DNA of 64,000 bases from Clostridium sp. AM49-4BH (GTDB taxonomy: Bacteria; Bacillota; Clostridia; Lachnospirales; Lachnospiraceae), in assembly GCF_003478335.1 (NCBI RefSeq), contig NZ_QUFB01000011.1, positions 1-64,000 on the forward strand, read 5' to 3'. A program made the translations under genes and the position numbers. Under the pieces are notes generated by a model. The model searched no databases. It was not told where the DNA came from and was given only the letters and a program-made list of their open reading frames with translations. Each line of letters opens with the position of its first letter. Position 1 is the stretch's first letter. Positions 1-64,000 of this stretch are shown piece by piece.

Positions 1-116
1 TCATCCATTTTTGGACGGGACGCTTTCGCTACGATGCGCTACGTCACGTTACTTAATGTCTCTGAAATACGAGACATAAGTAACGACGAGCGCAAAGTCC
101 CTTTCAAAAATGATGA
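1..116. repeat. Long imperfect palindrome at the window edge
   Basis: Bases 1-62 and 71-116 are inverted copies of each other. The core pairs about 15 bp (CGTTACTTA-TGTCTC against GAGACATAAGTAACG, one bulge) around an 8-base loop, and the outer part pairs TCATC-ATTTTTG and GGGAC blocks, with about 14 extra bases in the left arm. Transcribed, this would be a long hairpin. It could be a small palindromic repeat element or a structured transcript end. No second copy was seen in the window. Confidence 0.5.
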
Positions 117-336
117 ATACCTTGCTTCCGGGACTTCGAGTTTCCGTAAGGCATGTAAATCATAAATCAGAGACAACAAAATCTAGAAATCACTGTGAAA
201 ACTAATTGCGGCAAGGCAATTGCTATAGTTTCTTCATGGCAGAACCCACAATATGGTGGCTGCAAAATATAATTAAACTATCGACATAATAAGCAATAAG
301 TGACCAGATGGCAGCTTCGGATGTGCGAAGTTTGAA
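117..336. other. Intergenic region downstream of spoVT
   Basis: No gene or convincing terminator is seen. A short CTTCG/CGAAG hairpin lies just past the spoVT stop codon, without a T-tract. Confidence 0.3.
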
Positions 337-882
337 TTACTGTTCTAATTGTCTTCCCAAAAAACCTGCTGCCACGCGAGCTAATTTGTGCTCCGTATCT
401 CCCAAAGACACCTCTTTGCTGCGTGTAAATATTACAACGGCCCCTATCGCATCTCCTTCTGATATGATTGGACAGATCACTTCCCATGCAAAGTTCTCAG
501 GCTCATCACACACTTTTCGATACTCTTTGCCTGCTCCGGAGGCGACCACACTCTCTCTTCTGTCGATCATACGCTCCAAATCCCTGCTGACTGCTTTATC
601 TAACAGCAATTTTTTCGTGCCTGATGATGCAGCTATGATATGCTCCCGGTCCGTCACCGCAACTTGATGTCCCGTTGTCTGCGCTAATGCATCTGCATAC
701 TGCTGTGCTAATATTCCCATATCCTCCATCATGGAATATTTCTTTAATATCACTTCGCCTTCTCTGTCTGTATAAATTTCTAACGGGTCTCCTTCACGGA
801 TACGCAAAGTACGACGAATTTCCTTCGGTATTACGACTCGTCCCAGATCGTCAATTTTTCTGATTATTCCTGTTGCTTTCAC
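337..882 (-). CDS. spoVT: Stage V sporulation protein T (AbrB-family regulator)
   Basis: SpoVT is a forespore transcription factor that tunes sigma-G-dependent genes and spore germination. The N-terminus (KATGIIRKIDDLGRVVIPKE) is the swapped-hairpin AbrB DNA-binding domain; the remaining ~125 residues form the GAF-like domain typical of SpoVT. I chose the GTG at 882, giving 181 residues, because GGAGG at 891-895 sits 8 bases before it and homologues begin at the equivalent M-K-A-T-G. An ATG at 903 lies upstream of this ribosome binding site. A sigma-G-like promoter (953-982) fits its known control. Family and role are very secure. Confidence 0.96.
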   Translation of the reverse strand: MKATGIIRKIDDLGRVVIPKEIRRTLRIREGDPLEIYTDREGEVILKKYSMMEDMGILAQQYADALAQTTGHQVAVTDREHIIAASSGTKKLLLDKAVSRDLERMIDRRESVVASGAGKEYRKVCDEPENFAWEVICPIISEGDAIGAVVIFTRSKEVSLGDTEHKLARVAAGFLGRQLEQ

Positions 883-952
883 CAATGTTTCCTCCAATTC
901 CATATTTTAGCAATAACAAATTGTCATTTTTGCTGCATATTCACTTTGGAGT

Positions 953-982
953 TAGTATGTGGAAATCCGGAAAAATTATACA
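953..982 (-). promoter_or_regulatory. Sigma-G-type promoter of spoVT
   Basis: On the minus strand TGTATA (977-982) is followed after 17 bases by CATACTA (953-959). This matches the sigma-F/G consensus (gHATR-N17/18-CATWHTA). It lies about 70 bases before the chosen spoVT start, a gene known to be sigma-G dependent in Bacillus. Confidence 0.7.
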
Positions 983-1002
983 ACCGAGATCTCACCTGCT
1001 GA

Positions 1003-2007
1003 TTACTGTACTTTTTTATCAAGTGGATACATATTGGTGCTTAAATATTTCATTCCGTTATCTGCCAAAATAACAACAATATTTTTGCCGGCATTTTCCG
1101 GTCTTTGGGCAACAATAGTTGCTGCGTGCAGTGCTGCACCGGCAGACTGTCCCAAAAACACACCATCCGTCTGTGCAATTTCGCGGCCAAGAGCATACGC
1201 ATCTTCGCCTTTGACATCAATATATTCATCGTAATCAAATCCGACAATAAATGGTGCCTTTGCAGCATCCGGGAAACCCGGATCGCCAAATGGCGCAATG
1301 CCGTCAATGGTCTGCGGATCTTCGGAACCACCAGGTCTTGAGGTCGGATCTGCCTGTACGGCAACAATTTTAACATCCGGATTTTTTTCACGGAAATATT
1401 TAGTAAGTCCGGTAATTGTTCCTGCAGTTCCACTGGTTGCTACTAAAATATCTACTTTGCCATCTGTATCTTCCCAGATCTCCGGTCCGGTTGTCGCATA
1501 ATGAACTCCCGGATTGGCCTCATTGGCCAACTGGTTAATGAAATAATGATGCGTTGGCTGAGCATCGCAATATTTCTGGATCGCTTCCTGATAAAATCCT
1601 GTTGTGAATGTTCCGTTCGCAAAGGCTTCCGGCACGCCCGGCACATCAAACATGCTCTTTAAGTCAGCGCCATATGCACGCAGCATCTTTTGGCGTTCTT
1701 CGGACTGGCCCGGCTCCAAAAATACCGTCAGCTTGTAACCACGGCTTGCAGAAAATGCAGCCAACCCAATTCCGGTATTTCCAGAGGTGTTTTCTACGAT
1801 CGTATCTCCCGGGTGAAGAATACCATCTTCCTCTGCCTTTTTGATCATGTTAAGAGCGGCGCGGTCCTTGATGGAACCCGATGGATTAAAATACTCCAAT
1901 TTTCCCAGCAAATGTGCTTTGATATCGTGTTTTTCCTCAAACTTTTCAAACTCAAATAACGGTGTGCGTCCTACTAATTCTTCAATATTTTTTACAATCT
2001 TTGCCAT
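1003..2007 (-). CDS. cysK: Cysteine synthase-like PLP enzyme (divergent CysK paralogue)
   Basis: This is a fold-type II PLP enzyme of the O-acetylserine sulfhydrylase family, which makes cysteine from O-acetylserine and sulfide through an aminoacrylate intermediate. Visible are the PLP lysine (Lys47 in NPSGSIKDR), the substrate loop TSGNTG (residues 74-79) and a glycine-rich phosphate loop. It is not canonical: the usual PETMS motif reads EPGQS, the GTGGT loop reads SGTAGT, the GISSG motif reads GQSAG, and about 20 extra residues lie around 110-145. It starts 31 bases after the LanC-like gene and is probably co-transcribed with it. Substrate could be O-acetylserine or another activated serine/homoserine or a thiol; the family is secure, the exact reaction is not. 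Confidence 0.88.
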   Translation of the reverse strand: MAKIVKNIEELVGRTPLFEFEKFEEKHDIKAHLLGKLEYFNPSGSIKDRAALNMIKKAEEDGILHPGDTIVENTSGNTGIGLAAFSASRGYKLTVFLEPGQSEERQKMLRAYGADLKSMFDVPGVPEAFANGTFTTGFYQEAIQKYCDAQPTHHYFINQLANEANPGVHYATTGPEIWEDTDGKVDILVATSGTAGTITGLTKYFREKNPDVKIVAVQADPTSRPGGSEDPQTIDGIAPFGDPGFPDAAKAPFIVGFDYDEYIDVKGEDAYALGREIAQTDGVFLGQSAGAALHAATIVAQRPENAGKNIVVILADNGMKYLSTNMYPLDKKVQ

Positions 2008-2037
2008 AACTATTCTCGTTCCTTTCTTTTTTGCAAT

Positions 2038-3423
2038 TTACGATACATACAGATCTTGATAAGGATCTTCTAGGTATCCCGGTAAATATGTCTTATCTTC
2101 TATGTACTGCGCCAACGCCAACAACGATGCCGCGCAGCCGCCACTTCCGTGATACAGTCCCACATACGCCTCTGATCGGTCCGGTTCATGCCGGTTCCAA
2201 GACGTATACCAATTGCGCACTTTGTGCTGATAGGTCGATTCACCAATGATCGCCTCAGCCGCCTCATAGGCCGCATCCAGATATACCGAATTACCTGTCA
2301 GCTTATGTACATGCAGAAAATGTTCTAACATTCCCGCTGCACCACAGCAATAGCAATTCGTTCTCCAATAACCGTCCGAATGTTTCGTTGGCGCACCGGC
2401 TGCCAACAGACCATTAGTCAACTTAATGACAAAATCTTTATACGATTCGTCTCCGGTAATCCGATACAGTTTGTAAAACAATCTTGAGGTGCCGATCGGT
2501 CCCTGACATACTCCCAGATAATACAGGTCTGTCAGATACGTATCGTTATACTTAACCAAAGCTGCCTCGCCATCTTCGGAGTAGTCTGCAATATTTTGAA
2601 TATACTGTGCCGCTTTCTTTGCAATGTCTAAATATTCTTCCTGATGCGTCTGCTCATATACGCTTGCCAAAATATAACCACAGCCTGCAGCACCATATTC
2701 AAATCCCGGGAAATAGCCACCCGCTTTGCCAATTGTCGGAAAAGTCTCTGTATCCATTACGTACCAGCGGTATCCACCCTGCGGCGCATCTTCCTTGCGG
2801 TCTGCAATATATTTCGCTGCTTTTGCCGCGGCATCCAGATATTTATCACCGCCGAACGTATTATAAACGTCGAGCAGAAATAGGATCAAACCACCTTCGC
2901 CTAATATGCCGTAAAACCCATACCAAGTAAGTGCTCCCTGCTCGTCTTTTGCTGCCTCGATCGCATCATCGGCAACTGTCAGCGCAAACTGCTTATAACG
3001 TTCCTCTCCTGTAATTTTATAGAGTTCCTTTGCAACATAGGCACCTCCCGCCGGACCATTCAAATAACCGATGTAGGCCCCCTGCAAAAATGGTACTTCC
3101 GTCGCAAAATCCTCTTTGCCACGATATTTACGGATCACATAACGGATACCTGCCTCCGCCTTGCGTAAGTATTTCTCTTGCTCTGTCGCGACATAATATT
3201 TCAAATATAATAATGCAATTCCTGCTGCGCCCGCATACAGACTCGCATCATCTAAAAGTAAGGCATCCTTTTCCACTTGTTTGCCCGGCATGACATCCCA
3301 GCTCTCCACATCACCATCTACATGGCCATATTGTTCGATCCAATTGACCGATTCTGCTGCCGTCTGGAGAAGTCTCTGCCGATCTAACGGTGCAAATGCC
3401 TTGATCCAGTTTCTTTTACTCAT
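2038..3423 (-). CDS. Free-standing LanC-like protein with a CCG zinc motif
   Basis: The 461 residues show the repeated alpha/alpha-barrel pattern (GYLNGPAGG, GILGEGG, EYGAAGCGY, CQGPIGTS, CYCCGAAG, LYHGSGG) of the LanC/LanCL family, which in lantibiotic systems adds cysteine thiols to dehydroamino acids and in eukaryotes adds glutathione to them. Cys306 (VCQG) and Cys359-Cys360 (CCG) align with the zinc ligands C and C-H of NisC, so the site would be three-cysteine as in ProcM. The usual LanC catalytic histidine region reads EYGAAG. No dehydratase, precursor peptide or LanT is nearby; instead a LysR regulator lies upstream and a cysteine synthase homologue follows. The role is unknown; an enzyme handling dehydroalanine or cysteine adducts is an inference. 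Confidence 0.85.
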   Translation of the reverse strand: MSKRNWIKAFAPLDRQRLLQTAAESVNWIEQYGHVDGDVESWDVMPGKQVEKDALLLDDASLYAGAAGIALLYLKYYVATEQEKYLRKAEAGIRYVIRKYRGKEDFATEVPFLQGAYIGYLNGPAGGAYVAKELYKITGEERYKQFALTVADDAIEAAKDEQGALTWYGFYGILGEGGLILFLLDVYNTFGGDKYLDAAAKAAKYIADRKEDAPQGGYRWYVMDTETFPTIGKAGGYFPGFEYGAAGCGYILASVYEQTHQEEYLDIAKKAAQYIQNIADYSEDGEAALVKYNDTYLTDLYYLGVCQGPIGTSRLFYKLYRITGDESYKDFVIKLTNGLLAAGAPTKHSDGYWRTNCYCCGAAGMLEHFLHVHKLTGNSVYLDAAYEAAEAIIGESTYQHKVRNWYTSWNRHEPDRSEAYVGLYHGSGGCAASLLALAQYIEDKTYLPGYLEDPYQDLYVS

Positions 3424-3512
3424 AAGCGCTGCTCCTTTCTCCTACTATCTCTATAGGAATTATCTATATTCGAATCATACTACTCTTTTCGATCTTTGTA
3501 TAATCTCCAAAA

Positions 3513-3553
3513 AATATAACGTGTTATAGTTTTTTTCTATAACACGTTATATT
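3513..3553 (-). promoter_or_regulatory. 17-bp perfect inverted repeat (operator or terminator)
   Basis: Bases 3513-3529 and 3537-3553 are perfect inverted copies around a seven-T loop. Each arm contains the near-palindrome TATAAC-N2-GTTATA. It lies ~90 bases upstream of the LanC-like gene and ~190 after the LysR gene. It could terminate lysR transcription or be a double operator. Confidence 0.55.
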
Positions 3554-3750
3554 TACGCAACATTATTATATTTATGCGATACTGTTATACTTACGCGGTA
3601 CTCGTTATACTTACGCAGCATTATTATATTTATGCGATACTGTTATACTTACGCAGCATTATTATATTTACGCAGTACTGTTATGCTTATGCGGCATTAT
3701 TACACTTATGCGGTACTTGTTATACTTACTCGCCTTTATTATATTTACGC
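3551..3750. repeat. Tandem array of ten 19-bp units ending in the lysR stop codon
   Basis: Ten consecutive units of 19-20 bp follow the consensus AYTTAYGCRRYAYTRTTAT (starts at 3551, 3570, 3589, 3609, 3628, 3647, 3666, 3685, 3704, 3724), with a partial copy at 3743-3750 that contains the LysR stop codon. On the minus strand most junctions carry TATAAT- or TATAAC-like hexamers facing the LanC-like gene. There is no plausible coding content. Confidence 0.8.
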
Positions 3751-4656
3751 CAATACCTTATCCTTGTATTTGCTTAACTCTTCAAGGAATTTATTACCCA
3801 TTTCACTCATAACTGACGCTTTGCGCGCGATATAGCCAATGGTCATTTTCTCGTCTGTCTCCAATTTAACTGCACAAAACGCAGAACCGTTCAGTTCCTC
3901 ACAAATAATACCGGAACATAATGTATAACCATTGATTCCAACCATCAGATTAAGCATGGTCGCTCTATCATTAGCACGCACCAACTGCTTATAAGCATAG
4001 GTGCTCAGTACTTCTTCCGCATAATAAAACGAATTACTTTCTCCTTGTGCAAAGGCAAGACACGGATAATCATTCAGCCCTTCCATAGTGACGCTTGACT
4101 TGCCCGCAAGCGGATTGTTTTTACTCATGTAGGCATAAATCCCACATTCAAACAATGGTGTAAATACCAGCCCGGACTCCCGAAAAATCTTCTGCAACAC
4201 TGCCTGATTATAAGCATTCAAATAGAGCACACCTATTTCACTGATCTGATTTTTGACGTTTTCAATGACTTCATGCGTCTTCGTCTCATGGATCTCAAAC
4301 TCATACTCTTCCATGCCATACTGATCGATCACTGATACAAACGCATTCACCGCAAACGTGTAATGCTGCATAGAGACATGAAAAGTACGCTTGATATTTT
4401 TGTGCGATATATATTTAGCATCCAAAATGTCATATTGCTCGATCACTGACTTTGCATAGCCCAAAAACTCACGTCCCTTGACGGTAAGAGATATGCCGCT
4501 CTTTGTTCGTGAGAAAATTTCGAATCCAACTTCCTGTTCTAACGACTTCAAAGATGCAGTCAGGCTCGGCTGCGAAATGAACAGTTTTTTGGCAGCTTCA
4601 TTGATCGAGCTGTCTTTGGACAATTCCACAATATACTTTAATTGATTCAAGGTCAT
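3745..4656 (-). CDS. LysR-family transcriptional regulator
   Basis: The 303-residue protein has an N-terminal winged helix-turn-helix (SINEAAKKLFISQPSLTASL, about residues 17-36) and a C-terminal effector-binding domain, the standard LysR length and layout. It lies directly upstream of the LanC-like/cysteine synthase pair on the same strand. LysR proteins often control adjacent sulfur or amino-acid genes (CysB, YtlI), so control of that pair is the natural guess. Its own promoter region holds a duplicated operator-like repeat. The effector is unknown; O-acetylserine or a related metabolite is a possibility only by analogy. Confidence 0.9.
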   Translation of the reverse strand: MTLNQLKYIVELSKDSSINEAAKKLFISQPSLTASLKSLEQEVGFEIFSRTKSGISLTVKGREFLGYAKSVIEQYDILDAKYISHKNIKRTFHVSMQHYTFAVNAFVSVIDQYGMEEYEFEIHETKTHEVIENVKNQISEIGVLYLNAYNQAVLQKIFRESGLVFTPLFECGIYAYMSKNNPLAGKSSVTMEGLNDYPCLAFAQGESNSFYYAEEVLSTYAYKQLVRANDRATMLNLMVGINGYTLCSGIICEELNGSAFCAVKLETDEKMTIGYIARKASVMSEMGNKFLEELSKYKDKVLA

Positions 4657-4678
4657 CGTTCTAGTTTCCTTTATTATT

Positions 4679-4742
4679 ATGTCCCATTTTCAGGATAATT
4701 CTCTCCTATTTATGTCCCATTTTCAGGACAATTTGCTCCTAT
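4679..4742. repeat. 33-bp direct repeat with TGTCC-N8-GGACA dyads upstream of lysR
   Basis: Two copies of ATGTCCCATTTTCAGGAYAA follow each other with a 33-bp period (4679 and 4712). Each contains an inverted repeat TGTCC-N8-GGAYA. The second copy includes the stop codon of the upstream hypothetical gene. The position before lysR suggests tandem operators three helical turns apart. Confidence 0.6.
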
Positions 4743-5494
4743 ACGGAAAGATCAAATTTCTGTCCAACAGACCGGGTGGCCTCTTCTTTCACCGTATTCC
4801 AGTCAACCTTCTGTAATTTATCTAATAGCTCCTCGTAGGATGATGCCTGTACTTTTGTCTTTTTCTTCACGGTCTCTTTCTGATCGGCAGCTTTTTCCTT
4901 TTTGGCGGCTTTCTTCTTCTCTTCTGCTTTGGCATCCTTTGCATCTTCTATGCGCTCTTTCTGCTTTGCTGTAGACTTCTCCAGTTCCGCAAAGTATGAC
5001 ACTGTACCATCATCATGAAAAGCAATGCCTACTTTCACAATATCGTCATAAGATGCGCCGTTCTGACCATCTTCTGTCTCTTTGTTGGCAAGCTGTTCTT
5101 TAAGCTGCTTGAATTTCTCAAGTGCATCATTGATCATGTCGAGCCTTTCCTGCTTGTAGCTCTCATCGTTTGCCATCTTTTCCAGTTCATCGCCGGTAAA
5201 CAACGCCGAAAAATCTTTAGTTCCTGCAGACATGATCGACTGTGCTTCCTCATCACTGCTAAAATCTGCCACAAAAAAATCCATATTGGTATATTTATCT
5301 TTCAGCTCGTCTAACAACGCTTTCGCTTTAGTCGAAAGATTATCATATGTATTCGTCTTATCTGCCGCTGTACTGCTGCTTTTTTTTGCAGGGGCTGCAT
5401 TATTCTCTGCCTTTGCTGCTTTCTTATTCTGCATTGTCTTTGCCACATCATAATACTGTGCTGCTGCACCACTATTTGTCACTACCTGATTCAT
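4739..5494 (-). CDS. Hypothetical charged coiled-coil protein
   Basis: A 251-residue protein without signal peptide or membrane segment. The N-terminus is Ala/Lys/Asn-rich low complexity (~1-50), then a short folded segment (LSTKAKALLDELKDKYTNMD, about 53-72) containing MDFFVADFSSDEEA, a helical stretch, and a strongly charged Lys/Glu/Ala coiled coil (~170-215). It may belong to the DUF6033-type proteins of Lachnospiraceae, but I cannot confirm this. The start at 5494 has AGGT-like Shine-Dalgarno spacing. Function is unknown; it lies upstream of lysR with only the operator repeats between. Confidence 0.75.
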   Translation of the reverse strand: MNQVVTNSGAAAQYYDVAKTMQNKKAAKAENNAAPAKKSSSTAADKTNTYDNLSTKAKALLDELKDKYTNMDFFVADFSSDEEAQSIMSAGTKDFSALFTGDELEKMANDESYKQERLDMINDALEKFKQLKEQLANKETEDGQNGASYDDIVKVGIAFHDDGTVSYFAELEKSTAKQKERIEDAKDAKAEEKKKAAKKEKAADQKETVKKKTKVQASSYEELLDKLQKVDWNTVKEEATRSVGQKFDLSV

Positions 5495-5831
5495 ACATTA
5501 CCTCCATTTACTGTATGTCACTCTGAGTCATCTGCGCCAACGTCTCACATCTTGCACGGCATCACAATGTCCAATCGCATTATGTAATATTTCGGCTATT
5601 TAATATATCGGATAAGATTTGCTATTTCCTTACGCAATTTTCATTTGTTCCTGCGCAATGATCTTTCCATTCTGCCACAACATGATACGATCCTAAAATT
5701 AAACGATATAATCATTGTGCGTGCTTCGCAACCTATGGTATGATGAAGTTGCTGTTTTGACATATATGTTTTTATAAACATGAGTTGGTATACGCAGCAG
5801 ATAAACTATTCTAAAGAAATGGAGAAGAAAT
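5495..5831 (+). promoter_or_regulatory. Divergent intergenic region with TTGACA and an ATGTTT/AAACAT dyad
   Basis: No gene is seen. Toward the symporter, TTGTGC-N18-TATGAT lies around 5715-5744, and TTGACA (5757-5762) is followed by a perfect ATGTTT-N4-AAACAT dyad (5766-5781) without a good -10 hexamer. The dyad is a plausible operator for the symporter gene. Start of transcription is unresolved. Confidence 0.35.
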
Positions 5832-7364
5832 ATGAAATTAGCAATTTTAATCCTTTACTTTGCAGTCCTGATCGGTATCGGGCTGTATTGCAGGAAACAC
5901 ACTACTGATGTCAATGGTTTTGTATTAGGTGGTCGCTCAGTTGGTCCCTGGCTGACTGCTTTTGCCTATGGAACCTCATATTTTTCTGCCGTTGTCTTTG
6001 TCGGCTATGCCGGACAATTTGGTTGGAAATATGGTATTGCAGCGACTTGGGCCGGTATTGGAAATGCGCTGATCGGCTCGCTGTTAGCATGGGTTGTCCT
6101 AGGTCGACGCACACGAATAATGACACAGCACTTAGACTCGGCAACAATGCCACAGTTTTTTGGAGAACGTTTTAACAGCCGCGCCCTAAAGGTCGCTGCT
6201 TCCGTCATTATTTTTATCTTCCTGATCCCTTATACAGCATCTCTTTATAATGGATTATCACGTTTGTTTGGTATGGCTTTTGATATTGACTATTCCGTAT
6301 GTATCATCATTATGGCTGTACTTACCGCAATTTATGTTATTGCAGGCGGATATATGGCAACGGCGATCAATGATTTCATTCAGGGTATCATAATGTTGGT
6401 CGGCATTGTTGCGGTCATCGCTGCGGTATTGATGAGCAAGGGCGGATTTATGGCTTCCTTGAATGGTCTGGCTCAGATAAGCGATCCGGAAGTTTCCAAA
6501 GCACCCGGCATTTTCGCCTCTTTCTTTGGTCCTGATCCACTTGGTCTTTTGTTTGTGGTTATTTTGACATCGCTCGGTACCTGGGGGCTGCCACAGATGG
6601 TACAAAAATTTTATGCCATCAAAGATGAGTCCTCGATCAAGACAGGCACTATTATTTCAACAATCTTTGCCATGATCGTCGCCGGTGGAAGTTATTTTCT
6701 CGGTGGATTTGGCCGTCTGTTCTCGGATCAGATCGACGTGGAGGCAAATGGCTTTGACTCTATTATCCCAACCATGTTATCCGGGCTGCCATCCGTGCTG
6801 ATCGCCTTAGTCGTGATCTTAGTGTTGTCTGCTTCGATGTCAACATTATCTTCGCTCGTTATTGCGTCCAGCTCTACGTTGACGATTGATTTTATCAAAG
6901 ATAATTTTGTGAAAAACATGAGTGAAAAGAAACAGGTATTACTGATCCGCGTTTTGATCGTGGTATTTATCGCAATATCTTCAGTCTTAGCTTTGATCCA
7001 GTATAAGAGCTCCGTAACATTCATTGCGCAGTTGATGGGCGTGTCTTGGGGTGCTCTTGCCGGTTCTTTCTTAGCACCATTTATGTACTCTCTGTACGTA
7101 AAATGGGTCACCAAAGCGTCCTGTTTTGTCTGCTTTATTTTTAGCTCCGTATTGATGATCGCTAATATTTTCTGCAGAGAATCTTTCCCTGTAATTATGC
7201 AGTCACCGATCAACTGTGGTGCTATCGCGATGTTGGCCGGACTTGTGATCGTGCCGGTTGTCAGTCTGTTTACTCCGAAACCGGATAAAGCAATGGTAGA
7301 CAGTACGTTTGCTTGTTATGACAAGGAGAATACAGTATCCCAAAAAACTGCGTTAGGTAAATAA
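5832..7364 (+). CDS. Sodium:solute symporter (SSS family)
   Basis: A 510-residue membrane protein with about 13 transmembrane helices and the SSS/PutP-PanF signature regions (FVLGGRSVGPWLTAFAYGTS near residues 30-49; GGYMATAINDFIQG near 168-181; LSASMSTLSSLVIASSS near 330-346). It would import an organic solute with sodium. GGAG precedes the ATG by the usual distance. The downstream amidohydrolase on the same strand, 209 bases on, may act on the imported compound. Substrate cannot be assigned; PutP-like proline, pantothenate or a carboxylate are all possible. A sodium-coupled carrier fits with the sodium-type ATP synthase in this window. Confidence 0.9.
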   Translation: MKLAILILYFAVLIGIGLYCRKHTTDVNGFVLGGRSVGPWLTAFAYGTSYFSAVVFVGYAGQFGWKYGIAATWAGIGNALIGSLLAWVVLGRRTRIMTQHLDSATMPQFFGERFNSRALKVAASVIIFIFLIPYTASLYNGLSRLFGMAFDIDYSVCIIIMAVLTAIYVIAGGYMATAINDFIQGIIMLVGIVAVIAAVLMSKGGFMASLNGLAQISDPEVSKAPGIFASFFGPDPLGLLFVVILTSLGTWGLPQMVQKFYAIKDESSIKTGTIISTIFAMIVAGGSYFLGGFGRLFSDQIDVEANGFDSIIPTMLSGLPSVLIALVVILVLSASMSTLSSLVIASSSTLTIDFIKDNFVKNMSEKKQVLLIRVLIVVFIAISSVLALIQYKSSVTFIAQLMGVSWGALAGSFLAPFMYSLYVKWVTKASCFVCFIFSSVLMIANIFCRESFPVIMQSPINCGAIAMLAGLVIVPVVSLFTPKPDKAMVDSTFACYDKENTVSQKTALGK

Positions 7365-7402
7365 TGGCAGTGGGATATTAATGGATGAATAATAAAGTTG
7401 AC

Positions 7403-7536
7403 GGCTACGGGAAATGCTATACTGGCAACCAGATACTTATTGATTTACCATAAAATTAATGGTTATGGGAAATGCTATACTGGCAACTAGATACTTATTG
7501 ATTTACCATGAAATTAATGGTTATGGAAAATGCTCT
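7403..7536. repeat. 2.3 copies of a 58-bp tandem repeat with extended -10 motifs
   Basis: Units start at 7403, 7461 and 7519 (partial) and differ at few positions. The first two copies carry TGCTATACT, an extended -10 hexamer, facing the amidohydrolase gene; in the third the hexamer is changed. They could give duplicated promoters for that gene. Confidence 0.75.
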
Positions 7537-7573
7537 CAATAGCAGTTATTATATGACAGAAAGAAGGATTGTT

Positions 7574-8395
7574 ATGATTATTGATTTTCATACACATATA
7601 TTTCCAGAAAAAATCGCCAGTCGGGCTATTGCAAGTCTGGAACAAAAAGCAAAGATGCGTGCGCACGTAAGTGGTGTTGAGGCGTCACTCCGTGCATCCA
7701 TGGATAAAAGCGGTGTTGATCTGTCTATTATTCTTCCTGTGGTTACGAATCCGCATCAATTCGAAACGGTGAATCGTGTCGCAGTGGAAACCAACGAACA
7801 CACCAAGGAAACCGGACTGTTATCGTTCGGCGGCATTCATCCGGATAATGACAATTACCGGGAAATCATTCAATTTCTTGCAGGCCATGGCTGTAAGGGG
7901 ATCAAGATCCATCCGGTGTATCAAGGTGTGGCGATTGATGATATCCGATTTTTGCGCATCATTGACTGTGCGGAAGAATACGGTTTGGTCACCATTACAC
8001 ATGCCGGATACGACATTGGTTTTCCGGGAGAAGAACAATCCCTTCCTGTACACATATGCAATATGCTAGACGAAATCAAACCGTCCCGCATGGTTCTGGC
8101 ACATATGGGCGGCTGGGGATGTTGGGATCAGGTTATGGATCGCATCATTGGACGAGATGTATATTTAGATACTGCTTTTTCAACAACTTCAGCACCCCGC
8201 GAGGGCGCGCCATTGTCCATGGATCTGTTCACGGTAATGATCCAAAAACATGGTGCTGACCGCATTGTCATGGGCAGCGATAGTCCTTGGAGCGATCAGC
8301 TAGACTCTATCAATGCTATAAAAAATTGCAATATTCCAGAAGAAAGCATAGCAAAAATTCTTGGAGATAATGCAAAGAAATTATTGCAGTTATAG
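7574..8395 (+). CDS. Amidohydrolase family 2 protein
   Basis: A 273-residue TIM-barrel metal-dependent hydrolase of the amidohydrolase-2 group (COG2159). It starts with the metal-binding HxH (FHTHIFPEK), has a second His region (GIKIHPVYQG), a third (ITHAGYD, LAHMGG) and the late Asp (MGSDSPW), so all usual metal and catalytic positions are kept. I place the start at ATG 7574, preceded by AGAAGGA five bases away; a longer frame from 7508 would add repeat-encoded residues unlike the family. Family members act as decarboxylases or hydrolases; the substrate here is unknown, perhaps the compound taken up by the preceding symporter. Confidence 0.88.
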   Translation: MIIDFHTHIFPEKIASRAIASLEQKAKMRAHVSGVEASLRASMDKSGVDLSIILPVVTNPHQFETVNRVAVETNEHTKETGLLSFGGIHPDNDNYREIIQFLAGHGCKGIKIHPVYQGVAIDDIRFLRIIDCAEEYGLVTITHAGYDIGFPGEEQSLPVHICNMLDEIKPSRMVLAHMGGWGCWDQVMDRIIGRDVYLDTAFSTTSAPREGAPLSMDLFTVMIQKHGADRIVMGSDSPWSDQLDSINAIKNCNIPEESIAKILGDNAKKLLQL

Positions 8396-8439
8396 TTGCT
8401 AGCTGCATTTTATAAAAATATTGTGAAAATATAAGTAAT

Positions 8440-8465
8440 AGGGCATATCAACTGTGATATGCCCT
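8440..8465 (+). terminator. Rho-independent terminator after the amidohydrolase
   Basis: An 11-bp perfect stem (AGGGCATATCA/TGATATGCCCT) with an ACTG loop is followed by TGCTTTT. Confidence 0.8.
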
Positions 8466-8490
8466 TGCTTTTATGCGTGTTTGTATTTGG

Positions 8491-8580
8491 TAGTTTTCTA
8501 AACATTATAACGACGTATGCTATTTGTTTATGCTTAGTTTCCTAAGCATTGTTACAGCGTATGCTGGTTATTTTATGCTT
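8491..8580. repeat. 44-bp tandem repeat overlapping the 3' end of the acyl-CoA synthetase gene
   Basis: Copies start at 8491 and 8535 (TAGTTTYCTAARCATTRTWAC and onward). The second copy runs into the stop codon of the minus-strand synthetase gene at 8573-8575. Confidence 0.65.
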
Positions 8581-10207
8581 GATTTTCCTGCGCTACCAGG
8601 CGATCTGCACCATACATTTTACGTAGTTTTGGTTTTTCAATCTTCCCGGTTGCATTTCGCGGGATCTCACTAAAGATAATTTCCTTTGGTCGCTTATATC
8701 GCGGCAATTCCATACAGAATTCTTCGATTTCCTCCTCTGTGCAGCTCATACCATCCTTTACTTCAATGATCGCTGCAGTCTTCTCCCCTAATCGACGATC
8801 CGGAAGACCGATCACCGCTACATCCTTGATCTTATCGTGTCTGCGCATGAAATCCTCAATCTGTACCGGATAAATATTCTCACCGCCACTAACGATAACA
8901 TCTTTTTTACGGTCAACTAAGAAATAAAAACCATCCTCATCCTGCATTGCCATGTCTCCGGTATACAACCAGCCATCTTTTAAGGTTTCTGCAGTTGCTT
9001 TCTCATTGTGATAATAACAGGTCATGACACCCGGACCCTTTACACATAGTTCTCCGACTTCTCCCTGCTTCACTTCTACGCCCTGCTCATCAACAATTTT
9101 GCACTGCCATCGATATCCCGGCACACCGATTGCACCGACTTTATGTATATTTTCAACACCAAGATGCACACAACCCGGTCCTGTCGACTCGGACAAACCG
9201 TAATTGGTATCATATGCATGATTCGGAAAATATTCTTTCCAACGTTTGATCAAGGAAGGTGGCACCGGCTGAGCACCAATATGCATCAAGCGCCACTGCG
9301 ATAACTCATAATCTTCCAGCTTCAGATCTCCACGATCCAGCGCATCCAAGATATCCTGAGCCCATGGTACTAACAGCCAGACAATCGTACACTTTTCGCT
9401 AGAAACGGCAGATAAGATCGTATCCGGCTTCGTTCCTTTTAATAGCACCGCCTTGCTGCCTGCAACCAAACTTCCCATCCAATGGAACTTGGCTCCGGTA
9501 TGATATAATGGCGGAATACACAAAAATACGTCATCTCTGCCTGTACTATGATGTTTTTGTTCCATTTCAGCGGCCTGCGTCAAGCTCTGATGTTTGTGTA
9601 AGATCGCCTTTGGAAAACCTGTTGTTCCCGAAGAAAAGTAGATTGCTCCATAATCATCTTCTGTCAGCGGGATATCAGGTGTTTTACTGGAACAATCCGC
9701 AACAAGTTCATGATAACTCTCTGCAAAGTCCGGACAGCCGTCCCCAACATAGATCAATAGTCTTCCTTTACTCAGCTTTTCTGCATTTGCCTCGATCCGT
9801 CCGATAAACGCAGGCCCGAATACGATTATATCCACTTCGGCAAGCTCTGCACAATATAAGATCTCCTCTGCATCATAGCGAAAGTTAAACGGCACTGCTA
9901 TTGCTCCTGATTTGAGCACTCCAAAATAAATAGGCAGCCATTCCAAGCAATTATACATCAGAATTGCTACTTTATCGCCCTTTTTTATTCCTCGACTAAG
10001 CAGCAGGTTTGCAAAACGGTTTGCCTTTTCGTTAAATACCCCCCAAGTAATTTCACGTCGATACGGTTCGAAACGAGATGGCTGGATCAATTCATACTCT
10101 TTCCAACTCGTTCTCCTTGTATCTTTTTCATCCGGATTCAATTCCACCAACGCAACTTCATTCGGATATAGTTTTGCATTTCTTTCCAAAAAATCTGTAA
10201 CAGGCAT
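8573..10207 (-). CDS. Acyl-CoA synthetase / AMP-dependent ligase
   Basis: A 544-residue ANL-superfamily enzyme that activates a carboxylic acid with ATP and joins it to CoA. Motifs are complete: the P-loop-like YFSSGTTGFPKA (about 192-203), the adenine-binding YGLSEST, GELCVKGPG, the hinge region YTGDMAMQDEDGFYFLVDRKKD, and the C-terminal catalytic lysine in GKIEKPKLR. Length is normal for fatty-acid or aromatic-acid CoA ligases. It is alone between a terminator upstream (10270-10295) and convergent DNA. The acid substrate cannot be told from the sequence; medium-chain fatty acids or aryl acids are likely candidates. Confidence 0.9.
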   Translation of the reverse strand: MPVTDFLERNAKLYPNEVALVELNPDEKDTRRTSWKEYELIQPSRFEPYRREITWGVFNEKANRFANLLLSRGIKKGDKVAILMYNCLEWLPIYFGVLKSGAIAVPFNFRYDAEEILYCAELAEVDIIVFGPAFIGRIEANAEKLSKGRLLIYVGDGCPDFAESYHELVADCSSKTPDIPLTEDDYGAIYFSSGTTGFPKAILHKHQSLTQAAEMEQKHHSTGRDDVFLCIPPLYHTGAKFHWMGSLVAGSKAVLLKGTKPDTILSAVSSEKCTIVWLLVPWAQDILDALDRGDLKLEDYELSQWRLMHIGAQPVPPSLIKRWKEYFPNHAYDTNYGLSESTGPGCVHLGVENIHKVGAIGVPGYRWQCKIVDEQGVEVKQGEVGELCVKGPGVMTCYYHNEKATAETLKDGWLYTGDMAMQDEDGFYFLVDRKKDVIVSGGENIYPVQIEDFMRRHDKIKDVAVIGLPDRRLGEKTAAIIEVKDGMSCTEEEIEEFCMELPRYKRPKEIIFSEIPRNATGKIEKPKLRKMYGADRLVAQENQA

Positions 10208-10269
10208 CCTTTTTTCCTATCCTTTCTCCGTACTTTTTAAATATAGCATTCTCCTATCACTGAAAGAAA

Positions 10270-10295
10270 AAACCGGCACTATCACGTGCCGGTTT
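10270..10295 (-). terminator. Terminator downstream of the phosphoribosyltransferase
   Basis: A 10-bp perfect stem (AAACCGGCAC/GTGCCGGTTT) with a 6-base loop; on the minus strand a run of Ts follows at once. It separates the phosphoribosyltransferase from the acyl-CoA synthetase. Confidence 0.85.
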
Positions 10296-10307
10296 AGATT
10301 CCGTGGT

Positions 10308-10341
10308 AGTCGCCCGCAGCCATCCACTGCATCGGGTGACT
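10308..10341 (-). other. Second hairpin before the terminator, possible structured RNA
   Basis: AGTCACCCG and CGGGCGACT pair over 8 of 9 positions with an inner GCAG/CTGC stem. With the adjacent terminator it forms a compact two-hairpin module between two genes. I do not recognise a known riboswitch. Confidence 0.35.
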
Positions 10342-10357
10342 TCTCTGCTATATTGTG

Positions 10358-11005
10358 TTAAATTTTCGAATATCCATAACTGTTTACGATAGCATCCAGT
10401 TTACGTTTCTCTTTGCAGTATGGGCATTCACTTGGCAGATAATTCTTGTAACTGCCAACATCATCTACATGGTAGATTGAATGAACCGGAATACCTTCAA
10501 CCTCATCTACAGCTGTAAAGATCGCCGATACCCCCTGCACATTACCGCCATAATATCGAATTGCCTGTATGCTCTGCTCAACTGTCTGTCCGGTAGTCGC
10601 ACTTGCTAACAGTAGTACGACATGCTTGTTGGTAAGCATAGCTTCAACATTATCGCGAAATATGATCTGTCCACTCGTATTGATCTCGGGAGTAACAATA
10701 TTCACACATTCATGTGTATTCATGGACATGATCCCTGCGTCTGTAAGCTCTTCTGCCAAATATGCTCCTATAACTTCACAGCCATCCATGCACACGATGG
10801 TATCTACCGCTTTCGTATGTTTATATTCCCGCACAAATTCTTTCGCTACCAGCTGCGCTTCCGTGTGGCGACACTTTATCGGTGTGATATCAAGGTAATA
10901 GTTGATGTGTGAGTGATTGGTTGCAAAGTGACCAGGATATGCCTTCAACTCAATCTTTCGATTTGCTTTTGCCGGTATTTTAACCTGTCTGTCCAACATG
11001 CTCAT
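10358..11005 (-). CDS. Phosphoribosyltransferase-fold protein (orotate PRTase-like)
   Basis: A 215-residue protein with the type I phosphoribosyltransferase pattern: a hydrophobic strand ending in acidic residues (TIVCMDGCEVIGAYLAEEL, about 80-98) and a central strand followed by a short loop (HVVLLLASATTGQTVEQSI), where the usual PRPP loop reads ASATTG. The C-terminus has a CPYC pair (about 191-194) and may bind zinc. ATG 11005 is chosen because AAAGGAGG precedes it by 8 bases; the longer frame from 11038 includes that ribosome binding site. It follows glgP by 96 bases that contain a strong hairpin. The substrate is unknown; the altered PRPP loop leaves open a non-enzymatic or regulatory role. 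Confidence 0.8.
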   Translation of the reverse strand: MSMLDRQVKIPAKANRKIELKAYPGHFATNHSHINYYLDITPIKCRHTEAQLVAKEFVREYKHTKAVDTIVCMDGCEVIGAYLAEELTDAGIMSMNTHECVNIVTPEINTSGQIIFRDNVEAMLTNKHVVLLLASATTGQTVEQSIQAIRYYGGNVQGVSAIFTAVDEVEGIPVHSIYHVDDVGSYKNYLPSECPYCKEKRKLDAIVNSYGYSKI

Positions 11006-11042
11006 AGTCCTAACCTCCTTTATGTAGTTAATATTCATATGA

Positions 11043-11081
11043 GTATTGCCAGACGAAATATCCTTTTTCCTCTGGCAATAC
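11043..11081 (-). other. Intercistronic hairpin between glgP and the phosphoribosyltransferase
   Basis: A perfect 11-bp inverted repeat GTATTGCCAGA/TCTGGCAATAC with a 17-base loop lies just after the glgP stop. There is no T-tract, so it may stabilise or process mRNA rather than end it. Confidence 0.6.
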
Positions 11082-11101
11082 CTTACGTTCTAATTATATG
11101 A

Positions 11102-13558
11102 TTATTCCGGTAACTCTACCGTAACTTTCTCCAAGTGCCATAACTCTGTTGCATACTCTTCAATCGTACGGTCGGAAGAGAATTTACCACTCTTAGCTGT
11201 ATTGAGAAGCGCAGACTTAGCCCATGCATCTTCATTTCTGTAAGCTGCCTCTACACGCTGCTGTGCCTCCGCATAGGAACGGAAATCCTTCAAAATAAAG
11301 TACATATCCGGACGTCCGCCGTTGCCATCGAGCAAAGAATTGTAAATATCACGGAACTCTTCCGGATTACCCGGTGCATACGTACCATCAACTAACTGTG
11401 TCAGCACGGCACGGATGTCTGAATCCATGTTGTAGATTTCTCTTGGATTGTACTCATTGTTGTGCTCATATGCAATAACCTCGTCTGAGGACAGACCAAA
11501 GATAAATGCATTTTCCTCTCCAACTTCCTCGACAATCTCTACGTTCGCTCCATCCATAGTTCCCAGTGTCAATGCACCATTTAACATAAACTTCATATTA
11601 CCGGTACCTGATGCCTCTTTACTGGCAGTGGAAATCTGCTCAGATACATCTGCAGCTGCGAAAATGATCTCTGCATTCGATACACGATAATTTTCGATAA
11701 ATACCACTTTGATCTTATCATGAATACTCTTATCATTATTTACCACATCCGCAACACTATTGATCAATTTAATGATCTGTTTTGCGACATGATAACCTGC
11801 AGACGCCTTAGCACCAAAGATAAATGTACGTGGGTAGAAATCCTTATCCGGATTTTTCTTTAACTCATTGTACAGATACATTACATGCAAAATATTTAAT
11901 AACTGTCTCTTATACTCATGCAGTCTCTTAACCTGTACATCAAAAATCGAACGTGGATTAACCTCAACTCCATTATGTTTCTTGATATACTCTGCAAGAC
12001 GTACCTTATTCTGATACTTAATGTTCATGAATTCCTTACGGCTTAATTCATCCTCTGCATATACGGCAAGATTATTAATATGAGACAGATCTGTGATCCA
12101 CTCATCACCGATCTTCTTCGTAACCCAATCAGCCAGCAACGGATTTCCATGAAGAAGGAAACGACGCTGTGTAATTCCATTGGTCTTATTGTTAAATTTC
12201 TCAGGCATCATAAGATAGAAGTCTTTTAATTCCTGATTTTTTAAGATTTCTGTATGTAATCTGGCAACACCATTAACAGAGAAACTTCCTACAATTGCCA
12301 AGTGTGCCATCTTAACCTGTCCATCATAAATGATAGCCATGCGTTCTACTTTACCGTAGTCTCCCGGATATGCAGACTGGATTTCTAAAATAAAACGACG
12401 GTTGATCTCTTCAACGATCTGATAAATTCTAGGGAGAAGACGTGAGAACAGCTCTAACGGCCATTTTTCAAGTGCTTCTGACATAATTGTATGGTTTGTA
12501 TATGCGCAGGTCTTCTTAGTGATTGCCCATGCCTCATCCCATTCCAAACTATACTGGTCCATCAATATGCGCATCAACTCTGCTACCGCAACAGTCGGAT
12601 GTGTGTCGTTCAATTGGAAACATACTTTTTCATGAATCTTACGAATGTCATCATGGTTTTCCATATATTTTGCAACTGCAAGCTGTACACTTGCGGATAC
12701 AAAGAAATACTGCTGCTTTAAGCGAAGCTCTTTACCTGCCATATGATTGTCATTTGGATAAAGCACCTCACAAATCGTACGTGCAAGATTCTCCTGCTCA
12801 ACAGCTTTCTGATAATCTCCTTTGTCAAAAGAACTCAAGTTGAATGTATCAATTGCCTCTGCATCCCATATGCGCAGCGTATTAACCACATTATTCTGAT
12901 AACCAACGATTGGCATATCATATGGTACGGCACGAACACTCTGATAATTTTCCTGAACAAACTTGTCCTTACCATTCTCATCTTTGCGGATCGCTACATA
13001 TCCACCAAACTTAACTTCTACCGCATATTCCGGACGTTTGATCTCAAATGGGTTGCCATCTTTCAACCAATCATCCGGCTTCTCAACCTGATAGCCATTC
13101 TCAATCGCCTGCTTGAACATTCCATATTTGTAACGAATTCCACAACCGTATGCAGAATATCCTAATGTTGATAATGAATCTAAGAAACAAGCGGCTAAAC
13201 GTCCCAAACCACCATTACCAAGTGCTGCATCCGGTTCCTGATCCTCGATAACATCCAAATCTAATCCCAGCTCTTCTACAGCTTCCTTAATTTCTTTATT
13301 TCCCTTCAGATTAATGATCATATTGCCAAGAGCACGTCCCATCAAAAATTCCATAGACAAATAGTATACAGTCTTGACATCCTTCTCTTCGTATGTCTTG
13401 TGCGTTGCCATCCACTGGTCAACAATAAAATCTTTTACCGCATATGAAACTGCCTGAAACAACTGTTGCTGGTCAGCTTCCTTGATTGTCTTACGAAATA
13501 AAACCTTTACGTAATCCTCAATTTCTTTTTTGAATTCTTCTTTGTTGATTTCCTTCAT
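11102..13558 (-). CDS. glgP: Glycogen/starch phosphorylase
   Basis: Glycogen phosphorylase releases glucose-1-phosphate from alpha-1,4-glucans using phosphate and PLP. The 818-residue protein has the typical length and motifs: YYLSMEFLMGR near residue 65, ALGNGGLGRLAACFLDS near 120, the HEYKRQLLN region near 560, and the PLP-lysine motif EASGTGNMKFMLNGA near 665. I start it at ATG 13558, where AGGAGG lies 10 bases upstream; an ATG at 13591 lies upstream of that site. A TTGATT-N17-TATAAT promoter precedes it. No other glycogen genes are adjacent. Confidence 0.96.
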   Translation of the reverse strand: MKEINKEEFKKEIEDYVKVLFRKTIKEADQQQLFQAVSYAVKDFIVDQWMATHKTYEEKDVKTVYYLSMEFLMGRALGNMIINLKGNKEIKEAVEELGLDLDVIEDQEPDAALGNGGLGRLAACFLDSLSTLGYSAYGCGIRYKYGMFKQAIENGYQVEKPDDWLKDGNPFEIKRPEYAVEVKFGGYVAIRKDENGKDKFVQENYQSVRAVPYDMPIVGYQNNVVNTLRIWDAEAIDTFNLSSFDKGDYQKAVEQENLARTICEVLYPNDNHMAGKELRLKQQYFFVSASVQLAVAKYMENHDDIRKIHEKVCFQLNDTHPTVAVAELMRILMDQYSLEWDEAWAITKKTCAYTNHTIMSEALEKWPLELFSRLLPRIYQIVEEINRRFILEIQSAYPGDYGKVERMAIIYDGQVKMAHLAIVGSFSVNGVARLHTEILKNQELKDFYLMMPEKFNNKTNGITQRRFLLHGNPLLADWVTKKIGDEWITDLSHINNLAVYAEDELSRKEFMNIKYQNKVRLAEYIKKHNGVEVNPRSIFDVQVKRLHEYKRQLLNILHVMYLYNELKKNPDKDFYPRTFIFGAKASAGYHVAKQIIKLINSVADVVNNDKSIHDKIKVVFIENYRVSNAEIIFAAADVSEQISTASKEASGTGNMKFMLNGALTLGTMDGANVEIVEEVGEENAFIFGLSSDEVIAYEHNNEYNPREIYNMDSDIRAVLTQLVDGTYAPGNPEEFRDIYNSLLDGNGGRPDMYFILKDFRSYAEAQQRVEAAYRNEDAWAKSALLNTAKSGKFSSDRTIEEYATELWHLEKVTVELPE

Positions 13559-13632
13559 TCTCCTAGGCCCTCCTAAAATTGCCGACGCCAAAAGAACTCC
13601 CGTCCTCCCGACACATCATGCTCCGCACGCTT

Positions 13633-13661
13633 ATTATATACTATTGTAGTGCAAAAATCAA
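13633..13661 (-). promoter_or_regulatory. Sigma-A promoter of glgP
   Basis: TTGATT (13656-13661) and TATAAT (13633-13638) are separated by 17 bases on the minus strand, about 75 bases before the glgP start. Confidence 0.65.
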
Positions 13662-13723
13662 ATTGAATATATATTCTGACCCCCGCATAAAATATCAATA
13701 ACAACGAGTAGGAGCAATTGTTT

Positions 13724-14131
13724 ATGCGACACTTCTATCGTATGATGACTGTGATCATTTTAACCTGTATTATGCTTTGCGGATGTTCTAAGGAGAACCC
13801 TCCCGACAAGATTGCAGATGCAGACTTCACGGTAATAACGGGTTCCGACATTCCAGAAGAGCTGCAAAGCCTTATCAACGAGCGCAAAAAGAATCCGTTT
13901 TCACTTACTTTCACCGATCAATCTTACCTTTATGTTGTCAGAGGCTATGGCAAGCAGTCTTGTGGCGGCTATAAGATCACGGTAAATGATTTTTGCAAGC
14001 GAGAGGATGGACTGTATTTTGATACCGAATTATTCGGTCCCAAAAGCGACAATCCTGATGAGCGCAGTTCCTATCCTTATATTGTTATCAAAACAGAATA
14101 TGTCGACCTGCCGGTCAGTTTTTCAAAATAG
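13724..14131 (+). CDS. Lipoprotein with PrcB-like domain
   Basis: A 135-residue exported lipoprotein. The N-terminal hydrophobic segment ends in a lipobox (IMLCGCS; Cys near residue 21). The rest resembles the PrcB C-terminal domain: a beta-rich segment with YLYVVRGYGKQSCGGYKI (about 70-87) and a late YPYIVIKTEY. PrcB in Treponema is an accessory lipoprotein of a protease; in Firmicutes the domain appears in stand-alone lipoproteins of unknown function. ATG 13724 has AGGAG nine bases upstream, better than TTG 13718. It converges on the Tad operon with only 9 bases between stop codons. Confidence 0.75.
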   Translation: MRHFYRMMTVIILTCIMLCGCSKENPPDKIADADFTVITGSDIPEELQSLINERKKNPFSLTFTDQSYLYVVRGYGKQSCGGYKITVNDFCKREDGLYFDTELFGPKSDNPDERSSYPYIVIKTEYVDLPVSFSK

Positions 14132-14140
14132 TTAACATCG

Positions 14141-15076
14141 TCAACAGATGTCGTATGTTATATCTGCAAACGAAATGAGATCTCCGGGATTACATGTTGT
14201 TCTGACATGTGGCATAAGTTGCTCTCCGTTTAAGAAGGTTCCGTTTGCAGAGTCACAGTCTTCAATCTGTATTTGATCGTCATCAATATACAAGACTGCA
14301 TGTTCTCTGCTAATATAATCTATCGGAATGCAAACATCCTCTGTCTGTAGACGTCCTATGTGCACCTCCGATTTTAACAGCGATATAACAGCAGGCACAC
14401 ATATACTCTGCAGGGTCTGTTGTGGTAAAGCCCGCTTTCCGTGAAGGGATAGCTGCAATTTACTATCAGCTTTCGGCTGCAAGGTTCGAGACACATCTTT
14501 TGGCTGTTTCGTCTGTTCCTGCGATACGCTCTGCTGTCGTATTATATGCTCTGCCAATTCTGCCATGGTGCATCTCCGTTCACAAACCATATCATACAAG
14601 CCATAAAAAGAGGCTGTGGCAGTTCTGTTTGAGTGCAATATCCGTTTCATTAAAAATTCCATGACGGCTCGCACTCCCTCTGCGATCTCCACATCATGAT
14701 CCGGATGGTAACAGAGCCATATTCTGCTGTTGTCCCGACTTAAAAATACCATTTGTTCATTTAATACAAACTGTTCTGCCGATAAAAAATACTGCTCTGC
14801 CCCCTGTACTGTCTGCAGCAATGAAAGCAGGATCTTCAACGCCTTGTCCACAGATAAGCCGGCTTCTGCATACACCGATTCCAGCGTTTGCATTTTATTT
14901 ACTTCATAGTAGACATGCAGCCTTTCATCAATGTACTGCTGGCTTATGGGCAGAACACCCCGAATCTGGTTGTACTGCATCATCTTGAATCCGATATCTC
15001 CTGACCATCGCAGTGCAGTTTCTTCGTCTGCTGCAATGGTAACATACTTTCCGGTACCCTGTTCAATCTCTATCAT
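14141..15076 (-). CDS. FHA-domain protein of the Tad operon
   Basis: A 311-residue protein, last gene of the Tad operon. The N-terminal ~170 residues resemble the DUF6382-type domain often fused to FHA in Clostridia; a polar linker follows; the C-terminal ~75 residues form a forkhead-associated domain with the key HIGR, SREH and NGTFLNG motifs, so it should bind phosphothreonine. No membrane segment is seen. It overlaps the upstream TadE-like gene by 14 bases, implying translational coupling. A role in assembling or regulating the pilus machine through a Ser/Thr kinase is an inference. Confidence 0.85.
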   Translation of the reverse strand: MIEIEQGTGKYVTIAADEETALRWSGDIGFKMMQYNQIRGVLPISQQYIDERLHVYYEVNKMQTLESVYAEAGLSVDKALKILLSLLQTVQGAEQYFLSAEQFVLNEQMVFLSRDNSRIWLCYHPDHDVEIAEGVRAVMEFLMKRILHSNRTATASFYGLYDMVCERRCTMAELAEHIIRQQSVSQEQTKQPKDVSRTLQPKADSKLQLSLHGKRALPQQTLQSICVPAVISLLKSEVHIGRLQTEDVCIPIDYISREHAVLYIDDDQIQIEDCDSANGTFLNGEQLMPHVRTTCNPGDLISFADITYDIC

Positions 15077-15482
15077 CAGATTCTCCTTTCCGGCGAAATC
15101 GTACTATGTCCGATGGCTGCTGTTCATCCCATTCCAAACAATACACGGAATTTTGGCTATCAGCAAAAAAGATTGCTGTAAGATCATTCTGCCATACAGA
15201 TTCCAACTTTGCCTGCCCTCGCCACACCGTCCTTTTGTGGGAAATTGCTGTTTCCGTCACATTCCCCATCCAGAGATTTTGCTGCAAAGTGCGCTTCCAC
15301 TCCTCGTTAGTTGGCAATTCCTCTCCAGTATCACTGTATTGTATCAATCCGTTCTGTATATTTGCCTGCAGAACACACTGATCATGCACCCAAAATAATG
15401 CGTATAATAATACAAATACGACACCTAATACTATCGGGATGACAAATGCTGCTTCAACTGTATAACTTCCTTTCCACCTCAT
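15063..15482 (-). CDS. TadE-like minor pseudopilin
   Basis: A 139-residue protein beginning with the TadE signature (GSYTVEAAFVIPIVLGVVFV): short basic leader, Thr-Val-Glu-Ala, then a single transmembrane helix and an extracytoplasmic domain. TadE-type pseudopilins are processed by the prepilin peptidase and join pilus assembly. It overlaps the prepilin peptidase gene by 4 bases and the FHA gene by 14. Confidence 0.85.
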   Translation of the reverse strand: MRWKGSYTVEAAFVIPIVLGVVFVLLYALFWVHDQCVLQANIQNGLIQYSDTGEELPTNEEWKRTLQQNLWMGNVTETAISHKRTVWRGQAKLESVWQNDLTAIFFADSQNSVYCLEWDEQQPSDIVRFRRKGESDDRD

Positions 15483-15910
15483 TGCAACACCTCTGCAAAC
15501 AACACCACTCCTACCCCTACCAGCAAATAGGGTGCCAATGGGATCTCTAGATCTTTATCAACCCGGCAAACCATATACAAAATGCAGGCTGTAATAAAAA
15601 CCATACTAAATGTCACCAACAGAACAAGCATATTCTGCCGCATCCCAAGTGCCAACTGTATCATGCCGATCATAATCGCATCACCTGTGCCAATTTTGTC
15701 TCTGCTTGCAATGCATAGCAGTTCAAGGAACGTACATAATACTGCTGCTCCCACAATTCGAATCGGCGTAAGGCATCCCATAACGCCCAATGCCACAGCG
15801 ATATACAGTGTCGTGATCGCCACGACAATGGCAGGTATCCTTCGATAACGCAGATCATATACGCTGCATACGCCTAATGTCATTAACAAACTACTGTTTA
15901 CAAATACCAT
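15479..15910 (-). CDS. tadV: Prepilin peptidase (A24, TadV/CpaA type)
   Basis: A 143-residue polytopic membrane aspartyl protease that removes leader peptides from Flp pilin and TadE-like pseudopilins. The two catalytic aspartates are visible in YDLRYRRIP (near residue 19) and GTGDA (near 73), the latter being the GxGD motif. It lacks the N-terminal methylase part found in PilD, as expected for TadV. Confidence 0.9.
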   Translation of the reverse strand: MVFVNSSLLMTLGVCSVYDLRYRRIPAIVVAITTLYIAVALGVMGCLTPIRIVGAAVLCTFLELLCIASRDKIGTGDAIMIGMIQLALGMRQNMLVLLVTFSMVFITACILYMVCRVDKDLEIPLAPYLLVGVGVVLFAEVLQ

Positions 15911-16636
15911 CTACTCCCTCCCACATTTACTGCACGCGGGCAAATCCCCCACCTGCGATTTCTTTAATTTACGGATAGAACGACGCAGTCCCGCACAATC
16001 TTTCTCCTTATGATATCTATCACCATACGGCGTAATATACCATTGCATCTGTGCTGTTAGCTGCTGCCCATCCGCACACAATTCACATGCTTTGTACTTG
16101 CCGCCCGAACGATTACGTTCCTTTTCCACTAGTTTTCCTGTTACCTGACGGATCCCAAGCTTTAGATATGTACAATCCAATCTAAGATGGTACACTGTCC
16201 CATTTCGGGCAAGATAGACGCAGCTATCCGCTGCTCGGTCTGTACTGATCATAGAATGTCCACTATAATTGTGAAGCGGCATTCTTTGATACAGCGTTAT
16301 TTGAAACCACTCACCGATCATCGGCACACTTTTTCGCCATATACACTCACAAGTTCCGCTGTCCCCCGATATTTTCCAGTTTACCAGCCATTTATCGCCC
16401 CTATCCGTTTGAAGTATTGGTGTTCTAATGCCCAAACTTTCATATCGCTCTGCCACCGTTACCAATTGTTCCTGAATCTGCCTCTGCTCCTGCAAAATCT
16501 GAAACAGATACAAAAAGCTGCAAAACACTAAGAAAAAAATAGGAACAATAAATGTTGCTTCAACCGTCAATGCCCCACGGCACATGGTCAATCTGCTGTA
16601 ATAATCCATGTTAGGATCTTGTTTGTTCTGATGCAC
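15911..16636 (-). CDS. TadE-like protein with duplicated Cys/His C-terminal motif
   Basis: After a short leader the protein has the TadE signature RGALTVEATFIVPIFFLVF and a transmembrane helix. The exported part carries two copies of a Y-H-x(3,4)-D-C-x2-L...A-C-x2-C pattern (VYHLRLDCTYL...KACELC, then RYHKEKDCAGL...PACSKC), which looks like a pair of metal-binding knuckles. I prefer GTG 16636, with AGGTGG upstream, giving about 241 residues; a longer frame from 16711 would extend into an inverted repeat. It sits in the Tad operon directly before the prepilin peptidase. The metal-binding idea is inference from spacing. Confidence 0.8.
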   Translation of the reverse strand: MHQNKQDPNMDYYSRLTMCRGALTVEATFIVPIFFLVFCSFLYLFQILQEQRQIQEQLVTVAERYESLGIRTPILQTDRGDKWLVNWKISGDSGTCECIWRKSVPMIGEWFQITLYQRMPLHNYSGHSMISTDRAADSCVYLARNGTVYHLRLDCTYLKLGIRQVTGKLVEKERNRSGGKYKACELCADGQQLTAQMQWYITPYGDRYHKEKDCAGLRRSIRKLKKSQVGDLPACSKCGRE

Positions 16637-16668
16637 CCAAATTACCACCTGCCTTTCCCAACAGATTT

Positions 16669-16795
16669 GCAAAAAGTCGAGCAGGACATCCTCTGACATT
16701 AGGTTATGCAAAAGAGAGTCTGACCTATGATAAAGATTTTAATTCTTAGATTGTAAGCGCAGAAATGCCAGAGAACATCCTGCTCGACTTTTTGC
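16669..16795. repeat. 26-bp inverted repeat in the Tad operon
   Basis: Arms 16669-16694 and 16770-16795 match at 23 of 26 positions, 18 of them contiguous (GCAAAAAGTCGAGCAGGA), with ~75 bases between. In the operon mRNA it would form a long stem between the DUF5702 and TadE-like genes. It may be a small mobile or inverted-repeat remnant or a processing stem. Confidence 0.75.
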
Positions 16796-16815
16796 TGTAA
16801 CAAACAGCACTTCTA

Positions 16816-18474
16816 TTAATATTGATACATCACCTCTAACTGTCGCTGTTCCTGCACAACGCCCAATTGGGACATACTCCAGAACAAAGACTGCCGATAT
16901 ACCACTTTCACTTTTGCCAGATCAATACATTGATCTATACAAAAAGTCTGGTTGTATCGCTCGCGAAGATCCGTCTCGATCAATGATATTGCTCGTTCCC
17001 GCATACTTTTCTCCACAGTCAAAGCCATAAGCATCCCTAAATACTGCATATATGACATCGCCTTTCCCGTTATGACACCACCGCCTTTCTTGTATATTTC
17101 TGCTTTTTTTCGCAAAAAGCTCTTTGAAACCATACATATTTCCGAATAACGCATTTGAAAAGATGCGTGCTGTTTGAATAATGGCACCTTATAACCACAT
17201 AATAATGCAGTTATATCAATCAAGCTCTCCTCGACTGCCAAGATCAATAAAATAGTCTGGTTGATTGCTTGTATGACCGGCGGAAGACCTGTTGCTCCCG
17301 CAATTACAGTCGCAGTGGCAAGACTTTCTGCTTTCAACTGCTCATCCGTATTCACGTACGCATAATTAATCATTGTACGTAAAAGTAACATGCGATTTAC
17401 AATGCCAAGCATACAGTCCTTTTCGTTTTCTTTCCCTTCGATCAGATATTCTAACCCGCATCTGGTCGACCGATTGCGATCCGTTGTATAGCAAGAAAAC
17501 ACACAAAAAGCATAACGCATAAGTAATAGTTTTTGTCCTGTTGGTGTTAAATTGCCCTGCAGATCAAAACTTTCTTTTGTACTCAAAAGTTCTTTTAACA
17601 GACCCGCCGCTTGTCCGATACTCTTGGCTTGCTGATCCTCTCCCGACAATTTCTCCGTGTCACATACCAACTGCAAGATGCCGTCTCTCATCAACTCGCA
17701 AAAACTTTCCAACGGATTACCATTTGCATGATCCTGCGTTGCCATACCGCCATCCCCATCCATGACATTCCCAGAGGATCCCGCCTTTCTAACCGATCGC
17801 TTATTTGCTTCCGCAAACTGTCCATCTTCCCCATCAAACCTCCTATTTCCCCCGGCAAACTGACTGTCTGCCTTATCAGACTGTTTCTTTCTTTTAGGCG
17901 ATGTTTTTTCCGGATCATCCATCTCCCCTTTCTCATACTTTTCGGTCTGCTCCAGTGATTTTGACCACGCCGTGGTACCCTCTCGAAAAAGATCACGCAA
18001 ACTATCTACTCCCACCTTTGAGTTTGTGGAATCGCCCTTTGTAAATAACCGATCCAAAACATCTTCTACCGTTTCACTTGCTAAAAACAACTTAATCTGA
18101 CGATACAACTCCTCGCGGTCTGCCACACTCTTTATGTCCGCAATTGTGCAGGAAATGTCATGGATACGATATAAGTCAATATTTGCGGAAGACGCTGCCT
18201 TATCCTGCTGTCCCAAAGCTGTCTGCAACTGCCTTTCGATATTTCGCGACAATTCATCCTGATTCTTCTGACTATATCCTCCATAACCAAACAACCCATA
18301 ATCTTCATACAATTCTCGATTGTATTCTCCAAACACTGCATGTAAAGCTCCTTTGGCCGAAAGTCTGGCATAACTTTCCCCTGTCAAAAAACGTACGTTC
18401 TCAATTGTGACTAGAACTAATGACAAGATCATCCCAAACAGCAGCGTCATAAATACGGTAATTGCACCTTTCAC
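16816..18474 (-). CDS. DUF5702-type Tad-associated membrane protein
   Basis: About 552 residues. The N-terminus (KGAITVFMTLLFGMILSLVL) is a pseudopilin-like leader and transmembrane helix, followed by a large exported region with a Lys/Asp/Gly-rich low-complexity stretch (~180-260). This layout is that of DUF5702 proteins found in Gram-positive Tad loci. The preferred GTG at 18474 has GAGGAGGG about 10 bases upstream; the frame is open to 18528. Role in the pilus is unknown; by analogy with TadG it could be a large pilus-associated protein. Confidence 0.8.
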   Translation of the reverse strand: MKGAITVFMTLLFGMILSLVLVTIENVRFLTGESYARLSAKGALHAVFGEYNRELYEDYGLFGYGGYSQKNQDELSRNIERQLQTALGQQDKAASSANIDLYRIHDISCTIADIKSVADREELYRQIKLFLASETVEDVLDRLFTKGDSTNSKVGVDSLRDLFREGTTAWSKSLEQTEKYEKGEMDDPEKTSPKRKKQSDKADSQFAGGNRRFDGEDGQFAEANKRSVRKAGSSGNVMDGDGGMATQDHANGNPLESFCELMRDGILQLVCDTEKLSGEDQQAKSIGQAAGLLKELLSTKESFDLQGNLTPTGQKLLLMRYAFCVFSCYTTDRNRSTRCGLEYLIEGKENEKDCMLGIVNRMLLLRTMINYAYVNTDEQLKAESLATATVIAGATGLPPVIQAINQTILLILAVEESLIDITALLCGYKVPLFKQHASFQMRYSEICMVSKSFLRKKAEIYKKGGGVITGKAMSYMQYLGMLMALTVEKSMRERAISLIETDLRERYNQTFCIDQCIDLAKVKVVYRQSLFWSMSQLGVVQEQRQLEVMYQY

Positions 18475-18583
18475 AAAACACATCCCTCCTCTCACTTCCG
18501 GTTCCCTGCAAAATACATCCACCTCCACCCTTTCCGGATTTCTTCAGAAAACTTCCTCTAGTTCCACACCTCAAACTTATGCT

Positions 18584-18781
18584 CTACTTCTTTTTGATCG
18601 ATATTCCTGTATTGATCTTACTCGCACCGGAATTAATCTGTTGAAATGCGTTTGTCACAATCGCCGTAATCTGCTCTCTGAAAATAACAACCAGCATGAT
18701 CAACACAACCAAAATCAATATGATCTCTACAACTCCGATTCCCGATTCGTCTTTCCAAAATTGTTTCCATCTGTTCTTCAT
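18584..18781 (-). CDS. flp: Flp1-type type IVb pilin
   Basis: A 65-residue major pilin candidate. The basic leader ends in DESG, with predicted cleavage before IGVVE, placing the conserved glutamate at +5 of the mature pilin, and a long hydrophobic helix follows (GVVEIILILVVLIMLVVIF). It would be cut by the TadV peptidase and polymerised by TadA. Small size and position between tadC and DUF5702 are typical. Confidence 0.9.
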   Translation of the reverse strand: MKNRWKQFWKDESGIGVVEIILILVVLIMLVVIFREQITAIVTNAFQQINSGASKINTGISIKKK

Positions 18782-18796
18782 ATTCTTTCCTTTCTG

Positions 18797-19981
18797 CTAC
18801 ATGGAGCGGAATGCTGCATATAAAATCATCACAAACACAATCAGCAGCATTAACATCATGGGAAACAGCATTTTTGTTCCTGCCTTTTCTCCTGCCTCCT
18901 TAGCCTGTTCCTTGCGTTTTTGAAACGCATCCTGTGCTTCCTGTTCCAAAAGGCGCAACATATCTGCTGAACCTTTCCGAAGATTTTGTGTCAAAAGTGC
19001 ACTGAATTTCATATAGCAAAGAATGCCTGTCCGCTTTGCAAATAATTCATAGGCACGTTCTTCACCCATTCCATTCTGCATCTCACGTTCTGTCACACTC
19101 ATCTCCTCATACAAATAACGTTTTGCTTGCTTTCTATCCAGACCCGATTGATAATCGTCTGTCATTTTGATCCATGCGCTCTTGATCGTCATGCCGGCCC
19201 CCACTAACAGAACAAACTGTTCCACCATTTCCGGGTAATCCTTACATAGTTCCTCATCCCGTTTACGGACATTTTGCTGCATCTGACTATTGTAAAGCAG
19301 CATTCCTGCAATCGCTGCCAAGATCATCCCCACCACGCATGGCACCAAATAAGAATCTGTTTTATCACGATAAGTAATCTCTCGTCCCTCCACCCTTGTC
19401 GGAAGAAAGATTCTTTTATCGCTTGCAGTATCCTCAAGCCGCTTATTAAATGCAGCCTCCCATTTTTGAAGCCACTGTTCAAACTTTGTCCGTTGTGGCG
19501 GCTGTATGGTTAATTCTAAAACGACACTCTCCTGCACATCTTCACAAGACAACTCTGCAGTGATTTCTGTTTTGTACGGCTTAATAATCTCAGCCCATAC
19601 AATCTCGCCATTATCTGTAATCAATCCCTCCTTATCTAACTGCCATGCCACTTGCACCATTGTATCCGGAACTGTTTCTATCAGATTTAATGAAGATGTG
19701 ATATTATCCGCCGAATTATTTTCACCAAGATATAACTTTTGCACCTTTTCTCTCGCGATCGCAAATTGCTCCTTGATCTCATGCTTTGTCAATTTACGTG
19801 CAGGAAGTTTAACCGTATAATCCTGCTTACCATCCTCTGTCTCAATCTGCATTTCAATGGTCTTATCTCTGCCACCAGCCTCAGAACGCTCCATCATATT
19901 TCCATGCCAAATCTCATGCTTTTTTGATGAAGATATAACAAACAATGCACATAACACTCCTGCGACCACCATTCCGGTCAA
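18797..19981 (-). CDS. tadC: TadC-like type II/IV secretion inner-membrane protein
   Basis: A T2SSF-domain platform protein. The C-terminal half carries the TadC features: paired transmembrane helices near residues 215-235 and 370-390 around the cytoplasmic domain (DYPEMVEQFVLLVGAGMTIK). It has an unusual ~200-residue N-terminal extension after a first transmembrane segment, containing a soluble domain. The start is uncertain: TTG 19981 or ATG 19972 lack good ribosome sites, while a GGAGG lies about 50 bases upstream in a frame open without a standard start codon, so a further single-base error there is possible. Confidence 0.85.
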   Translation of the reverse strand: MTGMVVAGVLCALFVISSSKKHEIWHGNMMERSEAGGRDKTIEMQIETEDGKQDYTVKLPARKLTKHEIKEQFAIAREKVQKLYLGENNSADNITSSLNLIETVPDTMVQVAWQLDKEGLITDNGEIVWAEIIKPYKTEITAELSCEDVQESVVLELTIQPPQRTKFEQWLQKWEAAFNKRLEDTASDKRIFLPTRVEGREITYRDKTDSYLVPCVVGMILAAIAGMLLYNSQMQQNVRKRDEELCKDYPEMVEQFVLLVGAGMTIKSAWIKMTDDYQSGLDRKQAKRYLYEEMSVTEREMQNGMGEERAYELFAKRTGILCYMKFSALLTQNLRKGSADMLRLLEQEAQDAFQKRKEQAKEAGEKAGTKMLFPMMLMLLIVFVMILYAAFRSM

Positions 19982-20147
19982 TGCATACCTGGCACTCTTT
20001 CGAAGAATATTACAAACAATTCCTCCGTTCCTTTACCAACATACAACTTAGATAACGATGTCAACTGTTTCTCGCAAAACCTTGAACGCAGCCACGATAT
20101 GATAACTGAAAATGAATGTTCCAATTTGTTTGATCTTCCCTGATAAT

Positions 20148-20879
20148 TCATATCTCAATACGACTGATGCGATCGATCCAATATGCTGCTGCCAGATAAA
20201 CAAGTAAAAGAACTGCCATAACAGGGCGTCCTTCCCAACGATATAACGGATCTAAAAATCCCGGAGAGAACACCCAGAAATACAATATAATGGCTAACGG
20301 CATCAGTTTCATAATCTGTGCCTCCATTTGTTTTCCTGCGATCATCACCAATATTTCCCGTTTGACCTCCATTTTTTCACTAATCCTATCTGCAGTCATT
20401 CTTGTAATCGCTATCAAATCTCCTCCTGTTCTCTTTGCAATATGTAAGACTTGCGCAAAACGCATAACGTCCTCCACTTGCGTCAATTGCCCAAACCGAT
20501 AAAAAACCTCTTCTATCGGTTGATTTAACTGCAATTCATATGACATCCTCTGCATCTGTGGCACCAAAACGGAATGTTCCCCGTAAAGCAATACCAGATC
20601 TTTTTGTGATTCTTCCAAAGCATTTTCCATAGAATAACCGGCCTGTAATGCGGCTGCGATTCCCTGTAATCCTTCACGAAACTCGATACTGATCTGGTTT
20701 TGCCAGCGTCTTTTGGCTCGTTTCTTCTCTGTGATCACGCCATAGATCGCAGTCGCCAAACTCACAAGTACACACAACCATAGACTTCGAAAGAAAAGTA
20801 AAACAATTCCAGCCCCCTGTATGCCCCATATTCCAAAGCATTTGATGAGTTCGAAATATCTGCTGCGTCCTTTCACCAA
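20148..20879 (-). CDS. tadB: TadB-like inner-membrane platform protein
   Basis: A 243-residue T2SSF-domain protein with a pair of N-terminal transmembrane helices, a cytoplasmic domain with QISIEFREGLQGIAAALQAG and HIAKRTGGDL, and C-terminal helices. It pairs with TadC to form the inner-membrane base of the Tad machine. The first codons are TTG-GTG; either may start translation after AAAGGGG. Confidence 0.88.
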   Translation of the reverse strand: MVKGRSRYFELIKCFGIWGIQGAGIVLLFFRSLWLCVLVSLATAIYGVITEKKRAKRRWQNQISIEFREGLQGIAAALQAGYSMENALEESQKDLVLLYGEHSVLVPQMQRMSYELQLNQPIEEVFYRFGQLTQVEDVMRFAQVLHIAKRTGGDLIAITRMTADRISEKMEVKREILVMIAGKQMEAQIMKLMPLAIILYFWVFSPGFLDPLYRWEGRPVMAVLLLVYLAAAYWIDRISRIEI

Positions 20880-20967
20880 ATCACCCCTTTTGTCGAAATG
20901 TACTGTTGCATTCCCTCCATCAGATCTCCTGCCTATGAAAATATTACGATTTTTCCATCATCTTCCC

Positions 20968-22239
20968 CTATCCACAAGGAACTTTTACACCTGCTAATTC
21001 TAATTTTGTGGTTTGACTTAATTTAGCGCCCGTCCACTGCAGATTTCCTACGACAGTTCCATCCTCTGCTTCCCCTCGTTCCTGAAATTGAAATATGTCC
21101 CGCAGAACAATATGCCCTTCTTGCATCCCTGCGACCTCGGCTATCGTTAAGACTTTCCGGCTGCGATCACGCAACCGCCCCAATTGCACCACAATATCAA
21201 TTGCAGAAGCTATCTGGCTGCGTACTGCTTCAAGGGGAATGTCCATCCCCATAAGTACCAATGTCTCCAATCTGTTCAACATATCCTGTGGACTATTGGC
21301 ATGCCCTGTAGACAAACTTCCATCATGTCCGGTATTCATTGCTGTCAGCAACTCACACGCTGCCGCATCTCTCACCTCTCCCAAAATGATTCGATCCGGC
21401 CGCATGCGCAATGCTGATCGCAACAAATCCCGAATAGATACTGCATTCTTCCCCTCCAAATTAGCCTCCCTGGCTTCCAGTCTGACTAAATTGGCAATTC
21501 CCTGTATCTGCAGCTCCGCAGAATCCTCTACGGTGATCAAACGTTCCGTCTCCGGAATGAAGCATGACAGTGCATTTAAGAAGGTAGTCTTTCCGCTGCC
21601 GGTACCTCCACTTATAAATATGTTGTATCCGGCTATAACAAGACTTTTTAGGAATTCTGCCGCCTCTCGTGTTATCGAGCCAATCTCGATCAATGTTTGG
21701 ATCGTGATCGGCTGATTCGGAAATTTACGAATTGTCAAAATAGGTCCATTGATCGCAACCGGAGGTAATACCACATTTACACGTGATCCATCCTCCAGCC
21801 TGACATCCACAATCGGACTTGCCTCATTGACAACACGATTCATTCTGCTGACAATCTGTTGAATAACATCCTCTAATTTCGACTGACTGGAAAAACTATG
21901 TGGATAGCGGTATAGTCTTCCCGCCTTTTCGATAAAGATTGTCTGATAGCCATTCACCATGATCTCTGTGACATCATCTTGTTCCAGAATTTCCTGTAAA
22001 ATATCCAATTTACGCAGTGAATTAAAAATCCCCTGTATCATTTCCTGTTTCTGAGTAACGGAAAAATACATTTCATGCCCCAGATCAAGCACCCGCTGCT
22101 GGATCATGTCCTTGATTTCTTCATCAGAAACAACACGTTCGCGATTCATGCATCGGATAATATCTTCCCTGATACACTCCTTGATCTTTGTCAGATCCTG
22201 CCGCGATTGACTGCCACATACTGCATCTTTGCCAGACAC
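20968..22239 (-). CDS. tadA: TadA/CpaF pilus assembly ATPase
   Basis: A 423-residue secretion ATPase that powers pilin polymerisation. Motifs: Walker A GGTGSGKTT (about residues 214-222), Asp box ITVEDSAELQI, Walker B RPDRIILGEVR, and His box TGHDGSLSTGHAN. The GTG start at 22239 is preceded by GGAGG and overlaps the tadZ 3' end by 49 bases, suggesting tight coupling. Confidence 0.95.
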   Translation of the reverse strand: MSGKDAVCGSQSRQDLTKIKECIREDIIRCMNRERVVSDEEIKDMIQQRVLDLGHEMYFSVTQKQEMIQGIFNSLRKLDILQEILEQDDVTEIMVNGYQTIFIEKAGRLYRYPHSFSSQSKLEDVIQQIVSRMNRVVNEASPIVDVRLEDGSRVNVVLPPVAINGPILTIRKFPNQPITIQTLIEIGSITREAAEFLKSLVIAGYNIFISGGTGSGKTTFLNALSCFIPETERLITVEDSAELQIQGIANLVRLEAREANLEGKNAVSIRDLLRSALRMRPDRIILGEVRDAAACELLTAMNTGHDGSLSTGHANSPQDMLNRLETLVLMGMDIPLEAVRSQIASAIDIVVQLGRLRDRSRKVLTIAEVAGMQEGHIVLRDIFQFQERGEAEDGTVVGNLQWTGAKLSQTTKLELAGVKVPCG

Positions 22240-23141
22240 TCCTCCAATCCCTCCTTTTTAAGCAATGCCTCCCAGGATTTACACTTGCATTGCTGAGATC
22301 TCGTCGCAGGCTGCGGCACGAATAACTTATCCATGCATTTCAACAATTCCATCGAACCATCCCCGAAAAATCCAATATCAAAGACAACTTTTTCATACTC
22401 TGTATCTTCTGCCAATACGAGCAGCAGTCGTTCCAAGTCTTTCGCAGATAATTCATACAGATCCCTGTAATCCTCCACTGCAGCAATCCCTTCTATTGTT
22501 CCAATGCGACGAATAAGCGACTGTAACTTGACCGCTGTTTTCTCCTGTCTCTGCCGCAGAAAAAAGATCAGGTCTGACATTCCTCTGCACATATTGGCAT
22601 TCCATATGTCATGATTGCGCTCATCATCTATCAGAACCTTTCCATCAAACACTTCAAAGTTCAGATAAAGACAACGGGTCTGTGCACTATACTTTTGAGC
22701 CAATTGTAGTGCCATCGATGTCACACCAGCTCCACCATACGGTGCAAATACTCCGACAAACTCCGTCCCCTTCATCTGCTTTTTGGGAAGGGGAACCTTA
22801 AGTTCCTCATCGTCAGCCACGATCGCCAGTACCTCCTGCAACATACTTTCCGCAGATTGATACTTAAACAACACGGCCTGTCCATTGTCTTCTCTGACAC
22901 ATTGTCCATCGGACAGCAATATTAAGCGGTGAATACCATGGTTGATCCCGCGAAACAGTTCCCAGTCCCGCTCTCCGGTAATCAACAGCTCCGTTCCCTG
23001 TCCTATCAAAAATTTGCGCAGGCTCTCTTCACTTGTAAACAACCGGACATCAAACAAATTCTTTTGATGCTGACAAAAGTAGTCAGCCAAACGTCTCGTA
23101 TAACCTTCCTCATCATACATTGCTACAACGATCTTCTTCAC
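22191..23141 (-). CDS. tadZ: TadZ/CpaE-like P-loop localisation protein
   Basis: A 316-residue protein with an N-terminal receiver-like domain (~1-115) and a C-terminal MinD/ParA-like domain. The Walker A region reads APYGGAGVTSMA: the deviant lysine and the usual GK-T/S order are missing, as in several TadZ proteins that bind but do not hydrolyse nucleotide. It is first in the Tad operon and would position the machine. GTG 23141 has GGGAGG seven bases upstream. Confidence 0.85.
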   Translation of the reverse strand: MKKIVVAMYDEEGYTRRLADYFCQHQKNLFDVRLFTSEESLRKFLIGQGTELLITGERDWELFRGINHGIHRLILLSDGQCVREDNGQAVLFKYQSAESMLQEVLAIVADDEELKVPLPKKQMKGTEFVGVFAPYGGAGVTSMALQLAQKYSAQTRCLYLNFEVFDGKVLIDDERNHDIWNANMCRGMSDLIFFLRQRQEKTAVKLQSLIRRIGTIEGIAAVEDYRDLYELSAKDLERLLLVLAEDTEYEKVVFDIGFFGDGSMELLKCMDKLFVPQPATRSQQCKCKSWEALLKKEGLEECLAKMQYVAVNRGRI

Positions 23142-23293
23142 CTACACACCTCCCATTTACAACTTGACAGTAAGATTACAGTTCCCATTCGTATCTTCAC
23201 CGTCTCCGTCCCTATTCGCTATCCCAAGCTTTCCGGCTGCAGGTACTCCCAACATGCCTTTGCACTCCTGCAGACATCAGCTTGGTGAAGCGT
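23142..23293 (-). other. Structured 5' leader of the Tad operon
   Basis: About 150 untranslated bases lie between the promoter and tadZ. They include a perfect CTGCAGG/CCTGCAG stem (23237-23243 with 23267-23273) and several purine-rich repeats. I compared it with c-di-GMP-I riboswitch conserved parts by eye and did not find a convincing match. Confidence 0.35.
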
Positions 23294-23299
23294 GCCGCA

Positions 23300-23329
23300 A
23301 CTATAGCACCCCACTTCCGGCCCTGTCAA
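23300..23329 (-). promoter_or_regulatory. Sigma-A promoter of the Tad operon
   Basis: TTGACA (23324-23329) and TATAGT (23300-23305) are separated by 18 bases on the minus strand, 5' of the operon and downstream of bofA. Confidence 0.7.
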
Positions 23330-23366
23330 CTGGTACAATTTTTGTGCAAATATGCCAAATCTATAT

Positions 23367-23636
23367 CTAGACTATTAGTAAAATCCAACGAAAACAGTAT
23401 AAAAGGAACACCCCTGCCAACCCGAAAAATGCCGAAATTGTCAGGCTGATTTCGTTAATATTGACGATAAGATTTTCGTTCAGATAACACATAAAAAAAT
23501 TGCAGACATATAGAACAATAAGGCCTGACAGACATCGGAGCAACACTTCCGAAAGGTACTGCATCCAGGACAAAGCCCCATACCCAATTACCTTGACCAC
23601 CAAAAACGCAATTACCACAATCAACATGGCAAACAT
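23367..23636 (-). CDS. bofA: BofA-family protein (pro-sigma-K processing inhibitor)
   Basis: An 89-residue protein with three hydrophobic helices and the BofA C-terminal pattern (NINEISLTISAFFGLAGVFL). In Bacillus BofA holds the SpoIVFB protease inactive in the mother-cell side of the forespore membrane. Here it lies next to a DUF2508 (YaaL) gene, as in the recR-yaaL-bofA cluster of Bacillus, but divergently. Function in clostridia, where the checkpoint often differs, is less certain. Confidence 0.8.
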   Translation of the reverse strand: MFAMLIVVIAFLVVKVIGYGALSWMQYLSEVLLRCLSGLIVLYVCNFFMCYLNENLIVNINEISLTISAFFGLAGVFLLYCFRWILLIV

Positions 23637-23768
23637 AGCAATCTACCCCTTTCTTTCTGTCATTTTTTTCAGATAACACTATATATTTATTCGTTTTATT
23701 CTTTTTTAGGACAGGAATAAATTAACAGTATTTGGTCTATACTATTACAAAAGATGGAGGTAGAAAGG

Positions 23769-24098
23769 ATGAATGTAGCCATGAGATTATTGGAAAAGAA
23801 AAAGGAACTTCCCAAAAAAGAAAAGTTCCTTAAAAAATCATTATTAGAAGCACAAAAAAATCTGACAGATGCGTATGCCGGGCTGGATTCTGTGCAGGAG
23901 CCTGACTTGATCGACAGTTACATCTATCAATTGAACGCTGCCTATCTGCGTTACCGCGTACTTTTGCGCGATGTAAAAGCACTTACTTCGGACGAAGTGC
24001 ATCAAACACCCCATATAGATTCAGAAATCCATATCCCCACATTCGATTTGGAAACTCGCGCCCTGTCCGATCTGTCCCCCGGATCAAATACTTTTTAA
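23769..24098 (+). CDS. yaaL: DUF2508 family protein (YaaL-like) with extended C-terminus
   Basis: The first ~72 residues match small YaaL/DUF2508 proteins (KSLLEAQKNLTDAYAGLDSV then YIYQLNAAYLRYRVLLRDVK). ATG 23769 has GGAGG eight bases upstream. The frame then runs about 37 residues further, antisense to the last 116 bases of the S8 protease gene; homologues usually stop near 23985. The extension may reflect loss of a stop codon. The function of the family is unknown. Confidence 0.8.
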   Translation: MNVAMRLLEKKKELPKKEKFLKKSLLEAQKNLTDAYAGLDSVQEPDLIDSYIYQLNAAYLRYRVLLRDVKALTSDEVHQTPHIDSEIHIPTFDLETRALSDLSPGSNTF

Positions 24099-25722
24099 GA
24101 GTTGTCGTATCCATGGACAAGTCGTTGCGTTTCACAATTCCCCATTCTGCCAGTAGGGCTACTGTGCCCGCCGTCAAAGCTGCAGCAATGCTGGAACCAT
24201 TTCGCATACCATAACGTGCCTCTTCCGCTCGCTGTCTCTGCGTATCTGCCGGCGTCATTCCGGTAAATGCAATTGGTCCTAAAACCTGAATGCCCGGTGC
24301 CGCCACGTCCGGCTTGATGTAATCATCACGACTGTAACCACGGCTGGAATCAACTGCAATGCCGCGCGTTGTTGAATCATAATAAGCCACTGTAATAACT
24401 CCAAGATTATTCGCCGGATCACAGATTGTCGTATTGGGATCTGAACGCAAAAATCGTGTATCTCCCGGAAGTAATTCGTACATCGGCAGCCATATATGAA
24501 ATCTGCCCGGCATATTTTGTTCATTAAAAACACGAATTTTCCAAACACCTTCCTGCGGCTGCAAAAAACGCAGCAAAATGCATTCGTCCCCGTTTTCCTG
24601 ATCGATCAAAAGATTCTGAATTTCCACGACTGTATTTTCAAATAGGAAAGAAATCACTCGCTTTTCTGCCTGTCTCGGCACCGTTTTTCCGCTATATTCG
24701 CCGCTTGGTGAGATCAAACCTATCGAAAATACCTGCGTTGCATCGCTCCACAGCTCCATCACAAATCCGTCTCTTCCCTCGGCAACCTCTAACTCAACCT
24801 CTTCGCTGCCTCCCTGCAAAATAACGCCACTTTCATAGTGTCTCGCTGTGTTCGCCTCATTCCCTGCTGCCGTTACCACAAAAGTACCGCGATAATCCCC
24901 ATAATCCCGCAGTAATTCTCCAATCACACCGCCACGGACATGACCTCCCAAATTCGTACCAACACCAAGGCACAACACAAGAGGCATTCGCATTTGCACT
25001 GCTTGCCGCCAGAGGTAACAAACGCCCAAAATCAAATCTGCTTCACTAAAACAAGTAATTTCCGAGGATATCTGATAATAATCTCTTAAATTTTGTTTTG
25101 CCTGCTTACATTTCACAACACAGATTGCTGCAGAAGGTGCCACTCCTGAAAATTGCCCATCTTCCGTCTCGTTTCCACAGGCAACTCCTGCCATAAATGT
25201 TCCATGCCCCTCCGTATCTCGGCTCGGAACGATCTCATAAGGATTGCTCGCCGAGATTGCTTCATTGATCTGTTCATTGCTATACTCACAGCCATACGCA
25301 AAACCTTTCGGCTTCTTCTCACCACCTTCTATCGTTTGATCCCATATACTTAAGATCCTGCTAGTCCCGTCTGCATTCATAAACGCCGGGTGCGTATAAT
25401 CGATCCCCGTGTCGACAAACCCTACCAATACACCATTTCCAAACAATTCGAGTGCCGGAAGTCTTCTGACTGCCGACACTCCTATTTCGTTCAATATTTG
25501 TTCCGAGGAGAGCAGACCGTAGCAACGCGGCCTTTGTAGAAAACGTGCACGAATTCCCGCATCCTCAACTGTTGCCGCTTGATAGATCACTGCAAACCTC
25601 CGGCTGGCGAATTGTACACAATCCGTACCATACCACTGCTTGATCAATGCTTCGTCACCAGTGTGTTCTATCAAATAATCCTGATATTCATTGGAATAAA
25701 TCTGCTGTTCACAGTCGGTCAT
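23983..25722 (-). CDS. S8 subtilisin-like protease (Csp-like)
   Basis: A 579-residue subtilase without signal peptide. The triad is complete: Asp in VDTGIDYTHP (about 108), His in EGHGTFMAG (about 172), Ser in NGSSIAAA (about 520), with oxyanion Asn in TAAGNE (about 284). A long insert between His and Ser regions is like clostridial CspA/B/C proteases, which process the germination enzyme SleC. Csp proteins are spore proteins; the sporulation context (bofA, spoVT in this window) fits. Convergent with the DUF2508 gene and overlapping it by 116 bases. Exact substrate is unknown. Confidence 0.88.
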   Translation of the reverse strand: MTDCEQQIYSNEYQDYLIEHTGDEALIKQWYGTDCVQFASRRFAVIYQAATVEDAGIRARFLQRPRCYGLLSSEQILNEIGVSAVRRLPALELFGNGVLVGFVDTGIDYTHPAFMNADGTSRILSIWDQTIEGGEKKPKGFAYGCEYSNEQINEAISASNPYEIVPSRDTEGHGTFMAGVACGNETEDGQFSGVAPSAAICVVKCKQAKQNLRDYYQISSEITCFSEADLILGVCYLWRQAVQMRMPLVLCLGVGTNLGGHVRGGVIGELLRDYGDYRGTFVVTAAGNEANTARHYESGVILQGGSEEVELEVAEGRDGFVMELWSDATQVFSIGLISPSGEYSGKTVPRQAEKRVISFLFENTVVEIQNLLIDQENGDECILLRFLQPQEGVWKIRVFNEQNMPGRFHIWLPMYELLPGDTRFLRSDPNTTICDPANNLGVITVAYYDSTTRGIAVDSSRGYSRDDYIKPDVAAPGIQVLGPIAFTGMTPADTQRQRAEEARYGMRNGSSIAAALTAGTVALLAEWGIVKRNDLSMDTTTLKKYLIRGTDRTGREFPNRMWGYGFLNLYGVFDALRPK

Positions 25723-25782
25723 AGGTATTTCACCTCACAAGGAAATACAATCACTTCTATATATATGCTCACCGTGATCATA

Positions 25783-27186
25783 TTATTCTTGTCGTTGTGT
25801 CAATAATTTTGCTTCTCCGCTTTCCCGCATTTCAATACGAGGCGCCCCCTCATGATTAATATAATCTTCCGTGATCGTCACGCGACCGATCAGATCATCT
25901 TTCGGGATCTCATACATAATATCCAGCATGAATTTCTCAATGATCGCACGCAAAGCACGCGCGCCTGTCTTTTTCTCTGCCGCCTGCTTAGCAATCGCAC
26001 GGATTGCACCATCATCAAATTGCAGATCCACCTCATCTAAAGCAAGTAGTTTCTGATATTGCTTCAAAATCGCATTTTTAGGCTGTGTAAGTACTTGTGC
26101 CAGCATATCCTCCGTCATTGCCTGGAGCGTAAACACCACCGGAAGACGTCCCAAAAACTCCGGAATCATACCAAATTCCCGCAAATCCTCTGTTGTCACC
26201 TGCTCCAAAATATTGGCATCATCATCATATTTGTCTTTGAGTTCTGACATAAAACCAATTGCGGACTGTTTGGTCAAACGATTTTTGATCGTTTTATCCA
26301 GCTCCGGAAATGCGCCACCGCAGATAAACAATATATTTCTCGTATTAATTGTTGTCATTGGCACCATGGCATTTTTATTCGTTGCGCCTACCGGCACTTC
26401 CACATCGGCACCCTCTAACAGCTTCAACATTCCCTGCTGTACTGACTCGCCGCTGACATCTCGACTCTTGGAATTCTGCTTCTTGGCGATCTTATCAATC
26501 TCGTCGATAAAAACAATGCCTCGCTCTGCTTTTTCCACGTCATTGTCTGCCGCAGCAAGCAATTTCGACAAAACACTTTCCACGTCATCACCAATATATC
26601 CCGCCTCAGTCAAGGACGTTGCATCTGTGATCGCTAACGGCACCTGCAACAGCCTTGCAAGTGTTTTCACCAGATATGTTTTACCACAGCCGGTTGGTCC
26701 GATCATCAGCATATTGGACTTCTCAATCTCAATATCGTCCATAGTATCCGTCAGCACGCGTTTATAATGATTATAGACCGCAACCGACATTACTTTCTTG
26801 GCATATTCCTGACCGACTACATATTCATCCAGTCTTCCTTTGATCACATGCGGTGCCGGCAAATGCTGAATATCAAAAACCTCTTCTCCCTCTGCAGCTT
26901 TTTTCTTCTCTTTGGGTTTCTTCTTTTTGAGCTTTTGACGTTCCGGAATATCCTCATACTGTGGCGGCTGTGCCATATTAAACATATCCATATACGGCAT
27001 TCCCATATTCGGAAGTCCTGTCATGGAGTCAAAGGTCTTCTGCATACAATCATTACAAATACAGATTCCCTGTGGCAAACGCATCATTTTACCGGCCTTA
27101 CTCTCCGGTCTTCTGCATACGTAGCATATATCTTCGTATTCATTATTTTTATCTTTATTGTTGTTCTCTTCTGCCATACTGTTCAC
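25783..27186 (-). CDS. clpX: ATP-dependent Clp protease ATPase subunit ClpX
   Basis: ClpX unfolds tagged proteins and feeds them to ClpP. The N-terminal zinc finger (Cys21, Cys24, Cys44, Cys47), Walker A GPTGCGKT, Walker B IVFIDEID, pore loop GYIG and the ClpP-docking IGF motif (SAIGFMSE) are all present. At 467 residues it is longer than the ~420 typical because of a Met/Pro then Lys/Glu-rich linker (~52-105) between zinc finger and AAA+ domain. Start is GTG 27186 with AAAGGA upstream; ATG 27177 is possible. clpP is not in the window, so it may be a second ClpX paralogue. Confidence 0.92.
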   Translation of the reverse strand: MNSMAEENNNKDKNNEYEDICYVCRRPESKAGKMMRLPQGICICNDCMQKTFDSMTGLPNMGMPYMDMFNMAQPPQYEDIPERQKLKKKKPKEKKKAAEGEEVFDIQHLPAPHVIKGRLDEYVVGQEYAKKVMSVAVYNHYKRVLTDTMDDIEIEKSNMLMIGPTGCGKTYLVKTLARLLQVPLAITDATSLTEAGYIGDDVESVLSKLLAAADNDVEKAERGIVFIDEIDKIAKKQNSKSRDVSGESVQQGMLKLLEGADVEVPVGATNKNAMVPMTTINTRNILFICGGAFPELDKTIKNRLTKQSAIGFMSELKDKYDDDANILEQVTTEDLREFGMIPEFLGRLPVVFTLQAMTEDMLAQVLTQPKNAILKQYQKLLALDEVDLQFDDGAIRAIAKQAAEKKTGARALRAIIEKFMLDIMYEIPKDDLIGRVTITEDYINHEGAPRIEMRESGEAKLLTQRQE

Positions 27187-27231
27187 TCATGTCCTTTCTA
27201 TTGTAGCACTGCTCAATCTGCTTTGCATTTC

Positions 27232-27260
27232 TTGACGCACTCCCTGCACTATGCTAAAAT
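27232..27260 (+). promoter_or_regulatory. Sigma-A promoter of tRNA-Arg
   Basis: TTGACG (27232-27237), 17 bases, TAAAAT (27255-27260), about 12 bases before the mature tRNA 5' end. Confidence 0.75.
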
Positions 27261-27271
27261 TAGTGCTGTGT

Positions 27272-27343
27272 GCTCTCATAGTTAAATGGATATAACAGCC
27301 CCCTCCTAAGGGGCAGTTGTAGGTTCGATTCCTACTGGGAGTG
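27272..27343 (+). tRNA. tRNA-Arg (CCT)
   Basis: A full cloverleaf can be drawn: acceptor GCTCTCA/TGGGAGT, D stem GTTA/TAAC, anticodon stem GCCCC/GGGGC with loop CTCCTAA (anticodon CCT, reads AGG), T stem GTAGG/CCTAC with loop TTCGATT. CCA is not encoded. A T-rich run follows. Confidence 0.96.
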
Positions 27344-27533
27344 CTTTTCTTTTCGCATAAAGTGGCTTGTTACAGTATAGCACATTCGGATACGTTTCTT
27401 AAACCACTTTATACAAATTTAAGAAGTTCTTACTTTTTTGATATTTGCGTCTCCGCGTACTTTGCGCAAATATTGTTCCACCGCTGTTATTACAGTGGCT
27501 TATCTTAAGAGGTGCGCAGAACGGAGGAAAACG

Positions 27534-29228
27534 TTGAAGCTAAAACGAACGGTTGCTTTGCTGCTTTGTGGTGTCATGCTGCTAACCGGTACCGGAATCA
27601 CAACCTTAACCATCCCTGCCAACGCTGCAACGGCTCAGGCGACACAGACCAAATGGCCATCCGGACCAAAAAAGGACTCTTTGTCCAGTGATTCGGCAAT
27701 TGTTATGGAATTGTCAACGGGCACAATATTATATGAAAAAAACTCTCACAAAAAACATTATCCGGCAAGTATTACTAAGATCCTGACATCCATGCTCTTA
27801 GCAGAAAATACTTCCATGAATGAAACCGTAACAGTCTCATCAACTGCTGCATATGGTATCGAAACCGGCAGCTCCACTATTTTTTCCGAGCCCGGCGAAA
27901 AGTTATCAGTAGAGCAATGCTTGAATGCGATCATGTTGGAATCTGCCAATGAAGTATGTCTGGCAGTTGCCGAACACATTTCCGGCAGTATCAGTAACTT
28001 TGTCGGATTAATGAATAAACGCGTAAAAGATCTTGGATTAAAGGATACACACTTTAACAATCCAAATGGCTTGCCTGATCCGAAGCACTACACAACCGCT
28101 TATGATATGGCAGTGATCGCCCGACAGGCAATGAAATCTTCCGCCTTTCGCAAAGCCTGTGGTACAAGACGATATGTCTGTGCCAAAACAAATAAGCACA
28201 AACAGGAACGCACATGGCAAAATCATCATCAGATGATCAATGGATGGCGGTATCCTAAATACGAATACAAGTATGCCATTGGCGGCAAGACAGGTTACAC
28301 CCACGTTGCTCAAAACACATTGGTCACTTATGGTGAAAAAAATGGAATGGAACTTGTCTGCGTCATCATGAAAGCTGCCGGACCAAAACAGGGCGAGCCA
28401 AACGAATACACGGACACGACCAAATTGTTGAATTATGGGTTTGAAAAGTATCAAAAATACACCGTAAATCAGGAAAATGAGCAGATCAATGCCGATCTGT
28501 TTAACAACTATGGCAGTTACTTTAATGCAGACGAGTCTCCGGTCCGCCTGGCGGATGGTGCCTGTGTTGTTCTCCCAAAGGGAATACCACTTTCTGCTGC
28601 AAAGCAATCGATCACCTACAATAAAAATGTGAAACTTCATGATGGTGACAATGTGATCGGCCAGATTACTTATACGTATGGCAATAAAACTGTTGGAGCT
28701 TCTAACATTATATATACGAACTCTGATTCGACAAAACACTTAGATGAAGCTTCACGAAATCTGGTGAACGCCAAGATTGCAAATATGGAAGCCAATAATT
28801 CCAAGCATAAAATACAAAAAAAACTGTTCCGCAATATTGCAGATGCTGCGAATCAGTTGTCCCGCAAGGTAGGAAGCGTTTTTCACAATCAACTTTTAGG
28901 AAGTGTGATCATTATCATCATCGCATTGTTATTGATCATCATTATCGCGGTACTGTTGCGCAACCTGACACCAAGCCACAGACGTCGAGGACGCAAACGA
29001 AGCGGTGGCTACCAAAGTCGTGGCGGTCGACGTCATCATGCGAAGCAGAAAAAAAACCGCAGCCGCGACGATTTTGCTCCAAGATCAGAACGTCGAAATC
29101 ACAGCAAGCACTATGAGAAACATACTCCTCGAAAAGAAAATACTAAAAAACGCAAAAAAGGAGTACAGTATCATAAACGCCATAAGCGAACCAAGGAAAG
29201 TTTCGGCAAAAACTTCTTTGATTTCTAA
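27534..29228 (+). CDS. D-alanyl-D-alanine carboxypeptidase with C-terminal basic tail
   Basis: A 564-residue S11 penicillin-binding protein that trims pentapeptide stems of peptidoglycan. TTG 27534 is the start: GGAGG lies six bases upstream and the signal peptide (KRTVALLLCGVMLLTG) begins there. Motifs: SxxK in PASITK (Ser79, Lys82), SxN in SAN (137-139), KTG in GGKTG (252-254). Unlike DacF/DacA, which end in an amphipathic helix, this one has a C-terminal transmembrane helix (~456-479) and an 84-residue very basic Arg/Lys/His tail predicted in the cytoplasm. Confidence 0.92.
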   Translation: MKLKRTVALLLCGVMLLTGTGITTLTIPANAATAQATQTKWPSGPKKDSLSSDSAIVMELSTGTILYEKNSHKKHYPASITKILTSMLLAENTSMNETVTVSSTAAYGIETGSSTIFSEPGEKLSVEQCLNAIMLESANEVCLAVAEHISGSISNFVGLMNKRVKDLGLKDTHFNNPNGLPDPKHYTTAYDMAVIARQAMKSSAFRKACGTRRYVCAKTNKHKQERTWQNHHQMINGWRYPKYEYKYAIGGKTGYTHVAQNTLVTYGEKNGMELVCVIMKAAGPKQGEPNEYTDTTKLLNYGFEKYQKYTVNQENEQINADLFNNYGSYFNADESPVRLADGACVVLPKGIPLSAAKQSITYNKNVKLHDGDNVIGQITYTYGNKTVGASNIIYTNSDSTKHLDEASRNLVNAKIANMEANNSKHKIQKKLFRNIADAANQLSRKVGSVFHNQLLGSVIIIIIALLLIIIIAVLLRNLTPSHRRRGRKRSGGYQSRGGRRHHAKQKKNRSRDDFAPRSERRNHSKHYEKHTPRKENTKKRKKGVQYHKRHKRTKESFGKNFFDF

Positions 29229-29299
29229 CTACAAACATCATAAGATAAGCTTTTCAAAATAACGATCCAACGCTTATCCTGCGATAATAAAGAACAACA

Positions 29300-29340
29300 A
29301 AACAGCGCCTCCTCTGAAGTTAATAGAGGAAGCGCTGTTT
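29300..29340. terminator. Bidirectional terminator
   Basis: A 16-bp stem (AAACAGCGCCTCCTCT with one mismatch to its partner) and 9-base loop, T-rich on both sides, between the converging carboxypeptidase and NlpC/P60 genes. Confidence 0.85.
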
Positions 29341-29409
29341 AATTTGTTTTTACGGTATTTTAATTATATGATGAAATTGAACTTTCGACATCTTGATCAT
29401 TATATATGA

Positions 29410-30629
29410 TCAACCAAGGATTCTGCGGGCACAGCATGGAGTACGATAAAATGCATTAGCTGTCACAATACCCCATTTCTTGCCGGCTGCATGAACAATA
29501 CGTCCCCCACCAATATACATAGCCACATGGCCAATGCTGCTGCCATGTTTGTAAAACAACAGATCTCCGGGCTGCAAGCTGCTCATACTTACGCTGCGTC
29601 CATATCCGGCCTGTGCTGCTGAGCTGTGTGGAAGGCTATATCCAAACTTCTCATAAATTCTCATAGTAAATCCGGAACAGTCTGCACCACCAGTCAAACT
29701 GGTTCCACCCCAAACATAAGGATTGCCGACAAACTGTAATGCATACTTAACAACTGCGCTGCCGCTCTTGCCGGATGGTTCCTTTGCCGTAGATGTTGAC
29801 TTGGCACTCTCAGAAGCTTTCTTCTGTGCTGCAGATATTGCATGCTTAAATTTCAGTGTTGTAGACACATACTCTTTTGCCACATAACCAACTTTTCCAC
29901 TGTCTGTCTTAATCTTTACCCAGTCCTTTGAGATACTCTTCACGATAGCATCATCTCCATCCGTAATCTGTGTTACGATATCGGACTTTGTATTCTTTTC
30001 TTCGCGCACATTTAAGGTATCTGTTCCCTTTTTAACTACAGCGTAATTCTTACCAAAACGTGTGGACAGTTTCTCTGCACGAGCTCCTGTAGCCACGTAC
30101 TCTTTCTTAACATATCCGGTTACTTTACCGGAACGGATCTTAACCCAGTCACCTTTTACTTTTAAGATCTTTGCAGAACTTCCACGATGAAGTTTCCCCA
30201 TCACCTTACTGTCTGTACTTCTGCTCTTACGCACATTAACATAATCTTTAGCAACGGATAAGACCAGGCTGCGATATCTTTTGGCAACAGGCTTTACCGT
30301 TGGCTTTGCCGTTGGTGCCGGTGTTATTGTCGGCGTTGTTGTCGGCGTTGCACTTGGAAGCACCGGTCCTACGAACTCATCCGAAACAACTTGATTTAAT
30401 GTTACACGTTTCTGATTATTAATAGATATTGGTGTCGGTGCAATTGCCGGAGCGACTGTAGCATTCGTAACCTCAGCTCCTGCTGCTGTTTTATCAGCCC
30501 CATCTGCTGAAATAAGGCGCTCTCCTCCGGTCCTGCAATCACAACATTCATTCCTATAGTAAGTGCACAAGCAACACTGACCCCCGCTGCTTTCTTCACT
30601 AAATTTTTTCTAATCACGATAGTTACCAT
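29410..30629 (-). CDS. SH3-NlpC/P60 peptidoglycan hydrolase, frameshifted after the signal peptide
   Basis: A secreted cell-wall endopeptidase: Pro/Thr-rich segment, two bacterial SH3 domains, and C-terminal NlpC/P60 domain with the catalytic Cys in GGADCSGFT and His in GHVAMYIG. The signal peptide (RKNLVKKAAGVSVACALTIG) is encoded in one frame from ATG 30629, while the mature enzyme lies in another frame. Adding one base at the GG of 30516-30517 (CC on the coding strand) joins them as ...GPEESAL-ISADGAD.... As read, the exported protein is not made. A perfect sigma-A promoter and a WalR-like box lie upstream. Confidence 0.85.
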
Positions 30630-30647
30630 ACCTTTCACCTGTAATTT

Positions 30648-30674
30648 GTTACAAATATGTTACATTTCATTACA
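30648..30674 (-). promoter_or_regulatory. WalR-like box
   Basis: On the minus strand TGTAAT-N4-TGTAAC-N5-TGTAAC. The last two match the WalR consensus TGTWAH-N5-TGTWAH known from cell-wall hydrolase genes. The site lies immediately downstream of the -10 hexamer, over the expected transcription start. Confidence 0.55.
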
Positions 30675-30675
30675 A

Positions 30676-30704
30676 ATTATAACAACATTATTAAATTTTG
30701 TCAA
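30676..30704 (-). promoter_or_regulatory. Consensus sigma-A promoter of the NlpC/P60 gene
   Basis: TTGACA (30699-30704), 17 bases, TATAAT (30676-30681) on the minus strand: a perfect match to both hexamers. Confidence 0.85.
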
Positions 30705-30814
30705 ATGATATTACATGATTACCAAAAAAAGGCAGCGCCCGATCGTATATTAACCATGAAATCCCTATGTGAATACATCATTCCCTTTATACATATGATT
30801 TTCGTCCAACTCTT

Positions 30815-31945
30815 CTATTTTGTAAGTTTCCATATATTATTATCTTCTGCAAAATTGCTCATTTCATACAAAAATAAGATTTCCGCATCTTTCTTCTGCT
30901 GTAGAATGTTTATTACAGATTTTCGGTAATACCGTAAATCGATCATAGTTACCTGATCATATTGTTCCAGCAAAAAAGGCACCAGACAGTTGGCAAAAGA
31001 ATCCTTAAACACGATCAGATTCTTTCCTGTGTGATTTTGTTCTGACATCTTGATCGTCACTTCCCCATAATTTCCGCCAAAAAAGTACGCATATTTATCC
31101 TTCGTACTACATCTACGGGCATCATAGATCGTATGCTTTTCTTTGCCATCGCACACCACCGAAGAAATCTCCGGTAAATGATCCGCCGCATAGATCGTAT
31201 CCGCTTTGGCATCTGCACCAAGCACACGGGAATGTAATGTTCCCAAAAAGTTTTTGCTGACCATCTTAGGCTTAAAATGCTCATAGGGCTGTTTTGTCAA
31301 GTGTAACGGCTGACAAAGCTGCTGATAGCCCACATAAGCTCCTGCCAAAGTCCAGTGATGATCTGTGCGGTAATACAATTGTTCCGACTTTTTCTGTTCA
31401 TTCATTGCCTGTCCAATGTCTACAAATGTAGTCTGCTTGCATACCGAACCGGCAGCACGATACAGCGCCGCAGCCTGATAAAACGGTGCCTGCGCAGGCA
31501 ACTTGTCTGCCAATATCGTTCCGGCGTCAGGTACAAGAAGCAGCGTGGATTTTGACGCTCTCTGACTCCCCACATATTCCACATATCGCAGATTTTCCAT
31601 ATAGCGAAACATATCTATAGAATCTTCGGTCTTTTTGGCCAGATAATAATGATCTTTTCCCAAATAGGTGTCTCCAATATCCTTCTGCCCCATCATACGT
31701 TTGCATATAGATGCGGTTGCCGTAAGCCCATCTCTCCCGGGAAATTGGTCATCTGCGCCTTTCTCTAATTTTTCCTGATATTGTCCCTGCACGAAACTAT
31801 TAAGTGAAAATGCGGGGATCTGCTGCAAAACACGATTTTCATTTTCCGAAAAATGTTTTGCCGGTCTGATAAACATGGTTATGCCAAGTGTAAACAGGCC
31901 TCCTATGATCAGCCCAAAATATATCATATACCAGTGACGTTTCAT
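30815..31945 (-). CDS. DHHW-motif protein (AlgJ/AlgX-like acylation partner)
   Basis: A 376-residue membrane-anchored extracytoplasmic protein: one N-terminal transmembrane helix, then an SGNH-hydrolase-like domain with YYRTDHHWT (about 192-200), the DHHW motif of the AlgX/AlgJ family, and a late FKDSFAN block carrying the serine. Such proteins take acyl groups passed by an MBOAT protein and place them on polysaccharide. It is last in the operon with MBOAT and a second DHHW protein. Confidence 0.85.
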   Translation of the reverse strand: MKRHWYMIYFGLIIGGLFTLGITMFIRPAKHFSENENRVLQQIPAFSLNSFVQGQYQEKLEKGADDQFPGRDGLTATASICKRMMGQKDIGDTYLGKDHYYLAKKTEDSIDMFRYMENLRYVEYVGSQRASKSTLLLVPDAGTILADKLPAQAPFYQAAALYRAAGSVCKQTTFVDIGQAMNEQKKSEQLYYRTDHHWTLAGAYVGYQQLCQPLHLTKQPYEHFKPKMVSKNFLGTLHSRVLGADAKADTIYAADHLPEISSVVCDGKEKHTIYDARRCSTKDKYAYFFGGNYGEVTIKMSEQNHTGKNLIVFKDSFANCLVPFLLEQYDQVTMIDLRYYRKSVINILQQKKDAEILFLYEMSNFAEDNNIWKLTK

Positions 31946-32027
31946 TCTAATCCTCCATTCCGCAGACGTTCCACGGCAAAGGACCGCTCACAAAACAGGA
32001 GATTTTGCTCTGCGATCAATGCTACTT

Positions 32028-33507
32028 TCAAAATCTGAAGTACAAAAACGGATTATACGATCCGCTTACTAAAAATGCCACACTGCAATACAACACCAAC
32101 ACCGTAAATATACTTGCCGCCACAAATCGTATCTGTTCCTGATGAGACGAGATCGCATCTATAAGCTTCAGCCGTGTCCAGCCCTTACGAAGCAGCTGTT
32201 TAGGCAGTTTTGTTGATCCAATGATCAATACGATCAAAAGAGGGATGTGGGTATACCATTGATATATAGCTGTCTGGTTGTACAATGCTCCGTTCGCACC
32301 AAACATCGTAAGAAAATAACGTCCCAGATCCGCAATATTCTCATTGGCAAAGATCACCCAGCCAAATAAAACGACCAGGCAGGTATAAACATGCTGCAGC
32401 CATCCCGGCAATTGTTCCAATTTTTCTCCTAAAAATATTTTTTCTATGGTAAGCAAAATAAAATAGTAAATGCCCCACAATACAAAGTTCCAAGACGCCC
32501 CGTGCCAAAGCCCGGTCAGGCTCCAAACTACAAACAAATTCCATATCTGTCTGGTTCTGCCCCGTCGATTCCCCCCTAGCGAATATACAAATATTCACGG
32601 AACCATGTGCTAAGCGTTATATGCCAGCGACGCCAAAACTCCGTAATACTTTTTGAAATATACGGATATTTGAAGTTTCCGGAAATGTAAATCCGAAAAT
32701 ATGCCCCAGTCCAATTGCCATATCCGAATAACCCGAAAAATCAAAATATATTTGAAACATAAACGCAATGGCCCCAAGCCATGCCCCTAATACCGTCCCG
32801 GTCTTCTGCGTCGATATTTCTGTCCACAATGCACCGATCTGATTTGCAAGCAAAACCTTTTTGCCCAGTCCGATAATAAAACGCTGCAGACCTGCTGCCA
32901 TTTTTGCCGGAACCAGTACACGATCGTTCATCTGCTGTTCCACCGATGCATACCGCACGATCGGCCCTGCGATCAACTGCGGAAACATACTGACATACAT
33001 TCCAAATGCGATCAGGTTATGCTGCGCTTTCACTTTCTGCCGATACACGTCAATTGTGTAAGACATAGTTTGAAATGTGTAAAACGATATTCCAATTGGC
33101 AGTGCAAGCTTCCATATATGTATGTCTGTCCCCGTCAGATCCCTCAATGAAATCAACAAAAATTCCGTGTACTTAAAAAAGCAGAGAATCCCAAGATTCC
33201 CTACAACAGATACGGTTAATACAATCTTTCTATATTTTTGATAATTGACAAAACGCTCTTTATTCGCCAAAAAATATTCCAACAATAAACCATTGGTATA
33301 ATCAAATACCGTAGAAAATAACATGATCCATATATATACCGGCTCGCCCCATGCATAAAAGAACAAGCTAACTGCAAATAGCAGTCCATTACGCAATTTT
33401 GCCGGACAAATAATATACAATGCGATCACTGCCGGCAAAAATAAAAACAAAAACACAACACTGCTAAATACCATAGTTATCCTCTCTTCTGCCTTGTTAC
33501 CATACAA
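32028..33507 (-). pseudogene. MBOAT O-acyltransferase (AlgI/DltB-like), two frameshifts
   Basis: MBOAT proteins carry acetyl or acyl groups across the membrane for surface polymers. The N-terminal ~290 residues (VFSSVVFLFLFLPAVIALYI onward) and the C-terminal part with the catalytic region LTGLWHGASWNFVLWG are in different frames. Adding one base at the TTT of 32676-32678 restores [20 protein letters not shown]; adding another near 32580 restores [20 protein letters not shown], so one ~490-residue protein reappears. As read the gene is broken twice; sequence error is likely because both flanking partner genes are intact. Confidence 0.85.
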
Positions 33508-33510
33508 AGA

Positions 33511-34674
33511 TCAGCGAATCTGTTGATTAAGTTTACCAACCAGATACGAATTGCGCGTCATGGAAATGTTGTTGATAAAAAAGATTTTCTGTATCTTTTT
33601 GTCTTTTACCAAATGTGATAACTTCCCATTCCAATAACGATAGTCAATGACATATATTTTGGAAAAATGATCGGTCAAATATGGTACAAGTGCATTTCCA
33701 AACGATTCTTTCACCACAACACAACTGGAAGAATCCTTGATGTTCTTATTGGTGATCACCGTATACGCATTATCTCCCTCCAAAAATGCCAAATATTTGT
33801 TGCTGATTCCATATTTCGACGAGTCCGCAATAACATGTCCATTCACTATTTTGCCGGATTCGTTCTGATATTTCATGCTGATCTTATCGCTCACCGGGTA
33901 ATAAGCTGCCAGCTCATCTTTGCGAAAATTTTTATCGCCATTGGTGTCACCATAATATGTACCAATAAAACTTCCAAATTTCTTCTTCTCATATTCTGAT
34001 AACGCATGTGGTGAAATGCCAAGTTTCTCGCAAATTCCCACATATCCATAATACGCCCCTTTGGACGTCCAGTGATGATCTGTACGATAATAAACATACT
34101 CCTGTCGGTGCTGCATCAATGCATCATACAACGATATCGTCTGCACGGATTTTTCCAGCTTTGCAAAGATTTTCTTGATTGCCTTGTCCTGCGGTGTTGA
34201 ATTAACATGTGCTAATTTATTGTCCGGCATGGTGATTCCTACACTCGTTGGGATAATGATGTCATAAATTGTTGCAGAAGAACCATACAGTTTGGCCGCT
34301 TTATTAATTGCTTTTGCATAAGAAGACGCAATGGATGGCACATAGTTATAAAGTTCATAGCCGGTATCTCCAATCACAACAGTTGCCGTGTCCTCATATA
34401 TCTTCATTTTGTCATGTGACGTAATTTCTGCATATCCACCCTGTGGTGTTGCTGTCGGCGTTGCTGTCGGCATCGCTGTCGGAGTCTGTCTGTTCTTCTC
34501 AGCCTGTTTTTTATGTGTTGTATTAGAACCTTTATCTTCCTTAAGCGCATGAGAAATAACCAGAGTTTCTTCTGTCTTGTGAGGCTTTGCCCGCCATAAC
34601 AGGACTCCACAAATAACAATCAAGCATACTGCCACCGCCAAACCAATTATCTTCCCTTGCCTAAACCTTCCCAT
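33511..34674 (-). CDS. DHHW-motif protein, second copy
   Basis: A 387-residue protein with N-terminal transmembrane helix, a Thr/Pro linker (TPTAMPTATPTATPQ, ~65-79) and an SGNH-like domain with VYYRTDHHWTSKGAY (about 195-209) and VVKESFGNAL. It is the paralogue of the gene at 30815 and ends 4 bases before the MBOAT start. Two DHHW proteins serving one MBOAT suggest two acceptor polymers or sequential transfer. Confidence 0.85.
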   Translation of the reverse strand: MGRFRQGKIIGLAVAVCLIVICGVLLWRAKPHKTEETLVISHALKEDKGSNTTHKKQAEKNRQTPTAMPTATPTATPQGGYAEITSHDKMKIYEDTATVVIGDTGYELYNYVPSIASSYAKAINKAAKLYGSSATIYDIIIPTSVGITMPDNKLAHVNSTPQDKAIKKIFAKLEKSVQTISLYDALMQHRQEYVYYRTDHHWTSKGAYYGYVGICEKLGISPHALSEYEKKKFGSFIGTYYGDTNGDKNFRKDELAAYYPVSDKISMKYQNESGKIVNGHVIADSSKYGISNKYLAFLEGDNAYTVITNKNIKDSSSCVVVKESFGNALVPYLTDHFSKIYVIDYRYWNGKLSHLVKDKKIQKIFFINNISMTRNSYLVGKLNQQIR

Positions 34675-34695
34675 ACCTAACCTCTTCCGTATATA

Positions 34696-35253
34696 CTATT
34701 TATCCGCCTCGAATGCATCCACGATCTTATTTTGGGCGGTCTCATAGTCATCTGTAACGCAAGCAACAACATACTTTCCGCATCGTATGATAACCGCATT
34801 TTCAATCTTATCTGCCTGTTTCGGAATATAGTCTTCAAAGGAATGCTTCATCTCTTTGAGATGTTGTTCTACTGCTCCCTGATCTTTCTTAGCTTTCTCT
34901 TCTGAGGAAGCGGTGACCACCAGCACTTCATCGGAATATGTTCCTTCTCCCATATATAAAGCTGCTTTGGAATCTTTCTGCAACGATACGATTCCCTCCA
35001 CAACGCTATCATCCATTAAATTAAGCTTCGTTTCGTATTTTATGTCCTGAAGCAGTATCTTTGTTAACGCCTCTATATTCACCTTTTTATCGGACACGTT
35101 ATTCACTTTTTTCTGTGTTGCCAGTGCTTTCTGTACAGCTGGCTCTTTTACACCTGTTGCTTGCCACTGGACAATCCCCCAGATAAATACTGCTGCAATA
35201 AAAATTGCCATCGCAGTCAACATCTGCATTCTATTATTCGTCTTTTGGTTCAT
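34696..35253 (-). CDS. DUF4358 domain protein
   Basis: A 185-residue protein with an N-terminal membrane anchor (MLTAMAIFIAAVFIWGIV) and a DUF4358-like extracytoplasmic domain (IENAVIIRCGKYVVACVTDD). Start ATG 35253 is preceded by AAGGAG nine bases away; the frame opens earlier at 35283. It is first in the DUF4358-DHHW-MBOAT-DHHW operon; such association recurs in Lachnospiraceae. Its role in acylation is unknown. Confidence 0.78.
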   Translation of the reverse strand: MNQKTNNRMQMLTAMAIFIAAVFIWGIVQWQATGVKEPAVQKALATQKKVNNVSDKKVNIEALTKILLQDIKYETKLNLMDDSVVEGIVSLQKDSKAALYMGEGTYSDEVLVVTASSEEKAKKDQGAVEQHLKEMKHSFEDYIPKQADKIENAVIIRCGKYVVACVTDDYETAQNKIVDAFEADK

Positions 35254-35423
35254 TTGCGGCTGCTCCTTTAAATTGCAAGACATATATTATCATTAGTACA
35301 CATCTTCATAATGTCCCTAAACATACATATTTGCGTACATTTTATCTTAGCATACTTCCAACTATCGTGCAAGAGATGCGGCGCACCGCTGATAGATATT
35401 GTGGTCAAAAAATAAGAAAAAAA

Positions 35424-35448
35424 GAGCTTCTGCATATCGCAGAAGCTC
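35424..35448 (-). terminator. Terminator of the rpsF-ssb-rpsR operon
   Basis: A 10-bp perfect stem GAGCTTCTGC/GCAGAAGCTC with 5-base loop followed by a T-rich run on the minus strand. Confidence 0.88.
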
Positions 35449-35478
35449 ATAATGATCGCTCCTATAAACTAACCAAAA

Positions 35479-35739
35479 TTAATCAGTTGTATAAGGCATA
35501 ATTGCTACGTGACGTGCACGCTTAACTGCAACTGTTAACGCACGCTGATGCTTTGCACAGTTACCTGTAATTCTTCTTGGAAGAATCTTGCCTCTCTCGG
35601 AGACATATCTCTTTAACTTATTTACATCCTTGTAGTCGATATAATCATGCTCTTTGTCTGCACAGAAAGCACAAACTTTTTTTCTTCTACGCATTGGTCT
35701 TCTTCTTGAAGCATTGTTATCGCCTTTATTGTATGCCAT
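35479..35739 (-). CDS. rpsR: 30S ribosomal protein S18
   Basis: The 86-residue protein has the S18 core ([20 protein letters not shown], about 36-55) and the [11 protein letters not shown] tail. It keeps the zinc-type cysteines (CAFC and a late CAKH), the C+ form. It is third in the rpsF-ssb-rpsR operon and binds S6 on the 30S platform. Confidence 0.97.
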
Positions 35740-35776
35740 TACGAAACCTCCTTAATAATTTGTGTCTATCAGTCCA

Positions 35777-36229
35777 TCACACCTTGAATGGTAATTCCTC
35801 TTCAATGGCATCCGGAATATTCATAAATCCGTCGCCTGCAGCCTGTGTCGGCTCTGGTCTGGATGGTGCTGCCTGCTGATAACCGCCGGCATTATTTGCA
35901 GATGCTGCTTTGCTCTCCGCAAATTCCTGATTTTCCACTACAACATCTGTAGTATAGACACGTTGTCCATCTTTGTTGGTATAGCTTCCTGTCTGAATGC
36001 GACCCTCAGCTATGATCTTAGTGCCCTGATGAAGATAATTCTCTGCAAACTCAGCCCCTCTGCCAAAAACCACACAGTTAATGAAATCTGCAGTCTGCTC
36101 ATCTCCCTGGCGTTTAAAACGACGGTCTACCGCAAGTGTATATCTTGCAACCGCTGTCTGATTCTCTCCTGAAGAATAACGAACTTCAGGATCTCTGGTC
36201 AATCTACCACATAAAATAACCTTATTCAT
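35777..36229 (-). CDS. ssb: Single-stranded DNA-binding protein
   Basis: A 150-residue SSB with the OB fold (MNKVILCGRLTRDPEVRYSS at the start), a Gln/Ala/Pro-rich linker and the acidic C-terminal tip EEELPFKV, which recruits repair and replication proteins. Classical position between rpsF and rpsR. Confidence 0.97.
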   Translation of the reverse strand: MNKVILCGRLTRDPEVRYSSGENQTAVARYTLAVDRRFKRQGDEQTADFINCVVFGRGAEFAENYLHQGTKIIAEGRIQTGSYTNKDGQRVYTTDVVVENQEFAESKAASANNAGGYQQAAPSRPEPTQAAGDGFMNIPDAIEEELPFKV

Positions 36230-36249
36230 GAAGGAAACACCTTCCTTTC

Positions 36250-36537
36250 TTATGCTTCCTGTCTAACGCATAAGTATCTCAGAACATTGTCCATGATTCG
36301 AACAGCCTGCTCCAACTCGCCCGGAACAGTTGCCTCGCCATCAAACTTGATGAAGTAGTAGTAGCCCTCTTTCATGTGCTGAATCTCGTAAGCAAGTTTC
36401 TTCTTGCCCCACTCTTCAACCTCTGTGATAGTACCGCCGAATTTGGTTACATAATCCTTTGCCTTCTCGACAGTTGCTACTCTTGCATCTTCCTCGATCT
36501 TAGCATCGACAACTAACGCTAACTCATATTTGTTCAT
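36250..36537 (-). CDS. rpsF: 30S ribosomal protein S6
   Basis: A 95-residue S6 (MNKYELALVVDAKIEEDARV start; GYYYFIKFDG; final NVLRYLCVRQE). ATG 36537 is chosen because AAAAGGAGG lies just upstream and homologues begin MNKYE; the frame is open to 36654 through the leader. First gene of the operon. Confidence 0.97.
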   Translation of the reverse strand: MNKYELALVVDAKIEEDARVATVEKAKDYVTKFGGTITEVEEWGKKKLAYEIQHMKEGYYYFIKFDGEATVPGELEQAVRIMDNVLRYLCVRQEA

Positions 36538-36570
36538 AGTCGTCTGTACCTCCTTTTGGTCTCTGGCTCT

Positions 36571-36612
36571 TTCCCGGCTGCGATTCTGTGACTTTCGGAA
36601 TCGGTGTCTTTC
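36571..36612 (-). promoter_or_regulatory. Candidate S6:S18-binding leader
   Basis: The rpsF leader forms a GATTC/GAATC hairpin (36582-36586 with 36598-36602) flanked by two CCG trinucleotides. The S6:S18 complex represses its own mRNA through a hairpin with a conserved CCG in many bacteria. The match is by eye only. Confidence 0.45.
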
Positions 36613-36667
36613 AAAACACATGCCCCACTGGAAAGAACAAGGAAAAATTAACATGTCACATTTCTCT

Positions 36668-36696
36668 ATTATAGCAGAACTTTACAACCTCTGCAA
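36668..36696 (-). promoter_or_regulatory. Sigma-A promoter of rpsF operon
   Basis: TTGCAG (36691-36696), 17 bases, TATAAT (36668-36673) on the minus strand, about 130 bases before rpsF. Confidence 0.65.
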
Positions 36697-36711
36697 CAAC
36701 TTTTTTTCTGC

Positions 36712-36942
36712 TTATTGGCCACTCCGGGATACAAATCCGCGGAACGCCTTTTCTACCTGCTTCCGCGGAAGCATTATCTGGTGGCCGCATCCGGTGCAGC
36801 GAATGCGGATATCCATCCCTACACGTCTAAGCTCCCACGCATTTGTTCCGCACGGATGTGATTTCTTCATTTTGATAACATCGCCTACTTTTAAATCCAT
36901 CCATTCCCTCCTTATGGTCACATCGACAAGCACTATTTCCAT
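36712..36942 (-). CDS. DUF951 family protein
   Basis: The core MDLKVGDVIKMKKSHPCG and IRCTGCGHQIMLPRK is the DUF951 signature, with a CTGC pair and an upstream Cys suggesting zinc binding. It is commonly found near rpsF in Firmicutes. The start is unclear: homologues begin at the ATG of MDLKV (36900), but its AAGGAGG is only two bases away, whereas ATG 36942 has AGGA at 8 bases. Function is unknown. Confidence 0.85.
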   Translation of the reverse strand: MEIVLVDVTIRREWMDLKVGDVIKMKKSHPCGTNAWELRRVGMDIRIRCTGCGHQIMLPRKQVEKAFRGFVSRSGQ

Positions 36943-36951
36943 CACAAAATC

Positions 36952-39090
36952 CTAATTTTCTGCCTTCATATCTATATTTTGAATTTCTCGCATCCAGCTA
37001 TAGAACATTGTCGTATTTTTTGTCATAGACTTCGAACGGATACGGCTGCTGCTATATAACATTGTTGTACTCTTTTGGTGAACAGACACTTCCACTATCA
37101 TTGCATAAATCTCGTCAAACGCTTTTTGTGTCCATTTTTTCTGCTTTTCCTTGTTTATGGTTTGATCGGACTTGTTGATCGCTTTCATCAGCTCTGCATT
37201 TTCCAAAAATGCAAATCTCTCTGCAAGATCCGGATTGCTGCTCATCTCTTCCTCGGCGTACCACAATGCTATTGAGGATTTCTTGGCAAATACATTTCCG
37301 CGGCGAAGATTTGCGACTTTCTTATTCAATTTATCTACTGTTGTAGTATGAATTTGTATTGTAATGCCAATCCCTTGCAGATCACTCGCAACCGCCGTGG
37401 CCAGCTGATATCCGACTGTATCCGTTCCACCGGCTAATTCCATTGAAAACAACGTCTTTGCACCCGCAGGAGCTGCAGTTACTTTGCCATCCTCTACTGT
37501 ATATCCCGCTTTTTCCAACCATTTAAGTGCAGTCTGCTGTGCCTCTTCCCGCTTTTGATCAACCGCATCATCTGTCTTATAGATCTGCTCTTTGCCATCC
37601 GGCGTCTCTGCATAGCAAAGTTTATCCTCATTTGGCTGCTCCGGAGACAACCACGAATCCTTTGCCGCCTGTGCATTTACACTGGTAAGTTTTGCACCTT
37701 CTGTTTCCATCTGCACTCCCCGACATGCGCTAACTACCATGGCGATCGCATGCCGTAAAGCCGCTGATTGCTCACTAAACGGCTCATTATTTATGCATAC
37801 CCGGTATGGATTGAGACCCCAATATGCATATGATGCATTGGCACTTTGACAGGTGTTGATCTCATTGCCGGACATTTTCCCATTTCCGTTGATTTCACCA
37901 ATTGCCTCAAGGTCAGACTGAGTCAAAGCCAAAGATGCCACATCTACTGTTTGTCCTTTCATCTCCTCGGCAAGTTTCGCTCCGGTCAGATCCTCATCCT
38001 TAAACAGTTTTGTGAGATCCTTTAGCTGCACGTACGTGATTTTTGGGCAGCCTTGATAATACAGCTCATTCGCCATGAAATATGCAATTCCACTGTCATA
38101 TTTCACAAATCGATACGCTCCGGCTCCAACCGGTGAACTCTTATTAGCGCGAATTGCAGAGAGATCTCCTCTCTTAAATCCAAACTTATTTGCGTTATAA
38201 CTATATTTTGTTGTATCTCCATAATAATGCAGCGGGCAGATCGGAATCTGCAGCTTTTCCTCAAATCTGCTGTCATAGCCTGTTGTATAAATACGCAATT
38301 CGTAATCATTAAGGCGTTTGATTCCTTCGATACTGTTTACCCTCGTTTTTTTCTTTGCCTGCTTCGCCATCAAATAACGCGCCTGCCTTTCGAGCGCACT
38401 TTCATACCCGCTCTCATCGCTGCTATGCTTCTGCATCCATTTCTGCAGTGCTGCCGGCTTCTTACGAATATACTTTTTCACCTGCTTGTCCGTATACGAT
38501 TCTGCCCGAGCATTATTTGCCTGATAATTCAGCAGCCCACGGATATTACTGCTTTTTAGCTGCACATTGCCGTCATAATCATTGTCACAAAATGCATAAA
38601 GCGAAAAAATCACATCGTCAATAGTGATCGGCTGGCCGTCACTAAACAGAAGATCATCTCGGATCGTAATACGATATACCGTATAGTTCGCTTTGGTACG
38701 TCGTGCCTTTTTAATATCCGCAATTCCATAATACGTATAGTTCTCATCGTTGTATTCACGAAGCTCTCCATCAATCCCCTTTTCCACCAGCCGACCGGCG
38801 CGATCCGTGTCAAACAGTTTGGTCTGCGTCAAATTCATGACCTGTTCATCAGACGCAGCCTGTGCCAAAAACGGATTGAAATTTTTATCAAGTCTGCCAC
38901 AGCCAATAATCAGCGGAACCTCTGACTGCTGCTTACCTTTTCCTTCTGCCTTAGCAGTACCGTTCTTAACTTCTGCTGTTGACTGCACATATGGTTTCTT
39001 CGCTTTTTTCTGCTTGCCACAGCCGGTTACCCCAAATACCATGGATGCCGCCAATAACGCAGCTAAACATTTTTTCCCTATATTAATCAT
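36952..39090 (-). CDS. Peptide/nickel-type ABC transporter substrate-binding lipoprotein
   Basis: A 712-residue family-5 solute-binding protein. ATG 39090 has GGAGG six bases upstream; the signal peptide ends in a lipobox VTGC. The SBP5 core includes YRITIRDDLLFSDGQPITID (about 148-167) and the domain-II regions with the ALRHAIAMVV segment. It has long inserts, including a Lys/Arg/Gln-rich segment (~215-265) and is larger than OppA (~540). No permease or ATPase genes are adjacent, so it is an orphan receptor, perhaps serving another transporter or peptide sensing. Confidence 0.85.
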   Translation of the reverse strand: MINIGKKCLAALLAASMVFGVTGCGKQKKAKKPYVQSTAEVKNGTAKAEGKGKQQSEVPLIIGCGRLDKNFNPFLAQAASDEQVMNLTQTKLFDTDRAGRLVEKGIDGELREYNDENYTYYGIADIKKARRTKANYTVYRITIRDDLLFSDGQPITIDDVIFSLYAFCDNDYDGNVQLKSSNIRGLLNYQANNARAESYTDKQVKKYIRKKPAALQKWMQKHSSDESGYESALERQARYLMAKQAKKKTRVNSIEGIKRLNDYELRIYTTGYDSRFEEKLQIPICPLHYYGDTTKYSYNANKFGFKRGDLSAIRANKSSPVGAGAYRFVKYDSGIAYFMANELYYQGCPKITYVQLKDLTKLFKDEDLTGAKLAEEMKGQTVDVASLALTQSDLEAIGEINGNGKMSGNEINTCQSANASYAYWGLNPYRVCINNEPFSEQSAALRHAIAMVVSACRGVQMETEGAKLTSVNAQAAKDSWLSPEQPNEDKLCYAETPDGKEQIYKTDDAVDQKREEAQQTALKWLEKAGYTVEDGKVTAAPAGAKTLFSMELAGGTDTVGYQLATAVASDLQGIGITIQIHTTTVDKLNKKVANLRRGNVFAKKSSIALWYAEEEMSSNPDLAERFAFLENAELMKAINKSDQTINKEKQKKWTQKAFDEIYAMIVEVSVHQKSTTMLYSSSRIRSKSMTKNTTMFYSWMREIQNIDMKAEN

Positions 39091-39227
39091 GCTTGTCCTC
39101 CATTTACTCTTACCTCGGATCCTCACTACTTAACTCAAACTTCTGTCGTTTGAACAGATAATTTTGCATTGTCATATTACCATTATATTTCCAAGGTGTC
39201 AAAAGAGCTCCTGATGTCTTGCGTGGA

Positions 39228-39309
39228 AAACTCTTTACAGAACTTTATTCGGCTTTGGATAGCTTTATTTGACGTTGCAGGGCTTTATTACTCCTTACAG
39301 AGCTTATAA
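39228..39309. repeat. Degenerate ~20-bp tandem repeats
   Basis: Four loosely conserved units of 20-22 bases, each ending in a CTTTATT- or CTTATAA-like motif (starts near 39228, 39250, 39270, 39290). They lie in a 667-base gene-free stretch (39091-39757) upstream of the binding-protein gene. Apart from these repeats and two terminators nothing else is seen there. Confidence 0.45.
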
Positions 39310-39315
39310 TGAAAA

Positions 39316-39337
39316 AAGCAACCCTTTCGGATTGCTT
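39316..39337 (-). terminator. Weak terminator-like hairpin
   Basis: AAGCAA/TTGCTT stem with TTTC-containing loop, followed on the minus strand by six Ts. Confidence 0.5.
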
Positions 39338-39636
39338 CTCTTCACGCACTGTATGTTTCAATCTGCTCCCACCCAGTACAACGAATAATATAGACTATCC
39401 GTTGTGTTAATACTTATGTACTCCTACCACCTTATGTATACATGCGCTCATATATACCGGGCATACGCAGCGACAGCCCTCACCTTTTTTGTCTGCCTCC
39501 TGCATATGGACGGATTTTGAAAATGTCTTCTGTAGTCATTTCCAATGTAGTTCAATGAATAATCTGCGATAATTGCTCAATCGCATTTTTATTCTTACTA
39601 AAACATTTTCGTAGACTTATAATAACATATTTTATC

Positions 39637-39675
39637 AAAAAAGGCAATAAAATTTTACATTTTATTGCCTTTTTT
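39637..39675. terminator. Strong bidirectional terminator after the CAP gene cluster
   Basis: A 16-bp perfect stem AAAAAAGGCAATAAAA with its complement and a 7-base loop; T-tract on both strands. It lies 80 bases after the last CAP gene. Confidence 0.9.
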
Positions 39676-39757
39676 TACATATTATTTCCGTATTTTTCTG
39701 CAGTATTTTGACAAATAGTCACTGACAGATCATAGCTTCTTTTGATTCGAAAACGGA

Positions 39758-41676
39758 TTACAGCGCGGATACCCTGTCTACAAAATCAATTACCATATTA
39801 GGATAGTAAACAGCCTTACCTGCACTCTCTGTGTAGACGCTTGCTCCGATACCACAGATTGCGTAATTTGCACTGATCAGCGTGTTACGTGCATCGTTGC
39901 TTTCGATAACGCTATTTGCGAATCCGATGGCATCCATATTACCGATCATAATACGTTCGCCCCAATTATTGAATGATAGTCCTGCGTTCTCCAATGCTGC
40001 CTTGCTCAGTTCTGGATTCCTTCCAACATTAGCCGCATCGATACATCCCTCATCTGCGAGCTCTTTGCTATACGCACGTGCCACATTGGAAACCTTTGTG
40101 TTTTTGCGTAACGCTTTGTCATCCACAGCACGTACTCCGGTGTTGACCAAATATGCATTTAAGATTTCGAGGTCTCTGTTTCCATTTCTGTCAACACGTC
40201 CGCAGAATAATTCATTGGCAGCGTTGTCTCTCTACACTTCGTCATATCTGCGATCGAATATGCATTGTTGAAGATCTGAATGCTGTATACCTTGTCATCT
40301 CCATAAGCGTCCGCAAATGCAATGATCGTTGCATTGTCGACATCCTTACTGTATGCTGCCGCATTGCCGGCTGTTGTTTTGTACCAGTCTACATCAACCC
40401 ATCCATTAGAAACCAACGTAGCTGCAGATGTTCCATAAGACACTGTTCCATCAAAATTCATTGATGACGCATTACCGCTAATACCAACTACAATATCATC
40501 CTTCAGGTAGATCAAAATATATGTGCTGTATTTTTCATCAAAACTCTTATCAGTATCATTACCACCGGCACGGAATGCAATAACATCAAAGCCCTGTGGC
40601 GATTTTGCGGTACGTTTAACATCTGTTTTTAATGATCCAAGTACCGTGTTTACTTCATCTCTGGTCAATCCCAAAGCAAGTTGGTAACCAGCAATCGTAA
40701 ACGCTTTTTTTCCATTCAGGTTAACATTTTGTCCTGCATTCCCGGATGGTGTTGCTGTCGGTTTTACTGTTGGTGTTGCTGTCGGTTTTACCGTTGGTGT
40801 CGCTGTCGGTTTTACCGTTGGTGTCGCGGTCGATTTTACCGTTGGTGTCGCGGTCGGTTTTACCGTTGGTTTTACTGTTGGCGTTGCGGTCGGTGTGGCA
40901 CTTGGTTGCGGTGCTGCACTTGGTGTTGGTGCCGGTGTCACTGTCGGACTTGCACTTGGCTTCGCCGTCTGCGTTGGTGTTGCTGTTGGTTTTGTTGTCG
41001 GTGCAGTGCTTGGACTCGCTGTTGGCTTCACTATTGGTGCGGCACTCGGGCTCGGAGTTGTTGTCCGTGCAGGTGTCGGCAGTGGCGCTGCACTTGGCAT
41101 TTTCGTTGGCGTTGCTGTCGGTGCGCTGCTTGGACTCGCCGTTGGCGTTGCAGTCGGCGCTGTCGTTGGTTTCACTGTCGGCACCATCGTTGGTTTCACC
41201 GTTGGAGCTATAGTCGGTTTTGCCGTCACATCCATAGTCGGACTAACATTGGTCGTCTCTGATGGTTGTACTATTGCGGTTGGCTTCGGTGTCACTACCC
41301 GCACCGGAGTGGCAACAGGCATTGGTTTTGGTCTCCTAATAACTATCTTTTTCGGCAATACTCGAACGTGACAAACCAATTTCTTTTTGCCTACTTTTGC
41401 AACAATTTTTGTTATTCCTATCCTTTTCGCCCTTACCAGTCCTTTTTTACTGACTGTCGCTATTTTTTTCTTACTGGATTTCCACTTTACCTTCTGCTTT
41501 TTCTTTAAATTTTTCACTTTGAGCTGTTTTTTGGCCCCGGCGCGCAAAGTTATCGTTTTTTTGTTGAGCTTTGGCGCCTTTGCTGCCTCGGCGAGCATAA
41601 CCGATGATGTGGAAGTTACCACTAATGCCGCCGCCAGCACGCCGCACCAAGCTCTTGTGCATGATTTCTTTTTCAC
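39758..41676 (-). CDS. Secreted Ig-like/CAP-domain protein 1, frameshifted near the CAP domain
   Basis: A secreted protein: signal peptide, Big2-like Ig domain (KVKWKSSKKKIATVSKKGLV), a long Pro/Thr/Ala-rich stalk with ~30 TPTVKPTA-like repeats, a CAP-associated N-terminal domain (SPQGFDVIAF) and a CAP-like domain (WGERIMIGNMDAIGFANS). The last ~130 residues are in another frame; one extra base at 40171-40172 restores METETLEILNAYLVN, matching paralogues. GTG 41676 has AAGGAG six bases upstream. The CAP domain lacks the usual catalytic histidines. It is the last gene of a cluster with two paralogues and ybaK. Confidence 0.82.
40741..41230. repeat. Low-complexity repeats coding a Pro/Thr stalk
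   Basis: GTTGGTGTC/GCGGTCGGTTTTACC-type units repeat across about 490 bases, in frame with TPTVKPTA-type peptides of CAP protein 1. Such tracts vary in copy number by slippage or recombination. Confidence 0.8.
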
Positions 41677-41723
41677 TTCTTTCTCCTTCCTCCAACTATC
41701 TGTCAACAGTTACATTTAATACC

Positions 41724-42206
41724 TCACTCTTCTTTAATAATATCCGCAAAAGTCGCCCCGGATGCCTTCGCTAAATCCTCCGGCTGCAGAAGAATCTGTA
41801 CGCCTCTTCTTCCTCCGCTCACAGCAATCTTGTCCTGCTGTTTTGCACTCTCATGAATCACTGTTGTATACTGCTTTTTCATACCGATCGGAGTACATCC
41901 TCCGCGAATATAACCGGTCACTTTGTTGATCTCTTTGACCGGCACCATTTCCACATGCTTTTCACCAACTGCACGTGCCGCCTTTTTCATATCAAGCTCA
42001 CGATGCACCGGTATTGCATATACATAATAGTTGCCGCTCTTGCCCAATGTAACTAAAGTCTTAAATGTCATTTCGTAATCCTGCCCAAGTTTGTCAGCGA
42101 CATCCATTCCGTCAACAAATTCTTCACATTCATAATTCATCAACTCATACGGAATCTTTTGCCGATCCAACATTCTCATCGCATTGGTTTTTACTTCTTT
42201 ACCCAT
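41724..42206 (-). CDS. ybaK: Cys-tRNA(Pro) deacylase, YbaK/EbsC family
   Basis: A 160-residue trans-editing enzyme that hydrolyses Cys-tRNA(Pro). The YbaK fold motifs are visible: VKTNAMRMLD near the start, TFKTLVTLG, the catalytic lysine region KKAARAVGEKHVEM, and GYIRGGCTPIGMKK. It sits between two CAP genes with 18-48-base gaps, so it is probably co-transcribed with them although functionally unrelated. Confidence 0.93.
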   Translation of the reverse strand: MGKEVKTNAMRMLDRQKIPYELMNYECEEFVDGMDVADKLGQDYEMTFKTLVTLGKSGNYYVYAIPVHRELDMKKAARAVGEKHVEMVPVKEINKVTGYIRGGCTPIGMKKQYTTVIHESAKQQDKIAVSGGRRGVQILLQPEDLAKASGATFADIIKEE

Positions 42207-42224
42207 GATGTCATCCTCTTTTAC

Positions 42225-44198
42225 TTAAATTAATTTTACCTTATCGATAAGATCAATAACAAGGTTTGGATAATACACTGTTCCGTCATTATATGCACCG
42301 GCGCCCAGGCCCATAACAGCGTAATCTCCACTCCATAATAATGCTCTGGCACCACTGCTCTCGATCATACTGTTAGCAAATCCGATAGCATCCATGTTGC
42401 CGATCAAAACACGCTCTCCCCATGCGCCAGGTGCTATCCCTGCGGCACGGATCGACGATCTAATATCACTACTGGATCTTGAGGCATCACTTGCATCAAT
42501 AATTCCTGCTGAAACAATCTCGCTGCTATAAGATTTGGCTGCTGCGCTAAGCTTCGTATTAATACGGAATGCGCTTTGTCCCTGATTTACCAAATATGCA
42601 TTCAAAAGTTCTCCGCTTTCGGTTGCCATTGCGGTCTGCACCTCTGCCGGATATTTTAACTGCAATGTCGTTTCACTGACCTTTGTCATATCATCCACCA
42701 AAAAGCTGTCGCTAAATGCCTGAATACAATATACCTGGTTGCTTCCGAGTGCATCCACAAATGCGATAACTTCCGTTCCCTTGATCGTCTTTGTATATGC
42801 ACCGGCTGCACTGCCTGCCAAATACCAGTCAACGCTGGTCCAGCCATTCGATGCTAATGTACTCGCCGGCGTTCCATAAGATACCTCGCCTGCATAAGAC
42901 ATTCCCGGTGCAATTGCTGTAATTCCGATCACTTCATTATCCTGCAAATATGCCAAAATATAAGTGCTATATTTCTGATCATATTGGTTGCCGCTCAGGC
43001 TGGAATTATTGCCATTCTCACGAAATGCGATCACATCAAATCCCTGTGGAGATTTTTCTTCACGTTTCACGTCAGTTGACTTACTTGCCAGTGCATTATT
43101 AAACGCTGTCTTTGTCATTCCAACCGAAAGCTGTCTGTTTCCTACCGTCAGTCCTGATAAACTTGGTGCTGCTGTTGGCGTCACTGACGGCGTTTTGCTT
43201 GGAGCTGACGTTGGGGTACCGGTTGGCGCATTCGTTGGTGCCGGCGTTGGAGTACTGGTAGTGCCACTCGTTGGTGCTGGCGTCGGAGTACTGGTAGTAC
43301 CACTCGTTGGTGTCGCACTTGGTGCTGCACTTGCAGATGGCTCCGGTGTCTTCTGTGCCGCTCCCTGTACTATGATCTTATCCGAATTCAAATAATATAC
43401 GGTTTCTGTCATATTATCAACCAAACGCACATAAATCGTATTTACCGTACCTGTCTGCAAAGTAAAAGACTGATCATTTCTAGGATGATTTTGCCAAAAA
43501 CCTTGTCCAAACTCTTCTCCTTCGTGACTTTTCAGTTCATCCAAAGACACCTCTCTACCGTAAGTATTCGTATAATACAAAGAGCCGTCAAAAATATCTG
43601 TGTAACCAATTCGGATTGTTGCCGCTTCGGTTACTGTTACATCCTTCAACGGTCTGTGGTATGCATTCCACGTCGTTGCCACATTATCATTCAAAATGAT
43701 CTTCGCTGTCGTTGGGTCTCCCTCTTCCGAAGGTTGCGTTGTCTGCGAAGGATTGTCGGATACCTGTGGATTCTTGCTTGGTAAAGTTCCCGGATTAGCA
43801 GTTACTTTCGCCGTAGCTTTTGGCTTAGCAGTTACTTTTGCCACAGCTTTTGGCTTAGACGTAACTTTCGCCTTTTTCTTTGCCTTGACAACAACTTTAC
43901 AGGTATACTTCTTTTTGCCGATTTTGGCAACAATTTTAGCCGTTCCTTTTTTCTTCGCTTTGACAACACCCTTCTTAGTTACTGTCGCAATTTTTTTCTT
44001 CGAAGAAGACCACTTTACTTTCTTTTTGGTCCCTTTCACCTTCAATTTAGCCTTTTTACCAACAGTCAATACAAGCTTTTTCTTGTTTAGCTTGACCTTT
44101 GCCTTGGCATCAGTCTGCTGCCCCGGTACAAACACCGATGTGATCACTAACGCTCCGGCAAGCACAAGGCTCATCCATTTCTTTCTCTCTTTTTTCAT
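42225..44198 (-). CDS. Secreted Ig-like/CAP-domain protein 2
   Basis: A 657-residue secreted protein: signal peptide, Lys-rich Big2-like Ig domain (~30-115), a short Lys/Pro stalk, a ~130-residue unassigned beta-rich domain with WNAYHRPLKDV and GRSV-like segments (~165-285), a Thr/Pro stalk (~290-350), the CAP-associated domain (SPQGFDVIAFRENG) and a CAP-like domain (WGERVLIGNMDAIGFANSMI). The CAP histidines are absent. It is the only one of the three paralogues with the extra central domain. Likely surface or matrix associated; ligand unknown. Confidence 0.88.
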   Translation of the reverse strand: MKKERKKWMSLVLAGALVITSVFVPGQQTDAKAKVKLNKKKLVLTVGKKAKLKVKGTKKKVKWSSSKKKIATVTKKGVVKAKKKGTAKIVAKIGKKKYTCKVVVKAKKKAKVTSKPKAVAKVTAKPKATAKVTANPGTLPSKNPQVSDNPSQTTQPSEEGDPTTAKIILNDNVATTWNAYHRPLKDVTVTEAATIRIGYTDIFDGSLYYTNTYGREVSLDELKSHEGEEFGQGFWQNHPRNDQSFTLQTGTVNTIYVRLVDNMTETVYYLNSDKIIVQGAAQKTPEPSASAAPSATPTSGTTSTPTPAPTSGTTSTPTPAPTNAPTGTPTSAPSKTPSVTPTAAPSLSGLTVGNRQLSVGMTKTAFNNALASKSTDVKREEKSPQGFDVIAFRENGNNSSLSGNQYDQKYSTYILAYLQDNEVIGITAIAPGMSYAGEVSYGTPASTLASNGWTSVDWYLAGSAAGAYTKTIKGTEVIAFVDALGSNQVYCIQAFSDSFLVDDMTKVSETTLQLKYPAEVQTAMATESGELLNAYLVNQGQSAFRINTKLSAAAKSYSSEIVSAGIIDASDASRSSSDIRSSIRAAGIAPGAWGERVLIGNMDAIGFANSMIESSGARALLWSGDYAVMGLGAGAYNDGTVYYPNLVIDLIDKVKLI

Positions 44199-44293
44199 GC
44201 TATTTCCACATTCCTTTCTCTGCCCGCTGGCTTGTCAGTTTTTGTATTCGCCACAGGCACAACATTAAAATCACGGATTTCATCCCAGCCACT

Positions 44294-45682
44294 CTAAAAT
44301 GCCACTCTCACATAATCTACAAAGTCAATGACCAAATATGTGTAAAACACATCGTCACCATTTTCAAAATATGCTGCACTTCCAAGCCCCATAACGCCAA
44401 GTCCCTCTTCATCGCAAAGCTGCGCTCTTGCCGCCTGACTCTGCACAGCAGAATTTGCAAAACCAATGGCATCCATATTGTTGGCCATAATTCGCTCACC
44501 CCACTGTCCGCACTGTAAACCTGCGCCGACGATCGCCGATTTAATCTCAGAACTGCTTCTGGTCATGTCTGTCGCATCTGTTGCACCGGCTTTTGCCATC
44601 GTGTTGCTGTAGCTTTGTGCCACACCACTTAATTTTGAATTGATCGCAAGGGAACGCATTCCATAAAAAGTGAGATATGCATTGATCAGCTCGCCACTCT
44701 CTGTTGCCATCGCCTTTACCACTGCATCGCTGTACGTACATGACGCATCCTGACTGGAAAGATTGGTCATTCCATCAATAGAATAGGCTTTATCAAACGC
44801 CTGTATACAGTAAGTCGTCTGGGTTCCATAATAATCTACAAACGCCAGCACATTCGCATTGGAAGTCTCTGTGGAATAGGCTCCTTCTCCATCTTTGTGT
44901 TTATCGTTATGTGCTGCATACCATTCTACCGATGACCAACTGCTTGATGATTCTAAAACAGCTGCACTGGTTCCCGCTTTTACTAAAGAACCATATGCCA
45001 TTGATTTACTGATACCACAAATACCTACGACCTTGCCGCTTTTCAGATACAGCAAAATATATGTACTAAATTTGTCATCGCGCGAAACGCTGGAGTTGTT
45101 ACCGTTTGGTCGGAATGCAAGGACATCAAATCCCTGTGGAGATTTTTCCGAACGCAATATATCCGTCGAAAGTGAACCCAATACCGTGTGCACCTGCGCC
45201 AATGTCATACCAAGTGTCAGATTGCGTCCTCCAATCTGAAAAATATCCCCATTTAGTGCTACATTCTTACCCGGTGTACCGTTCACCTTCTGTGTACCGC
45301 CATTCGTTTTCGAACTGTTATTCTTACGGTTTGTATTTTTATTGCTTTTTTTAGTGGAAGCTGCTTTTACCGTTACTTTGCAGACATATTTTTTCTTGCC
45401 AACTTTAGCAGTGATCTTAGCAGTTCCTTTTTTCTTTGCCTTGACAACACCTTTTTTCGTAACGGTCGCTACCTTCTTTTTATTGCTGGACCATTTTACT
45501 TTTTTCTTGTTGTTCTTTAGCTTTAACGTAGTCTTTTTACCAACTTTTAAAACAACTTTCGTTTTGTTTAGCTTCACCTTCTTCTTGGCGGCAGCCGCAG
45601 CATCCATGCTCTGTGGCATTATCATTGCGGCAGCTAGTGCTAATGCTAATACACGCGCCCATGGCTGTCTTCTTTTTTTCAT
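44294..45682 (-). CDS. Secreted Ig-like/CAP-domain protein 3
   Basis: A 462-residue protein with signal peptide, Big2-like Ig domain (VKWSSNKKKVATVTKKGVV), Asn/Lys/Ser linker, CAP-associated domain (SPQGFDVLAFRPNG) and degenerate CAP domain (WGERIMANNMDAIGFANS). ATG 45682 is chosen because GAGGAG precedes it; the frame is open to 45715. It is the first gene of the cluster, behind a TTGAGA-N17-TATAAT promoter and a palindrome. Confidence 0.88.
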   Translation of the reverse strand: MKKRRQPWARVLALALAAAMIMPQSMDAAAAAKKKVKLNKTKVVLKVGKKTTLKLKNNKKKVKWSSNKKKVATVTKKGVVKAKKKGTAKITAKVGKKKYVCKVTVKAASTKKSNKNTNRKNNSSKTNGGTQKVNGTPGKNVALNGDIFQIGGRNLTLGMTLAQVHTVLGSLSTDILRSEKSPQGFDVLAFRPNGNNSSVSRDDKFSTYILLYLKSGKVVGICGISKSMAYGSLVKAGTSAAVLESSSSWSSVEWYAAHNDKHKDGEGAYSTETSNANVLAFVDYYGTQTTYCIQAFDKAYSIDGMTNLSSQDASCTYSDAVVKAMATESGELINAYLTFYGMRSLAINSKLSGVAQSYSNTMAKAGATDATDMTRSSSEIKSAIVGAGLQCGQWGERIMANNMDAIGFANSAVQSQAARAQLCDEEGLGVMGLGSAAYFENGDDVFYTYLVIDFVDYVRVAF

Positions 45683-45741
45683 ACGCTCCTCTTTTCCATG
45701 CCGATTGTACGACATTAATTTTCATTTCTATGTTACCTTTT

Positions 45742-45770
45742 ATTATATGATATTCTTCTCTATTTCTCAA
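45742..45770 (-). promoter_or_regulatory. Sigma-A promoter of the CAP cluster
   Basis: TTGAGA (45765-45770), 17 bases, TATAAT (45742-45747) on the minus strand, 60 bases before CAP protein 3. Confidence 0.7.
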
Positions 45771-45775
45771 CCGTT

Positions 45776-45805
45776 TTCGTACAGTATTTATGCGGTTTGT
45801 ACGAA
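45776..45805 (-). promoter_or_regulatory. TTCGTACA-N14-TGTACGAA palindrome
   Basis: A perfect 8-bp inverted repeat (45776-45783 and 45798-45805) lies directly upstream of the -35 hexamer, a typical activator position. The regulator is not known. Confidence 0.55.
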
Positions 45806-45894
45806 TTTACACCTGACACATTTCTGCCATTTTTGGAACCCCATTGATAAGCAGCTCTAACTTCCGGTATGGAAAGTTTCCTATAATGCAAAAA

Positions 45895-45933
45895 ACAGTT
45901 TTGATATTCTCGAATGAGAATACCAAAACTGCT
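45895..45933 (-). terminator. Terminator of the atp operon
   Basis: An ~17-bp stem (CAGTTTTGATATTCTC with its near complement) and 4-base loop, followed by T-rich sequence on the minus strand. The rest of 45806-45998 holds nothing recognisable. Confidence 0.85.
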
Positions 45934-45998
45934 TATCGTATTTACCTACTTTGCGTTCACTATGCATTGTTCAGGCACGAGCATTGCATCGCACTGTA

Positions 45999-46412
45999 TT
46001 ATTTACCTAGCGTGCTGACAAGATTAATTCTCGTCAGTGCCTTTTTAAGTGCTAATTCTGCGCGTACCATGTCTACCTGCTTCTCACCGCTTCCGATACG
46101 ACGTTCTGCGCGGAGCTTTGCCTCTTCTGCTCGGTGCACATCGATCTCATCCGGCCACTCACAGGCTTCCGCGAGCACCGTAACCTTATTGCCGCGAATT
46201 TCCACAAATCCATCCAGCAAAGCCGCCTCACGTACTTTGCCTTCCTGATGGATCTTGACAACACCCGGTTCAACAATTGCCGTAAGTGGGATATGTCCCG
46301 CCAGCACACCGATCTCACCTTCTGTTGTCCGCATTTCAACCATGTCCACTTCCTCGTCAAAAAAGATTCGGGTCGGAGATATGATCTGCAAAGTAAATGT
46401 TTTGTCTGCCAT
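45999..46412 (-). CDS. atpC: ATP synthase F1 subunit epsilon
   Basis: A 137-residue epsilon subunit (FTLQIISPTRIFFDEEVDMV; GEIGVLAGHIPLTA; C-terminal helical hairpin ERRIGSGEKQVDMVRAELAL). It regulates and couples the rotor and is last in the operon. Confidence 0.95.
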   Translation of the reverse strand: MADKTFTLQIISPTRIFFDEEVDMVEMRTTEGEIGVLAGHIPLTAIVEPGVVKIHQEGKVREAALLDGFVEIRGNKVTVLAEACEWPDEIDVHRAEEAKLRAERRIGSGEKQVDMVRAELALKKALTRINLVSTLGK

Positions 46413-46426
46413 ATGACCCTCCTTTC

Positions 46427-47823
<1,397 letters not shown>

Positions 47824-47845
47824 TTAATTTCTCCTTTTTATTTTG

Positions 47846-48724
47846 CTATGAAATCGCGGATGCTCCTGCGATAATCTCCGTCAATTCCTGTGTAATAGAT
47901 GCCTGACGGGCTCTATTATATTTTAGCGACAAGTCACTGATCATCTCTTCCGCATTACTCGTTGCCGAATCCATTGCCTGCATACGTGCACCGTTTTCAC
48001 TGGCATGTGACTCCACAAGTCCGCCAAAGATCAGGCTGTTCACGTACTTTGGAATAATCGCATTTAATGCTTCTTCCGGTGCCGGCTCATAATTCATCAA
48101 CGTGATGCGATCGATCGGGTTCTCTTCTACGTCCTCCGCATCTGCTGTAATATCGGATGCGTTGATCGGAAGCAGTTTCATCATCGTAGGGATCTGTACC
48201 ATCGTGTTCTTAAAGATCGTATAGATCAGATAAATCTCTCCGATCTCCCCCATCGTAAACTTGCTCAAAACTTCTTTGCCAATCTCCGATGCATCTGCAT
48301 ATAATGGTTCGTTGATCGCCTCCGAATAATCTCCGGCTATGGTGTAACCCTCACGCTCCACGCTGTCACGACCCTTTGTACCAACTGCATAGACCACTGT
48401 GTTTTCCGTAGTAAAACGTTCGTCTTTCGTCAACAGTTTCACTGCATTCGAGTTGTAACCACCTGCCAATCCGCGGTTCGATGTGATCAGGATCACTGCT
48501 TTTTTGTCAGACCGGCTTTTGCAAAACGGATGGGACATTTCCCCGGACTTGGCGATCATCGCTGCCACAGCCTCATACATCGCATCAAAATAAGGTTTTG
48601 ATACTTCTGCACCGACTTTTGCTTTCTGCAGCTTGACAGAGGAAACAAGTTTCATCGCTTTGGTAATCTGTCCGGTACTTTGGACACTTTCTTTACGCCG
48701 TTTGATATCTCTCATTGACGCCAT
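47846..48724 (-). CDS. atpG: ATP synthase F1 subunit gamma
   Basis: The 292-residue central shaft: N-terminal helix (MRDIKRRKESVQSTGQITKA), ITSNRGLAGGYN, and the C-terminal helix NRARQASITQELTEIIAGA. Normal length and position between atpA and atpD. Confidence 0.96.
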   Translation of the reverse strand: MASMRDIKRRKESVQSTGQITKAMKLVSSVKLQKAKVGAEVSKPYFDAMYEAVAAMIAKSGEMSHPFCKSRSDKKAVILITSNRGLAGGYNSNAVKLLTKDERFTTENTVVYAVGTKGRDSVEREGYTIAGDYSEAINEPLYADASEIGKEVLSKFTMGEIGEIYLIYTIFKNTMVQIPTMMKLLPINASDITADAEDVEENPIDRITLMNYEPAPEEALNAIIPKYVNSLIFGGLVESHASENGARMQAMDSATSNAEEMISDLSLKYNRARQASITQELTEIIAGASAIS

Positions 48725-48746
48725 TGTCTCTTACCTCCCCTCGAAA

Positions 48747-50255
48747 CTATTTTTCAAACTCTGCTTTAAACTCCTCGATTGCCTGGATCAGTTTCTTCTC
48801 TGTGTCTTCCTTGATCTCTTTGTCCTCGCGAATGGAAGCAGGGACTTCCGGATATTTCGTATCGATATACTCAAACAATCCTTTTTCAAAGTCCATAATG
48901 TCATCTACTTCTACATCGATCAAGTACTTCTTGGTCGCCGCATAGATAATGATAACCTGATTTTCAACCGGCATCGGCTTGTACTGATCCTGCTTCAGGA
49001 TCTCACGAATACGCTCGCCCTGTGCCAACTGCTCCTTCGTCTCAGGATCGAGATCCGAACTAAACTGTGAAAATGCCGCCAGCTCACGATACTGTGCAAG
49101 CTCGATACGGATCGGTCCGGAAATCTTCTTCATCGCTTTGATCTGTGCAGAACCTCCTACACGAGATACTGACAAACCGGCATTGACTGCAGGTCGGAAA
49201 CCAGCATTAAACATCTCTGTTTCCAAATAGATCTGTCCATCTGTGATAGAAATAACATTTGTTGGAATATAGGCGGATACATCGCCTGCCTGCGTCTCAA
49301 TGATCGGCAATGCCGTCAATGAACCACCGCCCAGCTTATCTGACAATCTCGCTGCACGCTCCAACAATCTGGAATGCAGATAGAATACATCTCCAGGGAA
49401 TGCCTCACGTCCTGGCGGACGCTTAAGCAGCAAGGAAAGTGTACGATATGCCGCAGCATGTTTGGTTAAGTCATCATACACAACCAATACATCTTCGCCG
49501 TTCTCCATCCATTCCTCACCAATTGCACATCCGGAATATGGTGCAATATACTGAAGCGGTGCTAACTCACTCGCTGTTGCTGCAACGATCGTGGTATAAT
49601 CCATCGCTCCATATTCTTCTAATTTTTTCACAAGGTTGGCAATCGTTGACGCTTTCTGTCCGATCGCTACGTAAATACATTTTACGCCCTGTCCTTTCTG
49701 ATTAATGATCGTGTCGATCGCGATCGCGGTTTTACCGGTCTGGCGGTCACCAATGATCAACTCACGCTGTCCTCTTCCGATCGGTACCATGGAGTCAATC
49801 GCCTTAATACCTGTCTGAAGCGGTGTGTCTACGGATTTACGTGCGATAACACCGGATGCCACACGCTCGATCTGTCTGGACTTATCGGTTTTGATCGGTC
49901 CTTTGCCATCAATCGGCTGTCCCAGTGCATTCACTACACGTCCGAGCATGGCATCTCCAACCGGCACCTCAACAACATGACCTGTCGTCTTTACGGTGTC
50001 GCCTTCATTGATGTTTTTATGGTCACCCAAAAGAACCGCACCTACGTTATCTTCTTCCAAGTTCAATACCATGCCATATATCTCATTAGGAAATTCCAAC
50101 AGTTCACCCTGCATCGCTTTCTCTAAGCCATGAATACGGGCAATTCCGTCGGCAACCTGTATTACAGTACCTATATCTGCTACTTCAAATTTGGTACTGT
50201 AGTTTTTAATCTGCTCTTTAATGACTGAGCTGATTTCCTCAGGTCTCAAATTCAT
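48747..50255 (-). CDS. atpA: ATP synthase F1 subunit alpha
   Basis: The 502-residue non-catalytic nucleotide-binding subunit: [16 protein letters not shown] start, [16 protein letters not shown]-loop, and the [14 protein letters not shown] signature. Normal length. Confidence 0.97.
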
Positions 50256-50284
50256 GATACACTCGCACCTTCTTTCTGTTTATT

Positions 50285-50835
50285 CTAATTCGTCAACTGA
50301 ACCTGCGACAACTCTTTTGCCATTCGATTCAGCTTTGATCTGATACTGCTGTCTACCACTCTGTCTCCGATACGGATCACCACGCCACCGATCAGGATGC
50401 ATCCACAGAATAGTTCATGATGAACTCCACATAAGATGTCGTGTTCAATAATTTCTGCACGATCTCCTGCTTCTCATCCTTAGACAGTTCGACAGCCGAT
50501 ATCACATATGCCACGCCGATCTTTTTGTATTCACGAACCTTATCAATGAAATACGTCAAAATCTTTTCGATTTCCGAAAAACGTCCTTTTTCAACGATAG
50601 TGACCATGAATCCTGTCAGCGTATCGGATGCTTTGCCAGCAAACACCTGCTCTACCAGTGAGACTTTCTGCTCAACCGGAAGCTTCGGATGTGTCAGCAA
50701 CTTGATGTACTGCTCATTCGCTTCGATCACATCAAGCACGATCTGCACTTCCTCCAGAGTGGAATCAATTGTTCCCTCTTCCACGGCAACCTCAAACAAG
50801 GCTTCGCCGTATGTCTTTGATACTAACTTAGCCAT
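50285..50835 (-). CDS. atpH: ATP synthase F1 subunit delta, frameshifted at the C-terminus
   Basis: The peripheral stalk delta subunit. The frame from 50835 ends early after YVEFIMNYSVDAS; adding one C at 50395-50396 restores SLIGGVVIRIGDRVVDSSIR and the expected end ...LNRMAKELSQVQLTN at 50285, giving ~183 residues. As read the C-terminal domain that binds the b subunit is lost. It overlaps atpF by 13 bases. Confidence 0.92.
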
Positions 50836-51377
50836 GTCTCATCACCCATCTCTTCCAAAGTGTCTGCAAGCAACTGTGACTGTTTGCTTTCGTCCAAAGA
50901 AGATGCAACGATTTTACCAGCCATTGCCGTTGCGACATTAATGATTTCCTGTTTCATTTCATCCTTGACCTTGCTCTTCTCCAGTTCAACTTCTCGATTT
51001 GCACGGGCAACGATCTGTGCGGCTTCTTCCCTCGCTTCTTCTAACATGACACTTTCTTTCTTGAGTGCCTTTTTACGCGCTTCGCTCAGGATCTCATCCG
51101 TCTCTTTTTGCACATTTTTTATTTTTTCATCATATTCTGCTTTGAATTGAATTGCATCCTGCTTCTCGCGCGCTGCCGTTTCCATCTGCTCACGAATGCC
51201 TTCCTGCCGCTTCTCCATCAGATTTCTCGCCGGATTAAACAACAGATAGGACAGAAGCAAAAATACAAAAAACATTGCTAATATGGTAATCGCTGAGTCT
51301 ACTAATAACTGTGGATCTAAACCAAAAATATAATCGCCCAGTCCACTGCTCAGTGCAACCTGAATTACTCCGCTCAC
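50823..51377 (-). CDS. atpF: ATP synthase F0 subunit b
   Basis: A 184-residue stator subunit: N-terminal transmembrane helix (TILAMFFVFLLLSYLLFNPA) and a long charged coiled coil. Ends overlapping atpH. Confidence 0.95.
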   Translation of the reverse strand: MSGVIQVALSSGLGDYIFGLDPQLLVDSAITILAMFFVFLLLSYLLFNPARNLMEKRQEGIREQMETAAREKQDAIQFKAEYDEKIKNVQKETDEILSEARKKALKKESVMLEEAREEAAQIVARANREVELEKSKVKDEMKQEIINVATAMAGKIVASSLDESKQSQLLADTLEEMGDETWLS

Positions 51378-51479
51378 GTTAGTGCCTCCTTTCCGCTAGA
51401 GTCTTCCACCAAATGCTTACGCCATCTTCCGGTCATTTTTCCATTGAAAAATAGTACCGGCTGCCGGCATTTGCATTGA

Positions 51480-51761
<282 letters not shown>

Positions 51762-51796
51762 CTAAAGTGCTTATCCGCACTTCTTCACTTTTTTGT

Positions 51797-52569
51797 TTAT
51801 GCCTGATCCCCAATCGCATCCGAGACAAAGCACATTGTCAACATACAAAATACATACGTCTGAATTGCACCGGAAAATACATCCAAATAAATGTGCAATG
51901 CAGCCGGCCAGATTAATGTCAAAACCTTTGGCAATAATCCGTAGATCAATCCCGTCATAACCGTTCCGGATAAAATATTACCGAACAAACGGAGAGACAT
52001 AGAAACCGGTGTGGAAAATTCACTGATCAAGTTCATTGGAAAGAACAGAAAGATCGGTTCAAACAATCCCTTAATCTTACCGAATTTCTGGTACTTAAAA
52101 CCGTTGTATTGAATCATCACCCAAGTAATGATCGCCAACGGAAATGTGACACCGTAATCTGCTGTCGGCGGTCGAAGCCTAGCAAACCGGACAAGTTGCA
52201 CGCCAAAATAAATAAAAACAGAGCGCTGACATAGTTACGAAACTTTGGTGCCTTACTCTCTCCCATGGAGCCCGCCACCATACCATCCAGCGATTCTACG
52301 ATCAGCTCGACCACATTTAGAAACGGTCCCGGCACCTGATCCGGAGTCGCCTTACGAATCGCACGATTTGCAAAAACAGCAAAAATAAGCAGTGCAGCGA
52401 TTACAATGATCATGGATATATGCGTCGTAGTCAGATACACATCTGAACCGAAAAACTTGAATTTCGTATATCCATGGATAAAAAAGTCTACCTGCTGCTC
52501 ATTTCCCTTTGCCAAAAACACATTGTTTGCAAAGGAATCAAACGGCATACAAAAGACGCCACTTCCCAC
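51797..52569 (-). CDS. atpB: ATP synthase F0 subunit a, frameshifted in the middle
   Basis: The stator channel subunit. The N-terminal part (to NLSGLLG) and the C-terminal part (LRPPTADYGVTFPLAIITWV, then SLRLFGNILSGTV with the essential arginine) are in different frames, joined by adding one base at 52178-52179. The start is probably GTG 52569 with AAGG at 7 bases; the frame is open to 52632. As read, no functional channel is made; sequence error is the likely cause. Confidence 0.92.
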
Positions 52570-52728
52570 ATTCTCACCTTCCCTTTCTATAGAATAAATT
52601 ATATATACAGGCAAATATCTCTTGTTTACCATTTCATTACAAAGCGAAAATCAACGTTTCACGATACATTGCACCGCACAACCGCAATCTCCTATAAAAT
52701 AAAACAACAGAATATCTGCAATACATAT

Positions 52729-53121
52729 CTATTTTTTTAATAATTTTTCATAATGCGGGTGCATTTTCGGATACGATAATGCACTGACCTTGACTCCAAA
52801 CAACGTCAGTATCGCCGGAATCGGATGTACATATTCATAAAATATCATGCATACCGCCAGCGTAACCGCCATGATCACCAATCTCTGCAGCGATGCAAGC
52901 TGCGCATGTCTGGATGCATGCGCCGGATCCATATCAAGCGCAATGTCCAGGTGGCGAAACATATGCCACAAAAGAACTAATGCCGCCGCACCACCAAACA
53001 GTCCTCCAAATAACATCGAAACTCTGCCTCGACTGATAATTACAAAAAGCAGCGTAACAATGGCTGTCCACAGAATAGAACTAATCATCAATTCCTTTAG
53101 TACCTGTTTTACCTGTTTCAT
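52729..53121 (-). CDS. atpI: ATP synthase accessory protein AtpI (UncI)
   Basis: A 130-residue membrane protein with four hydrophobic helices, at the AtpI position. AtpI helps assemble the c ring. It overlaps atpZ by 41 bases, an unusually long overlap for this pair. Confidence 0.8.
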   Translation of the reverse strand: MKQVKQVLKELMISSILWTAIVTLLFVIISRGRVSMLFGGLFGGAAALVLLWHMFRHLDIALDMDPAHASRHAQLASLQRLVIMAVTLAVCMIFYEYVHPIPAILTLFGVKVSALSYPKMHPHYEKLLKK

Positions 53122-53410
53122 GCTCTCCCGCTGCTTCCTCCCGCTTCTCGGTGAGTCCTTTCATATAATCAAGCTGCTCATGCTCTTTCTTCATGTCAGC
53201 CTCATAAAAGGACTTGGTTAATATATATACATTTTTGAACGCAGCCCCGATTCCTAACAACAACATGAACGGAAATATGATCTGTGTACCAAACAGACGA
53301 TTCAGCCAAGTGCCCAGCCAACCGCTAATAAAGATCGGCACGAGCATTGTAATACTGATCTGCGTGATCATCATAAAACTACGCAAAATTTTCTTCTCTT
53401 TCTTACTCAT
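53081..53410 (-). CDS. atpZ: AtpZ/AtpI-family protein
   Basis: A 109-residue protein with two transmembrane helices (MMITQISITMLVPIFISGWL; FPFMLLLGIGAAFKNVY) and a charged tail, matching AtpZ, which with AtpI forms a magnesium/calcium transport accessory of F-ATPases. First gene of the atp operon. Confidence 0.85.
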   Translation of the reverse strand: MSKKEKKILRSFMMITQISITMLVPIFISGWLGTWLNRLFGTQIIFPFMLLLGIGAAFKNVYILTKSFYEADMKKEHEQLDYMKGLTEKREEAAGEHETGKTGTKGIDD

Positions 53411-53434
53411 TTTTTAATAACCTCTCATTATGCT

Positions 53435-53463
53435 ATTATAATTTATTCTTCTGAAAAAGTCCA
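53435..53463 (-). promoter_or_regulatory. Sigma-A promoter of the atp operon
   Basis: TGGACT (53458-53463), 17 bases, TATAAT (53435-53440) on the minus strand, 25 bases before atpZ. Confidence 0.65.
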
Positions 53464-53565
53464 CCAAAGAGCGCAAAAAATCTCGTGTAGTATCAAGCGA
53501 TCTGCTAACTCCTTTTCCCCTCCGATCATCCCGCAAATAATTTAATTCGATAAGCTAGAAAGTCC

Positions 53566-53594
53566 TTTACAAGCCAACTTCCCTAGACTATAAT
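53566..53594 (+). promoter_or_regulatory. Sigma-A promoter of the DUF402 gene
   Basis: TTTACA (53566-53571), 17 bases, TATAAT (53589-53594), 76 bases before the start codon. Confidence 0.7.
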
Positions 53595-53670
53595 TATTCC
53601 ACAAGAAGAAAAAGAGCAAAACCAGCGTTTTGCTATCAAATAAAAATAAGCCGCTGAAAGGAGTTGCTTC

Positions 53671-54159
53671 ATGAGCCGACCACGATTATTTCGACGTCGC
53701 TTTATCCCCGACGAAAACATCGAATTAAAAGATGATATGATCTTAGCCTTAGAGCCTAACCTTATTATTACCAGTTGGAATGTTTTGAAACCACGACGCG
53801 ATATTTCCCGTGGTGTTTCCGCTTATTTTATAGATAAAGGGATTAAGGTGAGCAAGGTTTTTGACAATGCCGGACAAATGGTATATTGGTATTGTGACAT
53901 TATAGAGACGCATTATGATGAGAAAGAGAATACCTACACCTTTAACGATCTACTCATTGACGTAGTCGTATATCCGGATGGTCAGGTTGAAGTACTGGAC
54001 ATGGATGAATTTGCTGATGCAATGGAGCAGGGCATTTTGAGCGTTGGCACGATCGCACATGCAATGCGCGCAACCGATGATCTGTTACATACGATCTACG
54101 CCGGAGAATTTGAAAAATATACACACTATATTGATGATATGTTAAAAGTGATCAGTTAA
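53671..54159 (+). CDS. DUF402 family protein
   Basis: A 162-residue protein with the DUF402 core: YWYCDIIETHYDEKENTY (about 72-89) and LLIDVVVYPDGQVEVLDMDE (about 95-114), whose conserved acidic residues bind metal in the nucleoside di/triphosphatase members such as Ntdp and FomD. AAAGGAG precedes the ATG. It stands alone between promoters and a strong terminator. Likely a phosphohydrolase; substrate unknown. Confidence 0.85.
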   Translation: MSRPRLFRRRFIPDENIELKDDMILALEPNLIITSWNVLKPRRDISRGVSAYFIDKGIKVSKVFDNAGQMVYWYCDIIETHYDEKENTYTFNDLLIDVVVYPDGQVEVLDMDEFADAMEQGILSVGTIAHAMRATDDLLHTIYAGEFEKYTHYIDDMLKVIS

Positions 54160-54173
54160 TTCTGCTCTCTACG

Positions 54174-54238
54174 AAAAGACCCTCTTTTGATCAGAAGCTC
54201 GGACATACAGTCCACCTTCTACCAAAAGAGGGTCTTTT
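54174..54238. terminator. Long terminator between DUF402 and serS
   Basis: A 16-bp perfect outer stem (AAAAGACCCTCTTTTG and complement) encloses 33 bases that pair further (AGAAG/CTTCT, GGAC/GTCC). T-tract on both sides, so it can serve both converging genes. Confidence 0.88.
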
Positions 54239-54273
54239 TATACTGTTATTTCACGCAAGTCTCCCACGTGCCA

Positions 54274-55566
54274 TTATTTCTTCTTTACTTCCAGAGCTTC
54301 TTTGCCACCCATATACGGACGCAGAGCTTCCGGAATACGTACGCTTCCGTCTTCCTGCAAATTGTTCTCCAAAAAGGCGATCAACATACGAGGTGGTGCA
54401 ACCACTGTATTATTCAGCGTATGTGCAAAATATTTGCTGCCGTCTTCCTTACGGACACGGATCTGCAAACGTCTTGCCTGTGCGTCTCCCAAATTGGAGC
54501 AGCTTCCTACCTCAAAATACTTCTTCTGACGTGGAGACCAAGCCTCAACGTCGATGGATTTTACTTTCAGATCTGCAAGATCTCCGGAGCAGCACTCCAG
54601 CGTACGGACCGGAATATCCAGCGTACGGAACAGATCTACCGTATTCTGCCACAACTTATCAAACCAAACCGGACTTTCTTCCGGCTTACAAACTACGATC
54701 ATTTCCTGTTTCTCGAACTGATGGATTCGATACACGCCACGCTCCTCGATGCCGTGAGCACCCTTTTCCTTACGGAAGCATGGGGAATAACTGGTCAATG
54801 TCTTTGGCAGATCCTTTTCATCGGTGATCGTATCAATAAATTTACCGATCATAGAATGCTCACTTGTACCGATCAGGAACAGATCTTCGCCCTCGATCTT
54901 GTACATCATCGCATCCATTTCCGCAAAACTCATAACACCGGTCACGACATTGCTTCGGATCATGTATGGCGGAATGCAGTAAGTGAAACCACGATCGATC
55001 ATGAAATCTCTTGCATAGGCAAGTACAGCAGAATGCAGTCTGGCAATGTCACCCATCAGATAATAGAAACCATTTCCTGCCACTTTACCGGCAGCATCAA
55101 TGTCTAATCCATCAAAACTCTCCATGATCTGTGCATGATACGGAATCTCATAATCCGGCACTACCGGCTCACCATAGCGTTTAATCTCAACATTTTCGCT
55201 GTCATCTTTACCAATCGGAACACTTGGATCAATAATATTTGGAATAACAAGCATGATCTCACGAACTTTTGCTTGGAGTTCTTTCTCCTTTGCTGCAAGC
55301 TCCTCAAGACGAGCTGCATTTTTGTTTACTTCCTGCTTCTTTGCCTCTGCCTCTTCCTTCTTGCCCTGTCCCATCAAAGCGCCGATTTCCTTAGAAATCT
55401 TTTTGCGGGAGGCACGAAGCTCATCTGCTTCCTGCTGTGTCTTGCGCGCCTCAGCATCTAATGCAATGACCTCGTCTACCAACGGAAGCTTGTCATCCTG
55501 GAATTTGTTTTTGATGTTTTGCTTTACCACATCTGGATTTTCTCTTAAAAATTTAATGTCTAACAT
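54274..55566 (-). CDS. serS: Serine-tRNA ligase
   Basis: A 430-residue class II synthetase: N-terminal coiled-coil tRNA-binding arm (~30-100), motif 2 region FRKEKGAHG (near 273), GSCSNLGDAQARRLQIR and motif 3 NNTVVAPPRMLIAFLENN. No T-box leader was seen upstream. Confidence 0.96.
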   Translation of the reverse strand: MLDIKFLRENPDVVKQNIKNKFQDDKLPLVDEVIALDAEARKTQQEADELRASRKKISKEIGALMGQGKKEEAEAKKQEVNKNAARLEELAAKEKELQAKVREIMLVIPNIIDPSVPIGKDDSENVEIKRYGEPVVPDYEIPYHAQIMESFDGLDIDAAGKVAGNGFYYLMGDIARLHSAVLAYARDFMIDRGFTYCIPPYMIRSNVVTGVMSFAEMDAMMYKIEGEDLFLIGTSEHSMIGKFIDTITDEKDLPKTLTSYSPCFRKEKGAHGIEERGVYRIHQFEKQEMIVVCKPEESPVWFDKLWQNTVDLFRTLDIPVRTLECCSGDLADLKVKSIDVEAWSPRQKKYFEVGSCSNLGDAQARRLQIRVRKEDGSKYFAHTLNNTVVAPPRMLIAFLENNLQEDGSVRIPEALRPYMGGKEALEVKKK

Positions 55567-55658
55567 ATTTCCTCATTTCTGCACACAGTTCGTATGCGTA
55601 TATTGTTGATAAGTGTACTGTGACAGCCTGCTTGAATAAGCTGCTATAGTCCTGCGCC

Positions 55659-56219
55659 CTACTGTGCTGCCGTCGCTGACGGTGCAGGCGCATCTGAAGG
55701 TGCTTCACTCGGCGTCGCTGACGGTGCAGGCGCATCTGAAGGTGTTTCACTCGGCGTCACTGTCGGCTCCGGTATCTGCGTCGCTCCCGGTGTCACTGTC
55801 GGCTCCGGCGTTGCTGTTGCCTTTGGCTTTGGCTTTTTCACCGTCTTTTTGTATTTGCCAATCTTGATCGGCTTTGAAAATTTACCATGCACGATGCGAT
55901 AACCTTTGGTACGGAATGCACGCACCTTCACATAATACACTTTCGATGCTTTAAGCTTGCGAAGCACAACCGTGCGCTTCTTTGTCGGCATGACAATACG
56001 GTATCTCGCCTTTTTGGACGTCTTAACTGCAATCTGATACCCGGTTGCTTTGCCTCTCTTCTTTATCTTAATCTTTGCCTGTGTCTTAGACCGTTTCACC
56101 AAAGACACACTCGGTCTGGATGGTTTAGGCGCTGCCTGCACCTTTGTTGTTCCTATCGAAGTTAAACATAACGCCAAGATCAGGATCAATGTTCCGAATT
56201 TACGTAACTGCTCTTTCAT
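55659..56219 (-). CDS. Secreted fibronectin-III-like protein with Pro/Thr tail
   Basis: A 186-residue exported protein: signal peptide (FGTLILILALCLTSIG), a Lys-rich ~85-residue domain with an FN3-like pattern (GYQIAVKTSKKARYR, KVYYVKVRAFRTKG), and a C-terminal Pro/Ser/Thr/Glu tail. ATG 56219 follows GGAGG by 11 bases. The tail looks like a wall-spanning stalk without a sorting motif. Function unknown. Confidence 0.78.
   Translation of the reverse strand: MKEQLRKFGTLILILALCLTSIGTTKVQAAPKPSRPSVSLVKRSKTQAKIKIKKRGKATGYQIAVKTSKKARYRIVMPTKKRTVVLRKLKASKVYYVKVRAFRTKGYRIVHGKFSKPIKIGKYKKTVKKPKPKATATPEPTVTPGATQIPEPTVTPSETPSDAPAPSATPSEAPSDAPAPSATAAQ
55671..55754. repeat. Two 42-bp tandem repeats in the Pro/Ser tail
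   Basis: Copies 55671-55712 and 55713-55754 differ at one base and encode repeated PSDAPAPSATPSE-type peptides. Confidence 0.9.
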
Positions 56220-56390
56220 TGTTCTGCTTTCCTCCATTTCTGTACAATGTGCTCTCGGAATCTTCTAAACGAAGAATTTCGAAAGTACGTTTCAATATAG
56301 CCCACCCAAAAATATACCGTCATTTCCCCTGATGTGTCAAGACTCGCAGGGTATTTTTAATCTGCCACTGCATCCGGCAGGTGTCTTCTA

Positions 56391-58937
56391 CTACTGTAGG
56401 AAGCACTTTTCAAACACATTATTACGCATTGCTCCATAGAAGATCTCACCTTCCAACATATCGCAACCAATTTCGCGTGCGTATTCCTCTTGAAGCTTGG
56501 TGTGGATCCCACCACAATAAACGGTCATCCCAAGCTCTTTTGCCATGATAACAATGTTTTTAAGGATCGTCTTCTCACGCTCGCCATTCTTACCACCCAT
56601 AAAACACTCTGCATGGAACTTGATCCCTTTGACCGGGATCGTGCGCAGAGAATGCAATGCCGTGTGATGGGATGCAAATCGACTGATCACGATCTGATAT
56701 CCTCTCTTGCAAAGCTGCTCCAATGCCACCTGCAGCGCACTGGTCATATCCGCAAAATAACGTTCGTGCACTTCTATGATCAAGTCCGACGGATCCATTT
56801 TATTTTGCACTTCCACAATATTTTCGATCATGGACAAAGCATTTCGTGCCGACAACTGGCTTGCCGTCATTTGAATAGCAAGCGGAACCGTTTTCAACCC
56901 CTTTGCCTTTCTGGCGCCGAAGCTGCAGCACACCTGATTCAACAGGAAATAAGAAAATTTATCCAACCTTCCTCCACGTTCGATATAATGCAAAATGCCA
57001 TCCGTCTCTAAATACTGTCCATCCTGCATCTGAATCCGTGCAACCGCCGTACAGCCTACAACGTTCTCTTTATCTCCCTGAATACGCGGCAAATAGCATA
57101 TTTCAACTGTCTGCTTTTCCATAGCATCGAGTATTTCCTGAATGATCCGTTCCTCTCGGAAACGTTCTTGCTGAAGATCATCGGTATAAATCGCATAATG
57201 GTTACCCTTGATCCCTTTGATACTTCTTCGTGCAAGATCCGCTTTCTCCAACATATCACCAAGCTCATTATCCGTCGGCTCAACCAGATACAAGCCATTC
57301 GTTGTATCAAACCCGATCTGGTTCTCCCCATTCGTAATCTCATCCTGATAGTGCATCATTCGAGACAATTTTTTTAACAGGGTCTTATGATCCTGGTAAG
57401 GGAAAATAGCAACAAAATAATCTCCGTCTACTCTGGCGCACAGGCCACCTCGCTCCACAAACTTTTGAAGCACCCTGGAAAATTTCAACAGGATTTCATT
57501 ACTAATGGAAAAGCCATAATGATGACTAAACTTGCGAAATTCATCAATATCAGCGCACATCAACGCATAGCGCTTGTCATCCGTTCGTTCTGCCAACATT
57601 TCTCTTGCCTTGTCCAAAAACTTTGCATACGGAATCATTCCCGTCAAAGTATCTTCAAACTTTGCCTGACTAGACTTAGCGATCCGCATTAATTTCGTAC
57701 TGAGTTTCGTGTTGTTCGATGCTGCCGCGATCTCTGCTTCCGCAGAATCTGCCAGTGCATTATCCAGCACACGAGTGATCCCATATACTTTCACCGGCTT
57801 ATCACTCACACCATCTCCCACCGAGACACTCGCCACTTCCATATGACGATATTCTCCATGGTTGTCCTTCATGCGATAAACACCGCGATGACCGCCCAGT
57901 TCCTCTTCACGCCTCTTAAGCGCCTGACGAAAACGCTCCACGTCATCCGGGTGTAAAAATTCTCCTAACTGACTTTCGTTAAACTGCCCCTCTAAAATAC
58001 TCTCGTTAGAATATGTTTCATCTAAATTGCCGCCACGACTAAGTACACGCGTCGCAATATCATAGGTCCAAGTCGTCTCACGCATGAATTTTGCAATAAT
58101 GTCCGAACGCTCAGCAACTTCCTCAAACTGCTTTTCCAACTGTTTGCGCTTTGTAATATCCATAATGATGCATAGATATACCGGTTCTCCGTTATCATCA
58201 TCAATACGACATCCATTGACATAAGACCAGCAGACATCTCCTGTTTTGGAGATGATCCGATACTCAAAGCCGACCAAACCACGATTTTCTACAGAAGCCT
58301 TGACCTGTCTTTTGACCATTTCCGCATCTGCAGGATACAACACACGGTCACAATAGTCTCCAAAATTAATCTGATATTCTTCCTTGGAATATCCAGCCAG
58401 TCGATAAAATCCATCATTTGCATACAACAGCTTAAAATCTGTCATGCGCAGCTTGATCACACCACCCGGAATACTATTGGAGATCAGCTCTGCATCTCGT
58501 TTTGCCTCATACGCTTCTAACAGATTGCGTCTCGACTGTGTGATGTCCAAACATGAGGCAAAATAGACCCTCTGCCCTTTCATATCTGCCGGATGCGCTG
58601 AAACAGACACCCAGATCACTGCTCCGTCTTTGCGCCGCGCACGGTGTTCTAACTGAATCTTGCCCCCCACAGCCGTCTGTCTGGCGATCAAATTTCGTAT
58701 CTTTTGACGGTCTTCCGGAAGGATCATTTCCATAACACTTCCATGATATATTTCTGAAAACTCTTCTCTTGTGCACTGCATTAATGAATAAAAGCGTTCA
58801 TTCGCATACATAAGCTCAATCTGCGATCCCGGCTTTGCCACAAACATCGCACATTCGGACATATTAAGTAAGCGTCTTAAGTCCTGTTCATCTAAACCCA
58901 TCTGCCCCGTTGTCTTTGCTGTCTCAATATCGCTCAT
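56391..58937 (-). CDS. PAS-PAS-PAS-GGDEF-EAL protein with degenerate catalytic motifs
   Basis: An 848-residue signalling protein: three PAS domains (about 20-135, 150-270, 285-390), a GGDEF-like domain (about 430-575) and an EAL-like domain (about 590-845). The GGDEF motif reads VDGDYF, and the EAL motif region reads CTAVAR with EGVET replaced by GGIHT, so both cyclic-di-GMP synthesis and hydrolysis are probably lost. GGAGG precedes the ATG by 7 bases. It is upstream of nothing else in its direction and follows galK by 48 bases. Likely a sensor or adaptor that binds a ligand or partner. Confidence 0.9.
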   Translation of the reverse strand: MSDIETAKTTGQMGLDEQDLRRLLNMSECAMFVAKPGSQIELMYANERFYSLMQCTREEFSEIYHGSVMEMILPEDRQKIRNLIARQTAVGGKIQLEHRARRKDGAVIWVSVSAHPADMKGQRVYFASCLDITQSRRNLLEAYEAKRDAELISNSIPGGVIKLRMTDFKLLYANDGFYRLAGYSKEEYQINFGDYCDRVLYPADAEMVKRQVKASVENRGLVGFEYRIISKTGDVCWSYVNGCRIDDDNGEPVYLCIIMDITKRKQLEKQFEEVAERSDIIAKFMRETTWTYDIATRVLSRGGNLDETYSNESILEGQFNESQLGEFLHPDDVERFRQALKRREEELGGHRGVYRMKDNHGEYRHMEVASVSVGDGVSDKPVKVYGITRVLDNALADSAEAEIAAASNNTKLSTKLMRIAKSSQAKFEDTLTGMIPYAKFLDKAREMLAERTDDKRYALMCADIDEFRKFSHHYGFSISNEILLKFSRVLQKFVERGGLCARVDGDYFVAIFPYQDHKTLLKKLSRMMHYQDEITNGENQIGFDTTNGLYLVEPTDNELGDMLEKADLARRSIKGIKGNHYAIYTDDLQQERFREERIIQEILDAMEKQTVEICYLPRIQGDKENVVGCTAVARIQMQDGQYLETDGILHYIERGGRLDKFSYFLLNQVCCSFGARKAKGLKTVPLAIQMTASQLSARNALSMIENIVEVQNKMDPSDLIIEVHERYFADMTSALQVALEQLCKRGYQIVISRFASHHTALHSLRTIPVKGIKFHAECFMGGKNGEREKTILKNIVIMAKELGMTVYCGGIHTKLQEEYAREIGCDMLEGEIFYGAMRNNVFEKCFLQ

Positions 58938-58985
58938 TCGTATCCCTCCCTTTCTGCACCAGAGTTTCTTTTCGAAAATCTCATC

Positions 58986-60155
58986 CTATAAATGACATGG
59001 ACCGGATCCAATCTCAACGACATAAAAATCTGCCGCATATCCGATCTTATCCTTATATGCCTTGCCTACCTGTGCAATAAATGCATCAACCGCCTCATCT
59101 TTCACAATACTCACTGTACATCCGCCAAATCCTGCTCCGGTCATACGAGAACCGATGACACCATCTACTTCCCAAGCCTGTTCCACAAGCGTATCTAACT
59201 CTTTTCCTGTCACCTCATAATCATCACGCAAAGATACGTGAGAAGCGTTCATCAATTGTCCGAACAGTTCAATGTTATTTTCCTGCAACGCTTTCACTGC
59301 CTTGATCGTACGCTGATTCTCATAAACAGCATGCTTTGCTCTCTTGCGTCTGACATCATCCTTGATCGCTGACTTCACCTGTTCAAACTGCTCCTCCGTC
59401 AGATCGCCGAGCGTCTGGATCGGCATCTCCTTTTGAATCTCTGCCAATGCCGTCTCACACTCCTCACGGCGTTCATTGTACTTCGAATCGCCCAGGCCGC
59501 GCTTTTTATTACTGCATGCGATCACAATCTTCGCACCGTCCAGATGAACCGGAGCATATTCATAAGAAAGATCTGCCGTATCCAAAAAGATTGCATGATC
59601 CTTTTTGCCCATTGCGATCGCAAACTGATCCATGATCCCACAATTCACACCGTTGAATTTATTCTCCGAAAACTGGCCGATCAGCGCCAAATCCTGATTT
59701 GAAATACCAAGTCCAAACAATTCGCTCAAAATATAGCCGGTAACCACCTCTACAGATGCAGAAGAAGACAATCCCGAACCGTTCGGGATATTACCAAACA
59801 ACAGAAGGTCAATACCCTCATTGATCTCATAGCCCCTCTGTCCTAACGCCCAAATGATTCCCTTCGGATAATTCGTCCATCCGGCTTCCCTGCATGGTTT
59901 CAGATCATCCAGACTGGAAGTAATGATACCAAGATGTTCAAAATTCATCGAGAAAAAGCGTAACTTTCTGTCGTTTCTCTTGCGAGCCACAGCATAAGTA
60001 CCTATCGTCAATGCGCATGGGAATACATGCCCACCGTTATAATCTGTATGTTCACCGATCAAATTTACACGCCCCGGTGCAAAAAATGCGTGTGCCTCTC
60101 CTTCGCCATATACTTCCCTGAATTTCTGCAAAATCGTATTCTTAATATCCTTCAT
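58986..60155 (-). CDS. galK: Galactokinase
   Basis: A 389-residue GHMP kinase that phosphorylates galactose at C1. Motifs: the galactose-binding PGRVNLIGEHTDYNGGHV (about 27-44), ATP loop GSGLSSSASVEV (about 121-132) and GAGFGGCTVSIV near the end. No galT or galE is adjacent; it is followed by the signalling protein. Confidence 0.96.
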   Translation of the reverse strand: MKDIKNTILQKFREVYGEGEAHAFFAPGRVNLIGEHTDYNGGHVFPCALTIGTYAVARKRNDRKLRFFSMNFEHLGIITSSLDDLKPCREAGWTNYPKGIIWALGQRGYEINEGIDLLLFGNIPNGSGLSSSASVEVVTGYILSELFGLGISNQDLALIGQFSENKFNGVNCGIMDQFAIAMGKKDHAIFLDTADLSYEYAPVHLDGAKIVIACSNKKRGLGDSKYNERREECETALAEIQKEMPIQTLGDLTEEQFEQVKSAIKDDVRRKRAKHAVYENQRTIKAVKALQENNIELFGQLMNASHVSLRDDYEVTGKELDTLVEQAWEVDGVIGSRMTGAGFGGCTVSIVKDEAVDAFIAQVGKAYKDKIGYAADFYVVEIGSGPCHL

Positions 60156-60269
60156 ATCTCCTCATTTCTGCGCTGGAAATCATGTGTTTTGTAGTATTTA
60201 CTTGCACGGACCTCTTCCCGGCATTCTTCTGCGTCCCATGCGCCGACGCAAATATTTCTTTGAACTTAT

Positions 60270-60298
60270 ATTTTACAATATTTTGTGGTCTCTTTCAA
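60270..60298 (-). promoter_or_regulatory. Sigma-A promoter of galK
   Basis: TTGAAA (60293-60298), 17 bases, TAAAAT (60270-60275) on the minus strand. The ~105-base leader contains a GCGTC/GACGC hairpin. A second hairpin (GCAAAG/CTTTGC, 60307-60324) lies just upstream. Confidence 0.7.
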
Positions 60299-60370
60299 GA
60301 ACAAACGCAAAGCCAGCACTTTGCTTTTGTCACGCTACACAACAGCAGTTCCTATTAAGGAACGAAAAAA

Positions 60371-60394
60371 GGAAGCATCTATTTCGATGCTTCC
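60371..60394 (-). terminator. Terminator at the end of the PqqD-like gene
   Basis: GGAAGCATC/GATGCTTCC stem with 6-base loop, overlapping the last codons of the gene, followed by a T-tract on the minus strand. Confidence 0.75.
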
Positions 60395-60750
60395 CTTTTC
60401 GTATCTTTACCTGATGGTGTCAATATCACAAATCCATGCCCCTGCAGTGTACGGAAATACGCCAGCAATCTGTCATATAACGGCTCGGCATCCTCGCCGA
60501 ACTCCTCCTTCACTAACAGAGCAATATCATAAATCGTATGCACACCATCTATTTGTTTCCAAATGAAACTCCCGAACTGTTCCAAGGCAATGTGGCTGAC
60601 TGCCGGACGCCCAAAACATTTCTGGGCAATGCGGTTAAACACACCCTTGTTCTCGACATCCACCGTCACCCGATGCTCATCGTCTTCCGTCCAGTTCAGT
60701 TTTTCCGAAATACGCGGAACATAATCCAACAAATTATTGTCTTTCTTCAC
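60379..60750 (-). CDS. PqqD-family peptide-binding protein
   Basis: A 123-residue protein with the PqqD winged-helix fold pattern (HIALEQFGSFIWKQIDGVHTI, then IYDIALLVKEEFGEDAEPLY and LQGHGFV). PqqD-type domains (RiPP recognition elements) bind leader peptides in RiPP pathways; many free-standing copies have no RiPP neighbour. Its start overlaps the stop of the OPT transporter by one base, so the two are translationally coupled. A peptide-binding role linked to the transporter is an inference. Confidence 0.82.
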   Translation of the reverse strand: MKKDNNLLDYVPRISEKLNWTEDDEHRVTVDVENKGVFNRIAQKCFGRPAVSHIALEQFGSFIWKQIDGVHTIYDIALLVKEEFGEDAEPLYDRLLAYFRTLQGHGFVILTPSGKDTKREASK

Positions 60751-62687
60751 TATTTTTCTACCTTTGCTTCTTTACTCCAGATAGTAAACTTCAGGACAAC
60801 CAAAATGATCACTGCCATGACTGCAAGGCCACCTGCTTGTCCCAAATTAAGGACACCAGAAAGATCCACTAAGCTTGCAACCGTCTTGCCCTTAATCGTT
60901 ACTACAGCAAGAACAGCAAGCAAAATACCAACCAGTCCTTCACCCGCGATCATACCGGAGCAGCAAAGTACACCGTTATTGATAACTTTGTCTTTGTTCG
61001 CTTTGCCGTCATAAACCTTCTCTAAGATCAGACGAAGTACACCACCTACCATAATGCAGGCAGAAAGTTCGATCGGCAAATACAAACCAATGGCAAACGG
61101 CAGAACCGGGATAGATAATAACTCGATCATAATTGCAATAAACACACCGATAAATACAAGTGCCCAAGGAAGATTTCCGCCCATAACACCTTCAACGATC
61201 ATCTTCATCAAAGTTGCCTGTGGTGCAGCAAGCTCAGCCGTACCAAATCCCCACGCACTATTCAACAAGTAAAGTACAAAACCGATCGTTACTGCTGAAA
61301 CAACCGCACCGATCAACTCACCGTACTGCTGCTTCACCGGAGTTGCACCAAGAATATATCCTGTTTTCAAATCCTGTGACATATCACCAGCCATTGCTGC
61401 AACGATACAGATTACAGAGCCGATTGCAATCGCTGCGATCATTCCTGACGCACCGGTATTGCCCGTTGCTTTAAGGATCAAGCTGGTGATCAACAACGTT
61501 GCGATCGCCATTCCGGATACCGGGTTGTTACTACTGCCGACCAATCCAACCATACGAGAGGAAACCGTAGCAAAAAAGAATCCAAAGATAACAATGATGA
61601 CAGCGCCCAAAATACCAATCGGAATGACCGGAAGTGCTGCGATCAAAATGATCAAAATAGCAAGCATTCCAAGTACTACACCAATATTCAGATCACGGTT
61701 CGTACGCTCCTCTTTGCCGATCTTTTCTTTATTAAAGATACCTTTCATCGCTTCGGCAAAGGTACGGCAGATCAATGGCAATGATTTGATCAAGCTGATA
61801 ATTCCACCGGCTGCAACGGCACCTGCGCCGATATAACGGATATAATTCGACCAGATTCCAGACGCTCCGCTTGTTTTCCATACTTCTGCGATAGAAACTG
61901 TTGCAGGGTACAGTACCGTATGTGCACCAAATAAATAGATCGCCGGGATCAACACCAGCCAGCCAAGAATGGCACCCGCAAACATATAAGAAGCAATCTT
62001 AAAGCCACAAATGTAACCTACACTGATCAATGCCGGATAAACCTCTGTACTGATCTCTCCGTGAATCTTATTGATCGTCAATGTTGCGACATTAGAAACA
62101 ACCTTGAAACCGTCCACGATAAACTTAATCAAAGCAGAAACACCCATTCCAATAAACACGACTGCTGCATTAGCGCCGCCTTCCTGTCCGGCAAGCAAAA
62201 CCTCTGCACACGCTGTTCCCTCCGGATACGGAAGGGTTCCATGCTCTTTTACGATCAATGCCTTGCGCAATGGCACCATGAAACAAATGCCTAACAGACC
62301 GCCGATCATTGCAATTAAAGCAATCTCCACAATACCAGGCATCTGTGCCTTACCTTCAGCTGCCCACAAAAACAATGCCGGCATCGTAAAGATCGCACCG
62401 GCTGCCAAAGACTCACCGGCAGAACCGATCGTCTGCACCATGTTGCTTTCCAAGATCGTATCGTCCTTCTTTGTGGAAAAACGTCCGATCAGCTTATACA
62501 CCCCCATGCCAATAACTGCTGCAGGAATAGACGCTGAAACCGTCATACCTACACGAAGCCCTAAGTAAGCATTGGCCGCTCCAAAGACAATTGCCAGCAG
62601 CACACCGATAATGATCGATGACGGCGTAAATTCCGGCAATACCTTATCTGCACTTACGTAGGGTTTGAAAGAATTGTTCTCTTCCAT
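60750..62687 (-). CDS. OPT-family oligopeptide transporter
   Basis: A 645-residue polytopic membrane protein with about 15 transmembrane helices and the OPT pattern (GAANAYLGLRVGMTVSASIP, about 38-57; GTLPYPEGTACAEVLLAG, about 150-167; GYILGATPVKQQYGE). OPT carriers import di- to oligopeptides or metal chelates with cation coupling. It is co-transcribed with the PqqD-like gene. Substrate unknown. Confidence 0.92.
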   Translation of the reverse strand: MEENNSFKPYVSADKVLPEFTPSSIIIGVLLAIVFGAANAYLGLRVGMTVSASIPAAVIGMGVYKLIGRFSTKKDDTILESNMVQTIGSAGESLAAGAIFTMPALFLWAAEGKAQMPGIVEIALIAMIGGLLGICFMVPLRKALIVKEHGTLPYPEGTACAEVLLAGQEGGANAAVVFIGMGVSALIKFIVDGFKVVSNVATLTINKIHGEISTEVYPALISVGYICGFKIASYMFAGAILGWLVLIPAIYLFGAHTVLYPATVSIAEVWKTSGASGIWSNYIRYIGAGAVAAGGIISLIKSLPLICRTFAEAMKGIFNKEKIGKEERTNRDLNIGVVLGMLAILIILIAALPVIPIGILGAVIIVIFGFFFATVSSRMVGLVGSSNNPVSGMAIATLLITSLILKATGNTGASGMIAAIAIGSVICIVAAMAGDMSQDLKTGYILGATPVKQQYGELIGAVVSAVTIGFVLYLLNSAWGFGTAELAAPQATLMKMIVEGVMGGNLPWALVFIGVFIAIMIELLSIPVLPFAIGLYLPIELSACIMVGGVLRLILEKVYDGKANKDKVINNGVLCCSGMIAGEGLVGILLAVLAVVTIKGKTVASLVDLSGVLNLGQAGGLAVMAVIILVVLKFTIWSKEAKVEK

Positions 62688-63010
62688 AATAAATAAACCT
62701 CCTTAAATTCTAAGACCAAAGCGTCAAAGTCGTAAAAAAGCCTGTCAGGCAAATCCAGACCAAATAGAACGATTTTAACACTAGAATCTTTTTGACAAAA
62801 AAAAGAACTTGCGCCCTTATAACATCGATTTCTGTTCATCAAACGCAAGCATTTTCAATTGTATCATAAGAATTTTCAAAAAGCAAGAAGAATGCCATTT
62901 TTATGAAAATTCCGGCAAATTCATGAAAAAATTTCCCAACAATTTCTAATTTGTTTTCCTAAAATCGGATCACGCTACCCCAAAAAATATGCCAGGACCA
63001 GAAATCATTT
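62688..63010 (-). other. Intergenic region upstream of the OPT gene
   Basis: No gene is seen. A GCCTGTCAGGC palindrome with six Ts on the minus strand (62734-62750) lies ~50 bases before the OPT start and could be a small attenuator. AATT-rich sequence upstream holds TAAAAT-like hexamers. At 62996-63037 a GACCAGAAA/TTTCTGGTC stem overlaps the end of the next gene. Confidence 0.35.
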
Positions 63011-63271
63011 TTAGGAATGCCAATATGGTTTCTGGTCTTTGTGCGAAAATCCGCGCAAAGTTTCTTGATAGGCGGCGATTTTGTGTTGATACTCTGCAAT
63101 CTGTTTATCCTTTAATCGTCCCTTGTCCGACAACTCTTGAAACTTCTGTTCCAAAAGAACAAACGCCTCCTGCGCTGCATCCTTGTAATTATTGGCAATA
63201 TTCGAGTCAATCTCCTGCACGATCGTCTCTAACTCCTTATTTTTGCCAAGTCCATGTATAAATTCAAACAT
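63011..63271 (-). CDS. Small hypothetical coiled-coil protein
   Basis: An 86-residue protein, mostly helical and charged (ELETIVQEIDSNIANNYKDA; EYQHKIAAYQETLRGF), without signal or membrane segment. AGAGG precedes the ATG by 5 bases, and a stem-loop overlaps its end. It may be co-transcribed with the phosphatase gene upstream. No family recognised. Confidence 0.65.
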   Translation of the reverse strand: MFEFIHGLGKNKELETIVQEIDSNIANNYKDAAQEAFVLLEQKFQELSDKGRLKDKQIAEYQHKIAAYQETLRGFSHKDQKPYWHS

Positions 63272-63299
63272 CTTTACCTCTTTTCTATACTTCCCATCT

Positions 63300-63367
63300 T
63301 ATAACTTTCCCTGTCTTATAGCTTTCCCTGTCTTATAGCTTTCCCTGTCTTATAACTTTCCTTGCTT
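63300..63367. repeat. Four 17-bp tandem repeats ending in the phosphatase stop codon
   Basis: Units TATARCTTTCCCTGTCT start at 63300, 63317, 63334 and 63351; the last contains the stop codon and final codons of the phosphatase gene. Confidence 0.85.
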
Positions 63368-63814
63368 CCGCAAATATGCCAAAAATCCTTCACACCCATC
63401 CAACACATCTCGATACGTTTCATCAAAATTACCCGTATACCATGGGTCCGCAATCTCACCGGGACGATCTGTGAAGTCCAACAAAAGGGACACCTTCTGC
63501 TCCGGATCCTTTCCAAAAATCCGCATCATATTGCGGTAGTTCCATTGATCCATTCCGATGATATGATCAAAGTTGCGGTAATCACTTTTTCGTACCTGCT
63601 TGGCATAATGTTCCAAAACAGGGACTCCAACCTGTCGTAACTTTGCGACCGTTCCGTGGTGCGGCCCATTGCCAATCTCCTCTGTGCTTGTCGCCATGGA
63701 ATCAATGTAAAAATTGTCTGTGTATCCGGCACGGTTTACAAGGTCCTGTAGGACGAACTGCGCCATTGTGCTGCGGCAGATGTTGCCGTGGCAGATGAAA
63801 CATACTCTAATCAT
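63350..63814 (-). CDS. Low-molecular-weight protein-tyrosine phosphatase
   Basis: A 154-residue phosphatase with the CX5R P-loop CHGNICRS (Cys8, Arg14) and the general-acid motif DPWYTG (about 125-130). It may dephosphorylate tyrosine kinases of capsule systems or arsenate-like substrates; no kinase is adjacent. Its 3' end lies in a 17-bp tandem repeat. Confidence 0.93.
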   Translation of the reverse strand: MIRVCFICHGNICRSTMAQFVLQDLVNRAGYTDNFYIDSMATSTEEIGNGPHHGTVAKLRQVGVPVLEHYAKQVRKSDYRNFDHIIGMDQWNYRNMMRIFGKDPEQKVSLLLDFTDRPGEIADPWYTGNFDETYRDVLDGCEGFLAYLRKQGKL

Positions 63815-64000
63815 AATTTTTCATATCCTTTTAACACCGTTCAATACCTGAAATCTCTTACCACATCAATAATATTGAAACGATATATAATTTTTCATTA
63901 TTTTCTTATTACACCCTGTAAATTACTATTTTCTTTCATTTGAAAGGTGTAAAAAAAGGTGTAAAATCAAGGTTTTTGCACCTTGTCATTATGAAGTTAA
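63815..64000. other. Right edge, AT-rich intergenic
   Basis: AT-rich sequence with two AAGGTGTAAAA copies and a CAAGGT/ACCTTG hairpin (63968-63985). No gene start is resolved before the window ends. Confidence 0.3.

Follow-up and report, generated by a model that had tools for sequence, protein, structure and literature searches.

The stretch of DNA analysed here (the window) comprises positions 1-64,000 of contig NZ_QUFB01000011.1 from the gut bacterium Clostridium sp. AM49-4BH. Close to one end, a LysR-family regulator, a LanC-like protein and a CysK-like PLP enzyme are encoded in a row on the minus strand, and this group is bordered by SpoVT and DUF6033 genes. The three genes, and the codons of the LanC-like gene considered below, are as follows.

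3745..4656, minus strand: LysR-family regulator (PF00126/PF03466), upstream of the LanC-like gene
2038..3423, minus strand: LanC-like protein of the window type (LanC1), 461 aa
1003..2007, minus strand: CysK-like PLP enzyme of a LanC-linked CysK subfamily, 334 aa (PF00291, 219 bits)
2695..2697, minus strand: codon of Tyr243, where LanCL1 (His219) and NisC (His212) have the catalytic acid His; aligned to the His of GHG
2506..2508, minus strand: codon of Cys306, putative zinc ligand 1 (82/82), aligned to the Cys of WCHG in LanM
2503..2505, minus strand: codon of Gln307, at the enolate-helper position (LanCL1 His277/NisC Tyr285) by hhalign to LanM
2344..2349, minus strand: codons of Cys359-Cys360, putative zinc ligands 2 and 3 (82/82 and 81/82), aligned to the Cys-His of YCHG

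The CysK-like gene follows 30 nt downstream of the LanC-like gene. The regulator is 76% identical to the LysR that adjoins LanC in a relative (L004). When 19 query proteins from the sulfur loci of relatives were compared with the ORFs of at least 120 aa in the 64-kb window, only LanC, CysK and LysR were matched; no mar gene match was found among these ORFs. A promoter and terminator scan of positions 800-5000 gave sites no more numerous than in shuffled sequences. A tandem array of approximately 10.6 copies of a 19-base unit, TTATACTTACGCGGCATTA, with alternative periods of 38, 58 and 77 bases, lies at 3545-3750, in the interval from the LysR stop to the LanC start. It may serve as a series of binding sites for a regulator or may result from expansion of a repeat.

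An initial annotation of this DNA had described the product of 2038..3423 as a lone LanC-like protein, and this assignment was borne out. LANC_like (PF05147) was matched over residues 59-442 with 99.5 bits against a gathering cut-off of 23.2, the fold matched those of LanCL1 and LanCL2 over the full length of the protein, and a LanC-type (alpha/alpha) toroid was assigned with confidence. With hhalign, the family profile matched the cyclase domain of a LanM from a relative (L086) with a probability of 96 and an E value of 2e-9. Residue equivalences were taken from this alignment because HMMER profile alignments to the LanCL chains slip between repeats. Cys306, Cys359 and Cys360 occupied the zinc-ligand positions, as had been proposed, and lie within a confident LanC fold, so that we infer from the alignment that the site holds zinc. 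The precedent cited at the time also stands, as three Cys ligands are reported for the ProcM clade (PMC13060382). The window protein thus has the same three Cys at the ligand positions as ProcM-clade LanM cyclase domains, whereas it has no dehydratase domain, carries Tyr at the acid-His position and has no known precursor. Compared with eukaryotic LanCL1 and LanCL2, the third ligand position is Cys and not His, and the protein is paired with a CysK. NisC and MadC, the class I cyclases, also differ in the third ligand and in the catalytic residues, and no lantibiotic enzyme genes were found beside the window LanC.

The residues that handle protons in known LanC enzymes were examined as well. 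The acid is His219 in LanCL1 and His212 in NisC, and the enolate helper is His277 or Tyr285, respectively, replaced by Lys or Asn in some LanMs (PMC9934072). The segment EYGAAG, which had been taken as the usual catalytic His region, does align to GHG, but the His itself is missing. Where thia-Michael LanC and LanCL proteins have the acid His and, adjoining the first zinc Cys, one of His, Tyr, Lys and Asn, the window protein has Tyr243 (LanCL1 His219) and Gln307 (LanCL1 His277). Residues were counted in proteins of 415-550 aa only, with P0002, P0036, P0091 and P0110 excluded, which left 99 of 114 sequences (82 close and 17 distant, window included). Among the 82 close sequences, Cys306, Cys359 and Cys360 were conserved in 82, 82 and 81, the acid position was Tyr in 80 and His in the remaining two (P0086 and P0087), and the helper position was Gln in all 82. 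Many positions besides the zinc ligands were also invariant or almost so. The distant homologues had His at the acid position in 11 of 17 cases and at the Gln307 position in 14 of 17. Judged by these alignments, the window type keeps the thiolate-binding positions while both proton-handling residues are replaced.

None of the 54 LanC rows taken from the window and the genomic loci (two genes counted twice) had lost the triad; 28 of them had Tyr at the acid position, 17 had His and 8 had another residue, and in 1 the position was missing. Conservation of the motifs is partly built into the 26 loci obtained by scanning genome contigs because the scan patterns contained YCCG or FPGF(E/F)YG. In a profile-based family search with no motif preselection, the triad was kept in 25 of 25 LanC rows.

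Several variants of the LanC-like gene were observed. In L017, L024 and L047/L053, two differing LanC paralogues stand side by side with a CysK, and in the second paralogue the acid position is occupied by Cys, Phe or His. A LanC with a fused C-terminal GNAT acetyltransferase domain is encoded at L008:10001-11869 (P0036 is the same at 615 of 622 positions), and GNAT genes lie directly upstream of LanC in L003 and L011; the fusion and these neighbours hint at acylation of an amino-thioether intermediate. P0106, a distant CCG-type homologue whose record names Thermoanaerobaculia, has an N-terminus that, on visual inspection, resembles a twin-arginine export signal.

Concerning the partner, the initial annotation had recognized a cysteine synthase homologue, and its PF00291 score agrees with this. 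The link between LanC and this homologue is supported as well. The homologue shares the PALP domain, the PLP-lysine motif SIKDR and the SGNTG motif (as NTSGNTG) with CysK/O-acetylserine sulfhydrylase. On the other hand, it scored under the curated NCBIfam cut-offs for cysK (262.9 of 350.95 bits) and cysKM (284.5 of 344.15 bits), has motifs of its own (FINQ, GTAGT, TIDG and GQSAGA) and falls in a clade of its own. In a FastTree tree with a midpoint root, 28 of 31 LanC-adjacent CysKs formed one clade together with those of L054 (788 nt from LanC) and L083 (from the LanC-positive genome G068). The other three, from L024, L044 and L046, formed another branch. The tree additionally included 15 loci with no LanC in the flank, among 30 loci of 47 CysK-matching places. 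The branch neighbouring the LanC-linked clade consisted of 12 CysKs flanked by nitrogenase-like genes. A simple story of one origin is disfavoured because the CysKs of rumen clusters resembling methylthio-alkane reductase (MAR) loci (L003, L005-L008, L010, L011, L014 and L016) sit on a different branch. Tree distances of LanC and CysK were correlated (r = 0.69, a value that none of 5000 permutations attained), with a contribution from shared host ancestry; for this comparison, a canonical CysK 194 nt from LanC in L037 was removed, leaving 31 pairs. In L020 and L026, LanC is 47-48% identical to that of the window and the adjoining CysK 86-88% identical, which suggests that one partner was exchanged or that rates were unequal. 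One candidate for a true LanC-CysK fusion was rejected: P0090 (330 aa, PF00291 and PF05147) joins a LanC N-terminus to a CysK C-terminus at a shared PGF, and is therefore an internal deletion or an assembly chimera that agrees only with the gene order.

The pairing was surveyed in 26 LanC loci from the genome-contig scan, many of which end at contig ends. Eighteen were labelled Lachnospiraceae or Clostridiales, and the others included Butyrivibrio and one Bacteroides sp. (L017). In 14 loci, CysK was the immediate same-strand neighbour of LanC, and in 22 it was present somewhere in the locus. The adjacent CysK was 74-88% identical to that of the window in 10 of the 14 and 42-52% identical in the other 4. 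A rough estimate that assumes four CysK-like genes among 2500 gives approximately 0.3% adjacency per locus, so the frequency observed is not due to chance. In seven relatives (L003, L006, L007, L010, L011, L014 and L023), LanC was 6-7 kb from the nearest CysK found.

Sulfur genes were frequent around these pairs. Nitrogenase-like genes occurred in 10 of the 26 loci, and either these or another sulfur gene besides CysK in 18. Eight loci had no sulfur gene, or CysK at most; three of the 26 (L015, L019 and L025) lacked any, and L015 stops 152 bases past LanC. A LysR gene was present in 9 loci. Representative gene orders were NifS-MnmA-Rrf2-MetY-LanC-CysK (L002), NifS-NifU-LanC-CysK-PatB (L009), MnmA-LanC-CysK-PatB-MetB-LysR-importer (L013) and NifB-NifX-NifH-CysK-MarD-like-K-...-LanC-CysK (L005). 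Representatives of the PatB C-S lyase, MetY, NifH, NifS, NifU and MnmA scored over curated NCBIfam cut-offs; the CymR-like (Rrf2), NifB-like, NifX-like, MetB-like and SsuA/SaoX-type importer genes scored under them. Pfam confirmed Rrf2, Cys/Met PLP enzyme and aminotransferase-fold domains for further neighbours. MnmA and NifS are housekeeping genes too.

In order to view the pair across a family, 397 genomes were sampled from the family of G013 (inferred to be Lachnospiraceae), and 20 had a LanC homologue at E <= 1e-30. CysK adjoined LanC in 17 of the 20 genomes, or in 19 of 28 when counted by locus; L027-L031 repeat the genes of L012, L004, L013, L021 and L019, and L047 overlaps L053. After removal of the five genomes shared with the first set, the pair was found in 13 of 15. 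The LanC-CysK adjacency on which the initial annotation had built is therefore present in relatives, in 14 of 26 loci and 17 of 20 family genomes. In the remaining three (G019, G068 and G097), CysK was not beside LanC within short flanks. The window CysK matched 12 places in the 397 genomes at E <= 3.6e-100; LanC-positive genomes accounted for 11 of these, and a MarD-positive genome (G117) for the other. At E <= 1e-82, 39 genomes were matched, of which 16 had LanC, 22 had MarD and 8 had neither. A wide spread beyond the family was rejected, as a phylum sample gave a match in 1 of 398 genomes, namely G013 itself. A distant LanC encoded on a Mesobacillus plasmid has CHG and CCG motifs, and no CysK-like match was found in a 19-kb stretch of that plasmid.

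We then considered the nitrogenase-like genes. A subunit from L005 (L005:3536-5002) matched MarD in 9FMG (1.1e-87) and a chain of 9D9U (4.8e-87), with 9P1X following at 5.2e-35. The 9FMG entry is methylthio-alkane reductase, in which the MarD cluster ligands are Cys270 and His429 (PMC12552129). Counted along the alignment, the L005 subunit, the only one inspected in this way, keeps Cys and His at these positions. MarD-like matches at E <= 1e-40 were present in 18 of 26 LanC1 genomes, with a best match of at least 83% identity in each, against 45 of the 397 family-sample genomes; the other 8 LanC1 genomes had none. Within the family sample, MarD-like genes were found in 8 of 20 LanC-positive and 37 of 377 LanC-negative genomes (Fisher p 0.0007, ignoring kinship), and the latter indicate that MAR does not need LanC. 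In G013, approximately 14 kb separate LanC and MarD on one contig.

MAR-like clusters with NifB-, NifX- and NifH-type genes were observed in L003, L005, L006, L007, L010, L011, L014 and L016. In these eight, CysK lies between NifH and the D subunit, and six have a second D/K-type pair. The LanC loci of relatives thus share NifB-, NifX- and NifH-type genes and a MarD-like subunit (both ligands, L005) with MarBHDK of R. rubrum (PMC12552129). Isr (isrBHDK), another nitrogenase-like system, which acts in the assimilation of the sulfonate isethionate, is located near importer and cysteine-desulfurase genes (PMC11423573), and some loci of relatives are likewise near such genes. Unlike Mar and Isr, the clusters of relatives add the CysK between NifH and the D subunit, a LanC and mostly the second D/K-type pair. 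The terms 'lanthionine' and 'cysteine synthase' are absent from the main text of PMC12552129 and PMC11423573.

Taken together, the sequences reveal a LanC fold with a conserved three-Cys triad and replaced acid and helper residues, whose conserved partner is a CysK from a clade of its own. Most relatives have sulfur genes around the LanC, and in many these include nitrogenase-like (methylthio-alkane-reductase-like) genes. As relatives keep a special CysK beside LanC and often have sulfur-salvage genes around it, the LanC probably handles small sulfur compounds and does not function in antibiotic making. Our main reading, to which we assign a probability of roughly 0.55, is that the LanC-like and CysK-like proteins form a two-gene module for thiol or organosulfur assimilation in anaerobic Lachnospiraceae. 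The three-Cys site would hold zinc, bind a small thiol as an activated thiolate, and make or break a C-S bond. The CysK partner would exchange the thiol at its PLP-bound aminoacrylate, giving cysteine or an S-substituted cysteine. LysR, joined in some relatives by an Rrf2 regulator resembling CymR, would induce the module when sulfur is needed. A zinc helper is not required for CysK to use sulfide, and the step contributed by LanC is therefore not obvious. With Tyr and Gln at the proton-handling positions, it may be one in which no enolate is protonated, for example alkyl transfer or thioether cleavage. Betaine-homocysteine methyltransferase, which alkylates a thiol at a Cys3-zinc site, provides a precedent. 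Judging from the replaced residues, such a step is more likely in the window type than a standard thia-Michael addition, against which the loss of the acid His argues. Michael-type chemistry may nevertheless be ancestral, and is also possible in the window type, as CysK-linked cousins keep His residues.

The initial annotation had favoured an enzyme that adds cysteine to dehydroamino acids in proteins or metabolites, in the manner of LANCL. In this explanation, cysteine or another low-molecular thiol would be added to Dha/Dhb in damaged proteins or to free aminoacrylate. The full-length match to LanCL1 and LanCL2 and the retained thiolate-binding triad are what such an enzyme would show, and the explanation is strongest for the CysK-linked cousins, in which both His residues are retained. 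However, 80 of 82 window-type sequences have Tyr as the acid residue and all 82 have Gln as the helper, and in 18 of 26 loci the company consists of sulfur-assimilation genes. When the acid His was mutated, several LanC enzymes were impaired and the retro reaction was lost (PMC9934072). We consequently regard this role, as proposed for the window protein, as unlikely; the three-Cys site, a locus in which no lantibiotic enzyme genes were found and the CysK link, all from the same annotation, are supported.

Serine acetyltransferase and CymR both bind and control CysK. The LanC might similarly be a non-catalytic subunit for zinc/thiol sensing or thiol delivery, exerting control over CysK by binding to it within the sulfur regulon. 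The pairing with correlated divergence and the lost catalytic acid would fit, but the many invariant or near-invariant positions beyond the zinc ligands in the 82 sequences are as for an enzyme, and LanC stands 6-7 kb from the nearest CysK found in the seven relatives noted above. We consider this explanation improbable to much the same degree as LANCL-like thiol addition.

It seems very unlikely that the window protein is a stand-alone lanthipeptide cyclase whose precursor is produced and dehydrated by genes at another place in the genome. The protein does belong to the LanC superfamily and has a ProcM-like three-Cys site, and one relative (G002) does harbour a real LanM elsewhere: L086:964-4050 has DUF4135, the LanM dehydratase domain, and a cyclase domain with standard GHG, WCHG and YCHG motifs. 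Nevertheless, the window protein scored well under the NCBIfam cut-offs for LanM (124 of 304 bits), LanL (98.9 of 650) and LanKC (97.5 of 575), its partner is a CysK, and DUF4135 was present only in G002 among 26 LanC1 genomes. Lant_dehydr_N was found in 0 of 26, a weak result as the search had no positive control (the controls were silent too). A lanthipeptide dehydratase, synthetase or exporter was not found among 19 window ORFs of at least 80 aa (9 in 337-11038 and 10 in 11102-29228), in accordance with the earlier remark that no dehydratase or exporter is near. Nor was a dehydratase recognized near LanC in the 26 loci of relatives (ORFs of at least 90 aa, largely by eye). A lanthipeptide locus was rejected on these scores, the single DUF4135 genome and the lack of a dehydratase in the scanned window ORFs. 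A carbohydrate-active (alpha/alpha) toroid enzyme misread as LanC, to which weak Pfam matches to GH88, GH76 and GH127 might point, is already contradicted by the fold matches to LanCL1 and LanCL2.

Returning to the sulfur-assimilation module, a more specific form can be proposed, in which a LanC-fold Cys3-zinc thiol (alkyl) transferase or C-S lyase acts on small organosulfur molecules and, with its dedicated CysK, passes thiols set free by a nitrogenase-like methylthio-alkane reductase on to cysteine and methionine in gut and rumen anaerobes. We advance this form more tentatively, at somewhat less than even odds. Among the titles and abstracts listed in searches of the open-licence literature, we found no description of a LanC-CysK sulfur module. 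The question can be tested directly, as it involves only two genes, both of ordinary size, for whose products metal and PLP sites are predicted.

LanC-fold enzymes close lanthipeptide rings and add glutathione to dehydroamino acids. If the module reading is true, a LanC subfamily in sulfur assimilation would represent a third physiological role for the fold, and would link it to the newly described nitrogenase-like enzymes that cleave C-S bonds. It would also indicate unexplored thiol chemistry in the Lachnospiraceae of the rumen and gut.
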